From the IMG/VR virus record IMGVR_UViG_3300027779_000040, positions 1 through 52,197 of that record: DNA of 52,197 bases; one strand, given 5' to 3'. The translations under genes were made by a program, and so were the position numbers. The notes beneath the pieces were generated by a model. That model was not told where the DNA came from. It did no database searches and worked only from the letters and a program-made list of their open reading frames with translations. Each line of letters starts with the position of its first letter. Position 1 is the stretch's first letter. Shown here in pieces: positions 1 to 52,197 of the stretch. This DNA comes from a virus.

Positions 1-199
1 TTGATGGTTTTTCTGGTTCTTCGTCAACAGCAGATTTAACAATAACAGGGCTCCCCTTTACAGTTAAGCATAATGCAGTTGGTGGTGATTGTATGTTAAA
101 ATGGATTTCTTGGAATAGCAAAGCTGGAAATGTCTCTCCGTATGTAAATACATCTGAAATCTTATATTTCTTTGAAACAGCTTCTGCATATGAATGGTC
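1..199. repeat. left copy of the terminal overlap
   Basis: These bases match the last 199 bases of the window with four substitutions (positions 39, 40, 50 and 73) and no indels. Both copies encode the same part of the tail-fibre C-terminus in the same frame; two of the resulting codon differences change a residue (Thr/Gln and Asn/Ser). The simplest reading is closure of a circularly permuted genome in a mixed population or an error-containing assembly. Confidence 0.9.
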
Positions 200-278
200 T
201 AAAGTATCTACGGCTGACCTTACTTCAGGCACAACAGATGACATATATTTTTCAATACAATACGAAACAGACCAATAA
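1..278 (+). CDS. tail fibre, C-terminal part (gene continues from the right end)
   Basis: The open frame enters at base 3 and ends at a TAA after 91 codons. It encodes the same residues as the end of the fibre gene that begins at 51107 and runs off the window. Joined across the overlap, the full protein is about 389 residues. This part follows an NTLEDYE-type block, which is common near the end of phage fibres, and holds a compact aromatic-rich C-terminal domain likely to be the receptor-facing tip or trimerisation head. The next gene starts 15 bases downstream. Assignment as a fibre comes from the whole gene; the internal ATG at 93 is not a real start. The receptor is unknown. Confidence 0.85.
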   Translation, partial: DGFSGSSSTADLTITGLPFTVKHNAVGGDCMLKWISWNSKAGNVSPYVNTSEILYFFETASAYEWSKVSTADLTSGTTDDIYFSIQYETDQ

Positions 279-293
279 AGGAAGTACAAAATT

Positions 294-560
294 ATGGCAC
301 TTAAAAAAGAAACAATAATAGATAAAATTGAAGTTGTTGGTGACTTTAAGAAAATAGGAATAAGAGAAGCAACAGTTCTTTCCGAAGGTACTAATGCAAG
401 TGGCTGGACAGAGTTATCTCGTTCACTACATAGAAAAGTTTTAACTCCAGATGCAGATGTATCGGGTGAATCAACCGAAGTTCAAGATATAGCCAATCTA
501 GTTTGGACAGATGAATTAAAAGCATCTTGGGTTAGTTATGTTGAGAATTTAGAGACCTAG
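294..560 (+). CDS. conserved small phage protein downstream of the tail fibre
   Basis: An 88-residue protein with AAGGAAG upstream of its ATG. It begins with a Lys/Glu-rich strand (KKETIIDKIEVV), has a central SRSLHRKVLTP segment and ends in a helix with VWTDELKASW. I recognise this layout from small conserved proteins placed directly after fibre genes in many environmental phages, where the role is unknown. It sits between the fibre and the membrane-protein cluster and is transcribed with them. It may be a fibre-associated or virion-assembly protein, but nothing in the sequence gives an activity. There is no signal peptide or membrane segment. Confidence 0.75.
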   Translation: MALKKETIIDKIEVVGDFKKIGIREATVLSEGTNASGWTELSRSLHRKVLTPDADVSGESTEVQDIANLVWTDELKASWVSYVENLET

Positions 561-567
561 AGGTGAG

Positions 568-888
568 ATGAGTGATAATCCCAAAACTGCTAGAAGTTAT
601 AGGGGGACTGTGGTTGATGACAATGCTATTGTTTCTATTAACCTTAAATGGTTGGGTCAGTTACTTGTGCTTACTGGTATGCTCGTTTATGGTTATTGGC
701 GTATTGAAAGTAGATTGGGAAACCTTGAGGAAGCGATGGTTACGGCTGATGTTAAAATCGGGGACCTCCTTGGTAAACACATCGTGGAAGAAACTCTACA
801 GAGAGAGCAATTAGAAGAGAAGGTAAACTTCTATGAGAAAGAATTCAACATTAATCCTCTTAGTTGGGGAAAGCGGAAAAAGAAATAA
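568..888 (+). CDS. membrane-anchored coiled-coil protein, possible lysis accessory
   Basis: A 106-residue protein starting at an ATG preceded by GAGGTGAG. One hydrophobic segment lies at about residues 27-45 (WLGQLLVLTGMLVYGYW), followed by a charged helix likely to form a coiled coil and a very basic tail (GKRKKK). The stop codon overlaps the next ATG as TAATG, so translation is coupled. Three small membrane proteins in a row here, upstream of a zinc-ribbon protein and a phosphoesterase, suggest a holin/spanin-like lysis or membrane-remodelling cluster. The endolysin itself lies elsewhere, at 37 kb. No family was recognised with confidence; a membrane-bound virion or entry protein is the alternative. 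Confidence 0.7.
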   Translation: MSDNPKTARSYRGTVVDDNAIVSINLKWLGQLLVLTGMLVYGYWRIESRLGNLEEAMVTADVKIGDLLGKHIVEETLQREQLEEKVNFYEKEFNINPLSWGKRKKK

Positions 889-1208
889 TGGACTTTATAG
901 CAGTTTACGGAGAAGCTGGGATGATAGGGGTTGTGGGAGCAATGTTTGTTTATCTAGTAGTTCAGATGTCGAACAAAGCTTCAAGTCAGCAAGAAACATT
1001 AGAAGCTTTAAAAATTGAGAACAAAGGTCAGAGTGAGACTCTTGAGAATATGGAAGGTATGATTATTAAATTAATTGGCAGATGGAATGCTAGTGATGAT
1101 AAATTAGACAGGAAATTTGATGCTCTGAATAAAGAAATTAACGATTTAGACAACCAAGTATCTGAAATACGTGGTAGCCTAAGCAGAATAAATGGGAAAA
1201 ATCATTAA
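888..1208 (+). CDS. holin-like membrane protein with coiled coil
   Basis: 107 residues from the ATG that overlaps the previous stop (TAATG). An in-frame TTG at 864 would add eight residues but has no better support. The N-terminus is one membrane span (GMIGVVGAMFVYLVVQM, about residues 11-27), followed by a long polar coiled coil with heptad spacing. A single N-terminal span followed by a charged helix is the layout of BhlA/UviB-type holin-like proteins, so a role in making inner-membrane lesions at lysis is plausible. This is inference from architecture; no diagnostic motif exists. It belongs to a run of three small membrane proteins. Confidence 0.65.
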   Translation: MDFIAVYGEAGMIGVVGAMFVYLVVQMSNKASSQQETLEALKIENKGQSETLENMEGMIIKLIGRWNASDDKLDRKFDALNKEINDLDNQVSEIRGSLSRINGKNH

Positions 1209-1209
1209 T

Positions 1210-1356
1210 ATGGATAGTCTAAAAGTTAGTGCAATCAGTACGAGTCTAGGAGCAATATATTACACCGAAGTTATTTCTGGGATATTAATGTGTATAATGT
1301 TTTTAGCACAGATTTATTACTTATATTTAAAAACCAAAAAGATAAAGGAGTCCTAA
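1210..1356 (+). CDS. 48-residue single-span membrane protein
   Basis: A short gene one base after the previous stop. It has 48 residues, a hydrophobic stretch at about residues 14-40 (IYYTEVISGILMCIMFLAQI and following Tyr/Leu) and a short basic tail (KTKKIKES). Size and layout fit a class II/III holin or antiholin-like peptide. Its end supplies the ribosome binding site AAGGAG for the next gene, which starts two bases after the stop. Function is inferred only from size, hydrophobicity and its neighbours. Confidence 0.6.
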   Translation: MDSLKVSAISTSLGAIYYTEVISGILMCIMFLAQIYYLYLKTKKIKES

Positions 1357-1357
1357 T

Positions 1358-1585
1358 ATGGACATTAAAGGAATGCTAGTTAAAATAGCTGAAGAACAAG
1401 CAGAGAAGATGCAGGACGAAGCTATGAAGCATTTAGCTTCTGACGATTTCTCTGATATGTTAGCAACTAAGATGAATGAGAAAATTAATATTCCATTTGT
1501 CAAGGAAGAGAAAGAGCAGAAATTCTTTGAAGAGATGATGGATATTGTTACGGATTTATTGTCTGGCGTATTTAAGGGTAAGTGA
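1358..1585 (+). CDS. small acidic helical protein
   Basis: 75 residues with a strong AAAGGAG site in front of the ATG. It is predicted to be almost entirely helical, rich in Glu, Lys and Met, and without membrane spans. It stops immediately before the GTG of the next gene (TGAGTG), so the two are coupled. I do not recognise a family. Its position inside the membrane/lysis-like cluster is the only clue to its role. A small chaperone or adaptor for a virion protein is one possibility, without direct evidence. Confidence 0.6.
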   Translation: MDIKGMLVKIAEEQAEKMQDEAMKHLASDDFSDMLATKMNEKINIPFVKEEKEQKFFEEMMDIVTDLLSGVFKGK

Positions 1586-1861
1586 GTGGAACTATTGTCA
1601 ATAATAGACAAATTCAATATCAGAGGAACAAAATTCTGGCATGCTAAACCTGACAAATGTCCATACTGTGGGACAGAAAGTATCTCTGGTGTAGAGATTC
1701 TTGCGGCTTACAATGGGGACTTGTTTTGGGAGTGCAATGAATGCCATGAATTTCTTCTCCGATTCACAAAAAGAACAACAGAGAAGCATCTTCAAAAGAC
1801 AGAAGGGCTCTATGTTGACCTTGATAAGTGGGAGGAATTTTGGGAGCAACAACCAAATTAG
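1586..1861 (+). CDS. zinc-ribbon protein
   Basis: 91 residues from a GTG directly abutting the previous stop. CPYCG (about residues 25-29) and CNEC (about 51-54) make a two-CxxC zinc ribbon separated by roughly 22 residues; the C-terminus is acidic and aromatic (WEEFWEQQPN). Such ribbons bind nucleic acid or protein partners. The end overlaps the following phosphoesterase frame by about 34 bases if that gene starts at GTG 1828, or about 22 if at TTG 1840. The conserved Cys pairs make this a real gene; the partner is unknown. Confidence 0.7.
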   Translation: MELLSIIDKFNIRGTKFWHAKPDKCPYCGTESISGVEILAAYNGDLFWECNECHEFLLRFTKRTTEKHLQKTEGLYVDLDKWEEFWEQQPN

Positions 1862-2628
1862 ATAAAGGGGTAGTTAAGAGAGGAATAGTGACCCCAGATA
1901 AGCATTTTCCTCTGCATGATAGTAAGGCTATCAGCTGTTTGATACAAAGTATTGAGATTGTGAAGCCTGATTTTTACATAGACCTTGGTGACGTAGGCGA
2001 GTTTAAATCAGTTTCTCACTGGCAATGGAAGAAAAAGAAGAGACCACCACTTGAGTATCAGTTACCTTGGGTACATAAAGATGTGAAAGATGTAAATAAG
2101 GGGATGGATACAATAGATGAGGCTCTTGATAAGGTAAATTGCAAAGAGAAATACTTCATAGAAGGCAATCACGATGATTGGTTAAACCGATTTGTTGATG
2201 AGAACCCTTATTTAGATAATTTAAGGTTTCCAGACGCAATGAAGCTTAAGGAACGTGGTTATAAGTATTACCCTAACGGGAAGTTTTTAAAGATAGGGAA
2301 ATTAAATTATTACCATGGAAATCATTATGCTGGAATTATGCACACGAGAAATCATCTTCTAAGATTAGGAGCAAATGTGATGTACGGTCATCACCATGAT
2401 TTACAACAGGCAACTGTAACGCACCTTGAAGGGTGTAAGAGTGCTTGGAGCATAGGATGTTTAAAAAACATGAGCGATGAATCAAACAAATGGCTTGGAA
2501 ATAGAAGTCATAATTGGGCGCATGCATTTGCGGTAGTAGACTACTACAGAGGTGGATTTTTTACTGTACATGTTGTTCAAATAATAAACGGGCGAACCTC
2601 CTTGTGGGGCGAGCTAATAACAGGATAA
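1828..2628 (+). CDS. calcineurin-like metallophosphoesterase
   Basis: About 266 residues with the ordered metal-binding motifs of the family: DKHFPLHD near residue 24, GDVGEF near 53, GNHDDW near 112, HGNH near 160 and GHHHD near 187. These ligate two metals and catalyse phosphoester hydrolysis. Phage members act on nucleic acid ends, cyclic nucleotides or other phosphoesters; the substrate cannot be read here. The start is uncertain: GTG 1828 and TTG 1840 are both inside the previous gene, and GTG 1888 has a better ribosome site (AGAGAGG) but would remove the first beta strand. Its place among late genes suggests a role late in infection or in the virion. Confidence 0.9.
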   Translation: MGGILGATTKLDKGVVKRGIVTPDKHFPLHDSKAISCLIQSIEIVKPDFYIDLGDVGEFKSVSHWQWKKKKRPPLEYQLPWVHKDVKDVNKGMDTIDEALDKVNCKEKYFIEGNHDDWLNRFVDENPYLDNLRFPDAMKLKERGYKYYPNGKFLKIGKLNYYHGNHYAGIMHTRNHLLRLGANVMYGHHHDLQQATVTHLEGCKSAWSIGCLKNMSDESNKWLGNRSHNWAHAFAVVDYYRGGFFTVHVVQIINGRTSLWGELITG

Positions 2629-2638
2629 GGAGAATACA

Positions 2639-3145
2639 ATGGGATTCTTTCAAAACATGTTGCAGGGTGCAAGAACTGGTATGGACAGAATGAGGATTGG
2701 TGGTGACGAACAATTCCAATCTGCACCTGAACCCGGTCAGTACTCTGGTTCACAACAAATAGACGCAATGCAAAAAGCCATAGGCTCTAAGGGAATTGGA
2801 GACGAAGGTGGTTTTAACAGGGCTTCTAATGACGAGGTAATGAACCTTCAAAGAGGACTTAAGGAAAAGGGACTCTATAAAGGTGAGCTTGATGGGATAT
2901 TTGGTCCCAAATCATTATCGGCTTTAAGACGTTTCCAGTCTGCTCGAGGAGAAACTTCTCCAGAGTATGACCAACAGATGGACCAAAGCACTCAGAGACC
3001 AATGGGTCAACAAGTAGCTCAAGCGGCTGACTTAGATAATAGCGGTGACTTAGGATGGGGTGACGTTTCAGAGGGATTTGGACGTATGGGAAGTTATCTC
3101 AAAGATAAGGGTTCACAATTTATGGATTATCAAAGGGGCGGTTAG
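2639..3145 (+). CDS. protein with a peptidoglycan-binding domain
   Basis: 168 residues with AAGGAG ahead of the ATG. Residues about 64-103 form a PGBD_1-type repeat: EVMNLQRGLKEKGLYKGELD, then GIFGPKSLSALRRFQ. This is the three-helix cell-wall-binding fold found in amidases and virion proteins. The flanks are Gly/Gln-rich and low in complexity, with a DLDNSGDLGWGDV segment near residue 130 that resembles a calcium-binding loop. No catalytic domain is present, so it probably anchors a virion component or lysis enzyme to murein. It precedes the Hint-domain and large tail genes, which favours a virion role. Confidence 0.75.
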   Translation: MGFFQNMLQGARTGMDRMRIGGDEQFQSAPEPGQYSGSQQIDAMQKAIGSKGIGDEGGFNRASNDEVMNLQRGLKEKGLYKGELDGIFGPKSLSALRRFQSARGETSPEYDQQMDQSTQRPMGQQVAQAADLDNSGDLGWGDVSEGFGRMGSYLKDKGSQFMDYQRGG

Positions 3146-3154
3146 GAGTAGACT

Positions 3155-4825
3155 ATGCCCAGAGAGCTCTATGAAATAAAGTTATTTCAGCACGGGACAA
3201 TGACAACTCCCGATAGTGCAGATATACCTAAAGATGCCGCATCGTTTAGTATGAATTTACGAGCTGATGCGTCTGATGGAAGATTACAGGGTATCCAAAA
3301 TGATAAATTTATTATATCATCTTATACTCAATCTGAGCAGACATTCGTTGAATGTGCGGCATCTAATAAAGTAATAGAGCTTCTCCCTAGTGGTTTTGAC
3401 ATGGTTGAAAATCAGGATGTATTGAGTGGAACAACATCTGCTAATTGCAGTCTTTCAATGTTTAGTCAACCCGGTAGTGATGTTGTATGGACTATTCGTT
3501 CTAGCACAACCACAACTGACGAAGCAGAAACGGGCATAAATGTTAGTGCATCTACATTAACCTTTACTAACTCTAATTATGCTACGGCTCAGAACATTAC
3601 TTTTACAGCTGGTAATGCTTATTTCAAAAACACGGGTAGAATAAAAAGAACTATAACTTTTACAGCGGCTTCTACAGATGTGAATTGGGATGATAAGGTT
3701 ATAACTTATGATGTTTTTCATAGTTCTATAGAACCCACTGGATTCGATATTAAATTTGTCGATATGATAGTTGACGAAGCTGATGCAACTAATACTGGCA
3801 GTATACAGATTAGATTAAGGAGCAGACCCACTTCTAATGTAAGTATAGAAGCAGGTATTCCCGATTACGAAGAAGAGAATGGGTGGAATTGGTCTGCTCG
3901 AACAGCATCTTGGACAAATACAACAACCACTACCCATGCTGATTATTGGAATCAATGGAAAACGATATCATTCAATGCAGTTGCTGATAGTAATTGGCAC
4001 GGTTCTCAAGCCATAGATGGACATCTTCGATTGGTGGCGGCTTCACCTGATGGTAGCTTTGCAGGAACTAACTGGAATAATATATTTTATAGCGGTCAAG
4101 CACAGACAGACGCTGTAATGAATCATACTTATGAATTGGGAGAAGAATTATTAGTAAATATAGGGATATCTATTCATCAAGACCCTTCTGACGAACCAGC
4201 CGGCGGTGGTGATGATGATGATACACCCGGTGGTCCCGGAAGTTGTTTTGAAGGGTGGACAAAAGTTTCAACCCCAGATGGTGATGTGCCCATACATGAT
4301 TTAGAAGAAGGACAAGAAGTATATTCTTGGGATACTAAGAAAGGGAAAATGGTTACTAACAAGGTAGGTAAACTTTTATCACACCTTGACTTGAAAGACG
4401 GATATGAAGTTTATAAGGTGACTTTTAATGATGGTGATTTTATTCTTGCAACAGCAAGTCATATGTATTGGAACGAAGAACATGCTCGTTATTTTCAGAT
4501 AGAGAACTTTAATGAAGGGGATAGATTGAGAACGGACGTTGGGTTTTTTAAAACCATCAAGTCTAATGTTTTATGGAAAAAAGACCTTACTCAGGTATAT
4601 AACTTTCACACAGAAAAGTTTCCGCATAATTATTTTGCCAATAGTGTTTTAGTCCACAATGGAGGAGGTGAAGAAGTAGTAAATAATTTATTCTTCATGC
4701 TTAAGAGAGTGGGTTTGGTGGGTAACTTTTCTCCTATCAGAATGATACATAATCCCGGTGGAGGTGGTAAAAGACCTAAACCAGATAATCCCACACAGAG
4801 TGGTGGGACCACAAGTGGGGCATAA
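3155..4825 (+). CDS. virion protein with beta domains and a C-terminal Hint (intein-like) domain
   Basis: 556 residues with AGGAG before the ATG. The first 360 residues are beta-rich; ASTLTFTNSNYATAQNITFT (near 130) resembles the Ig/cadherin-like repeats of phage surface proteins. After an acidic Gly linker, residues 364-502 form a Hint domain: Cys364 in a CFEGWTKVSTPDG block A, TASH with His436 as block B, and a C-terminal NYFANSVLVHN ending at His501-Asn502. The residue after Asn502 is Gly, not Cys/Ser/Thr, so ordinary protein splicing is unlikely and self-cleavage is more plausible. A 54-residue Gly-rich tail follows. The stop overlaps the next ATG (TAATG). The likely role is a tail or virion surface protein matured by autoproteolysis. 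Confidence 0.8.
   Translation: MPRELYEIKLFQHGTMTTPDSADIPKDAASFSMNLRADASDGRLQGIQNDKFIISSYTQSEQTFVECAASNKVIELLPSGFDMVENQDVLSGTTSANCSLSMFSQPGSDVVWTIRSSTTTTDEAETGINVSASTLTFTNSNYATAQNITFTAGNAYFKNTGRIKRTITFTAASTDVNWDDKVITYDVFHSSIEPTGFDIKFVDMIVDEADATNTGSIQIRLRSRPTSNVSIEAGIPDYEEENGWNWSARTASWTNTTTTTHADYWNQWKTISFNAVADSNWHGSQAIDGHLRLVAASPDGSFAGTNWNNIFYSGQAQTDAVMNHTYELGEELLVNIGISIHQDPSDEPAGGGDDDDTPGGPGSCFEGWTKVSTPDGDVPIHDLEEGQEVYSWDTKKGKMVTNKVGKLLSHLDLKDGYEVYKVTFNDGDFILATASHMYWNEEHARYFQIENFNEGDRLRTDVGFFKTIKSNVLWKKDLTQVYNFHTEKFPHNYFANSVLVHNGGGEEVVNNLFFMLKRVGLVGNFSPIRMIHNPGGGGKRPKPDNPTQSGGTTSGA
4244..4660 (+). other. Hint domain (residues 364-502)
   Basis: About 139 residues from Cys364 to Asn502, the size of a mini-intein without a homing endonuclease. 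The block A Cys, block B Thr433/His436 and terminal His-Asn pair are all present. The +1 position is Gly. In bacterial intein-like domains this pattern gives cleavage rather than splicing. Confidence 0.8.
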
Positions 4826-7800
4826 TGGCTGTACCACAAGTTAACCAATTAGCCGCAAGTTTAGGCAACTTTGTTTCTGCTGATTTACAAACGTCTACAC
4901 CCGGAATCGGGATTAGTGGGGACGTTGATTTTTCTAGTAACACAGAAGTACTACTAAGATTTACCAGTGTTTCGACAACTACAAATAAGGTTCAATTAAA
5001 GACACTGAATTCAAATTGGACAGCAGAAAAAACTCTCGCAAAAGGTGTCGATACAACAGTATCATTTCACGGCTTAAGACTAAGGGTAGATAATTCAGAT
5101 AGTAAATATCAAGTAGGGGATATAATAAAGGTAAATTATGTTTATAACGATAAATCTTATTCTCATATGGACTGCATCCAGCGAGCAGATAATTATGATA
5201 TTTACGCATACAGCTCTACTGGCGATGGGTCAGTATATTATTATGCAAATGCAAATACAGCAGGAGGGGTAGTAAAGAAGTTAGGTAGAGCGACATCTCG
5301 GACTGGTCAAGTAGTAACAGATACTCATGGACAGCAAATGTATTGGGGTTTTGGTCCAGACCCTGCTTCACCACCTATGTGGTCAGGATATCCACAACAT
5401 GTTCAGTTTAATAAAGAGAATACTGGTGAAGTGGCTTGGGAAAATGGTGAAGTAGATTTATTAGGAGCCTATGATTCCTTACATGATATGTGTGTTATAA
5501 GACATTATGACCACTATGGTGGTAGCAATACTACTGCAACTTTAGGTGCTGGGCAAACTAACCATTGGGGATTTGGTATAGAGCGAGATAAAAAAGTTAT
5601 ACATATTTTCTATTATAGAAATATCAGGCAGTCGGCTGACTATACTACTGTAGCTGAAAGACCGGGTAATTGGATACTTATTAAAACTATAAATGGAGCA
5701 TCATCTGGTTTAAAATCTTCTCAGTCAATTACTACAGATGGTAGAAGTATTTTTATACTTGATATGGTTGGGAATGGGCTGATAAAGATTTTTACACCAA
5801 CCTTTACACCGAGTACATCTGGTTCTACACAAGGAAATCCTTGGAGTAGTAGTGGTGGTGTAAAACAATCTGCTTTCACGAGTCTTGTCTCTACGCAAGA
5901 TTTTTCTCTTGAAGCTCCTGAGTCACATGTTAGTTTAATAGGTTGCTATTGGTCTAGTATCCGTATTAATTCTTGGCATGACCCTGTTAATACTAGGACA
6001 GCCACTAATGCAAATAATCAGACTAAATCGTCAACTTCTACATATACCACTAATGGAATCTTCCTTGATGACGTATACTACGATGATAAGATTTGGATTT
6101 CTAAACACAGAGACATGGAACTTAATAGGTTTGTTTGTACAGAAAGTACAATAGACCAATCATTAATATTTTTAGGTGGGTTATCAAATATTTACTCTAC
6201 TAATGTAGCCATAGACACTGATGCTGGTAGCGTTAAACTACTTTCATATATGCCTAATCTTGGTAATCAGTCTTCTTATAAACTTCATGCGAGCTATGAC
6301 TCCTTAAATACTCAAATACAAAATGAAGTAGACTTCTTTAATAATCAAGGTAAGGTTGGGGTTTTAGAATCTTACGAACAACCATTTGTAAATGTTAATA
6401 AGAGTGGTGTAATGGGATTTGTAATGACTACTGGACTCTGGGAACAAGATAGCAGTTCTGAAGAGTTTCCCAATGCCGCGTTAGGAGGGACTAACGATAA
6501 ACTTGGTGCATTAAACATGAGGAGATGGGAAGATGGAACATCTGGTACTACTGGACAGGACACGTTTAACTTGGGTGGTACATTCGATGGAATAGACCCT
6601 TCTCCTAATATTGCAGATTCTTTTCATACAGCGCAAAATCCTTGTGTGCCTAGTTTTGCTAAAGGCATGATGGGAAGAGAGTATAATGGATTTGGAGATG
6701 AATATGATACAGACGATGACTCTGGGGGAAGCTCTACTTCAAAAGTATATTATTTTTATGGTGATGGTCTGGTAGATAATTCTCACAATAAAACATTAGG
6801 TGGTAATCATGCTGTATCATGGGGGAACCATTCTGGTAGCACAATAGAGAATCCATTTCCAGATGGTATAAGAGTAGATGGTAGATTTGGTAACGGACCG
6901 GGTTATGATAACTCTAGTCACCAGAGTACTCACTGGTCATTTGTTATGAAAAACCCTCAAACTCAGTTATATGTTGTTCATTCGCATAGAATAAATACGG
7001 GTAATGCGGCTGGTGCTGTAGCACAACAGGTAACATTTTGCAAAGAAACGAACCTTTGTCCTTCTGGGGAATTTGGTCAAAAGACTTTACAGTTTCCTAT
7101 ATTGGAACCATATGTAAAATGGCACGAAGCTGGTGAAAGTATAGTAGCATATCAATCTGGATTTGTAAGTGCACGTTTAGTTGATATGGACCCTGAAAGT
7201 GCTTCAGGAGCACAACATTTATTTGTTAGTTATACCAAGGATAACCAGAGTCAAATATTAAGAAGTGTTGACTTACAGAACGTTGACTTTTTAAACCCAC
7301 TTGATAGAAGTATTTTTACTGCTGGTTATGGTAAAGTACGAATGGCTAACCATACTAATACCACTAAAGCGAATGTTAATGAACCTCTTCTTTTTTCTAC
7401 TGGTGCAGGAGACGATATAATAAGGGGAAAAGGTACAGATATAGGTGGAGGAGCTAAAAACTCTGGTGGGAGCCCCACAAACTATTATGCGCCAAAAGAT
7501 TATATTTTAGGTAGTAGAACAACTGGTTTTACTCAAGGAGCAATGGAAGAAGAATCTTCTAATTTTTCAATACCTGAAGAAGCTGGCACAGGGCTTTACA
7601 ATGGAGGGATGTTTTTATTTGAAGTAAAAGACGGGCACCCTTCTCCTTCGGACAATCATATGTATCCTGCTCAGAATGAGGCATCTAACAAACCTGTAAC
7701 ATCAGGTGAGGGCGTGGCTGGGGCGGATGCCGCTGTAGTATCGGATTATAGCAGAAGTTGGTTTTTAAACCTACAGTGTCTTGCTTATGACTCATCCAGT

Positions 7801-9507
7801 GGGTCAAGTGCCCCATATAAAATATTTGATAGCCTTCCCGGTACTATAGCATTTTGGGATATAACCCTTGGTACACCTGCTTATTCTACTGTTGCCGCAA
7901 AGCAAAGAGTAAAACGATGGTCTCTTGAAAATGGTAGTGGTGATGATGGTATTACTTCAACGTATGAGTCTCTTCAGTTACTTTCTCCCAATAAGGGGGA
8001 GTTAAATATTATGGGAATGACACCTGCTAATTATTCAATTCCAATTTTAACAACAACTAAAGAAGCATCTTATCAGTTAACATCAGAAGTTTCAGAGGAC
8101 GCAGACTACGAATGGGAAAAGGGAGAGAAATTATGGTATAGAATATCTTTTTTATACGATGGATTCCAAGAAAGTCCATTATCATCTGTGATGACAACTG
8201 TAACCCAACCTGCCGCTACTACAACTCTTCCTTGGAGAGCAAAAATAACTTTAAAATTACATAAGAATGCCACAGATGTAATGAATAGGCGTATAAGTCA
8301 TGTTCAGTTATATAGGTCAATGGGTGCCGAATCAGATATAGATGCCCCAGAATTTTATAGATTAGTGAAATCTGTACCATTAGTGTCATCTGACTGGACT
8401 TTTACTGACCCAGATTGGACTAAGGTAATATACGATAAGAAAGATATGTTTGCTTCTTATGAAGAGCTGACAGGAATGCCAGAGACGTTACAGGACACTC
8501 AGATACATTATGGAGTATCGGCTAATCAGAGTGGTTTTCTTTTCATAACTGATTGTTGGCACAAGGAAAGTGGAAAACTACCCAACTATATTTTTAGGTC
8601 AAAGCCGGGTAAATTTAATATATTTGACTGGTCTTCTGACTATGCTGTTCTTCCAGAGAGACCCGTTGCACTTGCTGGCTTTGCAGGTAAGATATGGGCT
8701 TGGTCTAAGAGTTCTATGTACAGGATTAACCCATCTAACCTTGTTATCGAAGATATATTTGAAGGCATAGGATGTTCTAATGAGAGTTCAGTTGTAGTGA
8801 CTGATTATGGAATGTTTTGGGCGGACGAGAATATGATTTTTAAACATGACGGTTCTAAGACTATAAATATTGGTACACCTATTATTGCTGGTGACCCAGA
8901 TTGGTCTTGGAGAGCTAAGAGAAAAAGCTATCCATCAAAACTTGTTTTTGATTTTGCTAACAAACAGTTGTTATGTATCTTTAAGCCAAATTCAAATCTA
9001 AATACACATGGGTCCTACGCTTGGGCTTATCATGTGGATAGAAATAGGTGGGACTTATACGATTTTAAACAGTCATTGAATGGGGTATCTCTAGATGTGG
9101 ACGTACTTGCCCTTGATAATGCTGATGATGGAAGTGTCATTTTTTCTACTCAGGGGAATGGTGTACAAAAGTTTAGAGGTGGTTCGTCTAGAAGAATGTG
9201 GCAATTTCTTTCAAAGTCTATCACTTGCGATACACCAACTCTAAAGAAAGTCTTCTATAAATTAAGGGTAAACATAAAAGAAGGTACTGTCAGCAGGATA
9301 TACCAATTTGATAATAATGCTCAAAGTTCTTTAGCAATTTTAACTTCAGCAGATACTCACAACCCTTTGAAAGAGAAATTCATAGTAGGTGGTAATAATG
9401 ACCCCAACAGAAAAGCAACAAATTTAACTTTTAAATTAATAGGTGCAGTTGGAGCTGTAGTTGATTCAGTGGGCACAATATTTAGAAGACAAGGGATGCC
9501 TAAGTAA
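4825..9507 (+). CDS. large beta-rich tail/virion structural protein
   Basis: 1560 residues, coupled to the Hint gene by TAATG. It is rich in Gly, Ser, Thr, Asn and aromatics with almost no long helices, typical of tail spikes, nozzles or propeller-like virion proteins. The C-terminal third (about 1080-1400) contains an RISFLYDGFQESPLS strand, SHVQLYRSMG and repeated W/F-G-D strands such as YGMFWADENMIFKHDG, suggesting a beta propeller like those of podovirus stopper or tail-nozzle proteins. No enzyme motif was found. The gene sits between the Hint protein and the small internal-protein cluster. Its exact position in the tail cannot be fixed from sequence. Confidence 0.75.
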   Translation: MAVPQVNQLAASLGNFVSADLQTSTPGIGISGDVDFSSNTEVLLRFTSVSTTTNKVQLKTLNSNWTAEKTLAKGVDTTVSFHGLRLRVDNSDSKYQVGDIIKVNYVYNDKSYSHMDCIQRADNYDIYAYSSTGDGSVYYYANANTAGGVVKKLGRATSRTGQVVTDTHGQQMYWGFGPDPASPPMWSGYPQHVQFNKENTGEVAWENGEVDLLGAYDSLHDMCVIRHYDHYGGSNTTATLGAGQTNHWGFGIERDKKVIHIFYYRNIRQSADYTTVAERPGNWILIKTINGASSGLKSSQSITTDGRSIFILDMVGNGLIKIFTPTFTPSTSGSTQGNPWSSSGGVKQSAFTSLVSTQDFSLEAPESHVSLIGCYWSSIRINSWHDPVNTRTATNANNQTKSSTSTYTTNGIFLDDVYYDDKIWISKHRDMELNRFVCTESTIDQSLIFLGGLSNIYSTNVAIDTDAGSVKLLSYMPNLGNQSSYKLHASYDSLNTQIQNEVDFFNNQGKVGVLESYEQPFVNVNKSGVMGFVMTTGLWEQDSSSEEFPNAALGGTNDKLGALNMRRWEDGTSGTTGQDTFNLGGTFDGIDPSPNIADSFHTAQNPCVPSFAKGMMGREYNGFGDEYDTDDDSGGSSTSKVYYFYGDGLVDNSHNKTLGGNHAVSWGNHSGSTIENPFPDGIRVDGRFGNGPGYDNSSHQSTHWSFVMKNPQTQLYVVHSHRINTGNAAGAVAQQVTFCKETNLCPSGEFGQKTLQFPILEPYVKWHEAGESIVAYQSGFVSARLVDMDPESASGAQHLFVSYTKDNQSQILRSVDLQNVDFLNPLDRSIFTAGYGKVRMANHTNTTKANVNEPLLFSTGAGDDIIRGKGTDIGGGAKNSGGSPTNYYAPKDYILGSRTTGFTQGAMEEESSNFSIPEEAGTGLYNGGMFLFEVKDGHPSPSDNHMYPAQNEASNKPVTSGEGVAGADAAVVSDYSRSWFLNLQCLAYDSSSGSSAPYKIFDSLPGTIAFWDITLGTPAYSTVAAKQRVKRWSLENGSGDDGITSTYESLQLLSPNKGELNIMGMTPANYSIPILTTTKEASYQLTSEVSEDADYEWEKGEKLWYRISFLYDGFQESPLSSVMTTVTQPAATTTLPWRAKITLKLHKNATDVMNRRISHVQLYRSMGAESDIDAPEFYRLVKSVPLVSSDWTFTDPDWTKVIYDKKDMFASYEELTGMPETLQDTQIHYGVSANQSGFLFITDCWHKESGKLPNYIFRSKPGKFNIFDWSSDYAVLPERPVALAGFAGKIWAWSKSSMYRINPSNLVIEDIFEGIGCSNESSVVVTDYGMFWADENMIFKHDGSKTINIGTPIIAGDPDWSWRAKRKSYPSKLVFDFANKQLLCIFKPNSNLNTHGSYAWAYHVDRNRWDLYDFKQSLNGVSLDVDVLALDNADDGSVIFSTQGNGVQKFRGGSSRRMWQFLSKSITCDTPTLKKVFYKLRVNIKEGTVSRIYQFDNNAQSSLAILTSADTHNPLKEKFIVGGNNDPNRKATNLTFKLIGAVGAVVDSVGTIFRRQGMPK

Positions 9508-9923
9508 TGGGTAGAGAACAAAAAGATTTCATTTCAAAATTAATTCCACCAAGACTGGAAGAAGAGTCTCCATTAACACGAGCTTTAAGTGATATCTACG
9601 AAATATTAAATAAGTTAGTTGACCATGTTAATGAGACTAAAGGTGGAAGTGCCATAAAATCTATGGATGAGAGTGCTCTACCGGGTACTGTTAGAGTCAG
9701 GAAGAAAGGTCCTAATAAGTATAATATTTATATTAAGGGTCCAGACGGATGGTTAGAGTCTTTAAATGAGTATCCAGAGGGCAAGCATTATCTTTGGACT
9801 AATAGTGGTACAGTGCTAAGTAATGATTATATAAAGATAGTAAGAGTCGGCGTAGCTGGGTCACAGATACCCGAGAGTGAAGTCTTTAATGGTTGGCGAT
9901 TAATTAAGAAAAAAGATAAATAG
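9507..9923 (+). CDS. tail-associated small protein
   Basis: 138 residues with an ATG overlapping the previous stop (TAATG). The N-terminal half is a helix likely to be a coiled coil (TRALSDIYEILNKLVDHVNE), followed by a compact beta segment (GTVRVRKKGPNKYNIYIKGP, DGWLESL). A helix followed by a small beta head is common in fibre-attachment and tail accessory proteins. The coupling to the 1560-residue protein suggests that they assemble together. No named family was recognised. Confidence 0.65.
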   Translation: MGREQKDFISKLIPPRLEEESPLTRALSDIYEILNKLVDHVNETKGGSAIKSMDESALPGTVRVRKKGPNKYNIYIKGPDGWLESLNEYPEGKHYLWTNSGTVLSNDYIKIVRVGVAGSQIPESEVFNGWRLIKKKDK

Positions 9924-9932
9924 GAGTAAATT

Positions 9933-10607
9933 ATGGGTAGTTTTTGGGATATGCTAACAGGGAATGTTGAACCTGATACAGTAAGAAATTCACAGCTTCA
10001 GGGAATGGGGCTTGATGCTTATACAAAAAGGGGTGATAAGTACACAAGTATGGGTGATGAATTCCTAGATATAGATAGTGACAGAAATCAGGCTATGAAA
10101 AATAATCTATTGAAAATGTCAATGGATGCAGGAGCTCAACAAAATATGATGTCACAAAGAAATATGGCTATGGGTGGGTATGGCGTACCAAATGCGATGC
10201 AAAATGCGGCTGGTATGGCTAACGCAAATCGCATGCAGAATCAAGGACAACAGAATTTTATGCAAGGTTTTCAACAGAACCAAGGTATAGGTCAGAATTA
10301 TCATCAGATGGGTAATCAACAGTATGATACCCGTTCAGGTTATCAGAACCAAGCTAACCAAGCCGCAACGTCTCAGATGCAACAGAATGCGTCCAATACG
10401 GCTGGAATGATACAAGGTATAGGTGGTATGGCACTAAATGCAGTTATGCCCGGTATGGGGGGAATGCTAGGCTTTGGGATGAATGCTCTGGGTGGTGGTA
10501 GCCCAACACAAGGTGGTCCTCAGAATATGTGGCAAGCAGGAGCTAGACCATATCAATGGACACCACCTCCAGTAACAGGAACCGCAGGAGTAGGAGGAAT
10601 AAAGTAA
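9933..10607 (+). CDS. Met/Gln/Asn-rich internal virion protein
   Basis: 224 residues with TAGGAG ahead of the ATG. The middle (about 65-150) is extremely rich in Met, Gln, Asn, Ala and Gly, and the C-terminal third carries a hydrophobic Gly/Met/Ala segment (GIGGMALNAVMPGMGGMLGF, about 163-182). Podovirus ejection proteins such as P22 gp7/gp16/gp20 and T7 gp14 combine low-complexity helical regions with a membrane-active Gly/Ala segment. The gene opens a run of four (9933-22102) with this character, so an ejected inner-membrane channel component is the best guess. There is no sequence-level match to a named family. Confidence 0.6.
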   Translation: MGSFWDMLTGNVEPDTVRNSQLQGMGLDAYTKRGDKYTSMGDEFLDIDSDRNQAMKNNLLKMSMDAGAQQNMMSQRNMAMGGYGVPNAMQNAAGMANANRMQNQGQQNFMQGFQQNQGIGQNYHQMGNQQYDTRSGYQNQANQAATSQMQQNASNTAGMIQGIGGMALNAVMPGMGGMLGFGMNALGGGSPTQGGPQNMWQAGARPYQWTPPPVTGTAGVGGIK

Positions 10608-11533
10608 TGGCTACACCAACAAATCACCCTTTATTTGGTATCCTTGAGTCAGGGGCAAATAGGAGGTCCACAGAAAAGCAGGCGGCTATACAGAATCAAT
10701 TTCAAGCCTATGAAGAACAAAGAACTAGGGACATGTTTAAGCCTAAGTATGGTAGGGAAGTTGAAGCTCTTCGTCATGAAGAGGCAATCAATCCCATTAC
10801 GGAAGCGAGGGCACAAGAAGATTTAAGACATATTACAGCAATCAATCCCACTAGGGAAGGACAGGAGGCTGAAAATCTTAGGCATTCGATGAAGCTGAAT
10901 CCTATCACAGAGAGTCAGCAACAAGAAAAACTTCGTCATGCTAAAACTTTTAATCCATTATTAGAGGCAAGAAAGAATCTTGAGAACTCTCAAGCTCAGG
11001 AAGACTTATTCTATAGTAGAAAGTCACACAAACTTAGTCTAGAAGATATGGCTCAGAAGAATGAGATACAAGGGAGAGGGGATAATGTTGGGAAATACTA
11101 TGACCCTAGTATGTGGAGAGAAAAAAACGAGCTAAAGGAGCAGGCGATACAGACTGGAATAAGAGACCAGCAGGCTAAGTATGGTGATGCTGATATAAAA
11201 GCTAAGATAACAGATGGAGCTCTTAGAAACTTTGATATAGACCAGCAGGATAAAGTTGGGAAGGGAATGATTCAGGAATTAGAAGCTGGGGCAGAAGCAT
11301 CCGCAATGAATGTTGAACATCTCCAGAGATATAGAAAGTTTCAAGAACAAAAAGACCAGTTGTATCAGCAAGGCTTAGACCAGATAGAGGAAAGGTATAA
11401 AACGGATGACTTTACAGACTGGGACGATGATGCTGATGACAAATATGAGACTATCATGAAATACATAAATGCTTATGGAGTGAGTAACCCCATGATGCAA
11501 GCTCAGAGTATGATGCAAAAGTTGGAGAAATAA
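10607..11533 (+). CDS. helical virion protein with four 18-residue repeats
   Basis: 308 residues from the ATG in a TAATG overlap; an upstream in-frame ATG at 10556 lies inside the previous gene and is less likely. Residues 53-124 contain four consecutive 18-residue repeats with the pattern E-x-L-R-H-x4-N-P-x3-E (EALRH, EDLRH, ENLRH, EKLRH). The remainder is charged, Gln-rich and helical. There is no enzyme motif. Position and composition fit an internal or ejection protein forming an extended helical rod. The next gene follows two bases after the stop, with GGAG seven bases before its ATG. Confidence 0.65.
   Translation: MATPTNHPLFGILESGANRRSTEKQAAIQNQFQAYEEQRTRDMFKPKYGREVEALRHEEAINPITEARAQEDLRHITAINPTREGQEAENLRHSMKLNPITESQQQEKLRHAKTFNPLLEARKNLENSQAQEDLFYSRKSHKLSLEDMAQKNEIQGRGDNVGKYYDPSMWREKNELKEQAIQTGIRDQQAKYGDADIKAKITDGALRNFDIDQQDKVGKGMIQELEAGAEASAMNVEHLQRYRKFQEQKDQLYQQGLDQIEERYKTDDFTDWDDDADDKYETIMKYINAYGVSNPMMQAQSMMQKLEK
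10763..10978 (+). repeat. four tandem 54-bp coding repeats (18 residues each)
   Basis: The units begin EALRH, EDLRH, ENLRH and EKLRH, each followed by an NP motif and Glu at fixed distances. DNA identity between units is low while the protein pattern is kept, so the repeats are old and under selection rather than recent slippage. Confidence 0.85.
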
Positions 11534-11534
11534 A

Positions 11535-12824
11535 ATGGGATACGCAGACCAAGTATTACAAAGAGCCGGATTAGGTGGGGAGACACAAAGACTCCAACAG
11601 GCTATGTTGCAAAGTGAAGGGATGAAGGGTGCAACAAGATTTTATAAAGCTGTAGAAATGTACTACAATGACCCTGCGTCTTTTAGTAATGAAGCTTGGG
11701 ATGAATTGCAAATTATGGCGTCTCAGCATGGAATCAGAGTTCCGTCCAATCCTAATGATAAGGCTACTGCTCTAGAGAACGTAGGGGCATCAATCATGGG
11801 CGCAATAGATGGTATAGTCCTTGACTTGATACCTGATTCTTTATACTCAAGTAGGCGCACAGAGACTGCTCGTATGGCAGGTCAAATTACAGGAGTCATA
11901 GGCTCAGTAGTAGGTTCTTTAGGGGCTATGGGACTTATGAGAGGTGGAATGCATGGATTGTCAAGGGCTGGTAGCTACATAGCCGCTAGGCTTGGTGCAA
12001 ATCCATCTGGTGCAGTTGCTATGAAAGGTGCAATAGATGCGGCTAAAAAAGTAGGCGGAAATAAGGCTGTAAATTGGGTAGCTAGTAACATGACCTTGCC
12101 GGGTATACTCACTAAGTGGGGACCATCCGCAGTTACAAGTTTTTCACAGCTTACAAAACGATTTGGTTACCCTTTAACTGGTAAATTTGTTAAGGAAGCT
12201 ACTAAACAATATGGAGACGATGTAGCAGGGAGACTTGTTCAAATTGCTAAGACGGGCTCTGTCGATGATGTAGTTGCGGCATCTGCTAAATACGGAGATG
12301 ATGTAATCATCCAAGCTAAAGAGTCTCTAAAGAGAATGGGCAAGGTAGGGGATGATGTATCTGTAGATATAGCAATGCAAGGAACAAAGGTTCCTGATAT
12401 AGCAACGAGTAAGGTACAGGCAATAATTGATAAGGTAGGTGGAGTGACTGCCAAGGGTGCTGGAAAAGAGTTTGACCCAACTAAGATAGCTCAGATGAGT
12501 ATGTTTGATGGTGGAGCCGCAGGACAAGTTTCAATAGCACAGGGCAAAGGCTTAATAAATGCTCTTAAGGAAGGTATGTCACAGGGTAAGGGGATACAAG
12601 AAATTATAAAAAAATCTGGATTAGGAGGTAAGCCTGCTAAGACTTTAGAAACATTATGGAAAGACCCCACACAGAGGAAAGACCTTTTAAAACTTATGGC
12701 TGACACGAGTAGAGACCAGCCCGGAATGATTGGAGATGTAATGAATCTCATTGGGTTGGGAGTAGTTGGAGGTATCTCCACATACGATGCTGTTTCTGCA
12801 AGCTCTGGTAGGGAAGATTTTTAA
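11535..12824 (+). CDS. ejection-type internal virion protein, N-terminus related to the giant protein
   Basis: 429 residues. Residues about 43-130 align by eye with residues about 32-115 of the next gene's product: Y-x-NDP-x2-FS, a leucine/Ala segment ending in a QH pair, then a Gly/Ala-rich region and a second Gly-rich helix (MAGQITGVIGSVVGSLGAMG). Two more hydrophobic Gly/Ala regions follow. This resembles membrane-interacting podovirus ejection proteins. The stop overlaps the next start (TAATG). I infer that it enters the host envelope with, or guides, the giant protein, and that the shared region is a common capsid-packaging or translocation domain. Confidence 0.65.
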   Translation: MGYADQVLQRAGLGGETQRLQQAMLQSEGMKGATRFYKAVEMYYNDPASFSNEAWDELQIMASQHGIRVPSNPNDKATALENVGASIMGAIDGIVLDLIPDSLYSSRRTETARMAGQITGVIGSVVGSLGAMGLMRGGMHGLSRAGSYIAARLGANPSGAVAMKGAIDAAKKVGGNKAVNWVASNMTLPGILTKWGPSAVTSFSQLTKRFGYPLTGKFVKEATKQYGDDVAGRLVQIAKTGSVDDVVAASAKYGDDVIIQAKESLKRMGKVGDDVSVDIAMQGTKVPDIATSKVQAIIDKVGGVTAKGAGKEFDPTKIAQMSMFDGGAAGQVSIAQGKGLINALKEGMSQGKGIQEIIKKSGLGGKPAKTLETLWKDPTQRKDLLKLMADTSRDQPGMIGDVMNLIGLGVVGGISTYDAVSASSGREDF

Positions 12825-15800
12825 TGTCAACTGGCAGTTACTATCCTGAAGAAATAGAAGGGGAACACTTTAAACCATTCGTTGATGAAGGTACAATAAA
12901 GGGGCTGATTCAGCATTATAAAAATGACCCAAAGCCATTTTCCGAAGACAAATTAAAGACACTCGAGCTTCATGCTCAGCATTATAAACTTCCCTTCGCC
13001 AGAAGTGATGCCGACCAACACGGTAGAGTTTCTGGTATTCTTCAACAGGCTGGAGCCGGATTTTGGTCTGGCTTTACGACCTTTAATGTAGGCGAAGAAC
13101 CGAGAGATGAATGGGAGGGGATAGCTCGTAGTATAGGGCATCTTGCTGGATTTGTTGGTTTCATCCCCTCCATACCTAAGAAAATATTAGCAACTCTTCC
13201 TAAAGCATCTAAACTAAGAACTATGTCAATGGCATTGGCAAAAGTTAAAGGACAATCTGTGCCTATGCTTGGTGCTAAGTTAGTACAGGACAAGGTAGCC
13301 CCGATAGCTAATAAAGCTTTCGCTCAAGCTATGGCTATGAGAGGTGCGGCAACAGCTGATGCGGCTGGATTTTTAAATCAAGGATTAGTAAAAGATTTAA
13401 TTGGTGGGGCATTTCATCTTGGTGTAGCTAGTTCTATAAGTTCGTGGCAGTATGGTATAGACGAAATGATGAGGTCGTTCATAGGTGGTGCGGAAACAGG
13501 TTTTGTTTTCAGAGGGATAGGTAATGTTGTCCAGACGGGAAGTAAAGCGGCTGACGCATCCATAAGAATGGTAGCATCTAGTGCCTATACAGGCTTGCCA
13601 GCTACTATGAGAGGAGCTACAACTCCTGAACAGGTATACGAATATCTCCTCGGTGCCTATTTCGGTTTAAAGGAAATGCCCTACCATAAAAGAGATGCAC
13701 AGAAACTTATAGGTAAGGCTTTTAAGGAAGGCAAGGCTGGACAACCTATAGAATTGATGCCTGAATTTGGTGAAATGGACTCCACCACTAAGAAAAATAC
13801 TATTGAAATGGCTGAGAAGATATGGGGTGAAGTATCTGCGGCTGGAGGTGCTACTCCAATTACGGGTAATATCATGTCTTATGAATTGATGAATAAGTTT
13901 GGATTCAATATTGAAGAAGCAGAGAAAATCGCTAAGGAGTATATTGAGCGTGGTGGAACCCTTAAAGATATAGAACCATTCTTAGATAAGCCTATAACTG
14001 ACAATGGTGAGTTACGGAAGTCACAGAGAGGTTCACAAGAAGACCTTGATATGGAAGTATCTACTGACTCGTCTTCTTATATGTCAGTTCAACAGAAGTT
14101 GGTTAATTATATACAGAATACTTTAGGTTATAAATATACCGAGATGAAACCTAGAGAGCAACAAGATGCAGTTCTTGAAGATGCTATGGGTCTACAGAAA
14201 ACATGGCTAGAAATTTTAAAGAAACAAAGAGTAGAGATAGCTGATAATGATTTCAAAGATGTCTCTCCTGCTGGGGCTACTAATAAAATGTTGGAGCATT
14301 TAGCAGAGAATCTAGGCGTTGCTCCTACAGAAGCTGATTGGAACTTTTGGAGAAATAGGGAGATTCAATCTCTTCAGTTATCTAATCAGCCCGTAATATC
14401 TGCTAGTATAGATTTCAATGGAGCCCTTAATGTTTATCAGTTAAATCCAGAGAGACCAATGAACCTTGCTGGAAATATGAAATATGTTAAGCAAGAACCT
14501 CTGTCTATGGAAGACGCTTATGGGAGAGCATATACAAGGGAAGGCTATGACCCTGCTGAACTAAGGGGTGGTGCTATACACCAATTTCTTGACCATGCTG
14601 TAGTCCAAGATTCATATACTGGCAAGACTAAAGACATGAGTCTACTAAGGTTAAAACAACATTTCTTTGGTGAGCAGATGAGAAGAGTTGGCGAAGTAGA
14701 CGAGCAAACAGGAACTGAATTTCAATATACAGATGCTACTGCTAAAGCTGAAAAAGCATTTAATAACTTTCTCTATGGAGTAATGGACGCACAGTGGAAT
14801 AGGAAAGAATCAAAAGGCGGTGCTCCTAATCAAATGTATTACTTTGGTGGAAGAGGAGATGCGGAGAGATTATACTTTGTAAAGGTTCATCCAACCGTTG
14901 CTAATATTCGCACTATTAGTGAAGGCAGATTGAAATCTCTAACTAATGAAATAAATAAAGTGTCTGCTAAGATTGGCAATATAGAAGTGACTGAAAGTGG
15001 TAAGACAAGGAATGTAAAACTTAAAGATATATTTAATTCAGAGTGGGCTCTTTTTCAAACGACTGTTAATAAAGGAAAGACTGGAGAGTTTAAGAAAAGA
15101 GGAAATGAAATGTTTGCTTCGGCATTTCTATCCAATATAATGTATGAGTTAGATATGAATGGCTTTGAGATGAAGAAGGGCATAAGACCTAGCGAGATTA
15201 AAAAGTTCTATGCTACGATAGGCGATAGTAAAAATGACTTTATTGATACTGCTAAAGCTTTCAATAAGAGAGCACAAATCTGGTTGAATACTGGTGTATC
15301 CCAAAATAAAGATATGATTATCCCTGCTCTACAAGCCGCAGGATGGGATGATAAAACAACAGCAGAAGGTAAAGCTAAAGTTCTTATAATAAATGACAGA
15401 AAGATGGCTGATGAAGTAGGCGTCATGGCTAAGAATTTAGAAGAAGGCACTGATGGTGCTTTGTTTATGACTTCCGAATATATGCTTGCAACAAATATTG
15501 ATATGGGGCTACCCAACGAAGGACATAGTAACAAAAGTTTTATTGTTTCCCCCAACAAGCGCAAAGGTGCAATGCTGGGTAAGTACATGATACATGAAGC
15601 AGACCCAGAGATGGCAAAGTGGATGCGTAAAGAGAAGGTACATATTATAGCCTACAAGAGTGGTTTAAAGCAGAGAGGCACAAGAAAGAGCAGTGACGTT
15701 TATTATAAACCACATGGAAAAGGGTATGAGTTTAGTGATGGCTGGAAAGACTCTGTACATAGGATAAATATGGCTGACATTAAGACAGTCATTACCGAAA

Positions 15801-18800
15801 AGACTGATAATCACTTTCTTCACCCACAAAAGATACCTAAGCAGATGCAGAGTCTCCTTACAGAATTCTCATTCAATCCTGTTAAGCCTGAGATTATAGA
15901 TGATTTTTTTAATACTACATCAAGGGAGAGATTCTTTGGGAATAGGGTTATAAACGAAGAAGCAGAAGCTTACTTAGCCAACCCATCGAAAGAAGCAAAG
16001 GAATCTCTTATAAGAAACCTTGATGAAATAGGCATACCTACTGTATTGAAAATGTTAAAGAATCCTAAGACATCAGAGTTTGCTGTAGAAGCGTATAGGA
16101 AAATGCTATCTAAAGAACAAGAAGTAGCTAATGCAGAGTTTTCTGAAGGCGAGATTGAAAAAGCTACATTTGAAATGCAGAATGATACCAGACAAGAGTA
16201 TAGGTCAGCACATGATACAATTATGAATTTATCAAGTGACAAATCTCTTGCGGCTAGTATGCATAAGTCGGTAAAACATTATCGTTCAAATGTTATAAGG
16301 AATTATCTTCTTAATCAAGTAACTAGACCTACGATAAAGAACTCTTTTATATCAAGGATGCGACCTTATACCCCTTGGATGTGGGAACAGAGAGGAAAGT
16401 ATGGTCCTACTGCTAAGTTAAATGAAACAGGGGGGGACAAATTGTTCTTCCTTGATAATGGTTTTAAAGAATTACCATTAAAAAGCCACGTTTTTGGTGG
16501 CAAGGTCTCGGGAAGACTGGGTGAGATGAAGTTAGGTGAAGCTTGGGAGAGTTATGTGGACGGTAAGTTCGATAAATTTCCCAAGCTCAAAGCTGAAATG
16601 GAAGATGTGCTTGAAGCTGTTTTAATGAGAGTTCCTATGGACTCAATGTCAGGAGCGAGAGTATTGAACTTTGCTGGGTTCACTGGTGTAGATGGGTTAG
16701 GGGTCTTATTACATCCAAGGGTAATGAGAGCATTGGGTGGAGCAGACCTTGATGGTGACAAGGCTTGGGGATTTTTCGGTGGTAAAAGCGAGAGTGGTGC
16801 TGGTGAAGGTATGAAAAAGTCTTGGAAGAATATGTATAAAGACCAAGAACTAGAGTATGGAGAAGTAGGCACTAGTGCTAAGAAATTAATTGACCCAGTA
16901 ACTGGTAAACCATACTATGAGGAATTTTTAGATGACAGAGACCCATTAGCAAAGGATAGAATAGAAAACCCCGGACTAAGGTGGTCTCCTATGGCTAGGA
17001 TGACAGCATCATTGGGTGCGGCTCAAGGTCGTAATATGTTAGGACCAGCTGTTGTTAATAAAGCTGTTATAAGTGCGGCTTTCTCTGAATTAATGAGCAG
17101 ACCAAATCAAAGTTATAGCTATACTTATGAAAGTTTTAATGGGGAAAAGAGAAAAATATTAATGACAGCTAGGTCTGACCCTAAAGATATTAAGCGTCAG
17201 AGAGAAATGGGGAAAGTTTCTATTCACCTTCCAGCTGACCCTATGGATGAAGCTGGGTTGAAAGATATGAATTCTTTCTTTAGCTTGATGGCTGATAGTG
17301 CTTTTAAATACAAAGATGTCACTGACCCCAATAGACATTTCGAATTATCAAACGACCCTAAGTCAAGGGAGTGGATGGGAGACCATTCTACTAAACGTGC
17401 AGGGTTGAATCAACATTTCTCTAAAATTAATCAAGTATTATATGGTAGGAACTGGGCAGAAGAAAGAAGATGGACACCGGGTGAGATTCATAGTGGGCTG
17501 TCAAGTTCATGGGATTCATTACACCAAGGAGAGAAACAGGGTGGACTCTATAAAAACTTAGCTAAGTTATTTCATAATCTTGATTGGACAGAAGGGATTT
17601 TCTTTCGTGTGAATGAAACAAAACTTAGAGAGCTTTATAAGAACTTTCATAAGGAGTGGGAAAACAATAGAGAGTTACAGGACATTCTCCAAAGAACTGG
17701 TAGGAGCGTATGGAACAATGAGAAAGAGAAGTTTAATCCTTTACTAGAATTTGTACTCACAAGAAAACTACATGATGAGAAAGTATTGAAGTCTTATCTC
17801 TTAGATACTAAGCAAAATGAAAAATTATTTGATGCTTTCCCCCAGTACACAGAGAGAAAAGGTTATAATCCTAGGAATTTAAGACAACGTGAAAGAATTC
17901 TTAGAGACATGGTACATAAGGCTGAAGACTTTGTTGTCAATGACCTTAGTGACATGGTGTCTATGAGATTTATTAGGAAATTCATGGAGCCTATTATGGC
18001 AAGGAACAATGCTAAGGGTGAGAAGATTTCTAAAGAAAAAATTATATTAGGTCTTCATCATATGAGTGAAGATATAAAGTCTCAATCTTATTTTAAGGGC
18101 ATAGATAGAAAGAATGAGTCAGGTTTACAGGGTAATGAGTTTGAATTAACAGCTAGTCAGCGTGAGTTTTTTAAGTTAATGGGCTTAGAAAGGGAGGTAG
18201 AACAAAAAGATTCTGCTATGTTAGACCAGTTCCAGATAGATGCTAAAATTAGTACTCTGAAATTAAATATGACTGACCCTGAGAAAAGATTGTTTGATGC
18301 GTTTCTTTTAGGAACATTAAAAAAGGGTACTCAAACCGAGATAAATAAAGCTACTGAACATGCTAAACAAACATACGTTAATGAAGAAAAATTTCCACCC
18401 CAAGTATTAGAAGCTTTGGAGATTTTAAGGCAAAAAGGGGCTAAAACAGCCACATCTAACCTAGGGTTCGTTTCTAGTTCGGTCTCTAAGGGCATGAAAA
18501 GAGCCTTCTGGAAAGAATATGAGAAGTTATTTGATAGTTCTACTAACTTTTTCAGTAAGAAAGAGACTAATGATATAAAGAAAGACGCTCTAAAGGGTGA
18601 AGCTGAGCTTTCAAAAGAAGAACCAAGGAGTATTCTCGACAAAGAAGGCAATGTTATCAAGGGTACTGCTCTTGAAGAAGCCACATTTGATGTAGAAACC
18701 CAGACATACTTAGAAGAGGCGCATCCTTTTAAAGGTATTCTTTCGTCTAAAGCTTTGAAGGGTCCAAAATTTAAATTAAAGGGTGAGGCTATGGAGATAG

Positions 18801-21800
18801 TTCTTTCCTTACAAGAACATTTCCGTAACAAGTTTAACAATATGACTGGTCGTGGCATGAACAAGCTTGTTAGAACGATGTTTAATAAAAACATTAATGA
18901 CATGAACTTAGCTGACTGGCGTACTATGGATAACATACTATCAGAGATTGATGGTGGTCAGTGGTGGAGAAAAACTTTGAAGTATGTAGATGACAATCAA
19001 TTCCTACCATCTATGACCCCGTTTCATCATCACATTTTTCCTGAAGCTACTAACAAAGACTTGATGAGAAAAGAAATCATCCTAGTCGCTAAGCGTGGTA
19101 TCTATAAAGATAAGCATGGCAATGTATTAACTGGTGATACTGCTCAGCCAACACAGATAGGTGAGATTTTACAACAGTTCATAAACATGAATAAAGAATG
19201 GGCTACTGGTGTACACGAGCAACGAAAGAATGAAATTAGTTCGGAGCTTTCTCCTTACTTAGAGTCTATTGAACAAGGACCTACACTATGGAGAATAGCT
19301 GTTAGGAGAATGGAGCAAGGAATGACATGGCATCTCAGAGAAAAATATCAGAATGATGCTACTTGGGCTCTTTTAAAAGAAACATATGAGAAACCTTGGA
19401 GAGACATACAAAAGAAACACGATTGGGAAAATCTACAGAAAGAAACATTCCAAGTAATTACAGCAAACGGCTCCAAGACGATGACTGGGCTTGATGTTGT
19501 TGAGAAAATTACAGATACTATAGAAATATGGAATAAGAAAAATCATAAGCTTATCCGTGGTGACGTAGAAGTAATTGACAGTTACCTTAATATGATAGGG
19601 AGAAGTTATCATTCAGACTCTAAGTCTAAATCGCTATGGAAAAACCCTGAGAATTTTATAAACGATAAAGAAAATCTGCCAAACTTTAGAGTTGAAGACC
19701 CTAATGAATCTAAATACCTTTCTGATGTATTTAAGAAGACATTCTGGTGGGGTGTTAAATCTGAAGGTGGAAAATCTGAAGCAGAGATAAAGAAAGCACA
19801 GGGTGAGTATCAAAAATTATACAATCAATATAAACAAGAGAAGTATATAGCTAATATTCGTGGTCTAGCGGCTGTACTTGATTATCGTCATCAGTTAAAA
19901 TTTGCTGAGGGTAAGGAAGATGTCCAAAACTCTAGAAAAAGAATGATGAATAGACTATTCAAAGATATTCTTGAAGCTAATGATAAGGGTGAAGTATTTC
20001 ATCAGAATTTAGGAATAGATGGTCTTCGCATATTATCAAGAGAGATTATGTTAGCACAGGTTAGAGACCCTAAGGATAGGGAACAAATAGCTAACTCTAT
20101 GTCAGTACATACTACTGGCTCATACCCATCAAGGATATACTTTCCACACTTGATGTTTGATAGGAAAATAGCTGAAGCACAAATGGAGAAAGCTCTTGAA
20201 GTCATATGGGCTGACCCTAGTAAAGATATTAAGGATAAGAACAGGGAGATGGATAGAATAATCTTCCACACTAGACAAATGACTGGTGATTGGATTCCAC
20301 AGACTGATGTATCAGACCAATGGCAAGCATTGAATGAAGGACTACAGAGGATAGGAGAGAAGAAAAAGAATAGAATTCCTAGAGAACATATGAATTGGTT
20401 CAAGACACATAAACGTGCAGGTAATCAGTACTCTAGAAACTCTCATATACCCGGTTGGAATATTGAGTTTGAAGCATACGTTCAGTACATGAAGAACCTT
20501 ACGGATGTACACTATCAATTAATAAGTCAGTTGATGTCTCGTACTTCTATGATAAGATGGAAAGAACGGATGGCTGAAAGGTTTGAACATCCAGATACAA
20601 AACAAGTTAAGAAGGAAGACCAGCAATTAATTAATAGATGGGAAAACTTTTTCAATCTATATATCACTCAATCTATGGGCTTACCTTCACAGATACCTGA
20701 GCATGTCCTTAATGACCCCGGCATGAAAATTAAAGGGACTCCTTATGCTTGGTTCGCTGACAGTGAAGTTAAGAAAAGATTAAATAAAATAGCAAAAAAA
20801 CTGGGACTAGATAAGAATATTATAAAAGAAAAGTTTCCAGAGGTTGCGGCAGAATATCCAGAGATGGCAGAGAAATTTGACTTTGCTGACCTACAAAGAT
20901 TCAGTGCTTTAGAGGCTAAATTAGAATTAGCGGCTCTACTAGCTCACCCTAAATCATCCGTTACAAACTTGTTTGGTGGTACGGTAAACACATTAATATC
21001 AACTGGTTGGCAACACTTTAAAAATGCTCGTGATGTAGAGTATCTTATGAAGAATGTTAACTCAAAGTTTACAAAGAAACAGGACTGGGAGGATTGGGTC
21101 ATCAAGCTTGGTGTAGTAGAGGAGTTCTTACTTTATGAAGCAGGGATTAATCCAAAGTTTAAGACTGGTAAGTGGAAGAACTTTATGGATGATGCTATGG
21201 CTAGGTTGAGTAAAGACCCTGAAATGGCTGATACAACCTTAACATCCCTTGCTAGTAAGCATGGAATAACTGAGTCTGTATTTTCTAAAGCGGCTTGGTT
21301 CATGAGAAGACCTGAACGTACACTACGGCGTGACGCTTTTTTAGCTCACTATCTACAGGCTAGAGAGAAATTTGGTGGTGCTTTCCAAAAGTTTGACAAC
21401 CCTATACTTATACAGATGGCTAAGAAGGGTGTGAAAGGTACACAATTCTTATATAGTGCACCATTTAGACCGCCTTTTTCAGCAAGTTCCGCTGGTAAGG
21501 TGTTCACTAGGTTTCAGACTTGGGCTTGGAACTCTGTCAGATTTAGAAGAGAAATTATAGAAGAAGCTGATGCTCGTGGATGGCAAAAAGGTTCTGTTGA
21601 GTTCGAGAGGTATAAACGTATGGCTACTGCTGACTTATTCATGCTTGGTATGGCTAATATATTCTTGTACTCTATCTTTGATAACGCACTACCAGCTCCT
21701 TGGAATTGGATACAAGACACAGCTGACTCATTGTATGGTGATGAAAGAGAAAGAGAGAGGGCTTTCTTTGGTCACCCACTCGGTCCTGTTCAAATTATTA

Positions 21801-22102
21801 CACCGCCTGTCTTACGTTTATTACCAGAGATGTTTAAAGCTATGATTGAGGATGATTACTCTAAACTAGCAGGTTATACTATTCCAAGTTACTTCCCTTT
21901 TGGAAGAGTGGCGAGAGACTTGGTTGGTCCCGGTGGTTTATATGAGAATCCTTATAGAGGAGTAGAAAAACTTACTGGTTTCCCTTACATGCAAGCGGCT
22001 AGAGAGTTCGGAGCATACCGTGAAAAAGAAGGTAGATACCCTAGAGGAATATTAGATTTAATTTATCAGCCATTCGAAAGAGATAAAGAACCTTCTGACT
22101 AA
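12824..22102 (+). CDS. giant virion protein with predicted single-chain two-barrel RNA polymerase core
   Basis: 3092 residues, about 18% of the genome. Residues 30-250 are Gly/Ala-rich and related to the preceding ejection-type protein. A beta-subunit-like barrel is suggested at 877-950: DGALFMTSEYM (compare the EDAI-ISE block of RNAP beta), then a lysine-rich loop with Lys904, Lys912, Lys914 and Lys920, then KSGLKQRG. A beta-prime-like barrel follows: an R-x-P region, VLLHP, then GADLDGDKA with Asp1308, 1310 and 1312 as the Mg-binding triad (compare NADFDGD). NMLGPAVVNKA near 1404 matches the LG-x-(I/V)-x-N element after the triad in single-chain polymerases. The C-terminal 450 residues include amphipathic and hydrophobic helices. 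I infer a virion-packaged polymerase for early transcription. The polyvalent-protein class is an alternative description of the flanks. Confidence 0.7.
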   Translation: MSTGSYYPEEIEGEHFKPFVDEGTIKGLIQHYKNDPKPFSEDKLKTLELHAQHYKLPFARSDADQHGRVSGILQQAGAGFWSGFTTFNVGEEPRDEWEGIARSIGHLAGFVGFIPSIPKKILATLPKASKLRTMSMALAKVKGQSVPMLGAKLVQDKVAPIANKAFAQAMAMRGAATADAAGFLNQGLVKDLIGGAFHLGVASSISSWQYGIDEMMRSFIGGAETGFVFRGIGNVVQTGSKAADASIRMVASSAYTGLPATMRGATTPEQVYEYLLGAYFGLKEMPYHKRDAQKLIGKAFKEGKAGQPIELMPEFGEMDSTTKKNTIEMAEKIWGEVSAAGGATPITGNIMSYELMNKFGFNIEEAEKIAKEYIERGGTLKDIEPFLDKPITDNGELRKSQRGSQEDLDMEVSTDSSSYMSVQQKLVNYIQNTLGYKYTEMKPREQQDAVLEDAMGLQKTWLEILKKQRVEIADNDFKDVSPAGATNKMLEHLAENLGVAPTEADWNFWRNREIQSLQLSNQPVISASIDFNGALNVYQLNPERPMNLAGNMKYVKQEPLSMEDAYGRAYTREGYDPAELRGGAIHQFLDHAVVQDSYTGKTKDMSLLRLKQHFFGEQMRRVGEVDEQTGTEFQYTDATAKAEKAFNNFLYGVMDAQWNRKESKGGAPNQMYYFGGRGDAERLYFVKVHPTVANIRTISEGRLKSLTNEINKVSAKIGNIEVTESGKTRNVKLKDIFNSEWALFQTTVNKGKTGEFKKRGNEMFASAFLSNIMYELDMNGFEMKKGIRPSEIKKFYATIGDSKNDFIDTAKAFNKRAQIWLNTGVSQNKDMIIPALQAAGWDDKTTAEGKAKVLIINDRKMADEVGVMAKNLEEGTDGALFMTSEYMLATNIDMGLPNEGHSNKSFIVSPNKRKGAMLGKYMIHEADPEMAKWMRKEKVHIIAYKSGLKQRGTRKSSDVYYKPHGKGYEFSDGWKDSVHRINMADIKTVITEKTDNHFLHPQKIPKQMQSLLTEFSFNPVKPEIIDDFFNTTSRERFFGNRVINEEAEAYLANPSKEAKESLIRNLDEIGIPTVLKMLKNPKTSEFAVEAYRKMLSKEQEVANAEFSEGEIEKATFEMQNDTRQEYRSAHDTIMNLSSDKSLAASMHKSVKHYRSNVIRNYLLNQVTRPTIKNSFISRMRPYTPWMWEQRGKYGPTAKLNETGGDKLFFLDNGFKELPLKSHVFGGKVSGRLGEMKLGEAWESYVDGKFDKFPKLKAEMEDVLEAVLMRVPMDSMSGARVLNFAGFTGVDGLGVLLHPRVMRALGGADLDGDKAWGFFGGKSESGAGEGMKKSWKNMYKDQELEYGEVGTSAKKLIDPVTGKPYYEEFLDDRDPLAKDRIENPGLRWSPMARMTASLGAAQGRNMLGPAVVNKAVISAAFSELMSRPNQSYSYTYESFNGEKRKILMTARSDPKDIKRQREMGKVSIHLPADPMDEAGLKDMNSFFSLMADSAFKYKDVTDPNRHFELSNDPKSREWMGDHSTKRAGLNQHFSKINQVLYGRNWAEERRWTPGEIHSGLSSSWDSLHQGEKQGGLYKNLAKLFHNLDWTEGIFFRVNETKLRELYKNFHKEWENNRELQDILQRTGRSVWNNEKEKFNPLLEFVLTRKLHDEKVLKSYLLDTKQNEKLFDAFPQYTERKGYNPRNLRQRERILRDMVHKAEDFVVNDLSDMVSMRFIRKFMEPIMARNNAKGEKISKEKIILGLHHMSEDIKSQSYFKGIDRKNESGLQGNEFELTASQREFFKLMGLEREVEQKDSAMLDQFQIDAKISTLKLNMTDPEKRLFDAFLLGTLKKGTQTEINKATEHAKQTYVNEEKFPPQVLEALEILRQKGAKTATSNLGFVSSSVSKGMKRAFWKEYEKLFDSSTNFFSKKETNDIKKDALKGEAELSKEEPRSILDKEGNVIKGTALEEATFDVETQTYLEEAHPFKGILSSKALKGPKFKLKGEAMEIVLSLQEHFRNKFNNMTGRGMNKLVRTMFNKNINDMNLADWRTMDNILSEIDGGQWWRKTLKYVDDNQFLPSMTPFHHHIFPEATNKDLMRKEIILVAKRGIYKDKHGNVLTGDTAQPTQIGEILQQFINMNKEWATGVHEQRKNEISSELSPYLESIEQGPTLWRIAVRRMEQGMTWHLREKYQNDATWALLKETYEKPWRDIQKKHDWENLQKETFQVITANGSKTMTGLDVVEKITDTIEIWNKKNHKLIRGDVEVIDSYLNMIGRSYHSDSKSKSLWKNPENFINDKENLPNFRVEDPNESKYLSDVFKKTFWWGVKSEGGKSEAEIKKAQGEYQKLYNQYKQEKYIANIRGLAAVLDYRHQLKFAEGKEDVQNSRKRMMNRLFKDILEANDKGEVFHQNLGIDGLRILSREIMLAQVRDPKDREQIANSMSVHTTGSYPSRIYFPHLMFDRKIAEAQMEKALEVIWADPSKDIKDKNREMDRIIFHTRQMTGDWIPQTDVSDQWQALNEGLQRIGEKKKNRIPREHMNWFKTHKRAGNQYSRNSHIPGWNIEFEAYVQYMKNLTDVHYQLISQLMSRTSMIRWKERMAERFEHPDTKQVKKEDQQLINRWENFFNLYITQSMGLPSQIPEHVLNDPGMKIKGTPYAWFADSEVKKRLNKIAKKLGLDKNIIKEKFPEVAAEYPEMAEKFDFADLQRFSALEAKLELAALLAHPKSSVTNLFGGTVNTLISTGWQHFKNARDVEYLMKNVNSKFTKKQDWEDWVIKLGVVEEFLLYEAGINPKFKTGKWKNFMDDAMARLSKDPEMADTTLTSLASKHGITESVFSKAAWFMRRPERTLRRDAFLAHYLQAREKFGGAFQKFDNPILIQMAKKGVKGTQFLYSAPFRPPFSASSAGKVFTRFQTWAWNSVRFRREIIEEADARGWQKGSVEFERYKRMATADLFMLGMANIFLYSIFDNALPAPWNWIQDTADSLYGDERERERAFFGHPLGPVQIITPPVLRLLPEMFKAMIEDDYSKLAGYTIPSYFPFGRVARDLVGPGGLYENPYRGVEKLTGFPYMQAAREFGAYREKEGRYPRGILDLIYQPFERDKEPSD
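15452..17090 (+). other. predicted RNA polymerase catalytic core within the giant gene
   Basis: This span covers the candidate beta-like barrel (DGALF at residue 877), the lysine loop, the HP-x-VMRALGGADLDGD loop (triad codons at 16745, 16751 and 16757) and the downstream LG-x-x-VVN element. The order, first barrel with lysines and second barrel with the Asp triad, is that of cellular beta/beta-prime, RNA-dependent QDE-1-type enzymes, YonO-type and crAss-like phage polymerases. Confidence 0.65.
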
Positions 22103-22956
22103 TGAAGAATGTTTTATACTCTAAGGCTTTAAAGATATACAGGAAGTTACTATCTCGGGAGCCAAATATAGATATCAATAGCGTGACTTCTATTATGTCT
22201 GAACTTAATCGAGGAAACATCACACCTTCAGAAACATCTATTTTGTTTAGGTGGATGAGAAAGAAAAAACCATTGCCGACTCGTGGATTCAATAGAAAAC
22301 AAGTAGCGGATAATGTGTTCAACTTTGATATTCATGCTAAATCAGGGCTTGGTAATAAATTAAACATAACGTCTTTTGGTAATACACCCATGATAGACTT
22401 GGACTTACCAAAGGTTGTTGGTAGTAAGTCAACTCATCCATCAATGTCAGTTACTGCTGGTACTGCTGGTGAAGCTATTGACCAACTAAGGGACTTTGCT
22501 GGGGCAAATCAGTCCTATTTACGAGCTTTTATGACAAAGGGAGGGGTAAGAGCCTTTGATTTAAGTCATGCGGAAGAGCCCTTAAAATATTATAAAAGGA
22601 AACTAGCCACAAAGACTGGAGACCCTTTATATTCAGGCTTTAGCATGCATAGGAACACCTTTGATGTCAGGGTATCTCCTAAAAAAGCGTATGAAAAAGA
22701 AAGTATAGATTATGTAGCGGCTCCTTTACTTGACCTTGCGGCTCCCGGTGCAAAGGTAAACCCTTTAAACAGATATAATGTAGAAAAGTTCCATGATGAT
22801 ATAATAAAACGAACTTTACACTCAACGAAAGACCGTTCTAGACCCAGTAGGGCAAGAACTGAAATTATAAAGGATGCCCAGAGATTACTTGATTCAATGG
22901 GCGGTAACGATGCGGATGCTATTGTTAAAACTATGAAGAAAGGTGGAATTTTTTAA
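22102..22956 (+). CDS. last gene of the late arm, unknown function
   Basis: 284 residues with an ATG overlapping the previous stop (TAATG), so it is co-translated with the giant protein. The first 70 residues are helical and basic (RWMRKKKPLPTRGFNRK); the rest is mixed with several short conserved-looking blocks (DLPKVVGSK, DLSHAEEPLKYYKRKL). No membrane span or known catalytic motif was seen. Tight coupling to the giant gene suggests a partner protein, for example one packaged with it. It closes the rightward arm; beyond it lies the convergent non-coding region. Confidence 0.65.
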   Translation: MKNVLYSKALKIYRKLLSREPNIDINSVTSIMSELNRGNITPSETSILFRWMRKKKPLPTRGFNRKQVADNVFNFDIHAKSGLGNKLNITSFGNTPMIDLDLPKVVGSKSTHPSMSVTAGTAGEAIDQLRDFAGANQSYLRAFMTKGGVRAFDLSHAEEPLKYYKRKLATKTGDPLYSGFSMHRNTFDVRVSPKKAYEKESIDYVAAPLLDLAAPGAKVNPLNRYNVEKFHDDIIKRTLHSTKDRSRPSRARTEIIKDAQRLLDSMGGNDADAIVKTMKKGGIF

Positions 22957-23350
22957 ATTCAACTTTTTTTTGTTCCCAGATTATTCATTTGAGTAGATAA
23001 ATATTCTTAAATCCCGATTTCATTTTTTAGTAAATTTTAGAGAATGTGCGAATTATGCTACATTGCGTAACGCAACGCTATGCTACATTGTGTTATACTA
23101 CACTGTGTAAATCAGAATTAGAAAACAAGAAATACACACACTTCCGAGAATCTTCGTTCCGAAAAATATCGCAATATGAGATTAATCCCTATGCTATATT
23201 TTGCGCATGGTTAGGGGCTGTAAAGAAAAAAACCCTTAGATTTTAAACTATATAGGGCTATTACTTTAAATGTTAAAGGGGCACCACATTTATAAGGTAT
23301 ATTGCTGTACACCATTACGGAGTGAATAAATTGTGATACCCCCTAAAACT
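22957..23350. other. non-coding junction where the two arms converge
   Basis: 394 bases without a supportable gene. The stretch opens with a T-rich run after the late-arm stop, carries three iteron-like repeats (23054-23110) and ends with AT-rich sequence and a CCCCTAAAA block before the early-arm stop. No canonical GC hairpin followed by a T tract was found on either strand, so termination here is unexplained. A replication origin or packaging-related site is possible. Confidence 0.6.
23054..23110 (+). repeat. three iteron-like direct repeats
   Basis: Three 17-base copies of TATGCTACATTGYGTWA type start at 23054, 23079 and 23094; the last two overlap by two bases. The first copy contains the dyad TTGCGT-A-ACGCAA (23064-23076). 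Repeated short units with an internal dyad in a non-coding region are typical of initiator or regulator binding sites. Confidence 0.55.
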
Positions 23351-23569
23351 TTAAATCTCTGGAATTCCTGCTATTACACAGTTTTTAAAATAAGAACAGT
23401 TATCAGGATTGCAGTCTTTTCCACTCTTTTTTTCATCAAGGTTCATGTTTACAGGGTATATATGTCCACTCTTCCTTTTACGCTTGATGGAAAATAAAAC
23501 ACCTAAACATTTCTCTTTGTTCCAGTTAGCACAATATTTTAGTGCTGTACGTTTACTATTACTTAGCAT
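23351..23569 (-). CDS. small Cys-rich protein
   Basis: 72 residues if started at the ATG that overlaps the end of the upstream gene by 11 bases; an in-frame start 17 residues earlier would lie deeper in that gene. It has two pairs of cysteines early (YCANWNKEKC) and three late (CNPDNCSYFKNC), separated by a basic loop (KRKRKSG), which suggests a zinc-binding fold. The pattern of a C-x7-C pair followed by G, C and C-x-YF resembles small uncharacterised phage zinc proteins. It is the last gene of the leftward arm. Confidence 0.6.
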   Translation of the reverse strand: MLSNSKRTALKYCANWNKEKCLGVLFSIKRKRKSGHIYPVNMNLDEKKSGKDCNPDNCSYFKNCVIAGIPEI

Positions 23570-23825
23570 TGAAAGGTGGAAAATCCATTTCCGAAACGGG
23601 TTTAAATGGCTTTTTACCAAATCTCCACGGCGTTAATTTTTTATTAAAAAACTTTAACACGTTCTTCCCATGTGCTTGGTCATCAATGGCTTGTGAATAA
23701 CCTTGATGGAACCCCCTTCTGTAATCCGCATCTAAGAAGTAATTATTCCTTCTATTAGGATATTCTCTTTGTGAAAGGTTCATGTTTCCAAATACATCTG
23801 CAAAGTATGATTTTACTCGTCCCAT
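23559..23825 (-). CDS. small basic protein, unknown function
   Basis: 88 residues starting at the ATG two bases after the upstream stop, with AAGGAG eight bases before it; a longer reading to 23939 would overlap the upstream gene and lacks such a site. The middle is rich in Arg, Asn and Tyr (YPNRRNNYFLDADYRRGFHQ), suggesting nucleic-acid contact; the C-terminus is Pro/Phe-rich. No family was recognised. Confidence 0.6.
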   Translation of the reverse strand: MGRVKSYFADVFGNMNLSQREYPNRRNNYFLDADYRRGFHQGYSQAIDDQAHGKNVLKFFNKKLTPWRFGKKPFKPVSEMDFPPFNAK

Positions 23826-23826
23826 A

Positions 23827-24051
23827 TTATTCTCCTTTTTTAAATTCGGGATTCCATTCTTCTTCGTGTCGTAATTCAAATAAATGGGGGTCTTCATAAT
23901 CTTCGCAGTCTTCACATCGTATACCAAGTAGAGATTCATTTATTGACTCTCCTTGATATTCTTCGTAAATGACATTTTCTGACCCACATTCATTACATTC
24001 ATATCCTTCTGCGGTGTCTCCACCTATAGGACCTGAAAGAATAACTTTCAC
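23827..24051 (-). CDS. zinc-ribbon small protein
   Basis: 74 residues from a GTG that overlaps the upstream stop (GTGA). CNECGSE (near 19) and CEDCEDY (near 46) supply two CxxC pairs for a single zinc. The rest is very acidic. Small acidic zinc ribbons of this size in phage early regions often act as adaptors for host transcription or nuclease factors; no specific activity can be claimed. The downstream gene begins two bases after the stop. Confidence 0.65.
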   Translation of the reverse strand: MKVILSGPIGGDTAEGYECNECGSENVIYEEYQGESINESLLGIRCEDCEDYEDPHLFELRHEEEWNPEFKKGE

Positions 24052-24221
24052 TCTACTTCATCTATTATGATATGAGATAGTTCATTTTGTATGTCTATCT
24101 TGTTTTCAATACGATGAAGTCTCCATATAATGCTAATTAACATAGCTAACATCATTACCATTGAAAATTCCCAATATGGGAAATATTCTGTACTAAATAG
24201 TGCTTCCCAGTAATATCTCAT
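24048..24221 (-). CDS. 57-residue single-span membrane protein
   Basis: A short gene in an ATGA overlap with the membrane protein upstream; its own stop overlaps the GTG of the zinc-ribbon gene. Residues about 18-35 are hydrophobic (EFSMVMMLAMLISIIW), followed by a charged cytoplasmic-looking helix (RLHRIENKIDIQNELSH). Three overlapping genes in a row mark a tightly coupled set. It could be an early membrane protein involved in superinfection exclusion or host takeover, but this is inference only. Confidence 0.6.
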   Translation of the reverse strand: MRYYWEALFSTEYFPYWEFSMVMMLAMLISIIWRLHRIENKIDIQNELSHIIIDEVE

Positions 24222-24370
24222 TGTTTTACTCCTTCTCTTAGGTTATCAATCCATTGTTTAGCCATTGACATTAACATAGCTACAATGAATATACCAATAG
24301 CCCACATTACGACAGCGATACCTAATACTAATAGGTTTGCTATCCATTCTGCAATATCAAACATTATCAT
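24218..24370 (-). CDS. 50-residue membrane protein
   Basis: A short gene with AAGGAG eight to nine bases ahead of the ATG. A hydrophobic segment spans about residues 10-36 (IANLLVLGIAVVMWAIGIFI), ending in a short basic-amphipathic tail (KQWIDNLREGVKQ). It is paired with the next membrane gene through ATGA coupling. Early paired membrane peptides may alter the host envelope or block second infection; the sequence gives no direct support beyond topology. Confidence 0.6.
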   Translation of the reverse strand: MIMFDIAEWIANLLVLGIAVVMWAIGIFIVAMLMSMAKQWIDNLREGVKQ

Positions 24371-24400
24371 TTGATTATCTCCTTATTTTAAAATTAATTC

Positions 24401-24446
24401 AAAGGGGGCTAATCACCATATCTCGTATAGCAAATCAACCCCCTTT
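24401..24446 (-). terminator. stem-loop between early-arm genes, possible terminator or attenuator
   Basis: AAAGGGGG (24401-24408) pairs perfectly with CCCCCTTT (24439-24446) around a 30-base loop. On the leftward transcript the stem is followed by an AT-rich stretch with TTT and TTTT runs rather than a clean U tract. It lies in the 172-base gap between the 96-residue gene and the two membrane genes, so it could reduce read-through into the last early genes. Confidence 0.5.
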
Positions 24447-24542
24447 AAAACGGCTACCCTAAATAGGTCGCCAAACCAAGTTAAACACTTTCAATGTCAG
24501 TCTTCCTTTTTCATAGAAAACATATTGTTTTTATTTAACCTA

Positions 24543-24833
24543 TTAGGATATACGCCACACTCGAATACCAAGAGTATTGTTCTCCGAGCGAGTTCTGTAA
24601 GTCCATTTCATCCCTACCAGTGAAGACACTCTATGAATGTAAGAGGCTACAGTTGTTGTACGGAAATAATTTCCTGTCTTAACATGCATCCTATTTTTAC
24701 TGGTTTTTAGGAATACTGAATCTCCGACTTCTAATTCCTTTAGAAAATCGAGGATTGAGCCTGTCTTTCCCTTACCCGGAATATTCTTCTCAGGTATAGG
24801 CACTCCTTTGTCAATACGATATGCTGTTGACAT
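24543..24833 (-). CDS. conserved small phage protein
   Basis: 96 residues opening MSTAYRIDKGVPIPEK, followed by VGDSVFL, a basic stretch and a C-terminal TLGIRVWRIS strand. I recognise this opening from a widespread family of short uncharacterised phage proteins (recorded as a DUF). The fold appears to be a small helix-strand domain with conserved basic residues, consistent with nucleic-acid contact. It sits downstream of the HNH and 89-residue genes. Confidence 0.65.
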   Translation of the reverse strand: MSTAYRIDKGVPIPEKNIPGKGKTGSILDFLKELEVGDSVFLKTSKNRMHVKTGNYFRTTTVASYIHRVSSLVGMKWTYRTRSENNTLGIRVWRIS

Positions 24834-24848
24834 TTGTCAACTCCTTTC

Positions 24849-25118
24849 TTAATCGTCGCAGACTTCACATCTTTGGTAAGCTTGATTCCCTTCATCAATG
24901 ATGGTACAATCTTCCTTCGATGCGTCTAGCAACTTGTGTTTGAAGTTCAAGACTTTTTTAGCAGATAATTCATCTCCATTAGTATACCTTGACTCATATA
25001 AACAATCGAGTCCTTGCATAATCAATGAGAGTTCTTCGTCTTCTATACTAACTCTTGGAACTTTTGGTTTATTAATAACGACCTCCTTTTGCGAGTTTTC
25101 GCATAACATAATTAGCAA
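24849..25118 (-). CDS. small acidic protein overlapping the HNH gene
   Basis: 89 residues if the ATG at 25118 is used; this lies 47 bases inside the HNH gene and has no ribosome site. A near-perfect AAAAGGAGGT (25081-25090) lies further downstream and points to an initiation within the next few codons, where the only candidate in frame is ATT at 25076 (75 residues). The product is helical and acidic and ends in a CEVCDD Cys pair. Function is unknown. The start is the main uncertainty. Confidence 0.55.
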   Translation of the reverse strand: MLIMLCENSQKEVVINKPKVPRVSIEDEELSLIMQGLDCLYESRYTNGDELSAKKVLNFKHKLLDASKEDCTIIDEGNQAYQRCEVCDD

Positions 25119-25515
25119 CTTCTTCAGGTTGAGTCTTTACCCAATCAAGAATTGTCTGAAAATCATTCTCAGCCAAAGGACCTTTGCGTGTATTACAAGA
25201 TTTACAGATTAACTGCAAGTTGTCTTTAACGCTTGGTCCTTTCTTTTTCAGGGGAACGATGTGGTCACAAGCAATAGTTCTAATATTTAGAATTTTATCG
25301 CAATACCGACATTCCTTACCATATGAATCAAAAAACATTATTTCGATTTCTTCAGTTGTAATATCATAAATGACACCACTTTCTTCAGACCTTCTCTTCA
25401 AAGAAGATTTAAGCGTAGAAATTTTACGCCTTAATCGTTGATGAGCTTTAATCCAGAATGTTCTATGAACTGGTTCTAAAACTAACCTAAATGTAGATTT
25501 ACTAATTTTAGCCAT
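25072..25515 (-). CDS. HNH endonuclease
   Basis: 147 residues. The C-terminal half holds an HNH core: CRYC (Cys69, Cys72), ACDHIVPL with catalytic Asp84-His85, KDNLQLICKSCNTRKG with Asn99, Cys104, Cys107 and Asn108. The four cysteines bind a structural zinc and the DH...N residues bind the catalytic metal. The basic N-terminal 60 residues may bind DNA. Free-standing HNH enzymes in phages serve in packaging, recombination, host DNA breakdown or homing; this one is far from the terminase, in the replication arm, so DNA processing or homing is more likely. Confidence 0.88.
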   Translation of the reverse strand: MAKISKSTFRLVLEPVHRTFWIKAHQRLRRKISTLKSSLKRRSEESGVIYDITTEEIEIMFFDSYGKECRYCDKILNIRTIACDHIVPLKKKGPSVKDNLQLICKSCNTRKGPLAENDFQTILDWVKTQPEEVANYVMRKLAKGGRY

Positions 25516-25733
25516 TATTTAATTAAAGAATACTCCGCAAATGAAAACCCATTTCCACGGGAGACCATTTTTGTATCTATGTCGTATCCTTCTTTTCTCA
25601 TTAAGCATATGATGGGAGCTAACCTAAAACAACCAAATGAATTTAAGGCTGTTAATGGGGTTAATTTAGCACCGGCAAGCAGTGCATCTCGTACCATAAT
25701 TGCTTGAGATTTATTTTTGACTGGTTTATACAT
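25515..25733 (-). CDS. winged-helix protein of the HTH_39 type
   Basis: 72 residues with an AAAGGG site before the ATG. The pattern SQAIMVRDALLAGAKLTPLT, ALNSFGCFRLAP, then a short helix, DIDTKMV and SFAEYSL matches the small winged-helix family found in many phages: a helix, the ALNSFGCFRLAP recognition region, then two strands forming the wing. It probably binds DNA as a small regulator or helicase accessory. Its stop abuts the HNH gene, and it overlaps the upstream gene by eight bases. It is the clearest DNA-binding regulator candidate in this genome. Confidence 0.8.
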   Translation of the reverse strand: MYKPVKNKSQAIMVRDALLAGAKLTPLTALNSFGCFRLAPIICLMRKEGYDIDTKMVSRGNGFSFAEYSLIK

Positions 25734-25908
25734 AAGCAGTCCCTTTCAGTATTAATTTGAGATTAATTTGACATCTCCAAAAACCTGATATAAGAGTAAT
25801 AACATCGTCTTTTTTTTCAATATTGTATTTAAAACCAATACGGAATAATCTAAAAAATGTTAAAACTATACCATGTTCTACAAAAGAAATGTCAATCAGG
25901 AGACCCAT
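25726..25908 (-). CDS. 60-residue protein, unknown
   Basis: It begins at an ATG overlapping the last base of the upstream Gp157-type gene and ends inside the start of the winged-helix gene. The composition is aromatic and hydrophobic with beta character (GIVLTFFRLFRIGFKYNIEK) but with no continuous membrane-length span. No family was recognised. It is kept because it fills the interval exactly with coupled ends on both sides. Confidence 0.5.
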   Translation of the reverse strand: MGLLIDISFVEHGIVLTFFRLFRIGFKYNIEKKDDVITLISGFWRCQINLKLILKGTAYV

Positions 25909-26456
25909 TATGTTCTCCTAACTCTCTTTACCTTCTCAATCGAAATTGCTTGAGGTAAAGCCTTTCCTGTCTTTACTGCATCCATAGCAAAGGCACGAGC
26001 CTTTTTTCTATCTATGGATTCAATGATGTTTACTTTCTTGAATTGGGATGGACAATTTGCTTCGTCTACCATTACAGGACCAAAAGTTTCATATAACTTA
26101 TAGCGTGCTGTATCAGTTTCAAAAACACCATTATCATTCCCAACTTCTTCAACAATCATTGGTAATAAACTGGTTTTGAAATAGTCATCTGTTCGTTTTA
26201 ATGCATTTTTACGATTATTGAGTCTTTTTATTTCTGTTTTGAGAGTGTCTATCTCTGCTACGAGAAGGTTGTCTCTCCTTGATAACTCAATCATAAAATG
26301 GTCTATATTATCGAACTTCTGTCTAATCTGTGAACGTATTACTTGAACTGCATCTGTTTTCTCTGCATATAAAGAAGGGTCTTCTTCTGAATTAGCAAGT
26401 TCTACTTCAAGTTCTGCGTCAATGTACTCACCTAAGAGTTCTTTAGCTGTACTCAT
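25908..26456 (-). CDS. Siphovirus Gp157-type protein
   Basis: 182 residues. It has a long N-terminal coiled coil (about 1-95; RRDNLLVAEIDTLKTEIKRL), a central beta segment (TARYKLYETFGPVMVDE), CPSQFKKV, a DRKKARAFAMDAVKTGKAL helix and a final PQAISIEKVKRVR strand. This order (coiled coil, strand, IPxxF-like motif, helix with a G-K, and an I-x-x-x-K-x-V strand) is that of the Gp157 family, which in phages is linked to recombination/replication modules. Here it lies downstream of the primase-helicase, SSB and Sak4 genes. The biochemical role is not established. Confidence 0.75.
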   Translation of the reverse strand: MSTAKELLGEYIDAELEVELANSEEDPSLYAEKTDAVQVIRSQIRQKFDNIDHFMIELSRRDNLLVAEIDTLKTEIKRLNNRKNALKRTDDYFKTSLLPMIVEEVGNDNGVFETDTARYKLYETFGPVMVDEANCPSQFKKVNIIESIDRKKARAFAMDAVKTGKALPQAISIEKVKRVRRT

Positions 26457-26457
26457 A

Positions 26458-27087
26458 TTAACAATGATAATCTATTACGGTTAACCATACGGTGCTCTTA
26501 TGAATCTCACTTTCCAAGTCACTCCATTTCTGAATACCTTCCCAAGAATCTATATCAATAAAATCTTCTTCACCAGCATACTGGTTTTTCTTGAATAGAT
26601 TTTTGAATAGATTCTCAGTTAACTCCATAGAGTCATCTGGGTATCCGAAATTTGCGTATGTATCTCTTACCCAAGGATGCGGTGTTTCACCACCTAAGTC
26701 ACTTTGCCAGAATAGGTTTAATTCTGTTTTAAGGGATTCAATGAATGAAGTAGATATCATCTTCTTACTTTCAAATAAGTCCCAGTCACTTTTATTGACT
26801 TTTCCTTCAGGTATGTCTTTGTCTTTGAATTGAGAACATAAACCATTAAAATCTGTTCCTAATTCCTTTTGTGATAGTTCACCAGACCATCTGCCACCAA
26901 TGACAAACCAGTCTGCTGGACCTGTACTCCACCTTCCTTCTTGTCCACAGAAGTTTTCTTGTTGTAATGAATTAAATACCCATTCGTTTATTAACATTCC
27001 TTTGGGTTTATCTAATTCCGCATCATCTTCATGCCATTCAGGCGGATGTTGCTCTGCTCGTGACACGACTATCAGGCGTTGGTGCAT
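26458..27087 (-). CDS. conserved phage protein with a DWF-IGGRW motif
   Basis: 209 residues starting 50 bases inside the 3' end of the primase-helicase gene. The motif DWFVIGGRWSGEL (near 59-71) is the most conserved-looking part and recurs in uncharacterised phage and actinobacterial proteins; strands flank it, and the C-terminus returns to a TVWLTVIDYHC strand like the N-terminal RLIVVSRAEQHP. The paired outer strands suggest a single alpha/beta sandwich. No catalytic role is known. Overlap with the primase gene suggests co-expression. Confidence 0.65.
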   Translation of the reverse strand: MHQRLIVVSRAEQHPPEWHEDDAELDKPKGMLINEWVFNSLQQENFCGQEGRWSTGPADWFVIGGRWSGELSQKELGTDFNGLCSQFKDKDIPEGKVNKSDWDLFESKKMISTSFIESLKTELNLFWQSDLGGETPHPWVRDTYANFGYPDDSMELTENLFKNLFKKNQYAGEEDFIDIDSWEGIQKWSDLESEIHKSTVWLTVIDYHC

Positions 27088-28864
27088 AATCTGCTCTCCT
27101 TAGTCTAAATGATGGAGTCCAATTCAGCTCTACATCGCTAAATAACTCACCATCACTGTTTTTAAATAATGTTAAAGACTTTGTAGTCTCATCTGCTTTT
27201 CCCGTTATACCAATAACTTTTCTTGATGCATTTTCTATTGCACCAGAACCTTTACCAGCGTACAAATCCATAATCTGATTCCGAGAATATTCTCTACTAA
27301 TCTGACTAATCTGAATTATAATAATATCCTGATTAACAGCAAGATTACTTAAACTATGGCTTACAAATCTAACAGTTTCGTATTCTCCACGAATATGCTT
27401 TGGTGGTTCGATTAAATCAATATAATCTACCACTACTGCACTGGGTTGGTGGTCACGAATAGAATCTTTAATTTGTGCTATAGTTGGACTAACGGTTTGA
27501 TATATAATATGAGATAAATCTTGTTTATAATGCTCATACAACATATCAAAGTTTGCAGTGACAAAATCCTTGTCTTTTCCACTTACAATTTGTAATGCTC
27601 TTCTGTGCATATACCAACCAGATAACTCCAAAGAAAGAAACAATGTAGGGATTTGCCACTCTCTACGAATGATATCTTCTGTGGCATCATAACCTAATAC
27701 GAGATTATGTGCGAAAGTTGTCTTGTTGGAACCTGTTGCACCAAATATAGTAACTAATTCACCGGGATAAATCTTACTTTCTTGTTTTACTCCAAGAACT
27801 CTCCCTAAATCAATTACTCTTCCAGAAAAATCTGTTTCTAATCTTTCTTTTAGAATTTTCTGTAGGTCATCTGATGTGTACAGGTCTATAAGATAGTCTT
27901 TTCTATCATAGAATACACAGTATTGTTTGCAATGTGCGGTCATAATATGGTCTTTACAACTATATTTGTAACCAGCATTGTAAGTTGATTCTACTTTTTC
28001 AAGAATGACATTTTCATCTAATTGTCCGTTATTCCATTCTAAAAGTGCGGCTTTAGTAGCGGCTGATGGAATCCCGTTCCTTCTAAAATGAGATGCTATT
28101 CTTAATAAAGTATTGTTTCTTGTACCTTCAACTGGTCCATCATCATACATTTCCTGTACGCATGGAACTACCTTTCTAGGTTCTGTTACAGCCCTTATTT
28201 CTCTAATCTTAGGAATATCTGTAACAATAGATTTCTCAAGTTCTCCTTCAGCATAAAGTTCATTGAATACAAAATCAAGTCTCCTTTCTTTTGATATTTC
28301 TCTAATTTCTCCAGCTTGTAAAGTGTTGAGTTCCTTAACTGTAAAAGGAGTCTTGTAAAGAGCACTTTTTTGGTTTAAAGTGTGTACTAAACGATAAATA
28401 GCAGTTCTTTGATATACGCTTAAGTCAATTTTCTTGCCAAATAACCCTTTCATTGTCTCTTTAACAATAAATGGTAAGTCATCTCCAGCTTGAAAATTAA
28501 AAACTTCATTTGTTAGATGGATATGATATCCAGTTCCACTAAAATAAGGCTGTATAGCATTATAAGGAACTTCAACTTGTTCTAGTTCGTAAATGATAGC
28601 TTGAGCACATTTAAGAGTATAAGCATCAGTGTTCTGACCCTTATCTATATCAATAACAACTTCATCAATACTTCTGGAACCAAAGTAATTTTTAACACTT
28701 CCAGTTTTATTTACAAAGTCTTTACCACTGTCATCGTAAACATACATACTACGATAAACTGCTTTATCTTTGCCTTCGTCAAGGATGTAATAACTTAAAT
28801 CCTCTAACGGAATAAAAAGTCCCCGTTTCCGAGGACTTCCTATTGCAAGTTCAACCCAATTCAC
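27038..28864 (-). CDS. primase-helicase fusion (AEP primase plus DnaB-like ATPase)
   Basis: 608 residues. The N-terminal half is an archaeo-eukaryotic primase: VVIDIDKG with Asp72 and Asp74 as metal ligands, FSGTGYHIHL (108-117) as the SG-x-G-x-H motif, then a PriCT-like helical region with TRNNTLLRIASHFRRNG near 248 and a Cys/His cluster at 303-316 (CKDHIMTAHCKQYC) likely to bind zinc. The C-terminal half is RecA/DnaB-like: GATGSNKTT Walker A at 375-383, LFLSLELSGW, and VVVDYIDLI Walker B. It would unwind and prime the phage DNA. No polymerase gene accompanies it. It starts two bases after the SSB-like gene. Confidence 0.88.
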   Translation of the reverse strand: MNWVELAIGSPRKRGLFIPLEDLSYYILDEGKDKAVYRSMYVYDDSGKDFVNKTGSVKNYFGSRSIDEVVIDIDKGQNTDAYTLKCAQAIIYELEQVEVPYNAIQPYFSGTGYHIHLTNEVFNFQAGDDLPFIVKETMKGLFGKKIDLSVYQRTAIYRLVHTLNQKSALYKTPFTVKELNTLQAGEIREISKERRLDFVFNELYAEGELEKSIVTDIPKIREIRAVTEPRKVVPCVQEMYDDGPVEGTRNNTLLRIASHFRRNGIPSAATKAALLEWNNGQLDENVILEKVESTYNAGYKYSCKDHIMTAHCKQYCVFYDRKDYLIDLYTSDDLQKILKERLETDFSGRVIDLGRVLGVKQESKIYPGELVTIFGATGSNKTTFAHNLVLGYDATEDIIRREWQIPTLFLSLELSGWYMHRRALQIVSGKDKDFVTANFDMLYEHYKQDLSHIIYQTVSPTIAQIKDSIRDHQPSAVVVDYIDLIEPPKHIRGEYETVRFVSHSLSNLAVNQDIIIIQISQISREYSRNQIMDLYAGKGSGAIENASRKVIGITGKADETTKSLTLFKNSDGELFSDVELNWTPSFRLRRADYAPTPDSRVTSRATSA

Positions 28865-28866
28865 AC

Positions 28867-29466
28867 CTAAAAATTAGATTGTGACCATGGTTCTGAATTT
28901 GTGTTGTCGTGTGCTTTAACAACTTCTCCAGCAACATGCTCTTTAATGTAACCTTTTCCTTTCATAAAGTTGACATAGCCTTCCAATTCAGTCTTTCCGT
29001 CTTCATCGTTACGATAAATACGTCCAGCACATTCATTAAAGGCTTTACCTTCTCTCTGATTGAACTTTTCATAGATGTAAATAAGGTTATTCATCTGTGG
29101 CTCTTCAGGAGCTTGAGGAGAATACTTATCATTAAGATATACAGCGATATCAGGTATAGGTCTGTCATTTATTTCCCAATCACCCACTGCATTTACCCCA
29201 GCTTCATCGCCTAAGACTTCCATAAGATTATATATCTTCCTTAGAAGAGTGTTATCTTTGATAGTGCCATTAGGATTCTTGTCAAAAGAACCTGCGATTT
29301 TAAAGTCCTGAGGATATTTGCTATTCTCTAACTTTAGATTCACTTTTAAATACATCGGTGCCCAATCATAGGTACCAGATTTATCTTCAAATGAATCTAT
29401 TCCACAAACTTGATAGCCAAGCCAACTTGCCCCACTTGTTGTTGCTTCTGGTTTAAACAGTGGCAT
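28867..29466 (-). CDS. SSB-like single-strand DNA-binding protein (probable)
   Basis: 199 residues between the Sak4 ATPase (14-base overlap) and the primase-helicase. The N-terminal half is beta-rich (SWLGYQVCGIDSFED, APMYLKVNLKLEN, DFKIAGSF) as expected of an OB-like fold. The C-terminus is polar and ends in an acidic/aromatic tip (SEPWSQSNF), as in SSB proteins that recruit partners through their tail. Phage Sak4 genes are very often next to SSB genes. The assignment rests on context and tail rather than a specific motif; a DUF2815-like alternative is possible. Confidence 0.6.
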   Translation of the reverse strand: MPLFKPEATTSGASWLGYQVCGIDSFEDKSGTYDWAPMYLKVNLKLENSKYPQDFKIAGSFDKNPNGTIKDNTLLRKIYNLMEVLGDEAGVNAVGDWEINDRPIPDIAVYLNDKYSPQAPEEPQMNNLIYIYEKFNQREGKAFNECAGRIYRNDEDGKTELEGYVNFMKGKGYIKEHVAGEVVKAHDNTNSEPWSQSNF

Positions 29467-30343
29467 TAACTTTCTCCTTTTCTTTTGTGTTGTAGTTTAG
29501 TATTTCTTCCTTTATTGTTTCGTAATTGAAACGTAAGGTTTTATTTGCAAGAGGTTTAAGCCTACTTCCAACAGTTCGCTCATCATAAGACAAAAATGAT
29601 ATCCATTTGTCATCTGAATCTTTAGTACCAGTTGTATAACCAATAACATCTGCTTTTGCTGTTAGTGCATAGCCTAATCCCCTTGGTAAGTCAGGTGATA
29701 ACTGCACCTTTCCATCATTGATAGCAGATTGCTTAGAATGACTTATAATAATAAGATTCCCACCTTTCTGCTTAATCAAATTTTGAAATTGTTTAATTAT
29801 ATCAAGGTGTTTTCTACGAGCCTTACCCCAATCTGCTCCCCACTGTCCTTGACCCATAACATCAATACCGAGTTCGTCCGTAACAATATCTTCAATCCAC
29901 TTGTTAACTTCGTCTACTGTATCAATAACTATGGTATCATATGGCAAAGAATCCCAGTTGTTCTTCAATTCAAGAAAAACTTCTATTAATGAAATTGCTT
30001 CACAAGGCTGACCTTTCTTGTCGCCACTTCGATGATATAATCCACGTTCAATATTGGGGATTACTTCATACTTGGTGTTACCTTTTTTATCTTTGACTTC
30101 TATGCCATCTAACATTACTTTACGATAAGGGGGGTTTAATGATGTACAAAATACTACATTAGCCTTATCAACAAAGTCTCCACCCAAATCAGTGTCTATA
30201 AGTAAGACACCATCTGAGCCTTTTTCACTCCACGAAGCTGAATTAGTAGACTTGCCCGATTTGGGCTGACCAATAAAATAATAGGTCAACCCAGCAGGCA
30301 TACTTTTCCAGTCGGTGGAGATTTTATGAACAGGTAAGCTCAT
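29453..30343 (-). CDS. Sak4-type RecA-like recombination ATPase
   Basis: 296 residues with Walker A GQPKSGKST (25-33), a Walker B strand YDTIVIDTVDEV (near 133), GGNLIIISHSKQ (near 194) as the sensor strand, and an LPRGLGYALTAKADVIGYT segment characteristic of phage single-domain RecA/Rad51-like (AAA_24/Sak4) proteins. These anneal or exchange single strands together with SSB. The start overlaps the stop of the E1-like gene (ATGA). The placement connects the ubiquitin-like cassette to the recombination/replication operon. It is roughly the usual length for the family. Confidence 0.85.
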   Translation of the reverse strand: MSLPVHKISTDWKSMPAGLTYYFIGQPKSGKSTNSASWSEKGSDGVLLIDTDLGGDFVDKANVVFCTSLNPPYRKVMLDGIEVKDKKGNTKYEVIPNIERGLYHRSGDKKGQPCEAISLIEVFLELKNNWDSLPYDTIVIDTVDEVNKWIEDIVTDELGIDVMGQGQWGADWGKARRKHLDIIKQFQNLIKQKGGNLIIISHSKQSAINDGKVQLSPDLPRGLGYALTAKADVIGYTTGTKDSDDKWISFLSYDERTVGSRLKPLANKTLRFNYETIKEEILNYNTKEKEKVNATV

Positions 30344-31017
30344 ATTTTATCTCCTTCGTTGTTAATTTTAGGGATTACTAAGGTTTGTTTATCTACCGAG
30401 AGAGGCGATAATCCAGCCCAAATATATGAAAAATAAGGACGATTTGCAACCAGTTTAAACACCTTACCCATACCTAAACTTGCTACCAAAGAGGCAGTAA
30501 ATATAGTATGTTTAGCGGTGCAAGGTTCAGCAATATCAGTACTTGGAGGATTCCATGTGTCTATGAAATCATCATTCTCTTTCGTTACTGTTATCACTTC
30601 CATTGACAATGCTCCCATACGCATATCAATCAACCATTCACGGTTCTTCATCCCAAGCCAAGTCCTATAAACATCAAGTCTTGTATCCATATTATCTGGT
30701 CCCATCATTACACATGGCTCCAGTTCTTTTCCCATTTCAAAGCGTTCTTCTTTAAAATCACCATCCGAACCATATTCATTAGCCGTATGGAGTGCACATT
30801 CTGCCTTACTTAAACCAAGATACTTTATTGGGTAAGATGTTGTAGACAAATTATGTTCAGAAAGCTTATCATGGTCATATCCATGTATGAAATTAAAACC
30901 CATTAGTGAACAAAGCTGGACAAGGGAGGAACCAATCCCCCCTAATCCAATTATAGAAACAGATTCTAATTTTTCCTGAGGTATTAAGTCAGAATTTCTT
31001 AAAAATCTATTTTCCAT
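30340..31017 (-). CDS. E1-like (ThiF/MoeB family) adenylating enzyme
   Basis: 225 residues from the ATG with GGAG nine bases upstream; upstream in-frame starts lie deeper in the JAB gene. It carries the Rossmann nucleotide loop SIIGLGGIGSS (21-31), then a YDHDKLSEHNLSTTS block (D-x-D and HNL) and GLSKAECA, as in the E1 superfamily, followed by PDNMDTRLD and a single Cys in EPCTA near residue 164. No CxxC zinc pair typical of MoeB was seen. It would adenylate the C-terminus of a ubiquitin-like protein. The start overlaps the JAB stop by 11 bases, and the stop is ATGA-coupled to Sak4. Confidence 0.85.
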   Translation of the reverse strand: MENRFLRNSDLIPQEKLESVSIIGLGGIGSSLVQLCSLMGFNFIHGYDHDKLSEHNLSTTSYPIKYLGLSKAECALHTANEYGSDGDFKEERFEMGKELEPCVMMGPDNMDTRLDVYRTWLGMKNREWLIDMRMGALSMEVITVTKENDDFIDTWNPPSTDIAEPCTAKHTIFTASLVASLGMGKVFKLVANRPYFSYIWAGLSPLSVDKQTLVIPKINNEGDKI

Positions 31018-31924
31018 TACTAAGTTCTCCATGTTCTTTAACGTCAATTTGGTTAATATTGAAATAATGCCATGGCTCAAGACCCATTTTGTTCATTTCA
31101 ATCTTAAAATGATACCAATTAATAGTTCCTAATTGGAATTCTTCCCCAATCGCCATTACTTCTTCCACTTCTGCTTTTGTTAAAGACTCTACTATTGCTA
31201 TTGCATCTTCTTCAAAACCATAAGACATGCCAGAACCATAACCTACTCCATAAGGCGTGTCGTATTCGGTTGAAAGCGCTGGATTGGGTTTTGCTAAAGG
31301 GAGATTAGTCTGGTTTTTATCAACAACCGAAGTTATCGGAGTATGAACTTTACCATAACCATTCAAAGAATTGTGTCCACCCCAACTAAAAGTAGTCTTG
31401 GCTTCTTTTTCAATCTTCTCAGCAATCTCCTTCCATTCTGGTACTACTTTTACACCATTAGCTACAATGATATCTTCTTTATCCAGCTTATAGAGTGATT
31501 TCTTCTTGTATTGGTCGAGATAAGAAAACGCAAAAGCATATTTCTCCTTTGTACTCGCTACTACTAAACTACAGTAAAAGTTTTCTTCAGGAGCCATGTC
31601 TTCTAATGTCCCTTCATCTGTTCCACTAAAGAATGCACCCATAGTATGATGTGAATGAATTAATCCTATGCAACATTTCTTCAATTTAGGATGCTTTTGA
31701 TAAGACTCTCTTATTATTTTAGCAAAGTCTTGTGCGTCCCAATCTGTAGCCGTTCCATGACCTAAATCCAATGGATGAAAATGAAGAAGGCTAAAAGTCG
31801 TTGGAAAACCATCTTCATCTTTGTTAATTTGATACCATGCTGGTCCAGACCATTCCTTAGAAGGAAACTCGCCCAGAAAGTACTGTATCTTGTTGTTTAT
31901 CGTTTTTGAAAGTGTCAATATCAC
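31007..31924 (-). CDS. JAB/JAMM metalloprotease (deubiquitinase-like)
   Basis: 305 residues from a GTG with AAAGGAG eight bases before it, 68 bases inside the E2-like gene. The JAMM site is complete: Glu24 in FPSKEWSG, then IHSHHTMGAFFSGTD with His90, His92, Ser100 and Asp103 (HxH-x7-SxxD). These ligate zinc and polarise water for cleavage of isopeptide or C-terminal peptide bonds of ubiquitin-like proteins. The C-terminal 150 residues are a separate extension with no known motif. Its neighbours, an E2-like and an E1-like gene, define its role as processing or deconjugation. Confidence 0.88.
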   Translation of the reverse strand: MILTLSKTINNKIQYFLGEFPSKEWSGPAWYQINKDEDGFPTTFSLLHFHPLDLGHGTATDWDAQDFAKIIRESYQKHPKLKKCCIGLIHSHHTMGAFFSGTDEGTLEDMAPEENFYCSLVVASTKEKYAFAFSYLDQYKKKSLYKLDKEDIIVANGVKVVPEWKEIAEKIEKEAKTTFSWGGHNSLNGYGKVHTPITSVVDKNQTNLPLAKPNPALSTEYDTPYGVGYGSGMSYGFEEDAIAIVESLTKAEVEEVMAIGEEFQLGTINWYHFKIEMNKMGLEPWHYFNINQIDVKEHGELSNGK

Positions 31925-33491
31925 CTTGTATCTCCTTTATGTAATGTGTTAAACTTGCTACTTTGTTTTCTCCACATGCTATTTTGCATGCAGACATTGC
32001 TGATTCAATCCATTCTATGTTATATGCGTCTGGACCTAAAGGATTATCCCCTTCAGCCTTATCTTCATTGTAACCTTGAAACATTTCATCCCATTCTTCT
32101 ACTGAACGTGGAAAAATTGTTTCCCATAGTCGAGTCATTATTTCAAATTTACAAGCATCTACCAAATAACCATCGTTCCTTTCATGGTACCTTTTTCTTA
32201 CTTCAGTAATGATAGTATGAAGTAAATAACCATCGGTTTCTGTTAGCATTTTAAAGAACGCTATGCGGAATCGAGTTGCAGGATGGTAATTGTCTTTATG
32301 GTGAGGATATCGGCTTGGTTCAGGATATAGAAAAGAAGCAAAAGCATTTCTGTATCTTTTCATTTTACCTAAAACCCATTGCATAGTCTGTCTACCATCT
32401 TTTCGTGTAGAACGTTTGATATCAGAATGACTTTCATGATACATAGTTATATCCGAATCTAATTCTGCAATTCTGTAACCATACTCTTCCCAACCTCTGT
32501 TGCAAAGTAAATCCATTCTTTTTGCAAGAGCCATATATTTAGCGGCACCTTCAAAAGTAATAGATTTTTCTCCATTTACAGCATCGAAAGTCCCATAAGT
32601 AGCCCTTCCACGAGAATTAAAACATTGCATAGCACGATTGCATAGATATAAAGTTGAAAAGCATACCTTTAAAATAAAAATAAGGTCTGTTTCCGTTTTA
32701 CATTTTTCTGCTAACATTGGTAGAATCTCTCTAAATTCTTCAAATTCAGTAGTACTACCCACCATGTGTCCCAATTTATCCATCTGTACGCCTGATAAGA
32801 TTATTTTATTATTCAAATCTTTCAAGGGCTTAAACCGATTCATGTTAAAGTAGGCTGAGTGTCTGTTCCAAGTAAAGAGAAAACTCTTTATTAATGTAAA
32901 ATACTGTAGAACATTGCCCTGTGCCGCACTCTTATACATCATGTTATCGAATGCTCCTAAACATGGTTCTGTATTAGTTATATGAGGATGACGAGCATCT
33001 CTCCACCATAAATCTGGTTTTGTTTTTGCTCTGTCAGGATTAACATAACCAAAATGATTTAATTCAAGATTCTCAAATCGTAATCGGGGGACACAGCTTG
33101 AGTCACTACCTTTTGTTAATATGCAATAAATAGTTCCAAAATTCTGGACACTTGTTCCCCTTAACTTCACATTGTCAAATTGTATTATCATATATGACCT
33201 TGATATAGGATGAGGGTAGTTTGGATTAAAATACTTACCATTATTTGAATCACCACTAACTTTCCAGTGAACAATATTGAAATGTTTAGTAATCAATTCA
33301 AACTCTTGCATACGTTTGGTTCCATCAAGTGTCTTGAAAGATGGAAAGCATTCTAAGAATACTCGTAATAATTTTGCTTTTGAAAGCACTACTGGTGAAT
33401 CACGAGCATCTTGGTTTACTCCGTAATTACCCATATGAAGAGGATTCCAATGTTCCATCGGACTCTTCTTAAACACCTGTTTTAAATTCAT
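31857..33491 (-). CDS. E2-like (UBC-fold) conjugating protein with large C-terminal extension
   Basis: 544 residues. Residues about 55-215 fit an E2 layout: N-terminal helix (TKRMQEFELITKHF), strands (NIVHWKVSG, SYMIIQFDNV, GTIYCILTKG), then HPHITNTEPCLGAF with His168, His170 and candidate catalytic Cys177, followed by helices. Prokaryotic E2-like proteins carry an HPH-x(n)-C-x-G motif in this position. The 330-residue C-terminal part is helical and unknown; it may bind substrate or act like an E3. It lies between a ubiquitin-like gene and JAB/E1 genes. The assignment is by motif and context; the alternative is an unrelated protein with a chance match. Confidence 0.65.
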   Translation of the reverse strand: MNLKQVFKKSPMEHWNPLHMGNYGVNQDARDSPVVLSKAKLLRVFLECFPSFKTLDGTKRMQEFELITKHFNIVHWKVSGDSNNGKYFNPNYPHPISRSYMIIQFDNVKLRGTSVQNFGTIYCILTKGSDSSCVPRLRFENLELNHFGYVNPDRAKTKPDLWWRDARHPHITNTEPCLGAFDNMMYKSAAQGNVLQYFTLIKSFLFTWNRHSAYFNMNRFKPLKDLNNKIILSGVQMDKLGHMVGSTTEFEEFREILPMLAEKCKTETDLIFILKVCFSTLYLCNRAMQCFNSRGRATYGTFDAVNGEKSITFEGAAKYMALAKRMDLLCNRGWEEYGYRIAELDSDITMYHESHSDIKRSTRKDGRQTMQWVLGKMKRYRNAFASFLYPEPSRYPHHKDNYHPATRFRIAFFKMLTETDGYLLHTIITEVRKRYHERNDGYLVDACKFEIMTRLWETIFPRSVEEWDEMFQGYNEDKAEGDNPLGPDAYNIEWIESAMSACKIACGENKVASLTHYIKEIQGDIDTFKNDKQQDTVLSGRVSF

Positions 33492-33622
33492 AATTCACTC
33501 CTGTGATATATCAAACAAGCCCCTTAACTAACTGCCAAGTCTTCCAGACTAATTAAATTAGTTTGAAATTAGTTTCAGAGGCTCATTTGATTGGTTCGTC
33601 TCTTACGAGACTGATTTAAAAA

Positions 33623-33886
33623 CTATGCACCTTTTGCAAGGTTTACAGCTTTTCCTGAAAGTACAACATCAATAGATGTCGCACCCGACTCCACTTTGGA
33701 CTTCTGGAAAGAGACATAATCTCCATCCCGAAGGTCTTGTGTGGCGGTGGCTTCGCTTTCATTCACGAAGATTTTAACGCCATCCAAGGACAAGTCCCAA
33801 GTTTGAGCAATGGATGCCGGTGTATTCGACTCCATTTCATGCACCGTACCACCTGAATGATACGATATTGCAAAGATATTAGCCAT
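33623..33886 (-). CDS. ubiquitin-like/ThiS-like beta-grasp protein
   Basis: 87 residues with AAGGAG before the ATG. The order is that of ThiS/MoaD and ubiquitin-like folds: strand IFAISYH, a second strand region, helix TPASIAQTWDLS, then VKIFVNESEATATQDLRDGD with the N-G/E turn and an L-x-DGD-x-V element, and a final strand YVSFQKSK. ESGA then matches the usual site of the terminal GG, followed by 18 further residues ending AKGA. A JAB protease could trim to a Gly. It is first in the row beta-grasp, E2-like, JAB, E1-like, with 131 bases before the next gene. Confidence 0.65.
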   Translation of the reverse strand: MANIFAISYHSGGTVHEMESNTPASIAQTWDLSLDGVKIFVNESEATATQDLRDGDYVSFQKSKVESGATSIDVVLSGKAVNLAKGA

Positions 33887-33897
33887 GGACTAACTCC

Positions 33898-34116
33898 TTA
33901 ACTCTTCAGGGTTTCGTGGTTATCCCGTATCGTTAACCATTTCTCTACTGAACCCTGATTGTCAGTAGTATGGTTTTTAGTGCGTATAATAACGAACTTA
34001 GACACAGGTCTTTTTTTCCGACAGATAGCTAATATAAAATCAGCACTTCTTTGAGTAGAATAGATGCCTATTAACATCTTCTGTCCTTTGAATTTCTCAC
34101 ATAACATCCAATTCAC
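33898..34116 (-). CDS. small basic protein upstream of the ubiquitin-like gene
   Basis: 72 residues from a GTG overlapping the upstream stop (GTGA). Rich in Lys, Arg and Ile with alternating strands (MLIGIYSTQRSADFILAICR, SKFVIIRTKN). No motif or membrane span was found. Its stop lies 11 bases before the beta-grasp gene, so it is probably co-expressed with the ubiquitin-like cassette. The function is unknown. Confidence 0.55.
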   Translation of the reverse strand: MNWMLCEKFKGQKMLIGIYSTQRSADFILAICRKKRPVSKFVIIRTKNHTTDNQGSVEKWLTIRDNHETLKS

Positions 34117-34304
34117 CAGTCTATCTCACTGTCGAGATTTTCATCTAACTCTATAGCCTTGTGAAAATAAGGAGTCATTCTAAGAAGACCGTTTAATTCA
34201 ACGGATTTTTCTCGGTAAAACTCCAGTTTATTTAAGATGTGTACATGCTCTCTTAGCAGGAAAACATAACCTATTAAGAGTACTACAATGATGTATATCT
34301 CCAT
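34113..34304 (-). CDS. 63-residue membrane-anchored protein
   Basis: It starts at an ATG with AAGGAG nine bases upstream. The extreme N-terminus is a membrane span or uncleaved signal anchor (YIIVVLLIGYVFLL, residues 4-17), followed by an amphipathic helix and an acidic tail (ELDENLDSEIDW). It heads the group that continues into the ubiquitin-like cassette, directly downstream of the structured non-coding region. A role at the host inner membrane is inferred from topology only. Confidence 0.6.
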   Translation of the reverse strand: MEIYIIVVLLIGYVFLLREHVHILNKLEFYREKSVELNGLLRMTPYFHKAIELDENLDSEIDW

Positions 34305-34667
34305 GACATACTCCTTGTGTTGTTAAGAAAATCTTTGTGGGTAGTCAGACTAACCACTTGAAATATAAAAATGCTGACCTACTGATTTTCACAGCTCTTA
34401 CTTGTAGTATATCTACTATGGCAAAAGCCAGCATTTTTGATCGGTTTAATAAAGAGAGGTCTGACCTTTTTCACAAGTCTAATGCACATATCTTGCTACT
34501 CTATTATCAAACTGGGTAAAGGTTTTCAGGAATCAGAATCCGGCTTTCCGGCTACTTTAAAAAGAGCCATGTCACGCAGTCGGTATATTACTGCTGGCTT
34601 TACCCAATTCCTGAAAGTAGGATAGTATTTCTACTGTTCCTATGTAACAGACAAGTGCAGAGGGAAT
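34305..34667. ncRNA. non-coding region with extensive predicted base pairing
   Basis: 363 bases without a convincing gene. AAAAATGCTG (34367-34376) pairs perfectly with CAGCATTTTT (34429-34438), enclosing small hairpins GTAG/CTAC and TGGC-AAAA-GCCA. Further right, GGGTAAAG (34514-34521) matches CTTTACCC (34598-34605) while TTCAGGAAT (34525-34533) matches ATTCCTGAA (34607-34615), a crossing arrangement that would form a pseudoknot or two alternative folds. CCGG-CTTT-CCGG and AGCCA/TGGCT with GCAGT/ACTGC lie between. A structured RNA, leader or protein-binding site is likely; the strand is unknown. Confidence 0.5.
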
Positions 34668-34898
34668 CTATTGATTGTCGTGCTGATTATCCGTTACATT
34701 ACATTTTTCACATTCTAATCTTTCCAATCCAATAGTAGGAAAGTCTTCATAATACATGACGGGATGACCCAGTGTGTAGTCTATTTCCCATACAAGATTA
34801 CATGTCTTGCAATACTTCAAGCGTTTGGATACACCTTTATTCTTTTCCTTATCCATGCTCTTACGGCTATCCCCACCAAGAAATTGTTCATATCTCAT
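34668..34898 (-). CDS. zinc-finger small protein
   Basis: 76 residues with an ATGA overlap to the upstream gene. CKTC (near 30) and CEKC (near 65) give a two-CxxC zinc site with a basic N-terminal half (DKEKNKGVSKRLKY). The C-terminus is Asn/Asp/Gln-rich. Compact zinc proteins of this type are common in early phage operons. No partner is known. Downstream lies the structured non-coding region, so this gene ends a transcription block or reads into it. Confidence 0.65.
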   Translation of the reverse strand: MRYEQFLGGDSRKSMDKEKNKGVSKRLKYCKTCNLVWEIDYTLGHPVMYYEDFPTIGLERLECEKCNVTDNQHDNQ

Positions 34899-35104
34899 TT
34901 CTCAAACTCCAATGATTGCTCTATTTGTGCATCAGCTACTTCATCAATTTCACGCTCTATTTGTTGAGCACGAGAGACCATTTCTTCAAGTGTAACACCT
35001 GTCTTAATGAAATACTCAGTGGTGCTAACACCGAGTACATCATCCAGATATTCACGAATTTCATCAATATTAATTCGTTTCTGAGACCTATTCCAGTCTA
35101 CCAT
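34895..35104 (-). CDS. small acidic helical protein
   Basis: 69 residues overlapping both neighbours by a few bases. It is almost entirely helical with an amphipathic, acidic pattern (SRAQQIEREIDEVADAQIEQ) and probably forms a coiled coil. No enzyme or metal motif was seen. The coupled start and stop place it in the same translation unit as the 75- and 76-residue proteins. The function is unknown. Confidence 0.6.
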   Translation of the reverse strand: MVDWNRSQKRINIDEIREYLDDVLGVSTTEYFIKTGVTLEEMVSRAQQIEREIDEVADAQIEQSLEFEK

Positions 35105-35325
35105 TCTAATTCAGGCTCATCTACTATTTCAAGCAGACCTTCTTCAAGAAAAGCATCCATATCCCTGTCAAACTCATACTTTCTACGAGCCGTTCTTCTT
35201 TGACGGGCATTACCTGTAAACTTAGGCATAGTGACCGCTTTGCTATCAACAGAAATTACTGATACTTTCGTTGGGACATATTTCAGTACCAACCTTTTTA
35301 CTAAATTAAGGATGTATTTCAACAT
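35098..35325 (-). CDS. small protein with basic middle and acidic tail
   Basis: 75 residues with AAGGAG upstream of the ATG. An amphipathic basic N-terminus (YILNLVKRLVLKYVPTK) is followed by a strongly basic segment (ARQRRTARRKYEF) and an acidic end (EEGLLEIVDEPELEW). The basic part may bind nucleic acid. It overlaps the next gene by seven bases. No family was recognised. Confidence 0.6.
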   Translation of the reverse strand: MLKYILNLVKRLVLKYVPTKVSVISVDSKAVTMPKFTGNARQRRTARRKYEFDRDMDAFLEEGLLEIVDEPELEW

Positions 35326-35327
35326 TC

Positions 35328-35495
35328 TTATTCTCCTTCTATTTGTATGCGAAGTTTATGTTCCGCACGGGTTCTTGAGTAATTAGTAGTCCAAATAGCA
35401 TGAACAACACTGTTCACCATAAATGTCCACCAATAATGTTTAATCATTCTATCATTAGGTACTACCTTACGCACACTAATTAAAGAATATTTCAT
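35328..35495 (-). CDS. 55-residue small protein
   Basis: A short gene whose last codons supply the AGAAGGAG ribosome site for the gene below it. It is basic with an aromatic centre (MIKHYWWTFMVNSVVHAIWT) that may associate with membranes. Its ATG lies two bases after the stop of a possible 33-residue gene. It is placed with confidence because of the coupled downstream start; the function is unknown. Confidence 0.6.
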   Translation of the reverse strand: MKYSLISVRKVVPNDRMIKHYWWTFMVNSVVHAIWTTNYSRTRAEHKLRIQIEGE

Positions 35496-35497
35496 CG

Positions 35498-35599
35498 TTA
35501 ACCTGTTCCTTTGGAGTCATAACCAAAGATACCGATTGGACTGGCGTTCTTTATAAGCAACATTACTTGCTCACCAGCCAACCGACATCTTAACCACAT
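35498..35599 (-). CDS. possible 33-residue peptide gene
   Basis: An ATG-initiated frame ending two bases before the next gene's ATG. The product (RLAGEQVMLLIKNASPIGIF and following) looks like a small strand-turn-strand peptide. The ribosome site is weak (GGGATGA). The close coupling is the main support. It could equally be leader sequence for the 55-residue gene. Confidence 0.35.
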   Translation of the reverse strand: MWLRCRLAGEQVMLLIKNASPIGIFGYDSKGTG

Positions 35600-35788
35600 T
35601 TATCATCCCATAGATTGTATGTTATGTTAATTTCGCATGGATGTATTACTCCTGTTATTAACCACTAAAAAAGATATAACAACACTAACGGATAATGCTT
35701 GCGCATGAGTTCCGTGTAATAAAATAACCCCTACCCAACCCACCCATGAATAAACATAGGCAGGTTAGTGTAGGAAGATTAGACAGTC

Positions 35789-36223
35789 TTATGCTGTAGC
35801 GACTTTGTCAGTTTTGGCGTGTTCAACCAATACGATGTCCAAAGCATTCGCAAGTCCTTTAGATGTAGAACTGATAGTCCCAGAATCCTGTTGGAACTTC
35901 ACGCTTGTCATCTTATGGCGTTCGAACCTTCCAGTCTTTTTAGAGTCGTAGCCTGTTACATCTTTCTCGGTTACAGAGAGAGTATAACTGCATACATGAC
36001 CAGAAGGTAACGTTACAACCCAATTATAGACTTTATCAGCCATGTTAAGCTTAAACCATTCGAATACGGACATCTCTACTCCTTCTTCATCTTTGATGAC
36101 AGAGTCGATATTGAGTATAGAGAAGTAGGTCATACCCCACTCATTTATACCTGAACGCAGTTGAATGTCTATACCTAATACGGTGCAGATAGACATAAGA
36201 TTGTCAATTAGTGCTTGTTTCAT
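35789..36223 (-). CDS. first gene of the leftward arm, unknown function
   Basis: 144 residues with AAGGAG ahead of the ATG. Mixed alpha/beta composition: a helical start (QALIDNLMSICTVLGIDIQL), strands (VYNWVVTLPSGHVCSYTLSV), a basic stretch (KKTGRFERHKM) and a C-terminal helix. No membrane span or catalytic motif was seen. As the gene nearest the divergent control region, it would be the first expressed after infection and is a candidate host-takeover protein. A gap of about 190-290 bases separates it from the next genes. No family was recognised. Confidence 0.65.
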   Translation of the reverse strand: MKQALIDNLMSICTVLGIDIQLRSGINEWGMTYFSILNIDSVIKDEEGVEMSVFEWFKLNMADKVYNWVVTLPSGHVCSYTLSVTEKDVTGYDSKKTGRFERHKMTSVKFQQDSGTISSTSKGLANALDIVLVEHAKTDKVATA

Positions 36224-36265
36224 TTATTCACTCCTTAAGTGATTATGGTTATTAGCAATCTCATC

Positions 36266-36271
36266 ATTATA
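36266..36271 (-). promoter_or_regulatory. -10 box for the leftward arm
   Basis: A perfect TATAAT on the minus strand about 43 bases before the first leftward ATG. No clear TTGACA lies 17 bases upstream of it, so it may depend on an activator or be read by another polymerase. Confidence 0.4.
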
Positions 36272-36311
36272 TGATACCACATAACAACGAGAGATAGGCA
36301 GGGGCTGTGGT

Positions 36312-36403
36312 GTTGCAAGAGTAACCCCAAGATTTTAACCGAGCAAACGGGATTTCAACGTAAACAGATAGGCGGAAGGGTAAAATCGGGGGGTACTCGC
36401 AAC
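36312..36403. repeat. long imperfect inverted repeat
   Basis: The left arm (36312-36340) reads GTTGC, GAGTA, CCCC, GATTTT, ACC with small insertions; the right arm (36379-36403) is GGTAAAATC, GGGG, TACTC, GCAAC. More than 20 bases can pair around a loop of 38 bases. It lies upstream of the leftward start and could be an operator, a hairpin promoter or a transcription barrier. Confidence 0.65.
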
Positions 36404-36577
36404 TTGTATATCATGCTCCCCCACTATATAGTATTTTTTTGAAAATGGGCTATCCAGTCGCCATATTACAAGGTATTTCTCGGTTATAATCGCCAAATAA
36501 CATACTTTTTGAGGGAGTATACCTTTCTTTGAGGATGAAGTATTCTAGCCTAATGTGCACCTGTTGGAAAAAAAGTC

Positions 36578-36607
36578 TTGACTTGCGGTGTCTATGTATA
36601 GTACTAT
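36578..36607 (+). promoter_or_regulatory. candidate rightward promoter
   Basis: TTGACT (36578-36583), an 18-base spacer and TACTAT (36602-36607) resemble a sigma-70 promoter. The -10 element lies inside a hairpin, TAGTA/TACTA enclosing AGCTC/GAGCT (36599-36634), which may control access. Confidence 0.35.
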
Positions 36608-36704
36608 AGAGCTCGTTATGGAGCTGTAATACTAACAATTAACCATCAAGTTTTCCTTTCTTAATAAGAGCTCTACCCCTGTATAATTTTAATTTTTTTC
36701 TATA

Positions 36705-36890
36705 TTGACAAACACCTATTTTCAGCAGTACATTACACCAACTGGAGACATTGATTTTCAGCTACTCTACAAAGAGATGGAGGGAATGGTTGGATTTGAA
36801 GCCAAAAGAAGAAGGGAATCACTATACAAGTCCGTAAAAGACTATCATAGTCAACTTTCGGAAACGCCGGACCGCTTAGGTCATAAATAG
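36705..36890 (+). CDS. possible small protein at the start of the late arm
   Basis: A 61-residue frame starting at TTG, or about 37 residues from ATG 36777. The product is helical, acidic then basic (FQLLYKEMEGMVGFEAKRRR). The TTG coincides with a perfect TTGACA that could instead be a -35 box with TACATT 18 bases on, so the upstream part may be promoter rather than coding. No ribosome site is clear for any start. It is retained because its codon use and composition look protein-like; no family was recognised. Confidence 0.4.
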   Translation: MTNTYFQQYITPTGDIDFQLLYKEMEGMVGFEAKRRRESLYKSVKDYHSQLSETPDRLGHK

Positions 36891-36932
36891 TGGTCATACT
36901 TATTCCTAAAATTCGCTATCTTACTGCATACA

Positions 36933-36993
36933 CTCGGTACCGAGGTAGGGTTACAAAGAGTAATACATGGAGAAAGTTCCCAAAAGTGGGAAC
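36933..36993 (+). promoter_or_regulatory. 12-bp palindrome and hairpin in front of the endolysin gene
   Basis: CTCGGTACCGAG (36933-36944) is a perfect 12-bp palindrome, as expected of a dimeric repressor or nuclease site. GTTCCCA-AAAG-TGGGAAC (36976-36993) is a 7-bp hairpin with a four-base loop. Both lie upstream of the endolysin start and downstream of the promoter-like sequences. Confidence 0.5.
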
Positions 36994-37044
36994 AAATCCC
37001 AAAGACGCATCGGTGTCTTGTCAATACATGCTATGGAGTAGATA

Positions 37045-37443
37045 ATGCCTAGATTCGGCAAAAGAAGTAGAGATAGACTGAAGGGAGTAGATATGAGACT
37101 GTATAATGTTCTCTCTACTGTTGTAAAATATTTCGATATAACTGTTATAGAGGGTGTACGCTCTCAAGAAAGACAGAATAAGTTAGTTGCTGATGGTAAG
37201 TCAAAGACTAAATTTGGTAAACATGTGCAGGGTTTGGCTGTGGATATTGCTCCATACCCTATAGACTGGGAATCTAGGGATGATTTTCACTATTTAGGTG
37301 GATTCGTACTAGGTATAGCCGCTTCACAGGGTGTTGATGTAAGATGGGGAGGAGACTGGAATGGTTCAAGCCTTAAAGAGAGTGCTAGAACAACTAAGGA
37401 CAATAATTTTGATGATTTGGTACATTTTGAGATTAATGAGTGA
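37045..37443 (+). CDS. endolysin, M15-type (VanY-like) peptidase
   Basis: 132 residues with GGAG six bases before the ATG. Zinc ligands of the M15 family are in place: His60 and Asp67 in KHVQGLAVDIAP, His127 in DDLVHFEI, with Asp124/125 as the catalytic acid side; VRWGGDWNG lies between. The length fits single-domain L-alanyl-D-glutamate peptidases such as that of phage T5. It cleaves peptide crosslinks in murein at lysis. There is no signal peptide, so it needs a holin, for which the 568-1356 membrane proteins are candidates. It stands first in the late arm, before the terminase genes. Confidence 0.9.
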   Translation: MPRFGKRSRDRLKGVDMRLYNVLSTVVKYFDITVIEGVRSQERQNKLVADGKSKTKFGKHVQGLAVDIAPYPIDWESRDDFHYLGGFVLGIAASQGVDVRWGGDWNGSSLKESARTTKDNNFDDLVHFEINE

Positions 37444-37487
37444 GCTATTTGGATTGAGATGCCGTATATTCTTTAAAAGACACTTCT

Positions 37488-37991
37488 ATGTTTAATTTGA
37501 TGCAAATACTGGGTAACACCAAAAAGGATAACTCTAAATGGAATTCTACTGGTGCTGATTTTGCTGGTGAATTAGGGGTAAAGGTTAGAGAGAGTCCGAA
37601 TTGGCTATCTAGAGGTAGACCATTTACTCTTGGTAATAATATTTTTATGCCAAAAAATTATGAGAATCCGAATGATGATAGGGATTCTAATGTTGACTGG
37701 GTTGTGAATGAAGAATTGCCCCATGTTACACAGTTTAGAAATGAAGGTGTACCCGGATTTTTTGCTAAACATGCTAAAGACTTATTTAAGCATGGTGCAG
37801 GAGAACAGAGCTACTATGAGAAAGGTAACCATGAATCGTTTCATTTTGCAGACCCAGATGAAAGAAATGACCTTATGTCTCAGTTAGAACCTGCTCAACA
37901 TGATAATTTATTTGATTATGCTAAGAATATGTTTAGTAAAAAACCTATTGATAAACTGGCTAATACAGGGAAGATTGACGATATAGGCTAA
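37488..37991 (+). CDS. degenerate zincin-like protein
   Basis: 167 residues. VVNEELPHVTQFRNEGVPGF (about residues 71-90) looks like the HE-x-x-H helix of zinc metallopeptidases, but the first His is replaced by Glu (EELPH). A downstream YYEKGNHESFHF segment supplies further His/Glu residues that might complete a metal site. It lies between the endolysin and the terminase. It may be an inactive relative with a structural or inhibitory role, or it may use another ligand set. There is no signal peptide. The ribosome site is weak (AAAAGACAC), and ATG 37500 is an alternative start. Confidence 0.55.
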   Translation: MFNLMQILGNTKKDNSKWNSTGADFAGELGVKVRESPNWLSRGRPFTLGNNIFMPKNYENPNDDRDSNVDWVVNEELPHVTQFRNEGVPGFFAKHAKDLFKHGAGEQSYYEKGNHESFHFADPDERNDLMSQLEPAQHDNLFDYAKNMFSKKPIDKLANTGKIDDIG

Positions 37992-37994
37992 ATT

Positions 37995-38759
37995 GTGTAT
38001 CAGATACCGATAAACCATAAGACTGGTAAAATATTTTATAGTATTTATACTAAGGGCGAGGCTGATAAGCAGGGTATAGACTATAAGCATTGGAAAGAAG
38101 TTAATCAGGGAGAATATGCCTTAAGTGACGATGAAGTCGTTGCCCTAGTCATTAAGAAGACATCGTATCCACATGAGAAGACGAGTGGGAAAAGTATCTA
38201 TCTAAGGTTCCCTTGGGGGTATTTTATGTATCAACCCCACTACACAACAACAAAATTACTAGCTGAAGGCAGAAAGACACCACATACAATGTCAGGGAAG
38301 TCCCAGTTAGAAGTGAGGTCTGGGCAGAACAAGATGAAGAATCTTGCAATGGCTTATGCTCAGACAATGGACTTTAATTTATCAATAGACATGGCGTTGG
38401 GTTCAACAACCCCCAGAGAGCATAGAAAGTGGAAACGCCATATGAAAAGTGAGGTTTTTAAAGGAATGGTACGGACTGAATTAGAAGCACTTTTGTCAGA
38501 CACAGGTAAGGGAAAGGACTATACATTAGACTTACTTGAGAAGGCAATACAGATGGCTATAGAAAAAAAAGATGTTACCAATTTAATGAGGGCAACTGAA
38601 AAATTAATGGACCTTCATGGCATGAACGAGAAGACTAAGACGGTCACTACTCATCAAATAGAGGCAGTACAGACAAAAAAGTTATTAGATGAAATTAATG
38701 TTGAACAAAATAGAATCTCAGCAAAAGAGGTAGTGGAGAAGGAAGGCGATGGATTATGA
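37995..38759 (+). CDS. terminase small subunit (probable)
   Basis: 254 residues from a GTG three bases after the upstream stop. The location, overlapping the large terminase by 11 bases, is the main evidence. The central part is helical and basic (REHRKWKRHMKSEVFKG), followed by a helix pair with LLEKAIQMAIEKKDVTNLMR and KLMDLHGM, which is a common pattern in small subunits and related DNA-recognition proteins. It would bind the packaging site and regulate cleavage. The N-terminal 90 residues are Tyr/Lys-rich and not recognised. Confidence 0.7.
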   Translation: MYQIPINHKTGKIFYSIYTKGEADKQGIDYKHWKEVNQGEYALSDDEVVALVIKKTSYPHEKTSGKSIYLRFPWGYFMYQPHYTTTKLLAEGRKTPHTMSGKSQLEVRSGQNKMKNLAMAYAQTMDFNLSIDMALGSTTPREHRKWKRHMKSEVFKGMVRTELEALLSDTGKGKDYTLDLLEKAIQMAIEKKDVTNLMRATEKLMDLHGMNEKTKTVTTHQIEAVQTKKLLDEINVEQNRISAKEVVEKEGDGL

Positions 38760-40245
38760 AGCCAACTATGAGGCGTCTCAAGCTCTAAAGAAACTCAAGA
38801 CTAATCTTGGATTATTTGGGAAAATTTGCTTCCCTACAGCTATAAAGGCTGAAGTACCACCATTTCACACTGAGGTTTATAGGGAATTACGCAATGATAA
38901 GCAAAAGAGAGTTCTTATTGCATCACCAAGGGGGACAGCTAAGAGTACTGTCGCTTCCTTAGTACTCCCATTATATCGTGTTGCATTCAAACCATCAGAC
39001 AAAGACTTGTTTATTGTTATCATATCCGAGTCACAAACGCAAAGCATTAATTTTCTTTCGAGGATTAAATACCATCTCCAACATTCGGATAATTTCAGAA
39101 GACTCTTCGGAGACATGGGTCCTAATACAGCCAAGAGATGGACTGGGAATGATATCGTTCTTGGGAATGGTAGCAGAATCATAGCCGTTGGGACAGGTCA
39201 AAGAGTTCGTGGTTTTCTGGAGGGCGATACTCGTCCTAATCTTATTATTGTTGATGATTTCGAGTCTGAACTAAATGCCTTTACAGCAGAGGCTCGTGCT
39301 AAAAATAGAAAATGGGTGACTGAAGCTGTTATTCCTTCATTATCAGATGATGGTAGAATAGTAATGATAGGGACAGTAATATCTGAAGATTGTTTTTTAT
39401 ATTGGGCGAAAGAGTCGCCTTCTTGGAAAGTCCTTTGGTACGCGATAATGGACGAAAATGGAGATAGTATTTGGAAAGAAAGATTTCCAATGACGAGAAT
39501 TCACGCTATAAAGAAAGAATTTGAAAGTGTAGGAAACGCTAACGGGTTCTATCAGGAGTACATGAATGAAGCTCAATCGCCAGACAATGCGCCTTTTAAG
39601 CCAGAATATATTAGATTACACCATTACGAATATGAGAGGATTAATGGGCAGAATTGTCTCGTCAGGACGAAGGGTGCAGATAAAGAGATTCTCCCCGTTG
39701 AGCTTTACTGTGGAATTGACCCTGCTTCTTCTCTCTCAGCTCGTGCTGACTTCTTTGTCATTGCTACTATCGGTGTTGACTGCGATGGCAATAAGTATAT
39801 TGTGGACCTATACCGAGCTAAAATCAGTCCTGCACTACAGCCAGATAAAGTTATTGAGATTTATAAAAAGTTTAGACCCAAGAGAATGAAGGTTGAAACA
39901 GTTGCTTATCAAGAAGCGCTCAGGGCGGCTGTAAGAAAGCAGATGATTGAAGAAGATTTATATATCCCCGGTCTTGAGAAGGGTGTCAAACCAAGAAGTA
40001 GAAAGAGTGAAAGGCTCATATCGCTTGTTCCTATGTTAGCAAAGGGACAGTTTTTCTTTAGACCACAGGATTTAGTCGCCCAGCAAGAATTTTTATCCTA
40101 CCCAAAGGGTAAGAACGATGATATAATGGACGCTGTCTACATGGCACTTGATGGGCATTATGTTTGTAAAATAAAACCCAAAGACTTTGACCCTGAAAGA
40201 ATTCAATTAAAAGTACAAAAACCCCTTGACTGGTTAACCCTTTAG
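38749..40245 (+). CDS. terL: terminase large subunit
   Basis: 498 residues. The ATPase half has Walker A SPRGTAKST (59-67), the IISESQTQS adenine region, Walker B NLIIVDDFE (164-172) and a coupling motif near IGTVISED. The C-terminal nuclease half opens with YCGIDPASSLSARADFFVIA, carries KVETVAYQEAL and ends with the acidic KGKNDDIMDAVYMAL. It translocates DNA into the procapsid and cuts it. With the P22-type portal and the permuted ends of this assembly, headful packaging is likely. It is of normal length for the family. Confidence 0.93.
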   Translation: MDYEANYEASQALKKLKTNLGLFGKICFPTAIKAEVPPFHTEVYRELRNDKQKRVLIASPRGTAKSTVASLVLPLYRVAFKPSDKDLFIVIISESQTQSINFLSRIKYHLQHSDNFRRLFGDMGPNTAKRWTGNDIVLGNGSRIIAVGTGQRVRGFLEGDTRPNLIIVDDFESELNAFTAEARAKNRKWVTEAVIPSLSDDGRIVMIGTVISEDCFLYWAKESPSWKVLWYAIMDENGDSIWKERFPMTRIHAIKKEFESVGNANGFYQEYMNEAQSPDNAPFKPEYIRLHHYEYERINGQNCLVRTKGADKEILPVELYCGIDPASSLSARADFFVIATIGVDCDGNKYIVDLYRAKISPALQPDKVIEIYKKFRPKRMKVETVAYQEALRAAVRKQMIEEDLYIPGLEKGVKPRSRKSERLISLVPMLAKGQFFFRPQDLVAQQEFLSYPKGKNDDIMDAVYMALDGHYVCKIKPKDFDPERIQLKVQKPLDWLTL

Positions 40246-40262
40246 GAAGTAAGTTCACTTCG

Positions 40263-42617
40263 ATGGAGTACACCCAACAGTCCGACGAGGACAAAAAACT
40301 CGTAGATGAAACTCAAGACCTATGGAGAACTTACTCCAATAAAAGGGAAACTTGGGCTACACATGCACAGGAAGACCGTGAATTCAGACTTGGAAAGCAA
40401 TGGTCATCAGAACAAAGAAAAGTCTTAGAGTCTCGTGGTCAAGCTCCTATTGTAGTAAATAGAATTCATCCAGCCGTTGAAGCGGCTAAAGCTATGTTGA
40501 CGAGCAATCGTCCTTCATTTAGAGTATCACCGAGAGAGGATAGCGACAATAAAGTCGCCCAAGCTCTAAATGGCGTTATAGATTATATCTGGCAGAATAG
40601 TGATGGCGATACAGTAATGAGAAATATCGTTGACGACTATTATGTGACAGGGATGGGGGTAGGACTAACTTATATTGACCCGGAAGCGGACGATGGAAAA
40701 GGTGAAGTTCTTATTCGGGATATTGACCCATTAGACGTTTATATTGACCCTAATAGCCGTCATAGAATGGTAGATGATGCAGAAAATATAATGATATCTC
40801 GTTTATATACTAAGGCACAGGCTTTACGGATGTATCCAAGGTATCAAGAAGCTATAAAGAATGCAGAGTCTGATATGCATTCTGATAGACCCATCACTAC
40901 TAGGGAAGATAGAGGAGAAGCTATATTCCCAGAAGACATCGAAACCAAGACACAATCCACTTTTGGGGTAGATGACGAATATATTAGGGGTTATGAAAGA
41001 TATATGAAGGTTAAGGTTCGGATGTTACGGACTCATGAGAGATGGTCGAAGAGAGAAGATATTATAGAAGACAAGCAAATTGATGCTTGGTATCAGAAAA
41101 AGGCATGGCTTATTAATGGGGAACCAACTACGAGTGAAGAGAATGCTCAGGCGGCTCATCAGAAGAATTCTCAGCAATATAATAACCAAGTTCAGCAAAT
41201 AGTTGACCAGCAGATGAAGCAGATGGAGATGATGAAAGAAGAGTTGGGTGTACAACTTCTTGAACGTGAATCTTCTATGTCTGAAGCTGTTGAAATGGGG
41301 GACATGCTTCCCGAGCGATATGACTTAGAGCTTCAAAAAGCAAAACAAGCTACTGATACTCAGGTCGAACAGGCAGAGATGCAGTTTAAGCAACAATTAG
41401 ACTCATTAAAACCTCCCACAATTCAGGAGGTTAACTATGCTGAACTGGTTCAAATGGGGTTTATAGAAGTTGTTGAGATACAGAATCAACGTATAAGGCA
41501 ATGTGTTATTATGGGTAACACCTATTTATACTCTAGAATATTGCCCACTAAAAATTATCCGATTGTTTTCTTTATGAATTTACATAATCGCACACCATAT
41601 CCAGTATCAGACGTAAGAATGGTCAAGGATATGCAGGAATATATTAATAAGACACGCTCACTAATTATTGCTCATGCTACAACGAGTACTAATACCAAGA
41701 TATTGGTTCCTACGGGCAGTGTAGACATGAGAGAATTTGAACAGAAATGGGCTCAACCGGGGGTTGCTATAGAGGTAGATATGGACCAAGGCGCTCCACA
41801 ACCAGTTCAGCCTACCCCCTTGCCCAATGAACTTTATCAGAATGAGAACTCTGCTAAACAGGACATTGACCATCAGCTAGGGTTATATGAAATGATGCAG
41901 GGAAATTCAGCGGCGGCACCCCAGACTTACAAGGCTACAGTTGCACTTGATGAATTTGGGCAACGTAAGATGAAAAGCAAGTTAATGGACATAGAAGCTG
42001 GCTTACGAAGAATGGCTCAGGTAGTTATTCCTTTTGTGCAGGAGTTGTATCACGCAGAGAAGCTTATTCGTATCATCCAGCCTAATAATGCTATGTCTGA
42101 ATACATGATAAATAAAAGAATGTATGACGATAAATCTGGTGAAATAGAGATTTTGAATGATGTGACACTGGGTAAATATGATGTTGTAGTTGTGACTGGA
42201 AGTACATTGCCATCTAATAGGTATGCTCAGTTAGAAATGTACATGGATGCTTTTAAGAATGGAATTATAGACAGACAGGAAGTCTTAAAGAAGACAGAGA
42301 TTTTCGATATAGAAGGTGTTATGCAGAGAACCGATACTATTGCACAGTTACAACAACAGTTAGAACAGTCTCAATCACAGATTAAAGAATTAAAAGGTGA
42401 CCTTCAGACCAGAGAACGTGAAGTATATCACGCTAAACAGAAGGCAGAATTAGAAAAATTTAAGGGCGACTTAGATAAAACGTCGAATAAGGCTAACGCA
42501 TCGGCGACAGTATTTGAGAAACGTCTTGGTGACGCTACCAGTCAAATAGCGGGAGAAGTCCGAAGGGCTTCCAAAGAAACAAACGATACTTCTTCGACTG
42601 GGAAGAACTCAAACTAG
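40263..42617 (+). CDS. portal protein, P22-like
   Basis: 784 residues, typical for P22-type portals (about 700-800). Recognisable parts include the N-terminal FRLGKQWSSEQRKVLESRGQ, NRIHPAVEAAKAMLTSNRP, YYVTGMGVGLTYIDPE and DIDPLDVYIDPNS, which are conserved in this family, and a long Gln/Lys-rich C-terminal coiled coil (about 690-760) that would form the barrel. A Gln/Met-rich insertion lies around residues 295-385. The dodecamer forms the DNA entry vertex and headful sensor. It follows the large terminase by 17 bases and precedes scaffold and coat genes. Confidence 0.92.
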   Translation: MEYTQQSDEDKKLVDETQDLWRTYSNKRETWATHAQEDREFRLGKQWSSEQRKVLESRGQAPIVVNRIHPAVEAAKAMLTSNRPSFRVSPREDSDNKVAQALNGVIDYIWQNSDGDTVMRNIVDDYYVTGMGVGLTYIDPEADDGKGEVLIRDIDPLDVYIDPNSRHRMVDDAENIMISRLYTKAQALRMYPRYQEAIKNAESDMHSDRPITTREDRGEAIFPEDIETKTQSTFGVDDEYIRGYERYMKVKVRMLRTHERWSKREDIIEDKQIDAWYQKKAWLINGEPTTSEENAQAAHQKNSQQYNNQVQQIVDQQMKQMEMMKEELGVQLLERESSMSEAVEMGDMLPERYDLELQKAKQATDTQVEQAEMQFKQQLDSLKPPTIQEVNYAELVQMGFIEVVEIQNQRIRQCVIMGNTYLYSRILPTKNYPIVFFMNLHNRTPYPVSDVRMVKDMQEYINKTRSLIIAHATTSTNTKILVPTGSVDMREFEQKWAQPGVAIEVDMDQGAPQPVQPTPLPNELYQNENSAKQDIDHQLGLYEMMQGNSAAAPQTYKATVALDEFGQRKMKSKLMDIEAGLRRMAQVVIPFVQELYHAEKLIRIIQPNNAMSEYMINKRMYDDKSGEIEILNDVTLGKYDVVVVTGSTLPSNRYAQLEMYMDAFKNGIIDRQEVLKKTEIFDIEGVMQRTDTIAQLQQQLEQSQSQIKELKGDLQTREREVYHAKQKAELEKFKGDLDKTSNKANASATVFEKRLGDATSQIAGEVRRASKETNDTSSTGKNSN

Positions 42618-42626
42618 GAGAATAAA

Positions 42627-43574
42627 ATGGCTGAACAACAGGAAACTCAAGGAATTGACTCCAGTATTGATAATGCTATTTTCGGAACAGGCAACACAGT
42701 AGAAGATAAGGCGTTTGCACAACCAGAGGCTCCCCAAGAGGGACAACCCACTGTGGCAACGACTGTCGAGGCGGTGGCAGAAAAGATAGGACCGATTGAC
42801 CAAATTGATAATGAACAAGTTCGTTATAATTATTGGCAATCGCAGGCGGATAAGTCTAGTAATGAGTTAGTTGAGACAAAGGCTAAGAATGATGAGTTAC
42901 AGCAACAGCTGATAAGTGCTCTTCAGACTAACCAAGGACAACCAGTTGCTCAAGAAGAGACCCAATCTGCTGAACCCGAATTTCCACCACCCCCTGAAAA
43001 ACCTGTAAAACCAAGGGAGTTCAGTAGAGAAGATGCATTCCAAGACCCCACTTCAGATAGTGCACGGTATATGGATAATGTAGATGATTGGCGAGACAAT
43101 ATGGATGACTATAATAGGTTATATGTCGAATATCAGTCAGCTGTAGTCCAAGCAGAACGTGAGGATATGCAGAAGATAGATAGCGATAAGCTGGCAGAAC
43201 GCAAGCGAACTGATGATGTAAAGAGGCAGATAGGCGAGGTGGGAAACTACCTTTCAGAGAAGCATCAGGTAACATCTGAGCAAGTGAATGATTTTGTTAG
43301 TAAAATGTCAGACCCAAACAATCTTACTATTGACAACCTTTGGAGACTATACCAGTTGGAATATGGGCAAACAGGCACTCCAAACGCAGTAAATCAGGCA
43401 CCCGGAAGACCACAAGGTGGACCGAGTCCTGAATTTCAGCAAGCAAAGAGAGCCCAGAGTGTTCCAAGTCCAATGGGTGTTATGCCGTCGAGCAATGAGG
43501 CTACTAATCAAAGTAGCGCTGACAGCATAATGGATGACATGATTGGGGACCTTAATAAGAGGAATCCTTTCTAA
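42627..43574 (+). CDS. scaffolding protein
   Basis: 315 residues with AGGAG before the ATG. Very acidic and Gln/Pro-rich in its first third (PEAPQEGQPTVATTVEA), then helical with high charge, and finally Pro/Ser/Asn-rich, ending MDDMIGDLNKRNPF. This composition and the position between portal and coat genes are those of podovirus scaffolds, which fill and shape the procapsid and exit before or during packaging. No protease motif was seen, so recycling as in P22 rather than cleavage is plausible. Confidence 0.8.
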   Translation: MAEQQETQGIDSSIDNAIFGTGNTVEDKAFAQPEAPQEGQPTVATTVEAVAEKIGPIDQIDNEQVRYNYWQSQADKSSNELVETKAKNDELQQQLISALQTNQGQPVAQEETQSAEPEFPPPPEKPVKPREFSREDAFQDPTSDSARYMDNVDDWRDNMDDYNRLYVEYQSAVVQAEREDMQKIDSDKLAERKRTDDVKRQIGEVGNYLSEKHQVTSEQVNDFVSKMSDPNNLTIDNLWRLYQLEYGQTGTPNAVNQAPGRPQGGPSPEFQQAKRAQSVPSPMGVMPSSNEATNQSSADSIMDDMIGDLNKRNPF

Positions 43575-43597
43575 ACGTAAACTAATGAGGATTCAAA

Positions 43598-44962
43598 ATG
43601 GCAACACAATATAGTATCACCCCCGGTGTAGAACCGCAGGGTGTATCTGTAAATGATAACCGCCGATTATTTGATTTCGGTGAGCGAGTTGCAGAACTCG
43701 CACCACAACAGTCTCCTTTTTTTACTTACCTGTCAAAAGTCGCAAAGCAATCTACTGATGACCCTGTATTTAAGTTTCTTGAACAGCGTCATCAATGGCA
43801 ACGGCGAAATGTTATTGTTAAGACCGCAATTAGTGGGACTAACATGGCAAAAGCAGTCGGAGCCGCTTTAGGTGCGCCTTTAGTTTTGCAAGCTCAGTAT
43901 GACAAGTATGGTAGAATAGGAAACACCTACAATGATGCCGCAGATTTCGTTTTGCCGGGGCAAGTTCTTGCTCTTAAGCAAACAAATGGCGACATTGTTC
44001 ATGTTAAAATCGCAAACGATGCAACGATTACGCATGTTGCGGCTATTCAAACTGGTGCAAGTGCGGCAGTAGGTACAACAACTATTCCAGCGGCAGACTG
44101 TACTATACAAGGGACCGCAACTGCGGCTTCTAGTATTTTACCAGCCGACGCTAAGGGACAAGTAGTTGGTAGTGCATGGGCTGAAGGTTCAGCAGACCCT
44201 GAAGGTTTTAGAGATGAACTCTATGACCGTGAAGGGTATTGTCAGATTTTCAAAACTGCAATTCCAATGTTCTCTGGTACTTCTTTAGCAACACGCTATC
44301 GTGGTAAAGCTGACGAGTATAAACGGGTATGGCAGGAAAAGTTAATGGAACACAAGATGGATTTAGAACACGCTTTCCTTTTTGGAAAGGGTACTTCTGA
44401 TGAATCCGCTACTGGTGCACCATTACGCTATTCTTGGGGTATCCTTCCTTATACGGAAGCTTACGGGAAAGTGTATAACATGGCTTATGCTTCATCTGGA
44501 TATGATGCATTCATGGACGCAATGGAAGATTTCTTTGCTCCTGAAAGCGGAAATAGTGGTTCCAAGCTTGTGCTTGCTTCTCGTAAGGTTATTTCTTACT
44601 TGAATAAGCTAGGCGCTGGTTCCTTCCTGAATAACAGCGTAGGTTCTTCTCAGTATAGACTTGATGTAAACTCGGTACCCGGAAATTTCGGTCACCAAGT
44701 TACACGAGTTAATACCGTATTTGGTGATTTGCACTTTGTTGCAGACCCACTACTTCGTGGTATTTGGGAAGATTACTCAGTTTGTATTGACATGAGTAAT
44801 GTTAAATACAGACCATTAGTTGGAAATGGTGTATCTCGTGATACTCATATCATAACTAATGTTCAAGCTAATGATATTGATGGACGGAAAGATATCGTCA
44901 TGACCGAAGCTGGTCTAGAGATTGACCTTCCTGAAACTCACGCAATCATTAAATGGTCTTAA
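43598..44962 (+). CDS. major capsid protein
   Basis: 454 residues with GAGGA ahead of the ATG. The N-terminal region (RRLFDFGERVAELAPQQSPF) and the FLEQRHQWQRR segment followed by a beta-rich middle and a KLVLASRKVISYLNKL helix fit HK97-fold coat proteins of this size. A Gly/Ala/Thr-rich section (about 125-190) may be an inserted domain like the P22 coat I-domain. It is directly downstream of the scaffold gene and upstream of a hairpin. Hundreds of copies make the shell; the triangulation number is not deducible here. Confidence 0.88.
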   Translation: MATQYSITPGVEPQGVSVNDNRRLFDFGERVAELAPQQSPFFTYLSKVAKQSTDDPVFKFLEQRHQWQRRNVIVKTAISGTNMAKAVGAALGAPLVLQAQYDKYGRIGNTYNDAADFVLPGQVLALKQTNGDIVHVKIANDATITHVAAIQTGASAAVGTTTIPAADCTIQGTATAASSILPADAKGQVVGSAWAEGSADPEGFRDELYDREGYCQIFKTAIPMFSGTSLATRYRGKADEYKRVWQEKLMEHKMDLEHAFLFGKGTSDESATGAPLRYSWGILPYTEAYGKVYNMAYASSGYDAFMDAMEDFFAPESGNSGSKLVLASRKVISYLNKLGAGSFLNNSVGSSQYRLDVNSVPGNFGHQVTRVNTVFGDLHFVADPLLRGIWEDYSVCIDMSNVKYRPLVGNGVSRDTHIITNVQANDIDGRKDIVMTEAGLEIDLPETHAIIKWS

Positions 44963-44973
44963 GGGGGTAGGAT

Positions 44974-45417
44974 ATGGCAATAACATATGCGGCTTCTGGT
45001 GAATGGACTAAGATGAGTGAAACGGTGACGGTTGTCGATGCAGACGGCAGTCATGAAAGCTCGGCTTTTCCAACATCTGGTGTAGAAACAGCTCAGGCTG
45101 AAGAAGAAACGGGATTAGTTGCCAAGTGGCAATATACTGCCGCTGATTCACCAATCACCATAGGTGGCGTTGGTGCCGACCCTAATGGACGTACTTTACC
45201 AAGCCAATCGTGGACAGATTTAGAACTGCCTGCGGCGGCATCTGGCTCGCTTGAAAAGGTGTATATTCCTGCTAACGCTAATTACATTCGTTGTCACTAT
45301 ACAGTGACAGCTTCTACGTATGGCGGTGACTTAGGTCATGTAGTGGATGTTTACACTAACGCAAGAAAATCAGATATTGGTTTTAGTATCTCTGGCTTAG
45401 GGGCTGACCCTTCGTAA
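44974..45417 (+). CDS. capsid-associated protein, possible decoration
   Basis: 147 residues with GGGGGTAGGA before the ATG. All-beta composition with Ser, Thr and Gly (WTKMSETVTVVDADGSHESS, SWTDLELPAAASG, YIRCHYTVTA), without helices or catalytic residues. It directly follows the coat gene and precedes a hairpin, a position typical of head decoration or capsid-stabilising proteins. The central Gly/Ala-rich part looks like a surface loop. No family was recognised. Confidence 0.65.
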   Translation: MAITYAASGEWTKMSETVTVVDADGSHESSAFPTSGVETAQAEEETGLVAKWQYTAADSPITIGGVGADPNGRTLPSQSWTDLELPAAASGSLEKVYIPANANYIRCHYTVTASTYGGDLGHVVDVYTNARKSDIGFSISGLGADPS

Positions 45418-45430
45418 GAACATAATGATG

Positions 45431-45464
45431 TTAATGGAGCTTGACTTTGGTTGGGCTCCATTAA
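45431..45464 (+). terminator. hairpin after the coat and decoration genes
   Basis: TTAATGGAGC (45431-45440) and GCTCCATTAA (45455-45464) pair perfectly over 10 bases around a 14-base loop; the next bases are TTTAACTTTAAAA. It is a plausible weak intrinsic terminator or processing site that lowers expression of connector genes relative to coat. There is no clean T tract. Confidence 0.65.
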
Positions 45465-45486
45465 TTTAACTTTAAAAGGATAGATT

Positions 45487-45795
45487 ATGCCGTTAATTAC
45501 AAAACACATGTCAGGGACATTTGGGATAAAGGTCGCAAAGGTAACTGCTAGTGGAAATATAAAAACTTCTGTAGGAGTTGTCCATGGTTTGGTTGTAGTG
45601 AAGGGAGATGTCTCTCTACATGAAGGAACCGTTGGTGCAGATAATTCAGGAAGTGATATTATCCAGTTACAAGCTGGTGCAAGTGCTGGAGATGGTACTT
45701 CAGCTTATACCCTTCCAAAACCTTATAGTTTTGGTCAATATGGTTGCTATGCTAATGTAACTGGTGCAACAGTTGCTTATGTTTATTATGAGTAA
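45487..45795 (+). CDS. small beta-rich virion protein
   Basis: 102 residues with AAGGATAG before the ATG. Almost all beta (GTFGIKVAKVTASGNIKTSV, GLVVVKGDVSL, GCYANVTGATVAYVYYE), with no helix, Cys pair or membrane span. Size and placement after the coat region suggest a second capsid decoration or head-stabilising protein. The following small gene starts inside its last codons. No family was recognised. Confidence 0.6.
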   Translation: MPLITKHMSGTFGIKVAKVTASGNIKTSVGVVHGLVVVKGDVSLHEGTVGADNSGSDIIQLQAGASAGDGTSAYTLPKPYSFGQYGCYANVTGATVAYVYYE

Positions 45796-45889
45796 GGGGA
45801 TGGTTTACTCAAGTTCACCCGGAAAACCATTTGAGGGTGTAGAGGTAGATACTCGTAAGAAAAGAAACTTGAAGAAAAAGAAGAAATAG
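45788..45889 (+). CDS. 33-residue Lys-rich peptide
   Basis: Starts at an ATG that overlaps the end of the preceding gene and stops three bases before the next ATG. It has a polar N-terminus (SKGMVYSSSPGKPFEGVEV) and a C-terminal half that is nearly all Lys/Arg (RKKRNLKKKKK). It may contact DNA inside the head or tie virion parts to DNA. Its exact fit between two genes supports it. Confidence 0.55.
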   Translation: MSKGMVYSSSPGKPFEGVEVDTRKKRNLKKKKK

Positions 45890-45892
45890 GTA

Positions 45893-46399
45893 ATGGCTTC
45901 CTTCTCTGCACAGATAGGATATCTTGCTGGTAGTACTTCGGGTAAAACTACTGAAGTAGCTCAATATCTTAAAGAAGGTCTTGAAGATGTTATAGCTAAG
46001 GTATCTAAGCTAAAGCCTAATGAGATGCCACTTTTTGCTAAAGAAATTGGTATAAATAATGATGGTCACGCCCTTGGAGACAATGGTATTATACTGGATG
46101 TACAGGTAAATGGTACTATGGCTAATCATATAAAAGCCAAACATAGATATGACGTATTGGATACTGCAAGTATGTATTTTGCTAATTCTTTTTCACCTGT
46201 ATTTTGGGTATTAAATGGGAGACTATATATAGCTCCTTATGCAGAGCAAGCGAGTGCCGCCCCATCAGATTCTGAAGTAGATGGCATATCGTATTCACTT
46301 GCTGGTGGAGGTGCTAAAGATAAGAGCGCTACTACATCAAAGACTGTTACTTCAGCAGGGAAAACAACGAGTAAGAAAGCCGACGGACCAGTGAGCTAA
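45893..46399 (+). CDS. structural protein, connector region
   Basis: 168 residues in the run between coat genes and tail genes. The first half is helical (EVAQYLKEGLEDVIAKVSKL), the middle beta-rich with FANSFSPVFWVLNGRLYIAP, and the tail a Thr/Ser/Lys-rich low-complexity stretch. Such proteins in podoviruses form the head completion or connector ring, but no specific family was recognised. It is separated by one base from the next gene. Confidence 0.6.
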   Translation: MASFSAQIGYLAGSTSGKTTEVAQYLKEGLEDVIAKVSKLKPNEMPLFAKEIGINNDGHALGDNGIILDVQVNGTMANHIKAKHRYDVLDTASMYFANSFSPVFWVLNGRLYIAPYAEQASAAPSDSEVDGISYSLAGGGAKDKSATTSKTVTSAGKTTSKKADGPVS

Positions 46400-46400
46400 T

Positions 46401-47330
46401 ATGGCAACACATTACTATAGATACACTTATTCGAACCTTGCTGGGGATGAAACTGGACCATCTAAGCAATCAAGTATGAGTGATAGTGGGACAGGAGTTG
46501 ATATAAATATTGATAATGTTCCCAGAAACGAGTTGCTAAATATAGCCAAAAGAAGTGTATATAGAAGTAGTGTTACAACAGATAGTTCTACTCCTGCTAC
46601 ATCTACATATAAAAAGGTGGTTGATGTCACTGGAAACGAGTATAAAAATATTACTGACCCAATAGATAGTATCACTAGTAATGCGGCGATGCCAACAGCA
46701 ACAAATTACATAGGAGTTTCATCAGCTCTATTAAGTATAGTCTCACCGGGAACTATAAATGATAGCTCCGCAACAATTTCAGAATGTCCCACTAGTTATT
46801 ATAGGGCTGTTATTTTATTTGCTTCTATTAGACTTATACAGAATAAATTAACTTCATATTGGGTAGATACTGATGTGGACAATGCAATAGGCGCTATTAA
46901 GACTTCTATCGCTAGAGTTCAGAGTGAAATATTTGATACTACAAAAAATTATGATACAACTAATAAGTATTTTAAGGAAGTAAGTGATGCTCTAGATAAG
47001 GCTAAAGCACTTGTTGATGAGACATCTATGGGTGGAGATACTGAACCAGAGTCTGCTCAGTTTCATTTAAAGGAAGAAGACCCTGAATTAGTTCAATCTA
47101 CTTTATCGGTTGCATCCCAAGAACTAAATAGAGCCAATACATGGCTTGCTCAATATTCTTCTATGGGTAGTCAGTTTCTAGCTGAAGCACAGGCTCATAT
47201 ACAGGAAGTTCAGTCAAGAATGGGTAAGAGTGCTCAAGAATATCAATGGTTACAGACTCAATTAGGAATGTGTAAACAAGAATATATGGACTTTTTTGGA
47301 ACAGGAGTGGCACCGACTAATGAAACTTAG
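46401..47330 (+). CDS. structural protein with beta N-terminus and long helical C-terminus
   Basis: 309 residues. The N-terminal 110 are beta-rich (THYYRYTYSNLAGDETGPSK, YKKVVDVTGNEYKNI) and resemble a fibronectin/Ig-like domain; the remaining 200 are helical and coiled-coil, with repeated A/S/Q spacing (QFLAEAQAHIQEVQSRMGK). A globular head plus rod suggests an adaptor or tail-needle type protein. The end overlaps the next start. The assignment to a specific tail part is not certain. Confidence 0.6.
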   Translation: MATHYYRYTYSNLAGDETGPSKQSSMSDSGTGVDINIDNVPRNELLNIAKRSVYRSSVTTDSSTPATSTYKKVVDVTGNEYKNITDPIDSITSNAAMPTATNYIGVSSALLSIVSPGTINDSSATISECPTSYYRAVILFASIRLIQNKLTSYWVDTDVDNAIGAIKTSIARVQSEIFDTTKNYDTTNKYFKEVSDALDKAKALVDETSMGGDTEPESAQFHLKEEDPELVQSTLSVASQELNRANTWLAQYSSMGSQFLAEAQAHIQEVQSRMGKSAQEYQWLQTQLGMCKQEYMDFFGTGVAPTNET

Positions 47331-47583
47331 AGATATGGTAGAAATAATTCAGCAACATCATCCTAGTCTTGGAGTTGTTGAGTGTATGCACCTTTTAAAT
47401 AGAGCTCAAGATGAGTTTTCATCAAGGACAAACTTACTTGATTCAGCTGATAAATTTGATATTGTAGCAGGTCAGCGTGGTTATAAGCTATCAGACCATA
47501 TTCTTGAAATAAAGAGTGTGGACTATAATGGTGAGGACATACCACATCTAACTGGCAGACCACCAACTAGGGACTTAACGTGA
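47320..47583 (+). CDS. head-tail adaptor-like protein
   Basis: 87 residues from the ATG inside the previous gene's end; an upstream TTG at 47296 would add eight residues. It begins with a helix (LRDMVEIIQQHHPSL) and contains LLNRAQDEFSSRT followed by a G-x-R-x-Y-x-L strand (AGQRGYKLSDHILEIKSVDY). The helix pair plus G-x-R-x-Y pattern is typical of small connector or head-completion proteins that dock onto the portal. It sits two genes before the tail-completion candidate. Confidence 0.6.
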   Translation: MKLRDMVEIIQQHHPSLGVVECMHLLNRAQDEFSSRTNLLDSADKFDIVAGQRGYKLSDHILEIKSVDYNGEDIPHLTGRPPTRDLT

Positions 47584-47584
47584 T

Positions 47585-47905
47585 ATGGCAAAGCGTAAAC
47601 TTGCTGAAATTTTGTGGAGTGCTATGCACAAGACACGGCAATTTGACCATCCTGCTATCAAGCAAGCAAAGGCTTTAATAAAGGATGCTGACACTCCTAA
47701 GAAAACGAAAATGGCAACATCGTATTATTATAAGATGCTCCATAGGTACGATAGAACTATATATGATGAATTAATGAGAAATAATCCAAAAAAACTAAAA
47801 CACTATAGTAAGAAATTCGGTGGGAAGAGAACAGGTTCTTTAGACCGAAGGGGCTACGATAGGAAAAATACTGGCAGACGACCAGAGGATAAAGGATGGG
47901 ACTAG
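47585..47905 (+). CDS. small very basic virion-region protein
   Basis: 106 residues, highly enriched in Lys, Arg and Tyr (KATSYYYKM-like segment, then KKLKHYSKKFGGKRTGS and RRGYDRKNTGRRPEDKG). The excess of basic charge suggests binding to DNA in the head or to RNA. It starts one base after the upstream stop, and another very basic gene follows two bases after its own stop. No family was recognised. Confidence 0.55.
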   Translation: MAKRKLAEILWSAMHKTRQFDHPAIKQAKALIKDADTPKKTKMATSYYYKMLHRYDRTIYDELMRNNPKKLKHYSKKFGGKRTGSLDRRGYDRKNTGRRPEDKGWD

Positions 47906-47906
47906 T

Positions 47907-48173
47907 ATGACATTTGAATTTGCAAAGAAAGTGTTAAAAATGAGTGTAGCAGGATTAAAATCTGTAGCGGCACAACGAAGAATATCAGTACCGGGTCTTT
48001 TACAAGATGCAAATAAAGCTGTAAAAAAAGGTTTACAGAAGTCAAAAGTTTCCCAAGGTACATTTGGAAAGCAAGAATATGGTAAAGCGGCTAGGAGACC
48101 ACAGAGTCTGTCTGGGGCAGAAAGAATGGAAATGACTCGGGCTAAAGCCGCCATTAGAAAGAGAAAGAAATAA
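47907..48173 (+). CDS. second small basic protein
   Basis: 88 residues rich in Lys/Arg and Ala (SVAAQRRISVPG, KAVKKGLQKSKVSQG, AKAAIRKRKK). It overlaps the next gene as TAATG. Together with the 106-residue neighbour and the 33-residue peptide, it forms a set of basic proteins in the connector region; these may neutralise packaged DNA or bind the connector. There is no known domain. Confidence 0.55.
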   Translation: MTFEFAKKVLKMSVAGLKSVAAQRRISVPGLLQDANKAVKKGLQKSKVSQGTFGKQEYGKAARRPQSLSGAERMEMTRAKAAIRKRKK

Positions 48174-48640
48174 TGGGAATGGCTTCAACATATGTATGGT
48201 GGACGGAACGTAGTGCTGTATGGATAGCTTACTATGATGTATCTAAAAGCATAACTACTGCATTCTCTTCTCCTGATGATGCTACAAAAGATGTACATAT
48301 ATTCTTTTACAAAAAAGCGGACCCATTTAAGAAAGAAGGTGATTCCGTTCCAGACAGGTCTGTAATAAGTAACACTTATCTTGGGGTTACCACGACTGGA
48401 AGTGCTGGAAGTTATAAGAATGGGGCTAATTTTATTAGTCAAGAATCGGAGATACCAGAGCAGTTTCATCAAATACTTGTTGAAAAAGCTATTCAACTTG
48501 GTTATGAAAAATCTCCAGAAGGGCTACAATTCGCACAGTATTTTGCACAAAAATTTGAACAAGGTGTTAAGCGTGGAAAACAATTTGCTACTCGTGGCAG
48601 AACACATAAACCGGCATTTATTGTGCCAGCGGACTTTTAA
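48173..48640 (+). CDS. tail-completion or adaptor protein (probable)
   Basis: 155 residues, coupled by TAATG on both sides. A beta N-terminus (STYVWWTERSAVWIAYYDVS) is followed by IPEQFHQILVEKAIQLGYEK and an EQGVKRGKQFATRGR helix. The order of an IPE-(Q/E)-F-H-x-x-L helix then a basic E-x-G-x-x-x-G-K helix occurs in phage adaptor proteins near fibre genes. It would finish the connector before tail attachment. The assignment is by pattern, not by a defined motif. Confidence 0.6.
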   Translation: MGMASTYVWWTERSAVWIAYYDVSKSITTAFSSPDDATKDVHIFFYKKADPFKKEGDSVPDRSVISNTYLGVTTTGSAGSYKNGANFISQESEIPEQFHQILVEKAIQLGYEKSPEGLQFAQYFAQKFEQGVKRGKQFATRGRTHKPAFIVPADF

Positions 48641-48861
48641 TGGAAGGTTATACAGGATTAAATTTTGGTTCATATAATTTATCAGAAATGACTAATTTGT
48701 ATTTTCCCAGTGTTGACCAGTCCTACTTTCATTCACTTGATGCAGATGATATATGGGAAGCTATACAACCAGTAGATGCGATATACACACCAGTGGATGC
48801 TGTAGATACAGTATATACATCTGTTGATGCTGTTCAAACAACTTATACACACATATTCTAG
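48640..48861 (+). CDS. 73-residue protein with VDAVYT repeats
   Basis: Coupled to the previous gene. The second half carries at least three copies of an xVDA(V/I)xTxYT pattern (PVDAIYT, PVDAVDTVYT, SVDAVQTTYT) spaced about every 7-10 residues, giving a strand-like repeat. The first half is aromatic (NFGSYNLSEMTNLYFPSVDQ). It lies between the adaptor and fibre genes and may be a tail-fibre attachment peptide. No family was recognised. Confidence 0.55.
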   Translation: MEGYTGLNFGSYNLSEMTNLYFPSVDQSYFHSLDADDIWEAIQPVDAIYTPVDAVDTVYTSVDAVQTTYTHIF

Positions 48862-48869
48862 GAGATACA

Positions 48870-49229
48870 ATGTCAACATTAACAGATAACGTAATATCAG
48901 AAGTATATACAAGCTTGATATTTCGTAAAACAGATAATAAATTATACTACGATAATGGTGCTTCTGATATAGAAGTACTTGATTTGACAGGGCTTAGTGG
49001 AACTGATTCAGATGCTGACGGAAGGTTTGAATTTGATTCAGCGGATACAGATGGTATTACTGCCCTTGCTAGTGGTAACTTAGCTGAGTTCAAGAATAAT
49101 AGTGTGGAAAAGTTTTCTATAGACCACAGCGGGGTATTAAAATTGAATAATCAGTCTGGAACTCCAACACCAGTTAGAGGTGGAATTTACTTCAAGGATG
49201 ATTTCTTCTATCTAGGAAGCGGTGAATAA
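48870..49229 (+). CDS. fibre-related structural protein
   Basis: 119 residues with AGGAG ahead of the ATG. Opens TDNVISEVYTSLIFRKTDNK with LYYDNGASDI, then an Asp-rich turn region and repeated strands (FSIDHSGVLKLNNQ, GGIYFKDDFFYLGSGE). These blocks resemble parts of phage fibre and baseplate proteins with a stem of beta strands. It precedes the fibre genes and is TAATG-coupled to a small helical gene. It could be a fibre adaptor. Confidence 0.6.
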   Translation: MSTLTDNVISEVYTSLIFRKTDNKLYYDNGASDIEVLDLTGLSGTDSDADGRFEFDSADTDGITALASGNLAEFKNNSVEKFSIDHSGVLKLNNQSGTPTPVRGGIYFKDDFFYLGSGE

Positions 49230-49417
49230 TGGGAATTATAAATAAAATTTCTCAATCTCAAAATGAATGGGGTTTAGATGTAAAAGAAATAGGGTTTCTA
49301 TTGCGATTGATTGATTCGAGTAATCACTCAGGCAAAGTCTTGGAGTTAGCCCTTCAGTCAAAATTAAAACTCCAAGCAAAATTAGAGAAACTAATAAATA
49401 ATAGGGAGGTCATCTAA
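49229..49417 (+). CDS. small helical protein coupled to the first tail fibre
   Basis: 62 residues in a double TAATG chain with the genes before and after. Mostly helical, with the conserved-looking LDVKEIGFLLRLIDSSNHSG and ALQSKLKLQAKLEKL parts. The same kind of small helical gene stands in front of the second fibre, where it is also coupled by TAATG. Such peptides next to fibre genes may be chaperones or hinge subunits. No enzyme motif was seen. Confidence 0.6.
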   Translation: MGIINKISQSQNEWGLDVKEIGFLLRLIDSSNHSGKVLELALQSKLKLQAKLEKLINNREVI

Positions 49418-50910
49418 TGGCTACAACATGGAAAAAAGTGGTAACAGCTGGAGACGCTTTTGATTTAGGCACTCCAACTGCTTTAGTATTAACAAATGCG
49501 ACAGCATTGCCAGCGGCTCAAGTAGCCAACGGAACAATGGCGAGTGGGATGACTTTAGTTGCACCTGTCTTAGGAACACCAGCGAGTGGAAACTTAGCTA
49601 ACTGTACGTTTCCTACGGCTAACGTCAATACTGATGTTTCTGTTGCGGATAACGCAGTTACATTAGCAAAAATGGCTGGTGGAACAGACGGTAATATAAT
49701 CAGTTATGATGCTTCTGGTAACCCGGTAGCTGTAGCAACTGGAAGTGCTGGTCAAGTTTTAACAAGTGCTGGTGCTGGTGCACCACCTACTTTTTCAGCC
49801 GCCGCCGCCGGAGACATTACAGCAGTTGTTGCAGGTACAGGACTTAGTGGTGGTGCCACAAGTGGTAGCGCAACACTGAATGTAGATGCTTCTCAAGCTC
49901 AAATAACAGAAGTTGGAACTATTACTGCTGGTATTTGGAGAGGGACAGTTATAGATTCAGTTAATTTAGATGATGATACTGCTCATTTAGGTGTAACTCA
50001 AACATTTACAGGCGCTAAGACATTTGATGCTCTTTCTAGCTTTACGATGGACGGTAATACTATTACAGGAGTCGATGATTCAGGTGAGCATACTAATGAT
50101 GATGCTCATATTATGACTTCTGCGGCTGTAGAAGATAAGATTACTGGTTATGGTTATACTACTGCTACAGGAGATATAACTGGAGTAACAGCAGGAACAG
50201 GTCTTTCTGGTGGAGGTGCTTCAGGTAGTGTCACACTTAACGTAGATGCGGCTCAAAATTCAATAACAAGTGCTACAAGTTTAGCATCAGTTGGTACGAT
50301 TGGAACTGGTGTTTGGAGTGGTACTCCATTAGTTGCGGCTAAGGTACCTTCAATTACAGCACTGACAGGATATACAGCGGCGGCTTATGCAAACGCTAGT
50401 TCAGTTGGAGCTTCATCTATTGTAACCACAGGAACCATTGCAAGTGGTGAATGGCGTGGTACAAGGGTAGACGCTACTTACTTAGATACCTCTGTTGCTT
50501 ACTTATCTGGAACTCAAACATTCACAGGTACAAAAACATTTAGTGCTGTTGTGATTAATGGGGACTTAACGGTTTCTGGTTCCACAACTACAGTGCTTGC
50601 TGAAGAACTCAAGGTTGAAGACAATACAATAGTTCTTAATAGCAACTGGGATTCTGGTACTGCACCGACTCAAGATGCTGGTATAACCATTGAGAGAGGA
50701 AGTTCAGATGATGAATCATTCTTCTGGGATGAGAGTGCTAACCAATGGGCTATTGGACATACTGAATCTAGTAACGTATTTACTGCGACAGGTCAAGTGA
50801 GTATTGCCACACAGCAAACATATAATGCTAATTCAACTAACACACACGGTGCTTTTGCTATTGGTAGTTTTCAAATTGACGGAAATAACGTTTATATAAG
50901 GACAGAATAA
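49417..50910 (+). CDS. tail fibre protein, first of two
   Basis: 497 residues with AGGGAGG before the ATG, overlapping the previous stop (TAATG). Rich in Gly, Ala, Thr and Ser. It carries two similar modules, DITAVVAGTGLSGGATSGSA (about 128) and DITGVTAGTGLSGGGASGSV (about 253), and FTGAKTF/FTGTKTF strands, all typical of triple-beta fibre shafts. The C-terminal part (SGSTTTVLAEELKVEDNTIV) matches a recurring fibre motif that binds or caps the shaft. Related modules occur in the second fibre. It probably makes the proximal fibre or the main host-recognition shaft. Confidence 0.82.
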   Translation: MATTWKKVVTAGDAFDLGTPTALVLTNATALPAAQVANGTMASGMTLVAPVLGTPASGNLANCTFPTANVNTDVSVADNAVTLAKMAGGTDGNIISYDASGNPVAVATGSAGQVLTSAGAGAPPTFSAAAAGDITAVVAGTGLSGGATSGSATLNVDASQAQITEVGTITAGIWRGTVIDSVNLDDDTAHLGVTQTFTGAKTFDALSSFTMDGNTITGVDDSGEHTNDDAHIMTSAAVEDKITGYGYTTATGDITGVTAGTGLSGGGASGSVTLNVDAAQNSITSATSLASVGTIGTGVWSGTPLVAAKVPSITALTGYTAAAYANASSVGASSIVTTGTIASGEWRGTRVDATYLDTSVAYLSGTQTFTGTKTFSAVVINGDLTVSGSTTTVLAEELKVEDNTIVLNSNWDSGTAPTQDAGITIERGSSDDESFFWDESANQWAIGHTESSNVFTATGQVSIATQQTYNANSTNTHGAFAIGSFQIDGNNVYIRTE

Positions 50911-50948
50911 TAAAATAGTACATTTTCAAATAATACCTAGGAGATAGA

Positions 50949-51107
50949 ATGAGACTAACTATTGAAACTAATGAGTTAATGCTGATGATATCGGCGTTAG
51001 AATCAATTCAAATAATGGGGAAAGACAGTATTCAGGTTGCGGAGACTCTTATAAAACTGTATAAAGCGAGAGATAAGGACAGCCCTTCTGTGGAGATACC
51101 TAAATAA
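50949..51107 (+). CDS. 52-residue helical protein coupled to the second tail fibre
   Basis: A short gene with AGGAG before the ATG, ending in a TAATG overlap with the fibre start. Helical with a hydrophobic face (ELMLMISALESIQIMGK, QVAETLIKLYKARDK). It parallels the small helical gene placed before the first fibre. The repeated arrangement supports it as real and suggests a fibre accessory or chaperone. Confidence 0.65.
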   Translation: MRLTIETNELMLMISALESIQIMGKDSIQVAETLIKLYKARDKDSPSVEIPK

Positions 51108-52197
51108 TGGCTACAAACTGGGAACGAGTTATTACAGAGGCTAATGACGCAGACTATAAAAACGATAGTATAGAAGCTGGTGATATACCGACACTTAATC
51201 AAAACACTACAGGAAGTTCTGCTACTTGTTCTGGGTTAGCAGGAAGTGCCACAGTTTTAGCAAGTGCGAGAACTATAGCAGGAGTGTCTTTTAATGGTTC
51301 AGCGAATATATCATTAAACAATAATGCTATTACAAATGGTGCTGGATACACAACAAACACAGGAGACATTACTGGAGTAACTGCTGGAACGGGTATGTCA
51401 GGAGGGGGTAGTTCAGGAGCAGTAACTCTGAATTGTTCTATCACAAATAACAATCAGCTAACAAATGGTGCAGGATATACTACTAATACAGGAGATATCA
51501 CAGGTGTAACGGCAGGTAGTGGAATGTCTGGTGGTGGGACAAGTGGTTCAGTCACACTAACTAACGCATCTCCAAATATTGTTTATCCAGCAGAAACAAA
51601 ATCAACTATAAATGCTCTTGATATTACTGAACTTGGAATTGTAACTAGTGGTCAATGGAGAGGAACTACAGTAGATGCTTCCTATGGTGGTACTGGCTTA
51701 ACTAGTACATCAACATTATTAAACTCTAATGTAACAACAGTATCGGGTAATGCAGGTACTGTTACTAATGGTGTTTATACTACAGGAACACAGGATATTG
51801 ATGGAGATAAGACATTTTTGGCGAAAATCTATGCCGATGATGGTATTGCGATAGGTGGGACAGGAGCCGCCAATACTCTTGAAGATTACGAGACAGGCTC
51901 TTGGACTCCTGTATTAACTAGCGGTTGGAGTCACTCTTATGATAGTACTACTAATAGGTATGTAAAGGTAGGTAGCTTTGTTCATTTATGGGGACGTATT
52001 GATGGTTTTTCTGGTTCTTCGTCAACAGCAGATTTACAAATAACAGGTCTCCCCTTTACAGTTAAGCATAGTGCAGTTGGTGGTGATTGTATGTTAAAAT
52101 GGATTTCTTGGAATAGCAAAGCTGGAAATGTCTCTCCGTATGTAAATACATCTGAAATCTTATATTTCTTTGAAACAGCTTCTGCATATGAATGGTC
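51107..52197 (+). CDS. tail fibre protein, second of two (runs off the window)
   Basis: 363 complete codons here; the frame stays open and continues at the left end of the window, giving about 389 residues in all. Contains two near-identical modules, TNGAGYTTNTGDITGVTAGT and TNGAGYTTNTGDITGVTAGS, each followed by GMSGGG, then a VTSGQWRGTTVDASYGGTGL shaft segment and the NTLEDYETGSWTPVL block found near the C-terminus of many phage fibres. It shares the DITGVTAG module with the first fibre, so recombination or duplication between the two is likely. It is the probable distal receptor-binding fibre. Confidence 0.85.
   Translation, partial: MATNWERVITEANDADYKNDSIEAGDIPTLNQNTTGSSATCSGLAGSATVLASARTIAGVSFNGSANISLNNNAITNGAGYTTNTGDITGVTAGTGMSGGGSSGAVTLNCSITNNNQLTNGAGYTTNTGDITGVTAGSGMSGGGTSGSVTLTNASPNIVYPAETKSTINALDITELGIVTSGQWRGTTVDASYGGTGLTSTSTLLNSNVTTVSGNAGTVTNGVYTTGTQDIDGDKTFLAKIYADDGIAIGGTGAANTLEDYETGSWTPVLTSGWSHSYDSTTNRYVKVGSFVHLWGRIDGFSGSSSTADLQITGLPFTVKHSAVGGDCMLKWISWNSKAGNVSPYVNTSEILYFFETASAYEW
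51999..52197. repeat. right copy of the terminal overlap
   Basis: 199 bases matching bases 1-199 with four substitutions, all in the first 73 positions of the overlap; the last 126 are identical. It defines a unit genome of 51,998 bp when one copy is removed. Confidence 0.9.

Follow-up and report, generated by a model that had tools for sequence, protein, structure and literature searches.

Single-chain RNA polymerases with two double-psi beta-barrels connect cellular RNA polymerase, the eukaryotic RNA-silencing enzymes and phages. P23-45 gp64 and YonO are models for a two-barrel polymerase that is not injected, and packaged two-barrel versions supported by experimental proof are, to our knowledge, few (crAss-like gp66 and P23-45 gp96). 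The gene for crAss-like gp66 is located among those of large late proteins, and giant fusions of 4,000+ aa occur among the crAss-like members. In the Thermus phage P23-45, gp96 is a tape-measure-fused two-barrel polymerase of 5,002 aa, which is active and present in virions (PMC10770324). A virion polymerase fused to a giant protein is likewise proven for N4 (PMC12633501); N4 gp50 and its equivalent in DEV (Schitoviridae; PMC12633501, PMC10925440) comprise about 3,400-3,500 aa and carry a catalytic domain of the T7 fold.

The window analyzed in the current work is a stretch of 52,197 nucleotides (positions 1 to 52,197 of the IMG/VR virus record IMGVR_UViG_3300027779_000040), representing a genome of about 52.0 kb with overlapping ends which appears complete. 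It encodes a giant protein comparable in size to N4 gp50, in which a polymerase of the two-barrel type is predicted.

The giant gene and its genomic setting

An ORF of 3092 residues had been reported at 12824-22102 in the original prediction, and is present there as a single reading frame which overlaps each adjoining gene by approximately one base (at 12824 and 22102). The giant gene is a member of a compact structural operon, with the following layout:

11535..12824, + strand: gene for a 429-aa protein, immediately upstream of and overlapping the giant gene
12824..22102, + strand: giant protein gene, ATG start, 3092 codons, one ORF
12824..13678, + strand: conserved N-terminal domain, residues 1-285 (conservation profile)
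13676..14839, + strand: hypervariable segment, residues 285-672
14837..17623, + strand: predicted two-barrel RNA polymerase module, residues 672-1600 (AlphaFold2 model, Foldseek)
20006..22099, + strand: C-terminal region, residues 2395-3092, conserved; low-confidence prediction of helices throughout
22102..22956, + strand: gene for a 284-aa protein, immediately downstream of and overlapping the giant gene

Hydropathy analysis of the N-terminal domain revealed a single hydrophobic stretch (residues 107-126), while the model of the C-terminal region was poor (pLDDT 62) and returned no fold match. Iterative IMG/VR searches retrieved 79 loci encoding relatives, among them proteins of 2,800-3,500 aa; 49 non-redundant long members exhibit 28-36% identity to the window over residues 640-1600. 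Across these relatives the hypervariable segment varies in length from 339 to 801 aa, and in 16 of the 49 (approximately one third) it contains a DprA-like domain preceding the polymerase, which is absent from the window's own protein. Single-sequence searches of Pfam, PHROGs and PDB with the giant protein produced no match, nor did a profile search of PDB sequences. No relative was obtained from isolate phages by tblastn with several pieces of the giant protein and its relatives, or from 84,980 bacterial/archaeal species genomes by two profile scans. The clade is diverged and is recognised by no family library.

Elsewhere in the window, the following features were identified:

23559..36897, - strand: replication/early arm (primase-helicase, AAA_24, ThiF, JAB, small ORFs)
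38749..40245, + strand: terminase large subunit (phrog_38, E=7e-87)
40263..42617, + strand: P22-type portal (PF16510, E=3e-64; 25/28 relatives' records)
43598..44962, + strand: SU10-type major capsid protein (PF17236, E=1e-28; 25/25 records)

The separate replication arm that had been proposed is encoded on the opposite strand, whereas the proposed P22-type head module holds for the portal only, the capsid gene matching SU10_MCP and not the P22-type coat protein. In the longer relative records (42-56 kb), the polymerase core is single-copy in 25 of 25. None of these 25 encodes a T7-type polymerase (PF00940), the positive control being T7's own enzyme, which was found with E=1e-109; an N4-type (Schitoviridae) label was rejected for this reason.

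Predicted fold and active site of the polymerase core

An AlphaFold2 model of residues 640-1600, generated from the 49-sequence alignment, attained a pLDDT of 85.2 and a pTM of 0.86. The top match of this model in a Foldseek search of the PDB was 6vr4, the phi14:2 virion RNA polymerase (E=1.1e-8, prob 1.00), followed by QDE-1 (6.8e-6), RDR2 (9e-4), P74-26 gp62 (7e-3) and then the large subunits of cellular RNAP, with the 50 best matches being RNA polymerases exclusively. The TM-score to 6vr4 is moderate (0.44 by query length), the global rmsd is large, and identity amounts to ~11% over the structural match. In the viral library, Foldseek returned two unnamed close homologues and, beyond them, many crAss-like polymerases. 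Neither of the two outcomes that the original prediction named as refuting it was obtained: the suggested modelling matches single-chain two-barrel polymerases, with the crAss-like virion enzyme in first place, and the three Asp are conserved throughout the homologues. The predicted single-chain two-barrel RNA polymerase core is therefore supported, and the core almost certainly adopts this fold.

Profile-profile comparison placed precisely the active-site stretch in register with two groups, the crAss-like polymerases over 57 columns, including R-x-P and the Asp triad (P=6e-4), and, over 23 columns, the phage 1706 family (P=4e-4), while the controls (a reversed profile and two C-terminal profiles) gave P=0.17-0.65. 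Sequence similarity to proven polymerases is confined to this stretch. The elements assigned to the core are the following:

15371..15793, + strand: predicted beta-like barrel (DPBB-B), approximately residues 850-990 (boundaries are model strands)
15530..15595, + strand: invariant lysine element NKSFIVSPNKRKGAMLGKYMIH, residues 903-924, with K904, K920 and H924 invariant
16313..16780, + strand: predicted beta-prime-like barrel (DPBB-A), approximately residues 1164-1319 (AlphaFold2 model)
16628..16645, + strand: RVPMDS motif, with R1269, P1271 and D1273 invariant, aligned with the crAss-like R-x-P
16736..16759, + strand: putative metal-binding loop GGADLDGD with Asp1308/1310/1312, in 73/73 homologous ORFs
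16988..17095, + strand: helices past the triad spanning residues 1389-1424, putatively the bridge helix

The sequence elements on which the original prediction was based are all present. The giant protein contains VLLHPRVMRALGGADLDGD with Asp1308/1310/1312 (ADLDGD being residues 1307-1312), and the GGADLDGD loop, found in every recovered homologous ORF, lies between predicted strands of the beta-prime-like barrel in the AlphaFold2 model. The expected R-x-P ahead of the triad corresponds to R1269-x-P1271 of RVPMDS. DGALFMTSEYM, predicted about 400 residues before the triad, begins at residue 877, i.e. 431 residues before it, and is followed by the anticipated lysine-rich loop, NKSFIVSPNKRKGAMLGKYM, at residues 903-922. 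D877, G878, K904, K920, K949, Q950 and K1006 are invariant in 49/49 non-redundant members, as are R1269, P1271, D1273 and the three Asp. In the AlphaFold2 model, K904 falls on a predicted strand at 902-909 and K920 on the neighbouring one at 917-925. LGPAVVNK is present after the triad at 1406-1413, but as a string is not conserved among relatives, with just L/M1406 and (mostly) G1407 retained; the conserved elements close to it are R1392 and R1403, both invariant, in the region of the helices modelled at 1389-1403 and 1406-1424.

This conservation of the triad and of the other invariant residues goes beyond chance. The core very likely performs catalysis. Residues ~672-1600 would then constitute a complete single-chain two-barrel RNA polymerase within a giant late protein, in which the beta-like barrel would provide the invariant lysines K904 and K920, and the beta-prime-like barrel the Mg-binding Asp triad.

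Proposed role and alternative readings

A virion location, injection and an early-gene role are suggested by where the gene lies, by the giant protein into which the polymerase is fused and by analogy, and the giant protein is probably a packaged and ejected virion polymerase transcribing the first phage genes. According to this proposal, the giant protein would be packaged in the virion and ejected before or together with the DNA, its N- and C-terminal regions would hold it at the envelope, and the polymerase would transcribe the first phage genes off the entering DNA, as for N4 gp50, crAss-like gp66 and P23-45 gp96. A DNA template, packaging and ejection are probable, and transcription of early genes by this polymerase is favoured, if less strongly. 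Conservation and predicted helicity of the C-terminal region suggest that it may participate in ejection. A search of 20 genome regions detected no shared promoter upstream of early-strand genes (motif scores barely exceed those of shuffled controls), and sigma-70-like sites occur there at chance level.

The catalytic evidence would be identical if the polymerase were active but not injected, being made late alongside the structural proteins to transcribe phage genes or prime replication in the producing cell, with the giant flanking domains serving assembly. P23-45 possesses a separate non-virion enzyme of the same fold (PMC10770324), and the structural matches include P74-26 gp62. Such a role is nevertheless unlikely, considering that this is the sole polymerase gene found in a complete-looking genome, that it is joined to a conserved late-protein portion of ~2,000 residues, and that it sits in the structural operon, apart from the replication arm. 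Many ejection proteins are giant and non-enzymatic, and the barrel core might accordingly have lost catalysis and persist as a relic, or serve only as a structural part of an ejection protein; yet the catalytic signature residues are without exception invariant in the 49 members, diverged as these are and variable over most of their length, a pattern which purifying selection on catalysis would explain and relic status does not, making this highly improbable.

An enzyme whose main activity is copying RNA (RNA-dependent RNA polymerase) or primer synthesis, and not DNA transcription, would agree with the fold shared with QDE-1 and RDR2 and with the annotation 'RNA-dependent RNA polymerase' of 1706-type proteins. 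However, that annotation is apparently by similarity only, the virion enzyme that ranks first among the structural matches is DNA-dependent and the phage is of the tailed dsDNA type, so that we give this reading very little weight. Least credible is a diverged crAss-like gp66 in a virus within Crassvirales: phi14:2 gp66 is the best structural match, and the crAss-like polymerase protein cr109_1 carries a DprA-like annotation reminiscent of the domain in 16/49 relatives, but sequence is alignable at the active-site stretch only, and the phi14:2 capsid matches Crass_capsid (E=8e-200) and its portal no family, as against P22_portal and SU10_MCP here. The Crassvirales label was rejected, as Crass_capsid is absent and the genome (52 kb versus about 100 kb) falls outside about 90-105 kb.

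Within the preferred reading of an ejected virion polymerase, we tentatively consider that, in this widespread clade of uncultured phages, one chain may merge two entry-apparatus roles of a short-tailed phage, namely a giant ejection protein and a two-barrel polymerase in the entry channel, which would start early transcription and help draw DNA in. The exchangeable segment beside the polymerase might carry cargo, e.g. a DprA-like domain directed at the entering DNA or at the defences of the host. If true, the clade would have arrived at the solution of N4 gp50 by way of an unrelated polymerase fold.

Relationship to described systems

As predicted for the giant protein, phi14:2 gp66 is a single chain with two barrels, and its R-x-P and D-x-D-x-D stretch is aligned with that of the window, although the triad reads DFD(I/V)D in crAss-like gp66 and DLDGD here; the about 50-kb phages with a P22-type portal share no head families with Crassvirales. 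In P23-45 gp96, too, the two-barrel polymerase is part of a giant late protein, but the phage is long-tailed and the polymerase N-terminal and clamp-less, as opposed to the mid-protein position (~672-1600) observed here, and no profile similarity to gp96 residues 1-1337 was detected. N4 gp50 has the same layout, with the polymerase placed between an N-terminal domain and a large C-terminal one, as well as the role of ejected polymerase expected here; as PF00940 is absent from the present clade, this likeness would be convergent. In sequence, the catalytic stretch (HPxVxxxLxGADxDGD) comes closest to the Lactococcus phage 1706 gp75 family, which is annotated as 'RNA-dependent RNA polymerase' or HTH proteins in 250 phage records (mostly phages of Gram-positive hosts) and whose members have about 1,000 aa, HTH domains and no giant fusion. 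QDE-1 and RDR2 share the two-barrel single-chain fold, but are cellular, RNA/DNA-dependent polymerases of eukaryotic RNA silencing, without giant fusion.

The best reading is that the clade represents a further lineage, beside crAss-like phages and P23-45, in which a giant late protein incorporates a two-barrel polymerase, with an N4-gp50-like layout. What is new is a diverged clade with about 50-kb genomes and head genes unlike those of crAss-like phages or P23-45. The joining of polymerases to giant late proteins may thus have arisen or been acquired repeatedly (crAss-like phages, P23-45, the present clade and, with another fold, N4), and a coupling of genome entry with early transcription through such fusion becomes testable. 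The isolate KPP25, whose portal is one of the closer ones, was checked for the same polymerase: D-x-D-G-D was not found in its large virion protein as read up to the part spanning the record start, and on this basis KPP25 does not qualify as a laboratory surrogate. The ~960-residue core of the giant protein is of a size suited to expression and assay.

A two-barrel RNA polymerase core within a giant structural-operon protein

A two-barrel polymerase core, all catalytic signatures of which are strongly constrained, is fused within a giant protein of the structural operon. The corresponding ORF (12824-22102, plus strand, 3092 aa) was found exactly where the original prediction had placed it, overlapping the upstream gene at its start and the downstream gene at its stop, and the motifs quoted in that prediction are all present at the residues listed here.

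Layout and motifs of the giant protein
residues 1-285, N-terminal domain (by conservation)
residues 285-672 (window 13676-14839), hypervariable segment (339-801 aa among members)
residues 672-1600, polymerase (by conservation)
residues 877-887, DGALFMTSEYM
residues 903-922, lysine-rich element
residues 1269-1274, RVPMDS
residues 1305-1312, GGADLDGD
residues 1406-1413, LGPAVVNK
between polymerase and C-terminal region, moderately conserved middle (by conservation)
residues 2395-3092, strongly conserved C-terminal region (by conservation)

As a single query, the giant protein gave no credible match in Pfam, PHROGs or PDB sequences. A first scan of IMG/VR returned an identical sequence in another record and one relative at 78% identity, a second scan returned a relative with 46% identity in its best segment, and an alignment of the three sequences, used as query, retrieved 79 loci encoding relatives, the complete ORFs of which are all giant (about 2,800-3,500 aa). 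Among 49 non-redundant long members, identity to the window over residues 640-1600 is only 28-36%, and the invariant positions are D877, G878, K904, K920, H924, K949, Q950, K1006, Q1007, P1169, R1180, R1269, P1271, D1273, G1277, D1308, D1310, D1312, R1392, R1403, D1472 and P1473. These include the three Asp of the presumed catalytic triad, and GGADLDGD was present in 73/73 recovered ORFs. Searches by tblastn or conserved-peptide patterns, which very distant relatives could escape, turned up no relative among 50,697 records of isolate phages, nor among the genomes of 84,980 species of bacteria and archaea.

Residues 640-1600 were modelled by AlphaFold2 using the 49-sequence alignment (pLDDT 85.2, pTM 0.86), and a structure search with this model returned RNA polymerases as all of its best 50 matches, in agreement with the single-chain two-barrel core that had been proposed. 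In the model, a beta-like barrel is predicted at approximately residues 850-990, where adjacent strands bear K904 and K920, and a beta-prime-like barrel at approximately residues 1164-1319, its last strand preceded by the loop that holds the triad; helices are predicted at residues 1389-1424, where the bridge helix would be expected. Among predicted viral structures, the two best matches were unnamed proteins (approximately 27% identity, E=5e-50 and 3e-35) that are evidently family members themselves; numerous crAss-like polymerases came next, several of them annotated as helicase. The C-terminal region was predicted to be helical at low confidence, and its model gave no fold match.

Relation to known polymerases and proposed role

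In profile-profile comparisons only the active-site stretch of the giant protein comes into register, over 57 columns from R-x-P to the triad with crAss-like polymerases (P=6e-4) and over 23 columns with the Lactococcus phage 1706 family (P=4e-4); with the profile reversed, or with two profiles taken from the C-terminal part of the giant protein, the result was P=0.17-0.65. A single-sequence search had also led to 1706 gp75 at this position, with E=6, a value that carries no significance by itself. Profile comparison revealed no similarity to P23-45 gp96, which agrees with the published statement that, beyond D-x-D-x-D, no significant similarity is seen for many families of two-barrel enzymes (PMC10770324).

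Two-barrel virion polymerases fused to a giant protein are already known; what sets the present one apart is the lineage, its head-gene context and the cargo-like segment. No description of the clade was found in the literature searched, most subscription papers being outside its reach; the P23-45 paper (PMC10770324) lists 23 two-barrel families.

By analogy with N4 gp50, which comprises an N-terminal domain, a polymerase and a large C-terminal domain and is ejected (PMC12633501), and with crAss-like gp66 (PMC7886860) and P23-45 gp96 (PMC10770324), the giant protein would be packaged in the virion and then ejected, whereupon its polymerase may transcribe the earliest genes from the entering DNA, as originally proposed. 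Screening for a promoter shared by early genes was of no help in this respect. The main rival explanation is that the polymerase is active yet non-packaged.

The hypervariable segment ahead of the polymerase carries a DprA-like domain (phrog_768) in 16/49 members and cpYpsA or DUF4326 in single members; no such domain was found in that of the window. An intriguing parallel is provided by crAss-like phage cr109_1 (L122:1-12543), whose giant protein contains a polymerase active-site stretch and is annotated 'DprA-like', which suggests that crAss-like fused polymerases can carry this domain too. The 78%-identical relative (L003:6962-11947) has an extra segment of approximately 170-200 residues before the polymerase, resembling RNase HI by eye and without a Pfam match; the relative's sequence diverges abruptly past residue ~1593, which would reflect an assembly chimera or a rearrangement.

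Genome organisation and head genes

The window ends (1-199 and 51999-52197) repeat each other as a 199-base overlap with 4 mismatches, and a tail-fibre ORF continues across their joint; therefore, the genome is probably complete at ~52.0 kb, circularly closed or permuted. The database lists the record as linear.

Gene content by strand
plus strand, terminase
plus strand, P22-type portal (PF16510, E=3e-64)
plus strand, SU10-type capsid protein (PF17236, E=1e-28)
plus strand, tail genes, metallophosphoesterase, PG-binding protein and giant gene
minus strand, primase-helicase, AAA_24 ATPase, ThiF and JAB proteins, many small ORFs

The separate replication arm that had been anticipated is present on the minus strand, with the primase-helicase and AAA_24 ATPase, while the anticipated P22-type head holds for the portal and fails for the capsid protein, which is SU10-type. 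Across the clade, the P22-type portal occurs in 25/28 records, the other three (34-41 kb) probably being fragments, and both the SU10-type capsid and a single-copy polymerase core occur in 25/25. A T7-type polymerase was absent from the clade records searched, with phage T7 as positive control. Phi14:2 differs in that its capsid belongs to the Crass_capsid family and its portal matches no family; the clade is therefore, by its head genes, coherent and outside Crassvirales.

Pseudomonas phage KPP25 (NC_024123.1 58634-550) has a related portal and a structural operon ending in a ~2,000-aa virion protein, in the part of which that was read the D-x-D-G-D motif was not found. Within the replication arm, a ThiF (E1-like) gene adjoins a JAB-type peptidase gene (30340-31924, minus strand), a pair resembling a small cassette for ubiquitin-like conjugation or sulfur transfer. 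A 556-aa structural-operon protein (3155-4825, plus strand) contains near its C terminus a Hint/intein-like (PT-HINT) domain (residues 371-502), self-processing or an intein being possible. Between the structural-operon end and the early-arm end stand two 25-nt repeats in tandem, which contain small palindromes (23054-23103; TATGCTACATTGCGTAACGCAACGC), and in the tail-fibre genes a 93-nt repeat occurs three times, the copies having diverged (50145-51558).
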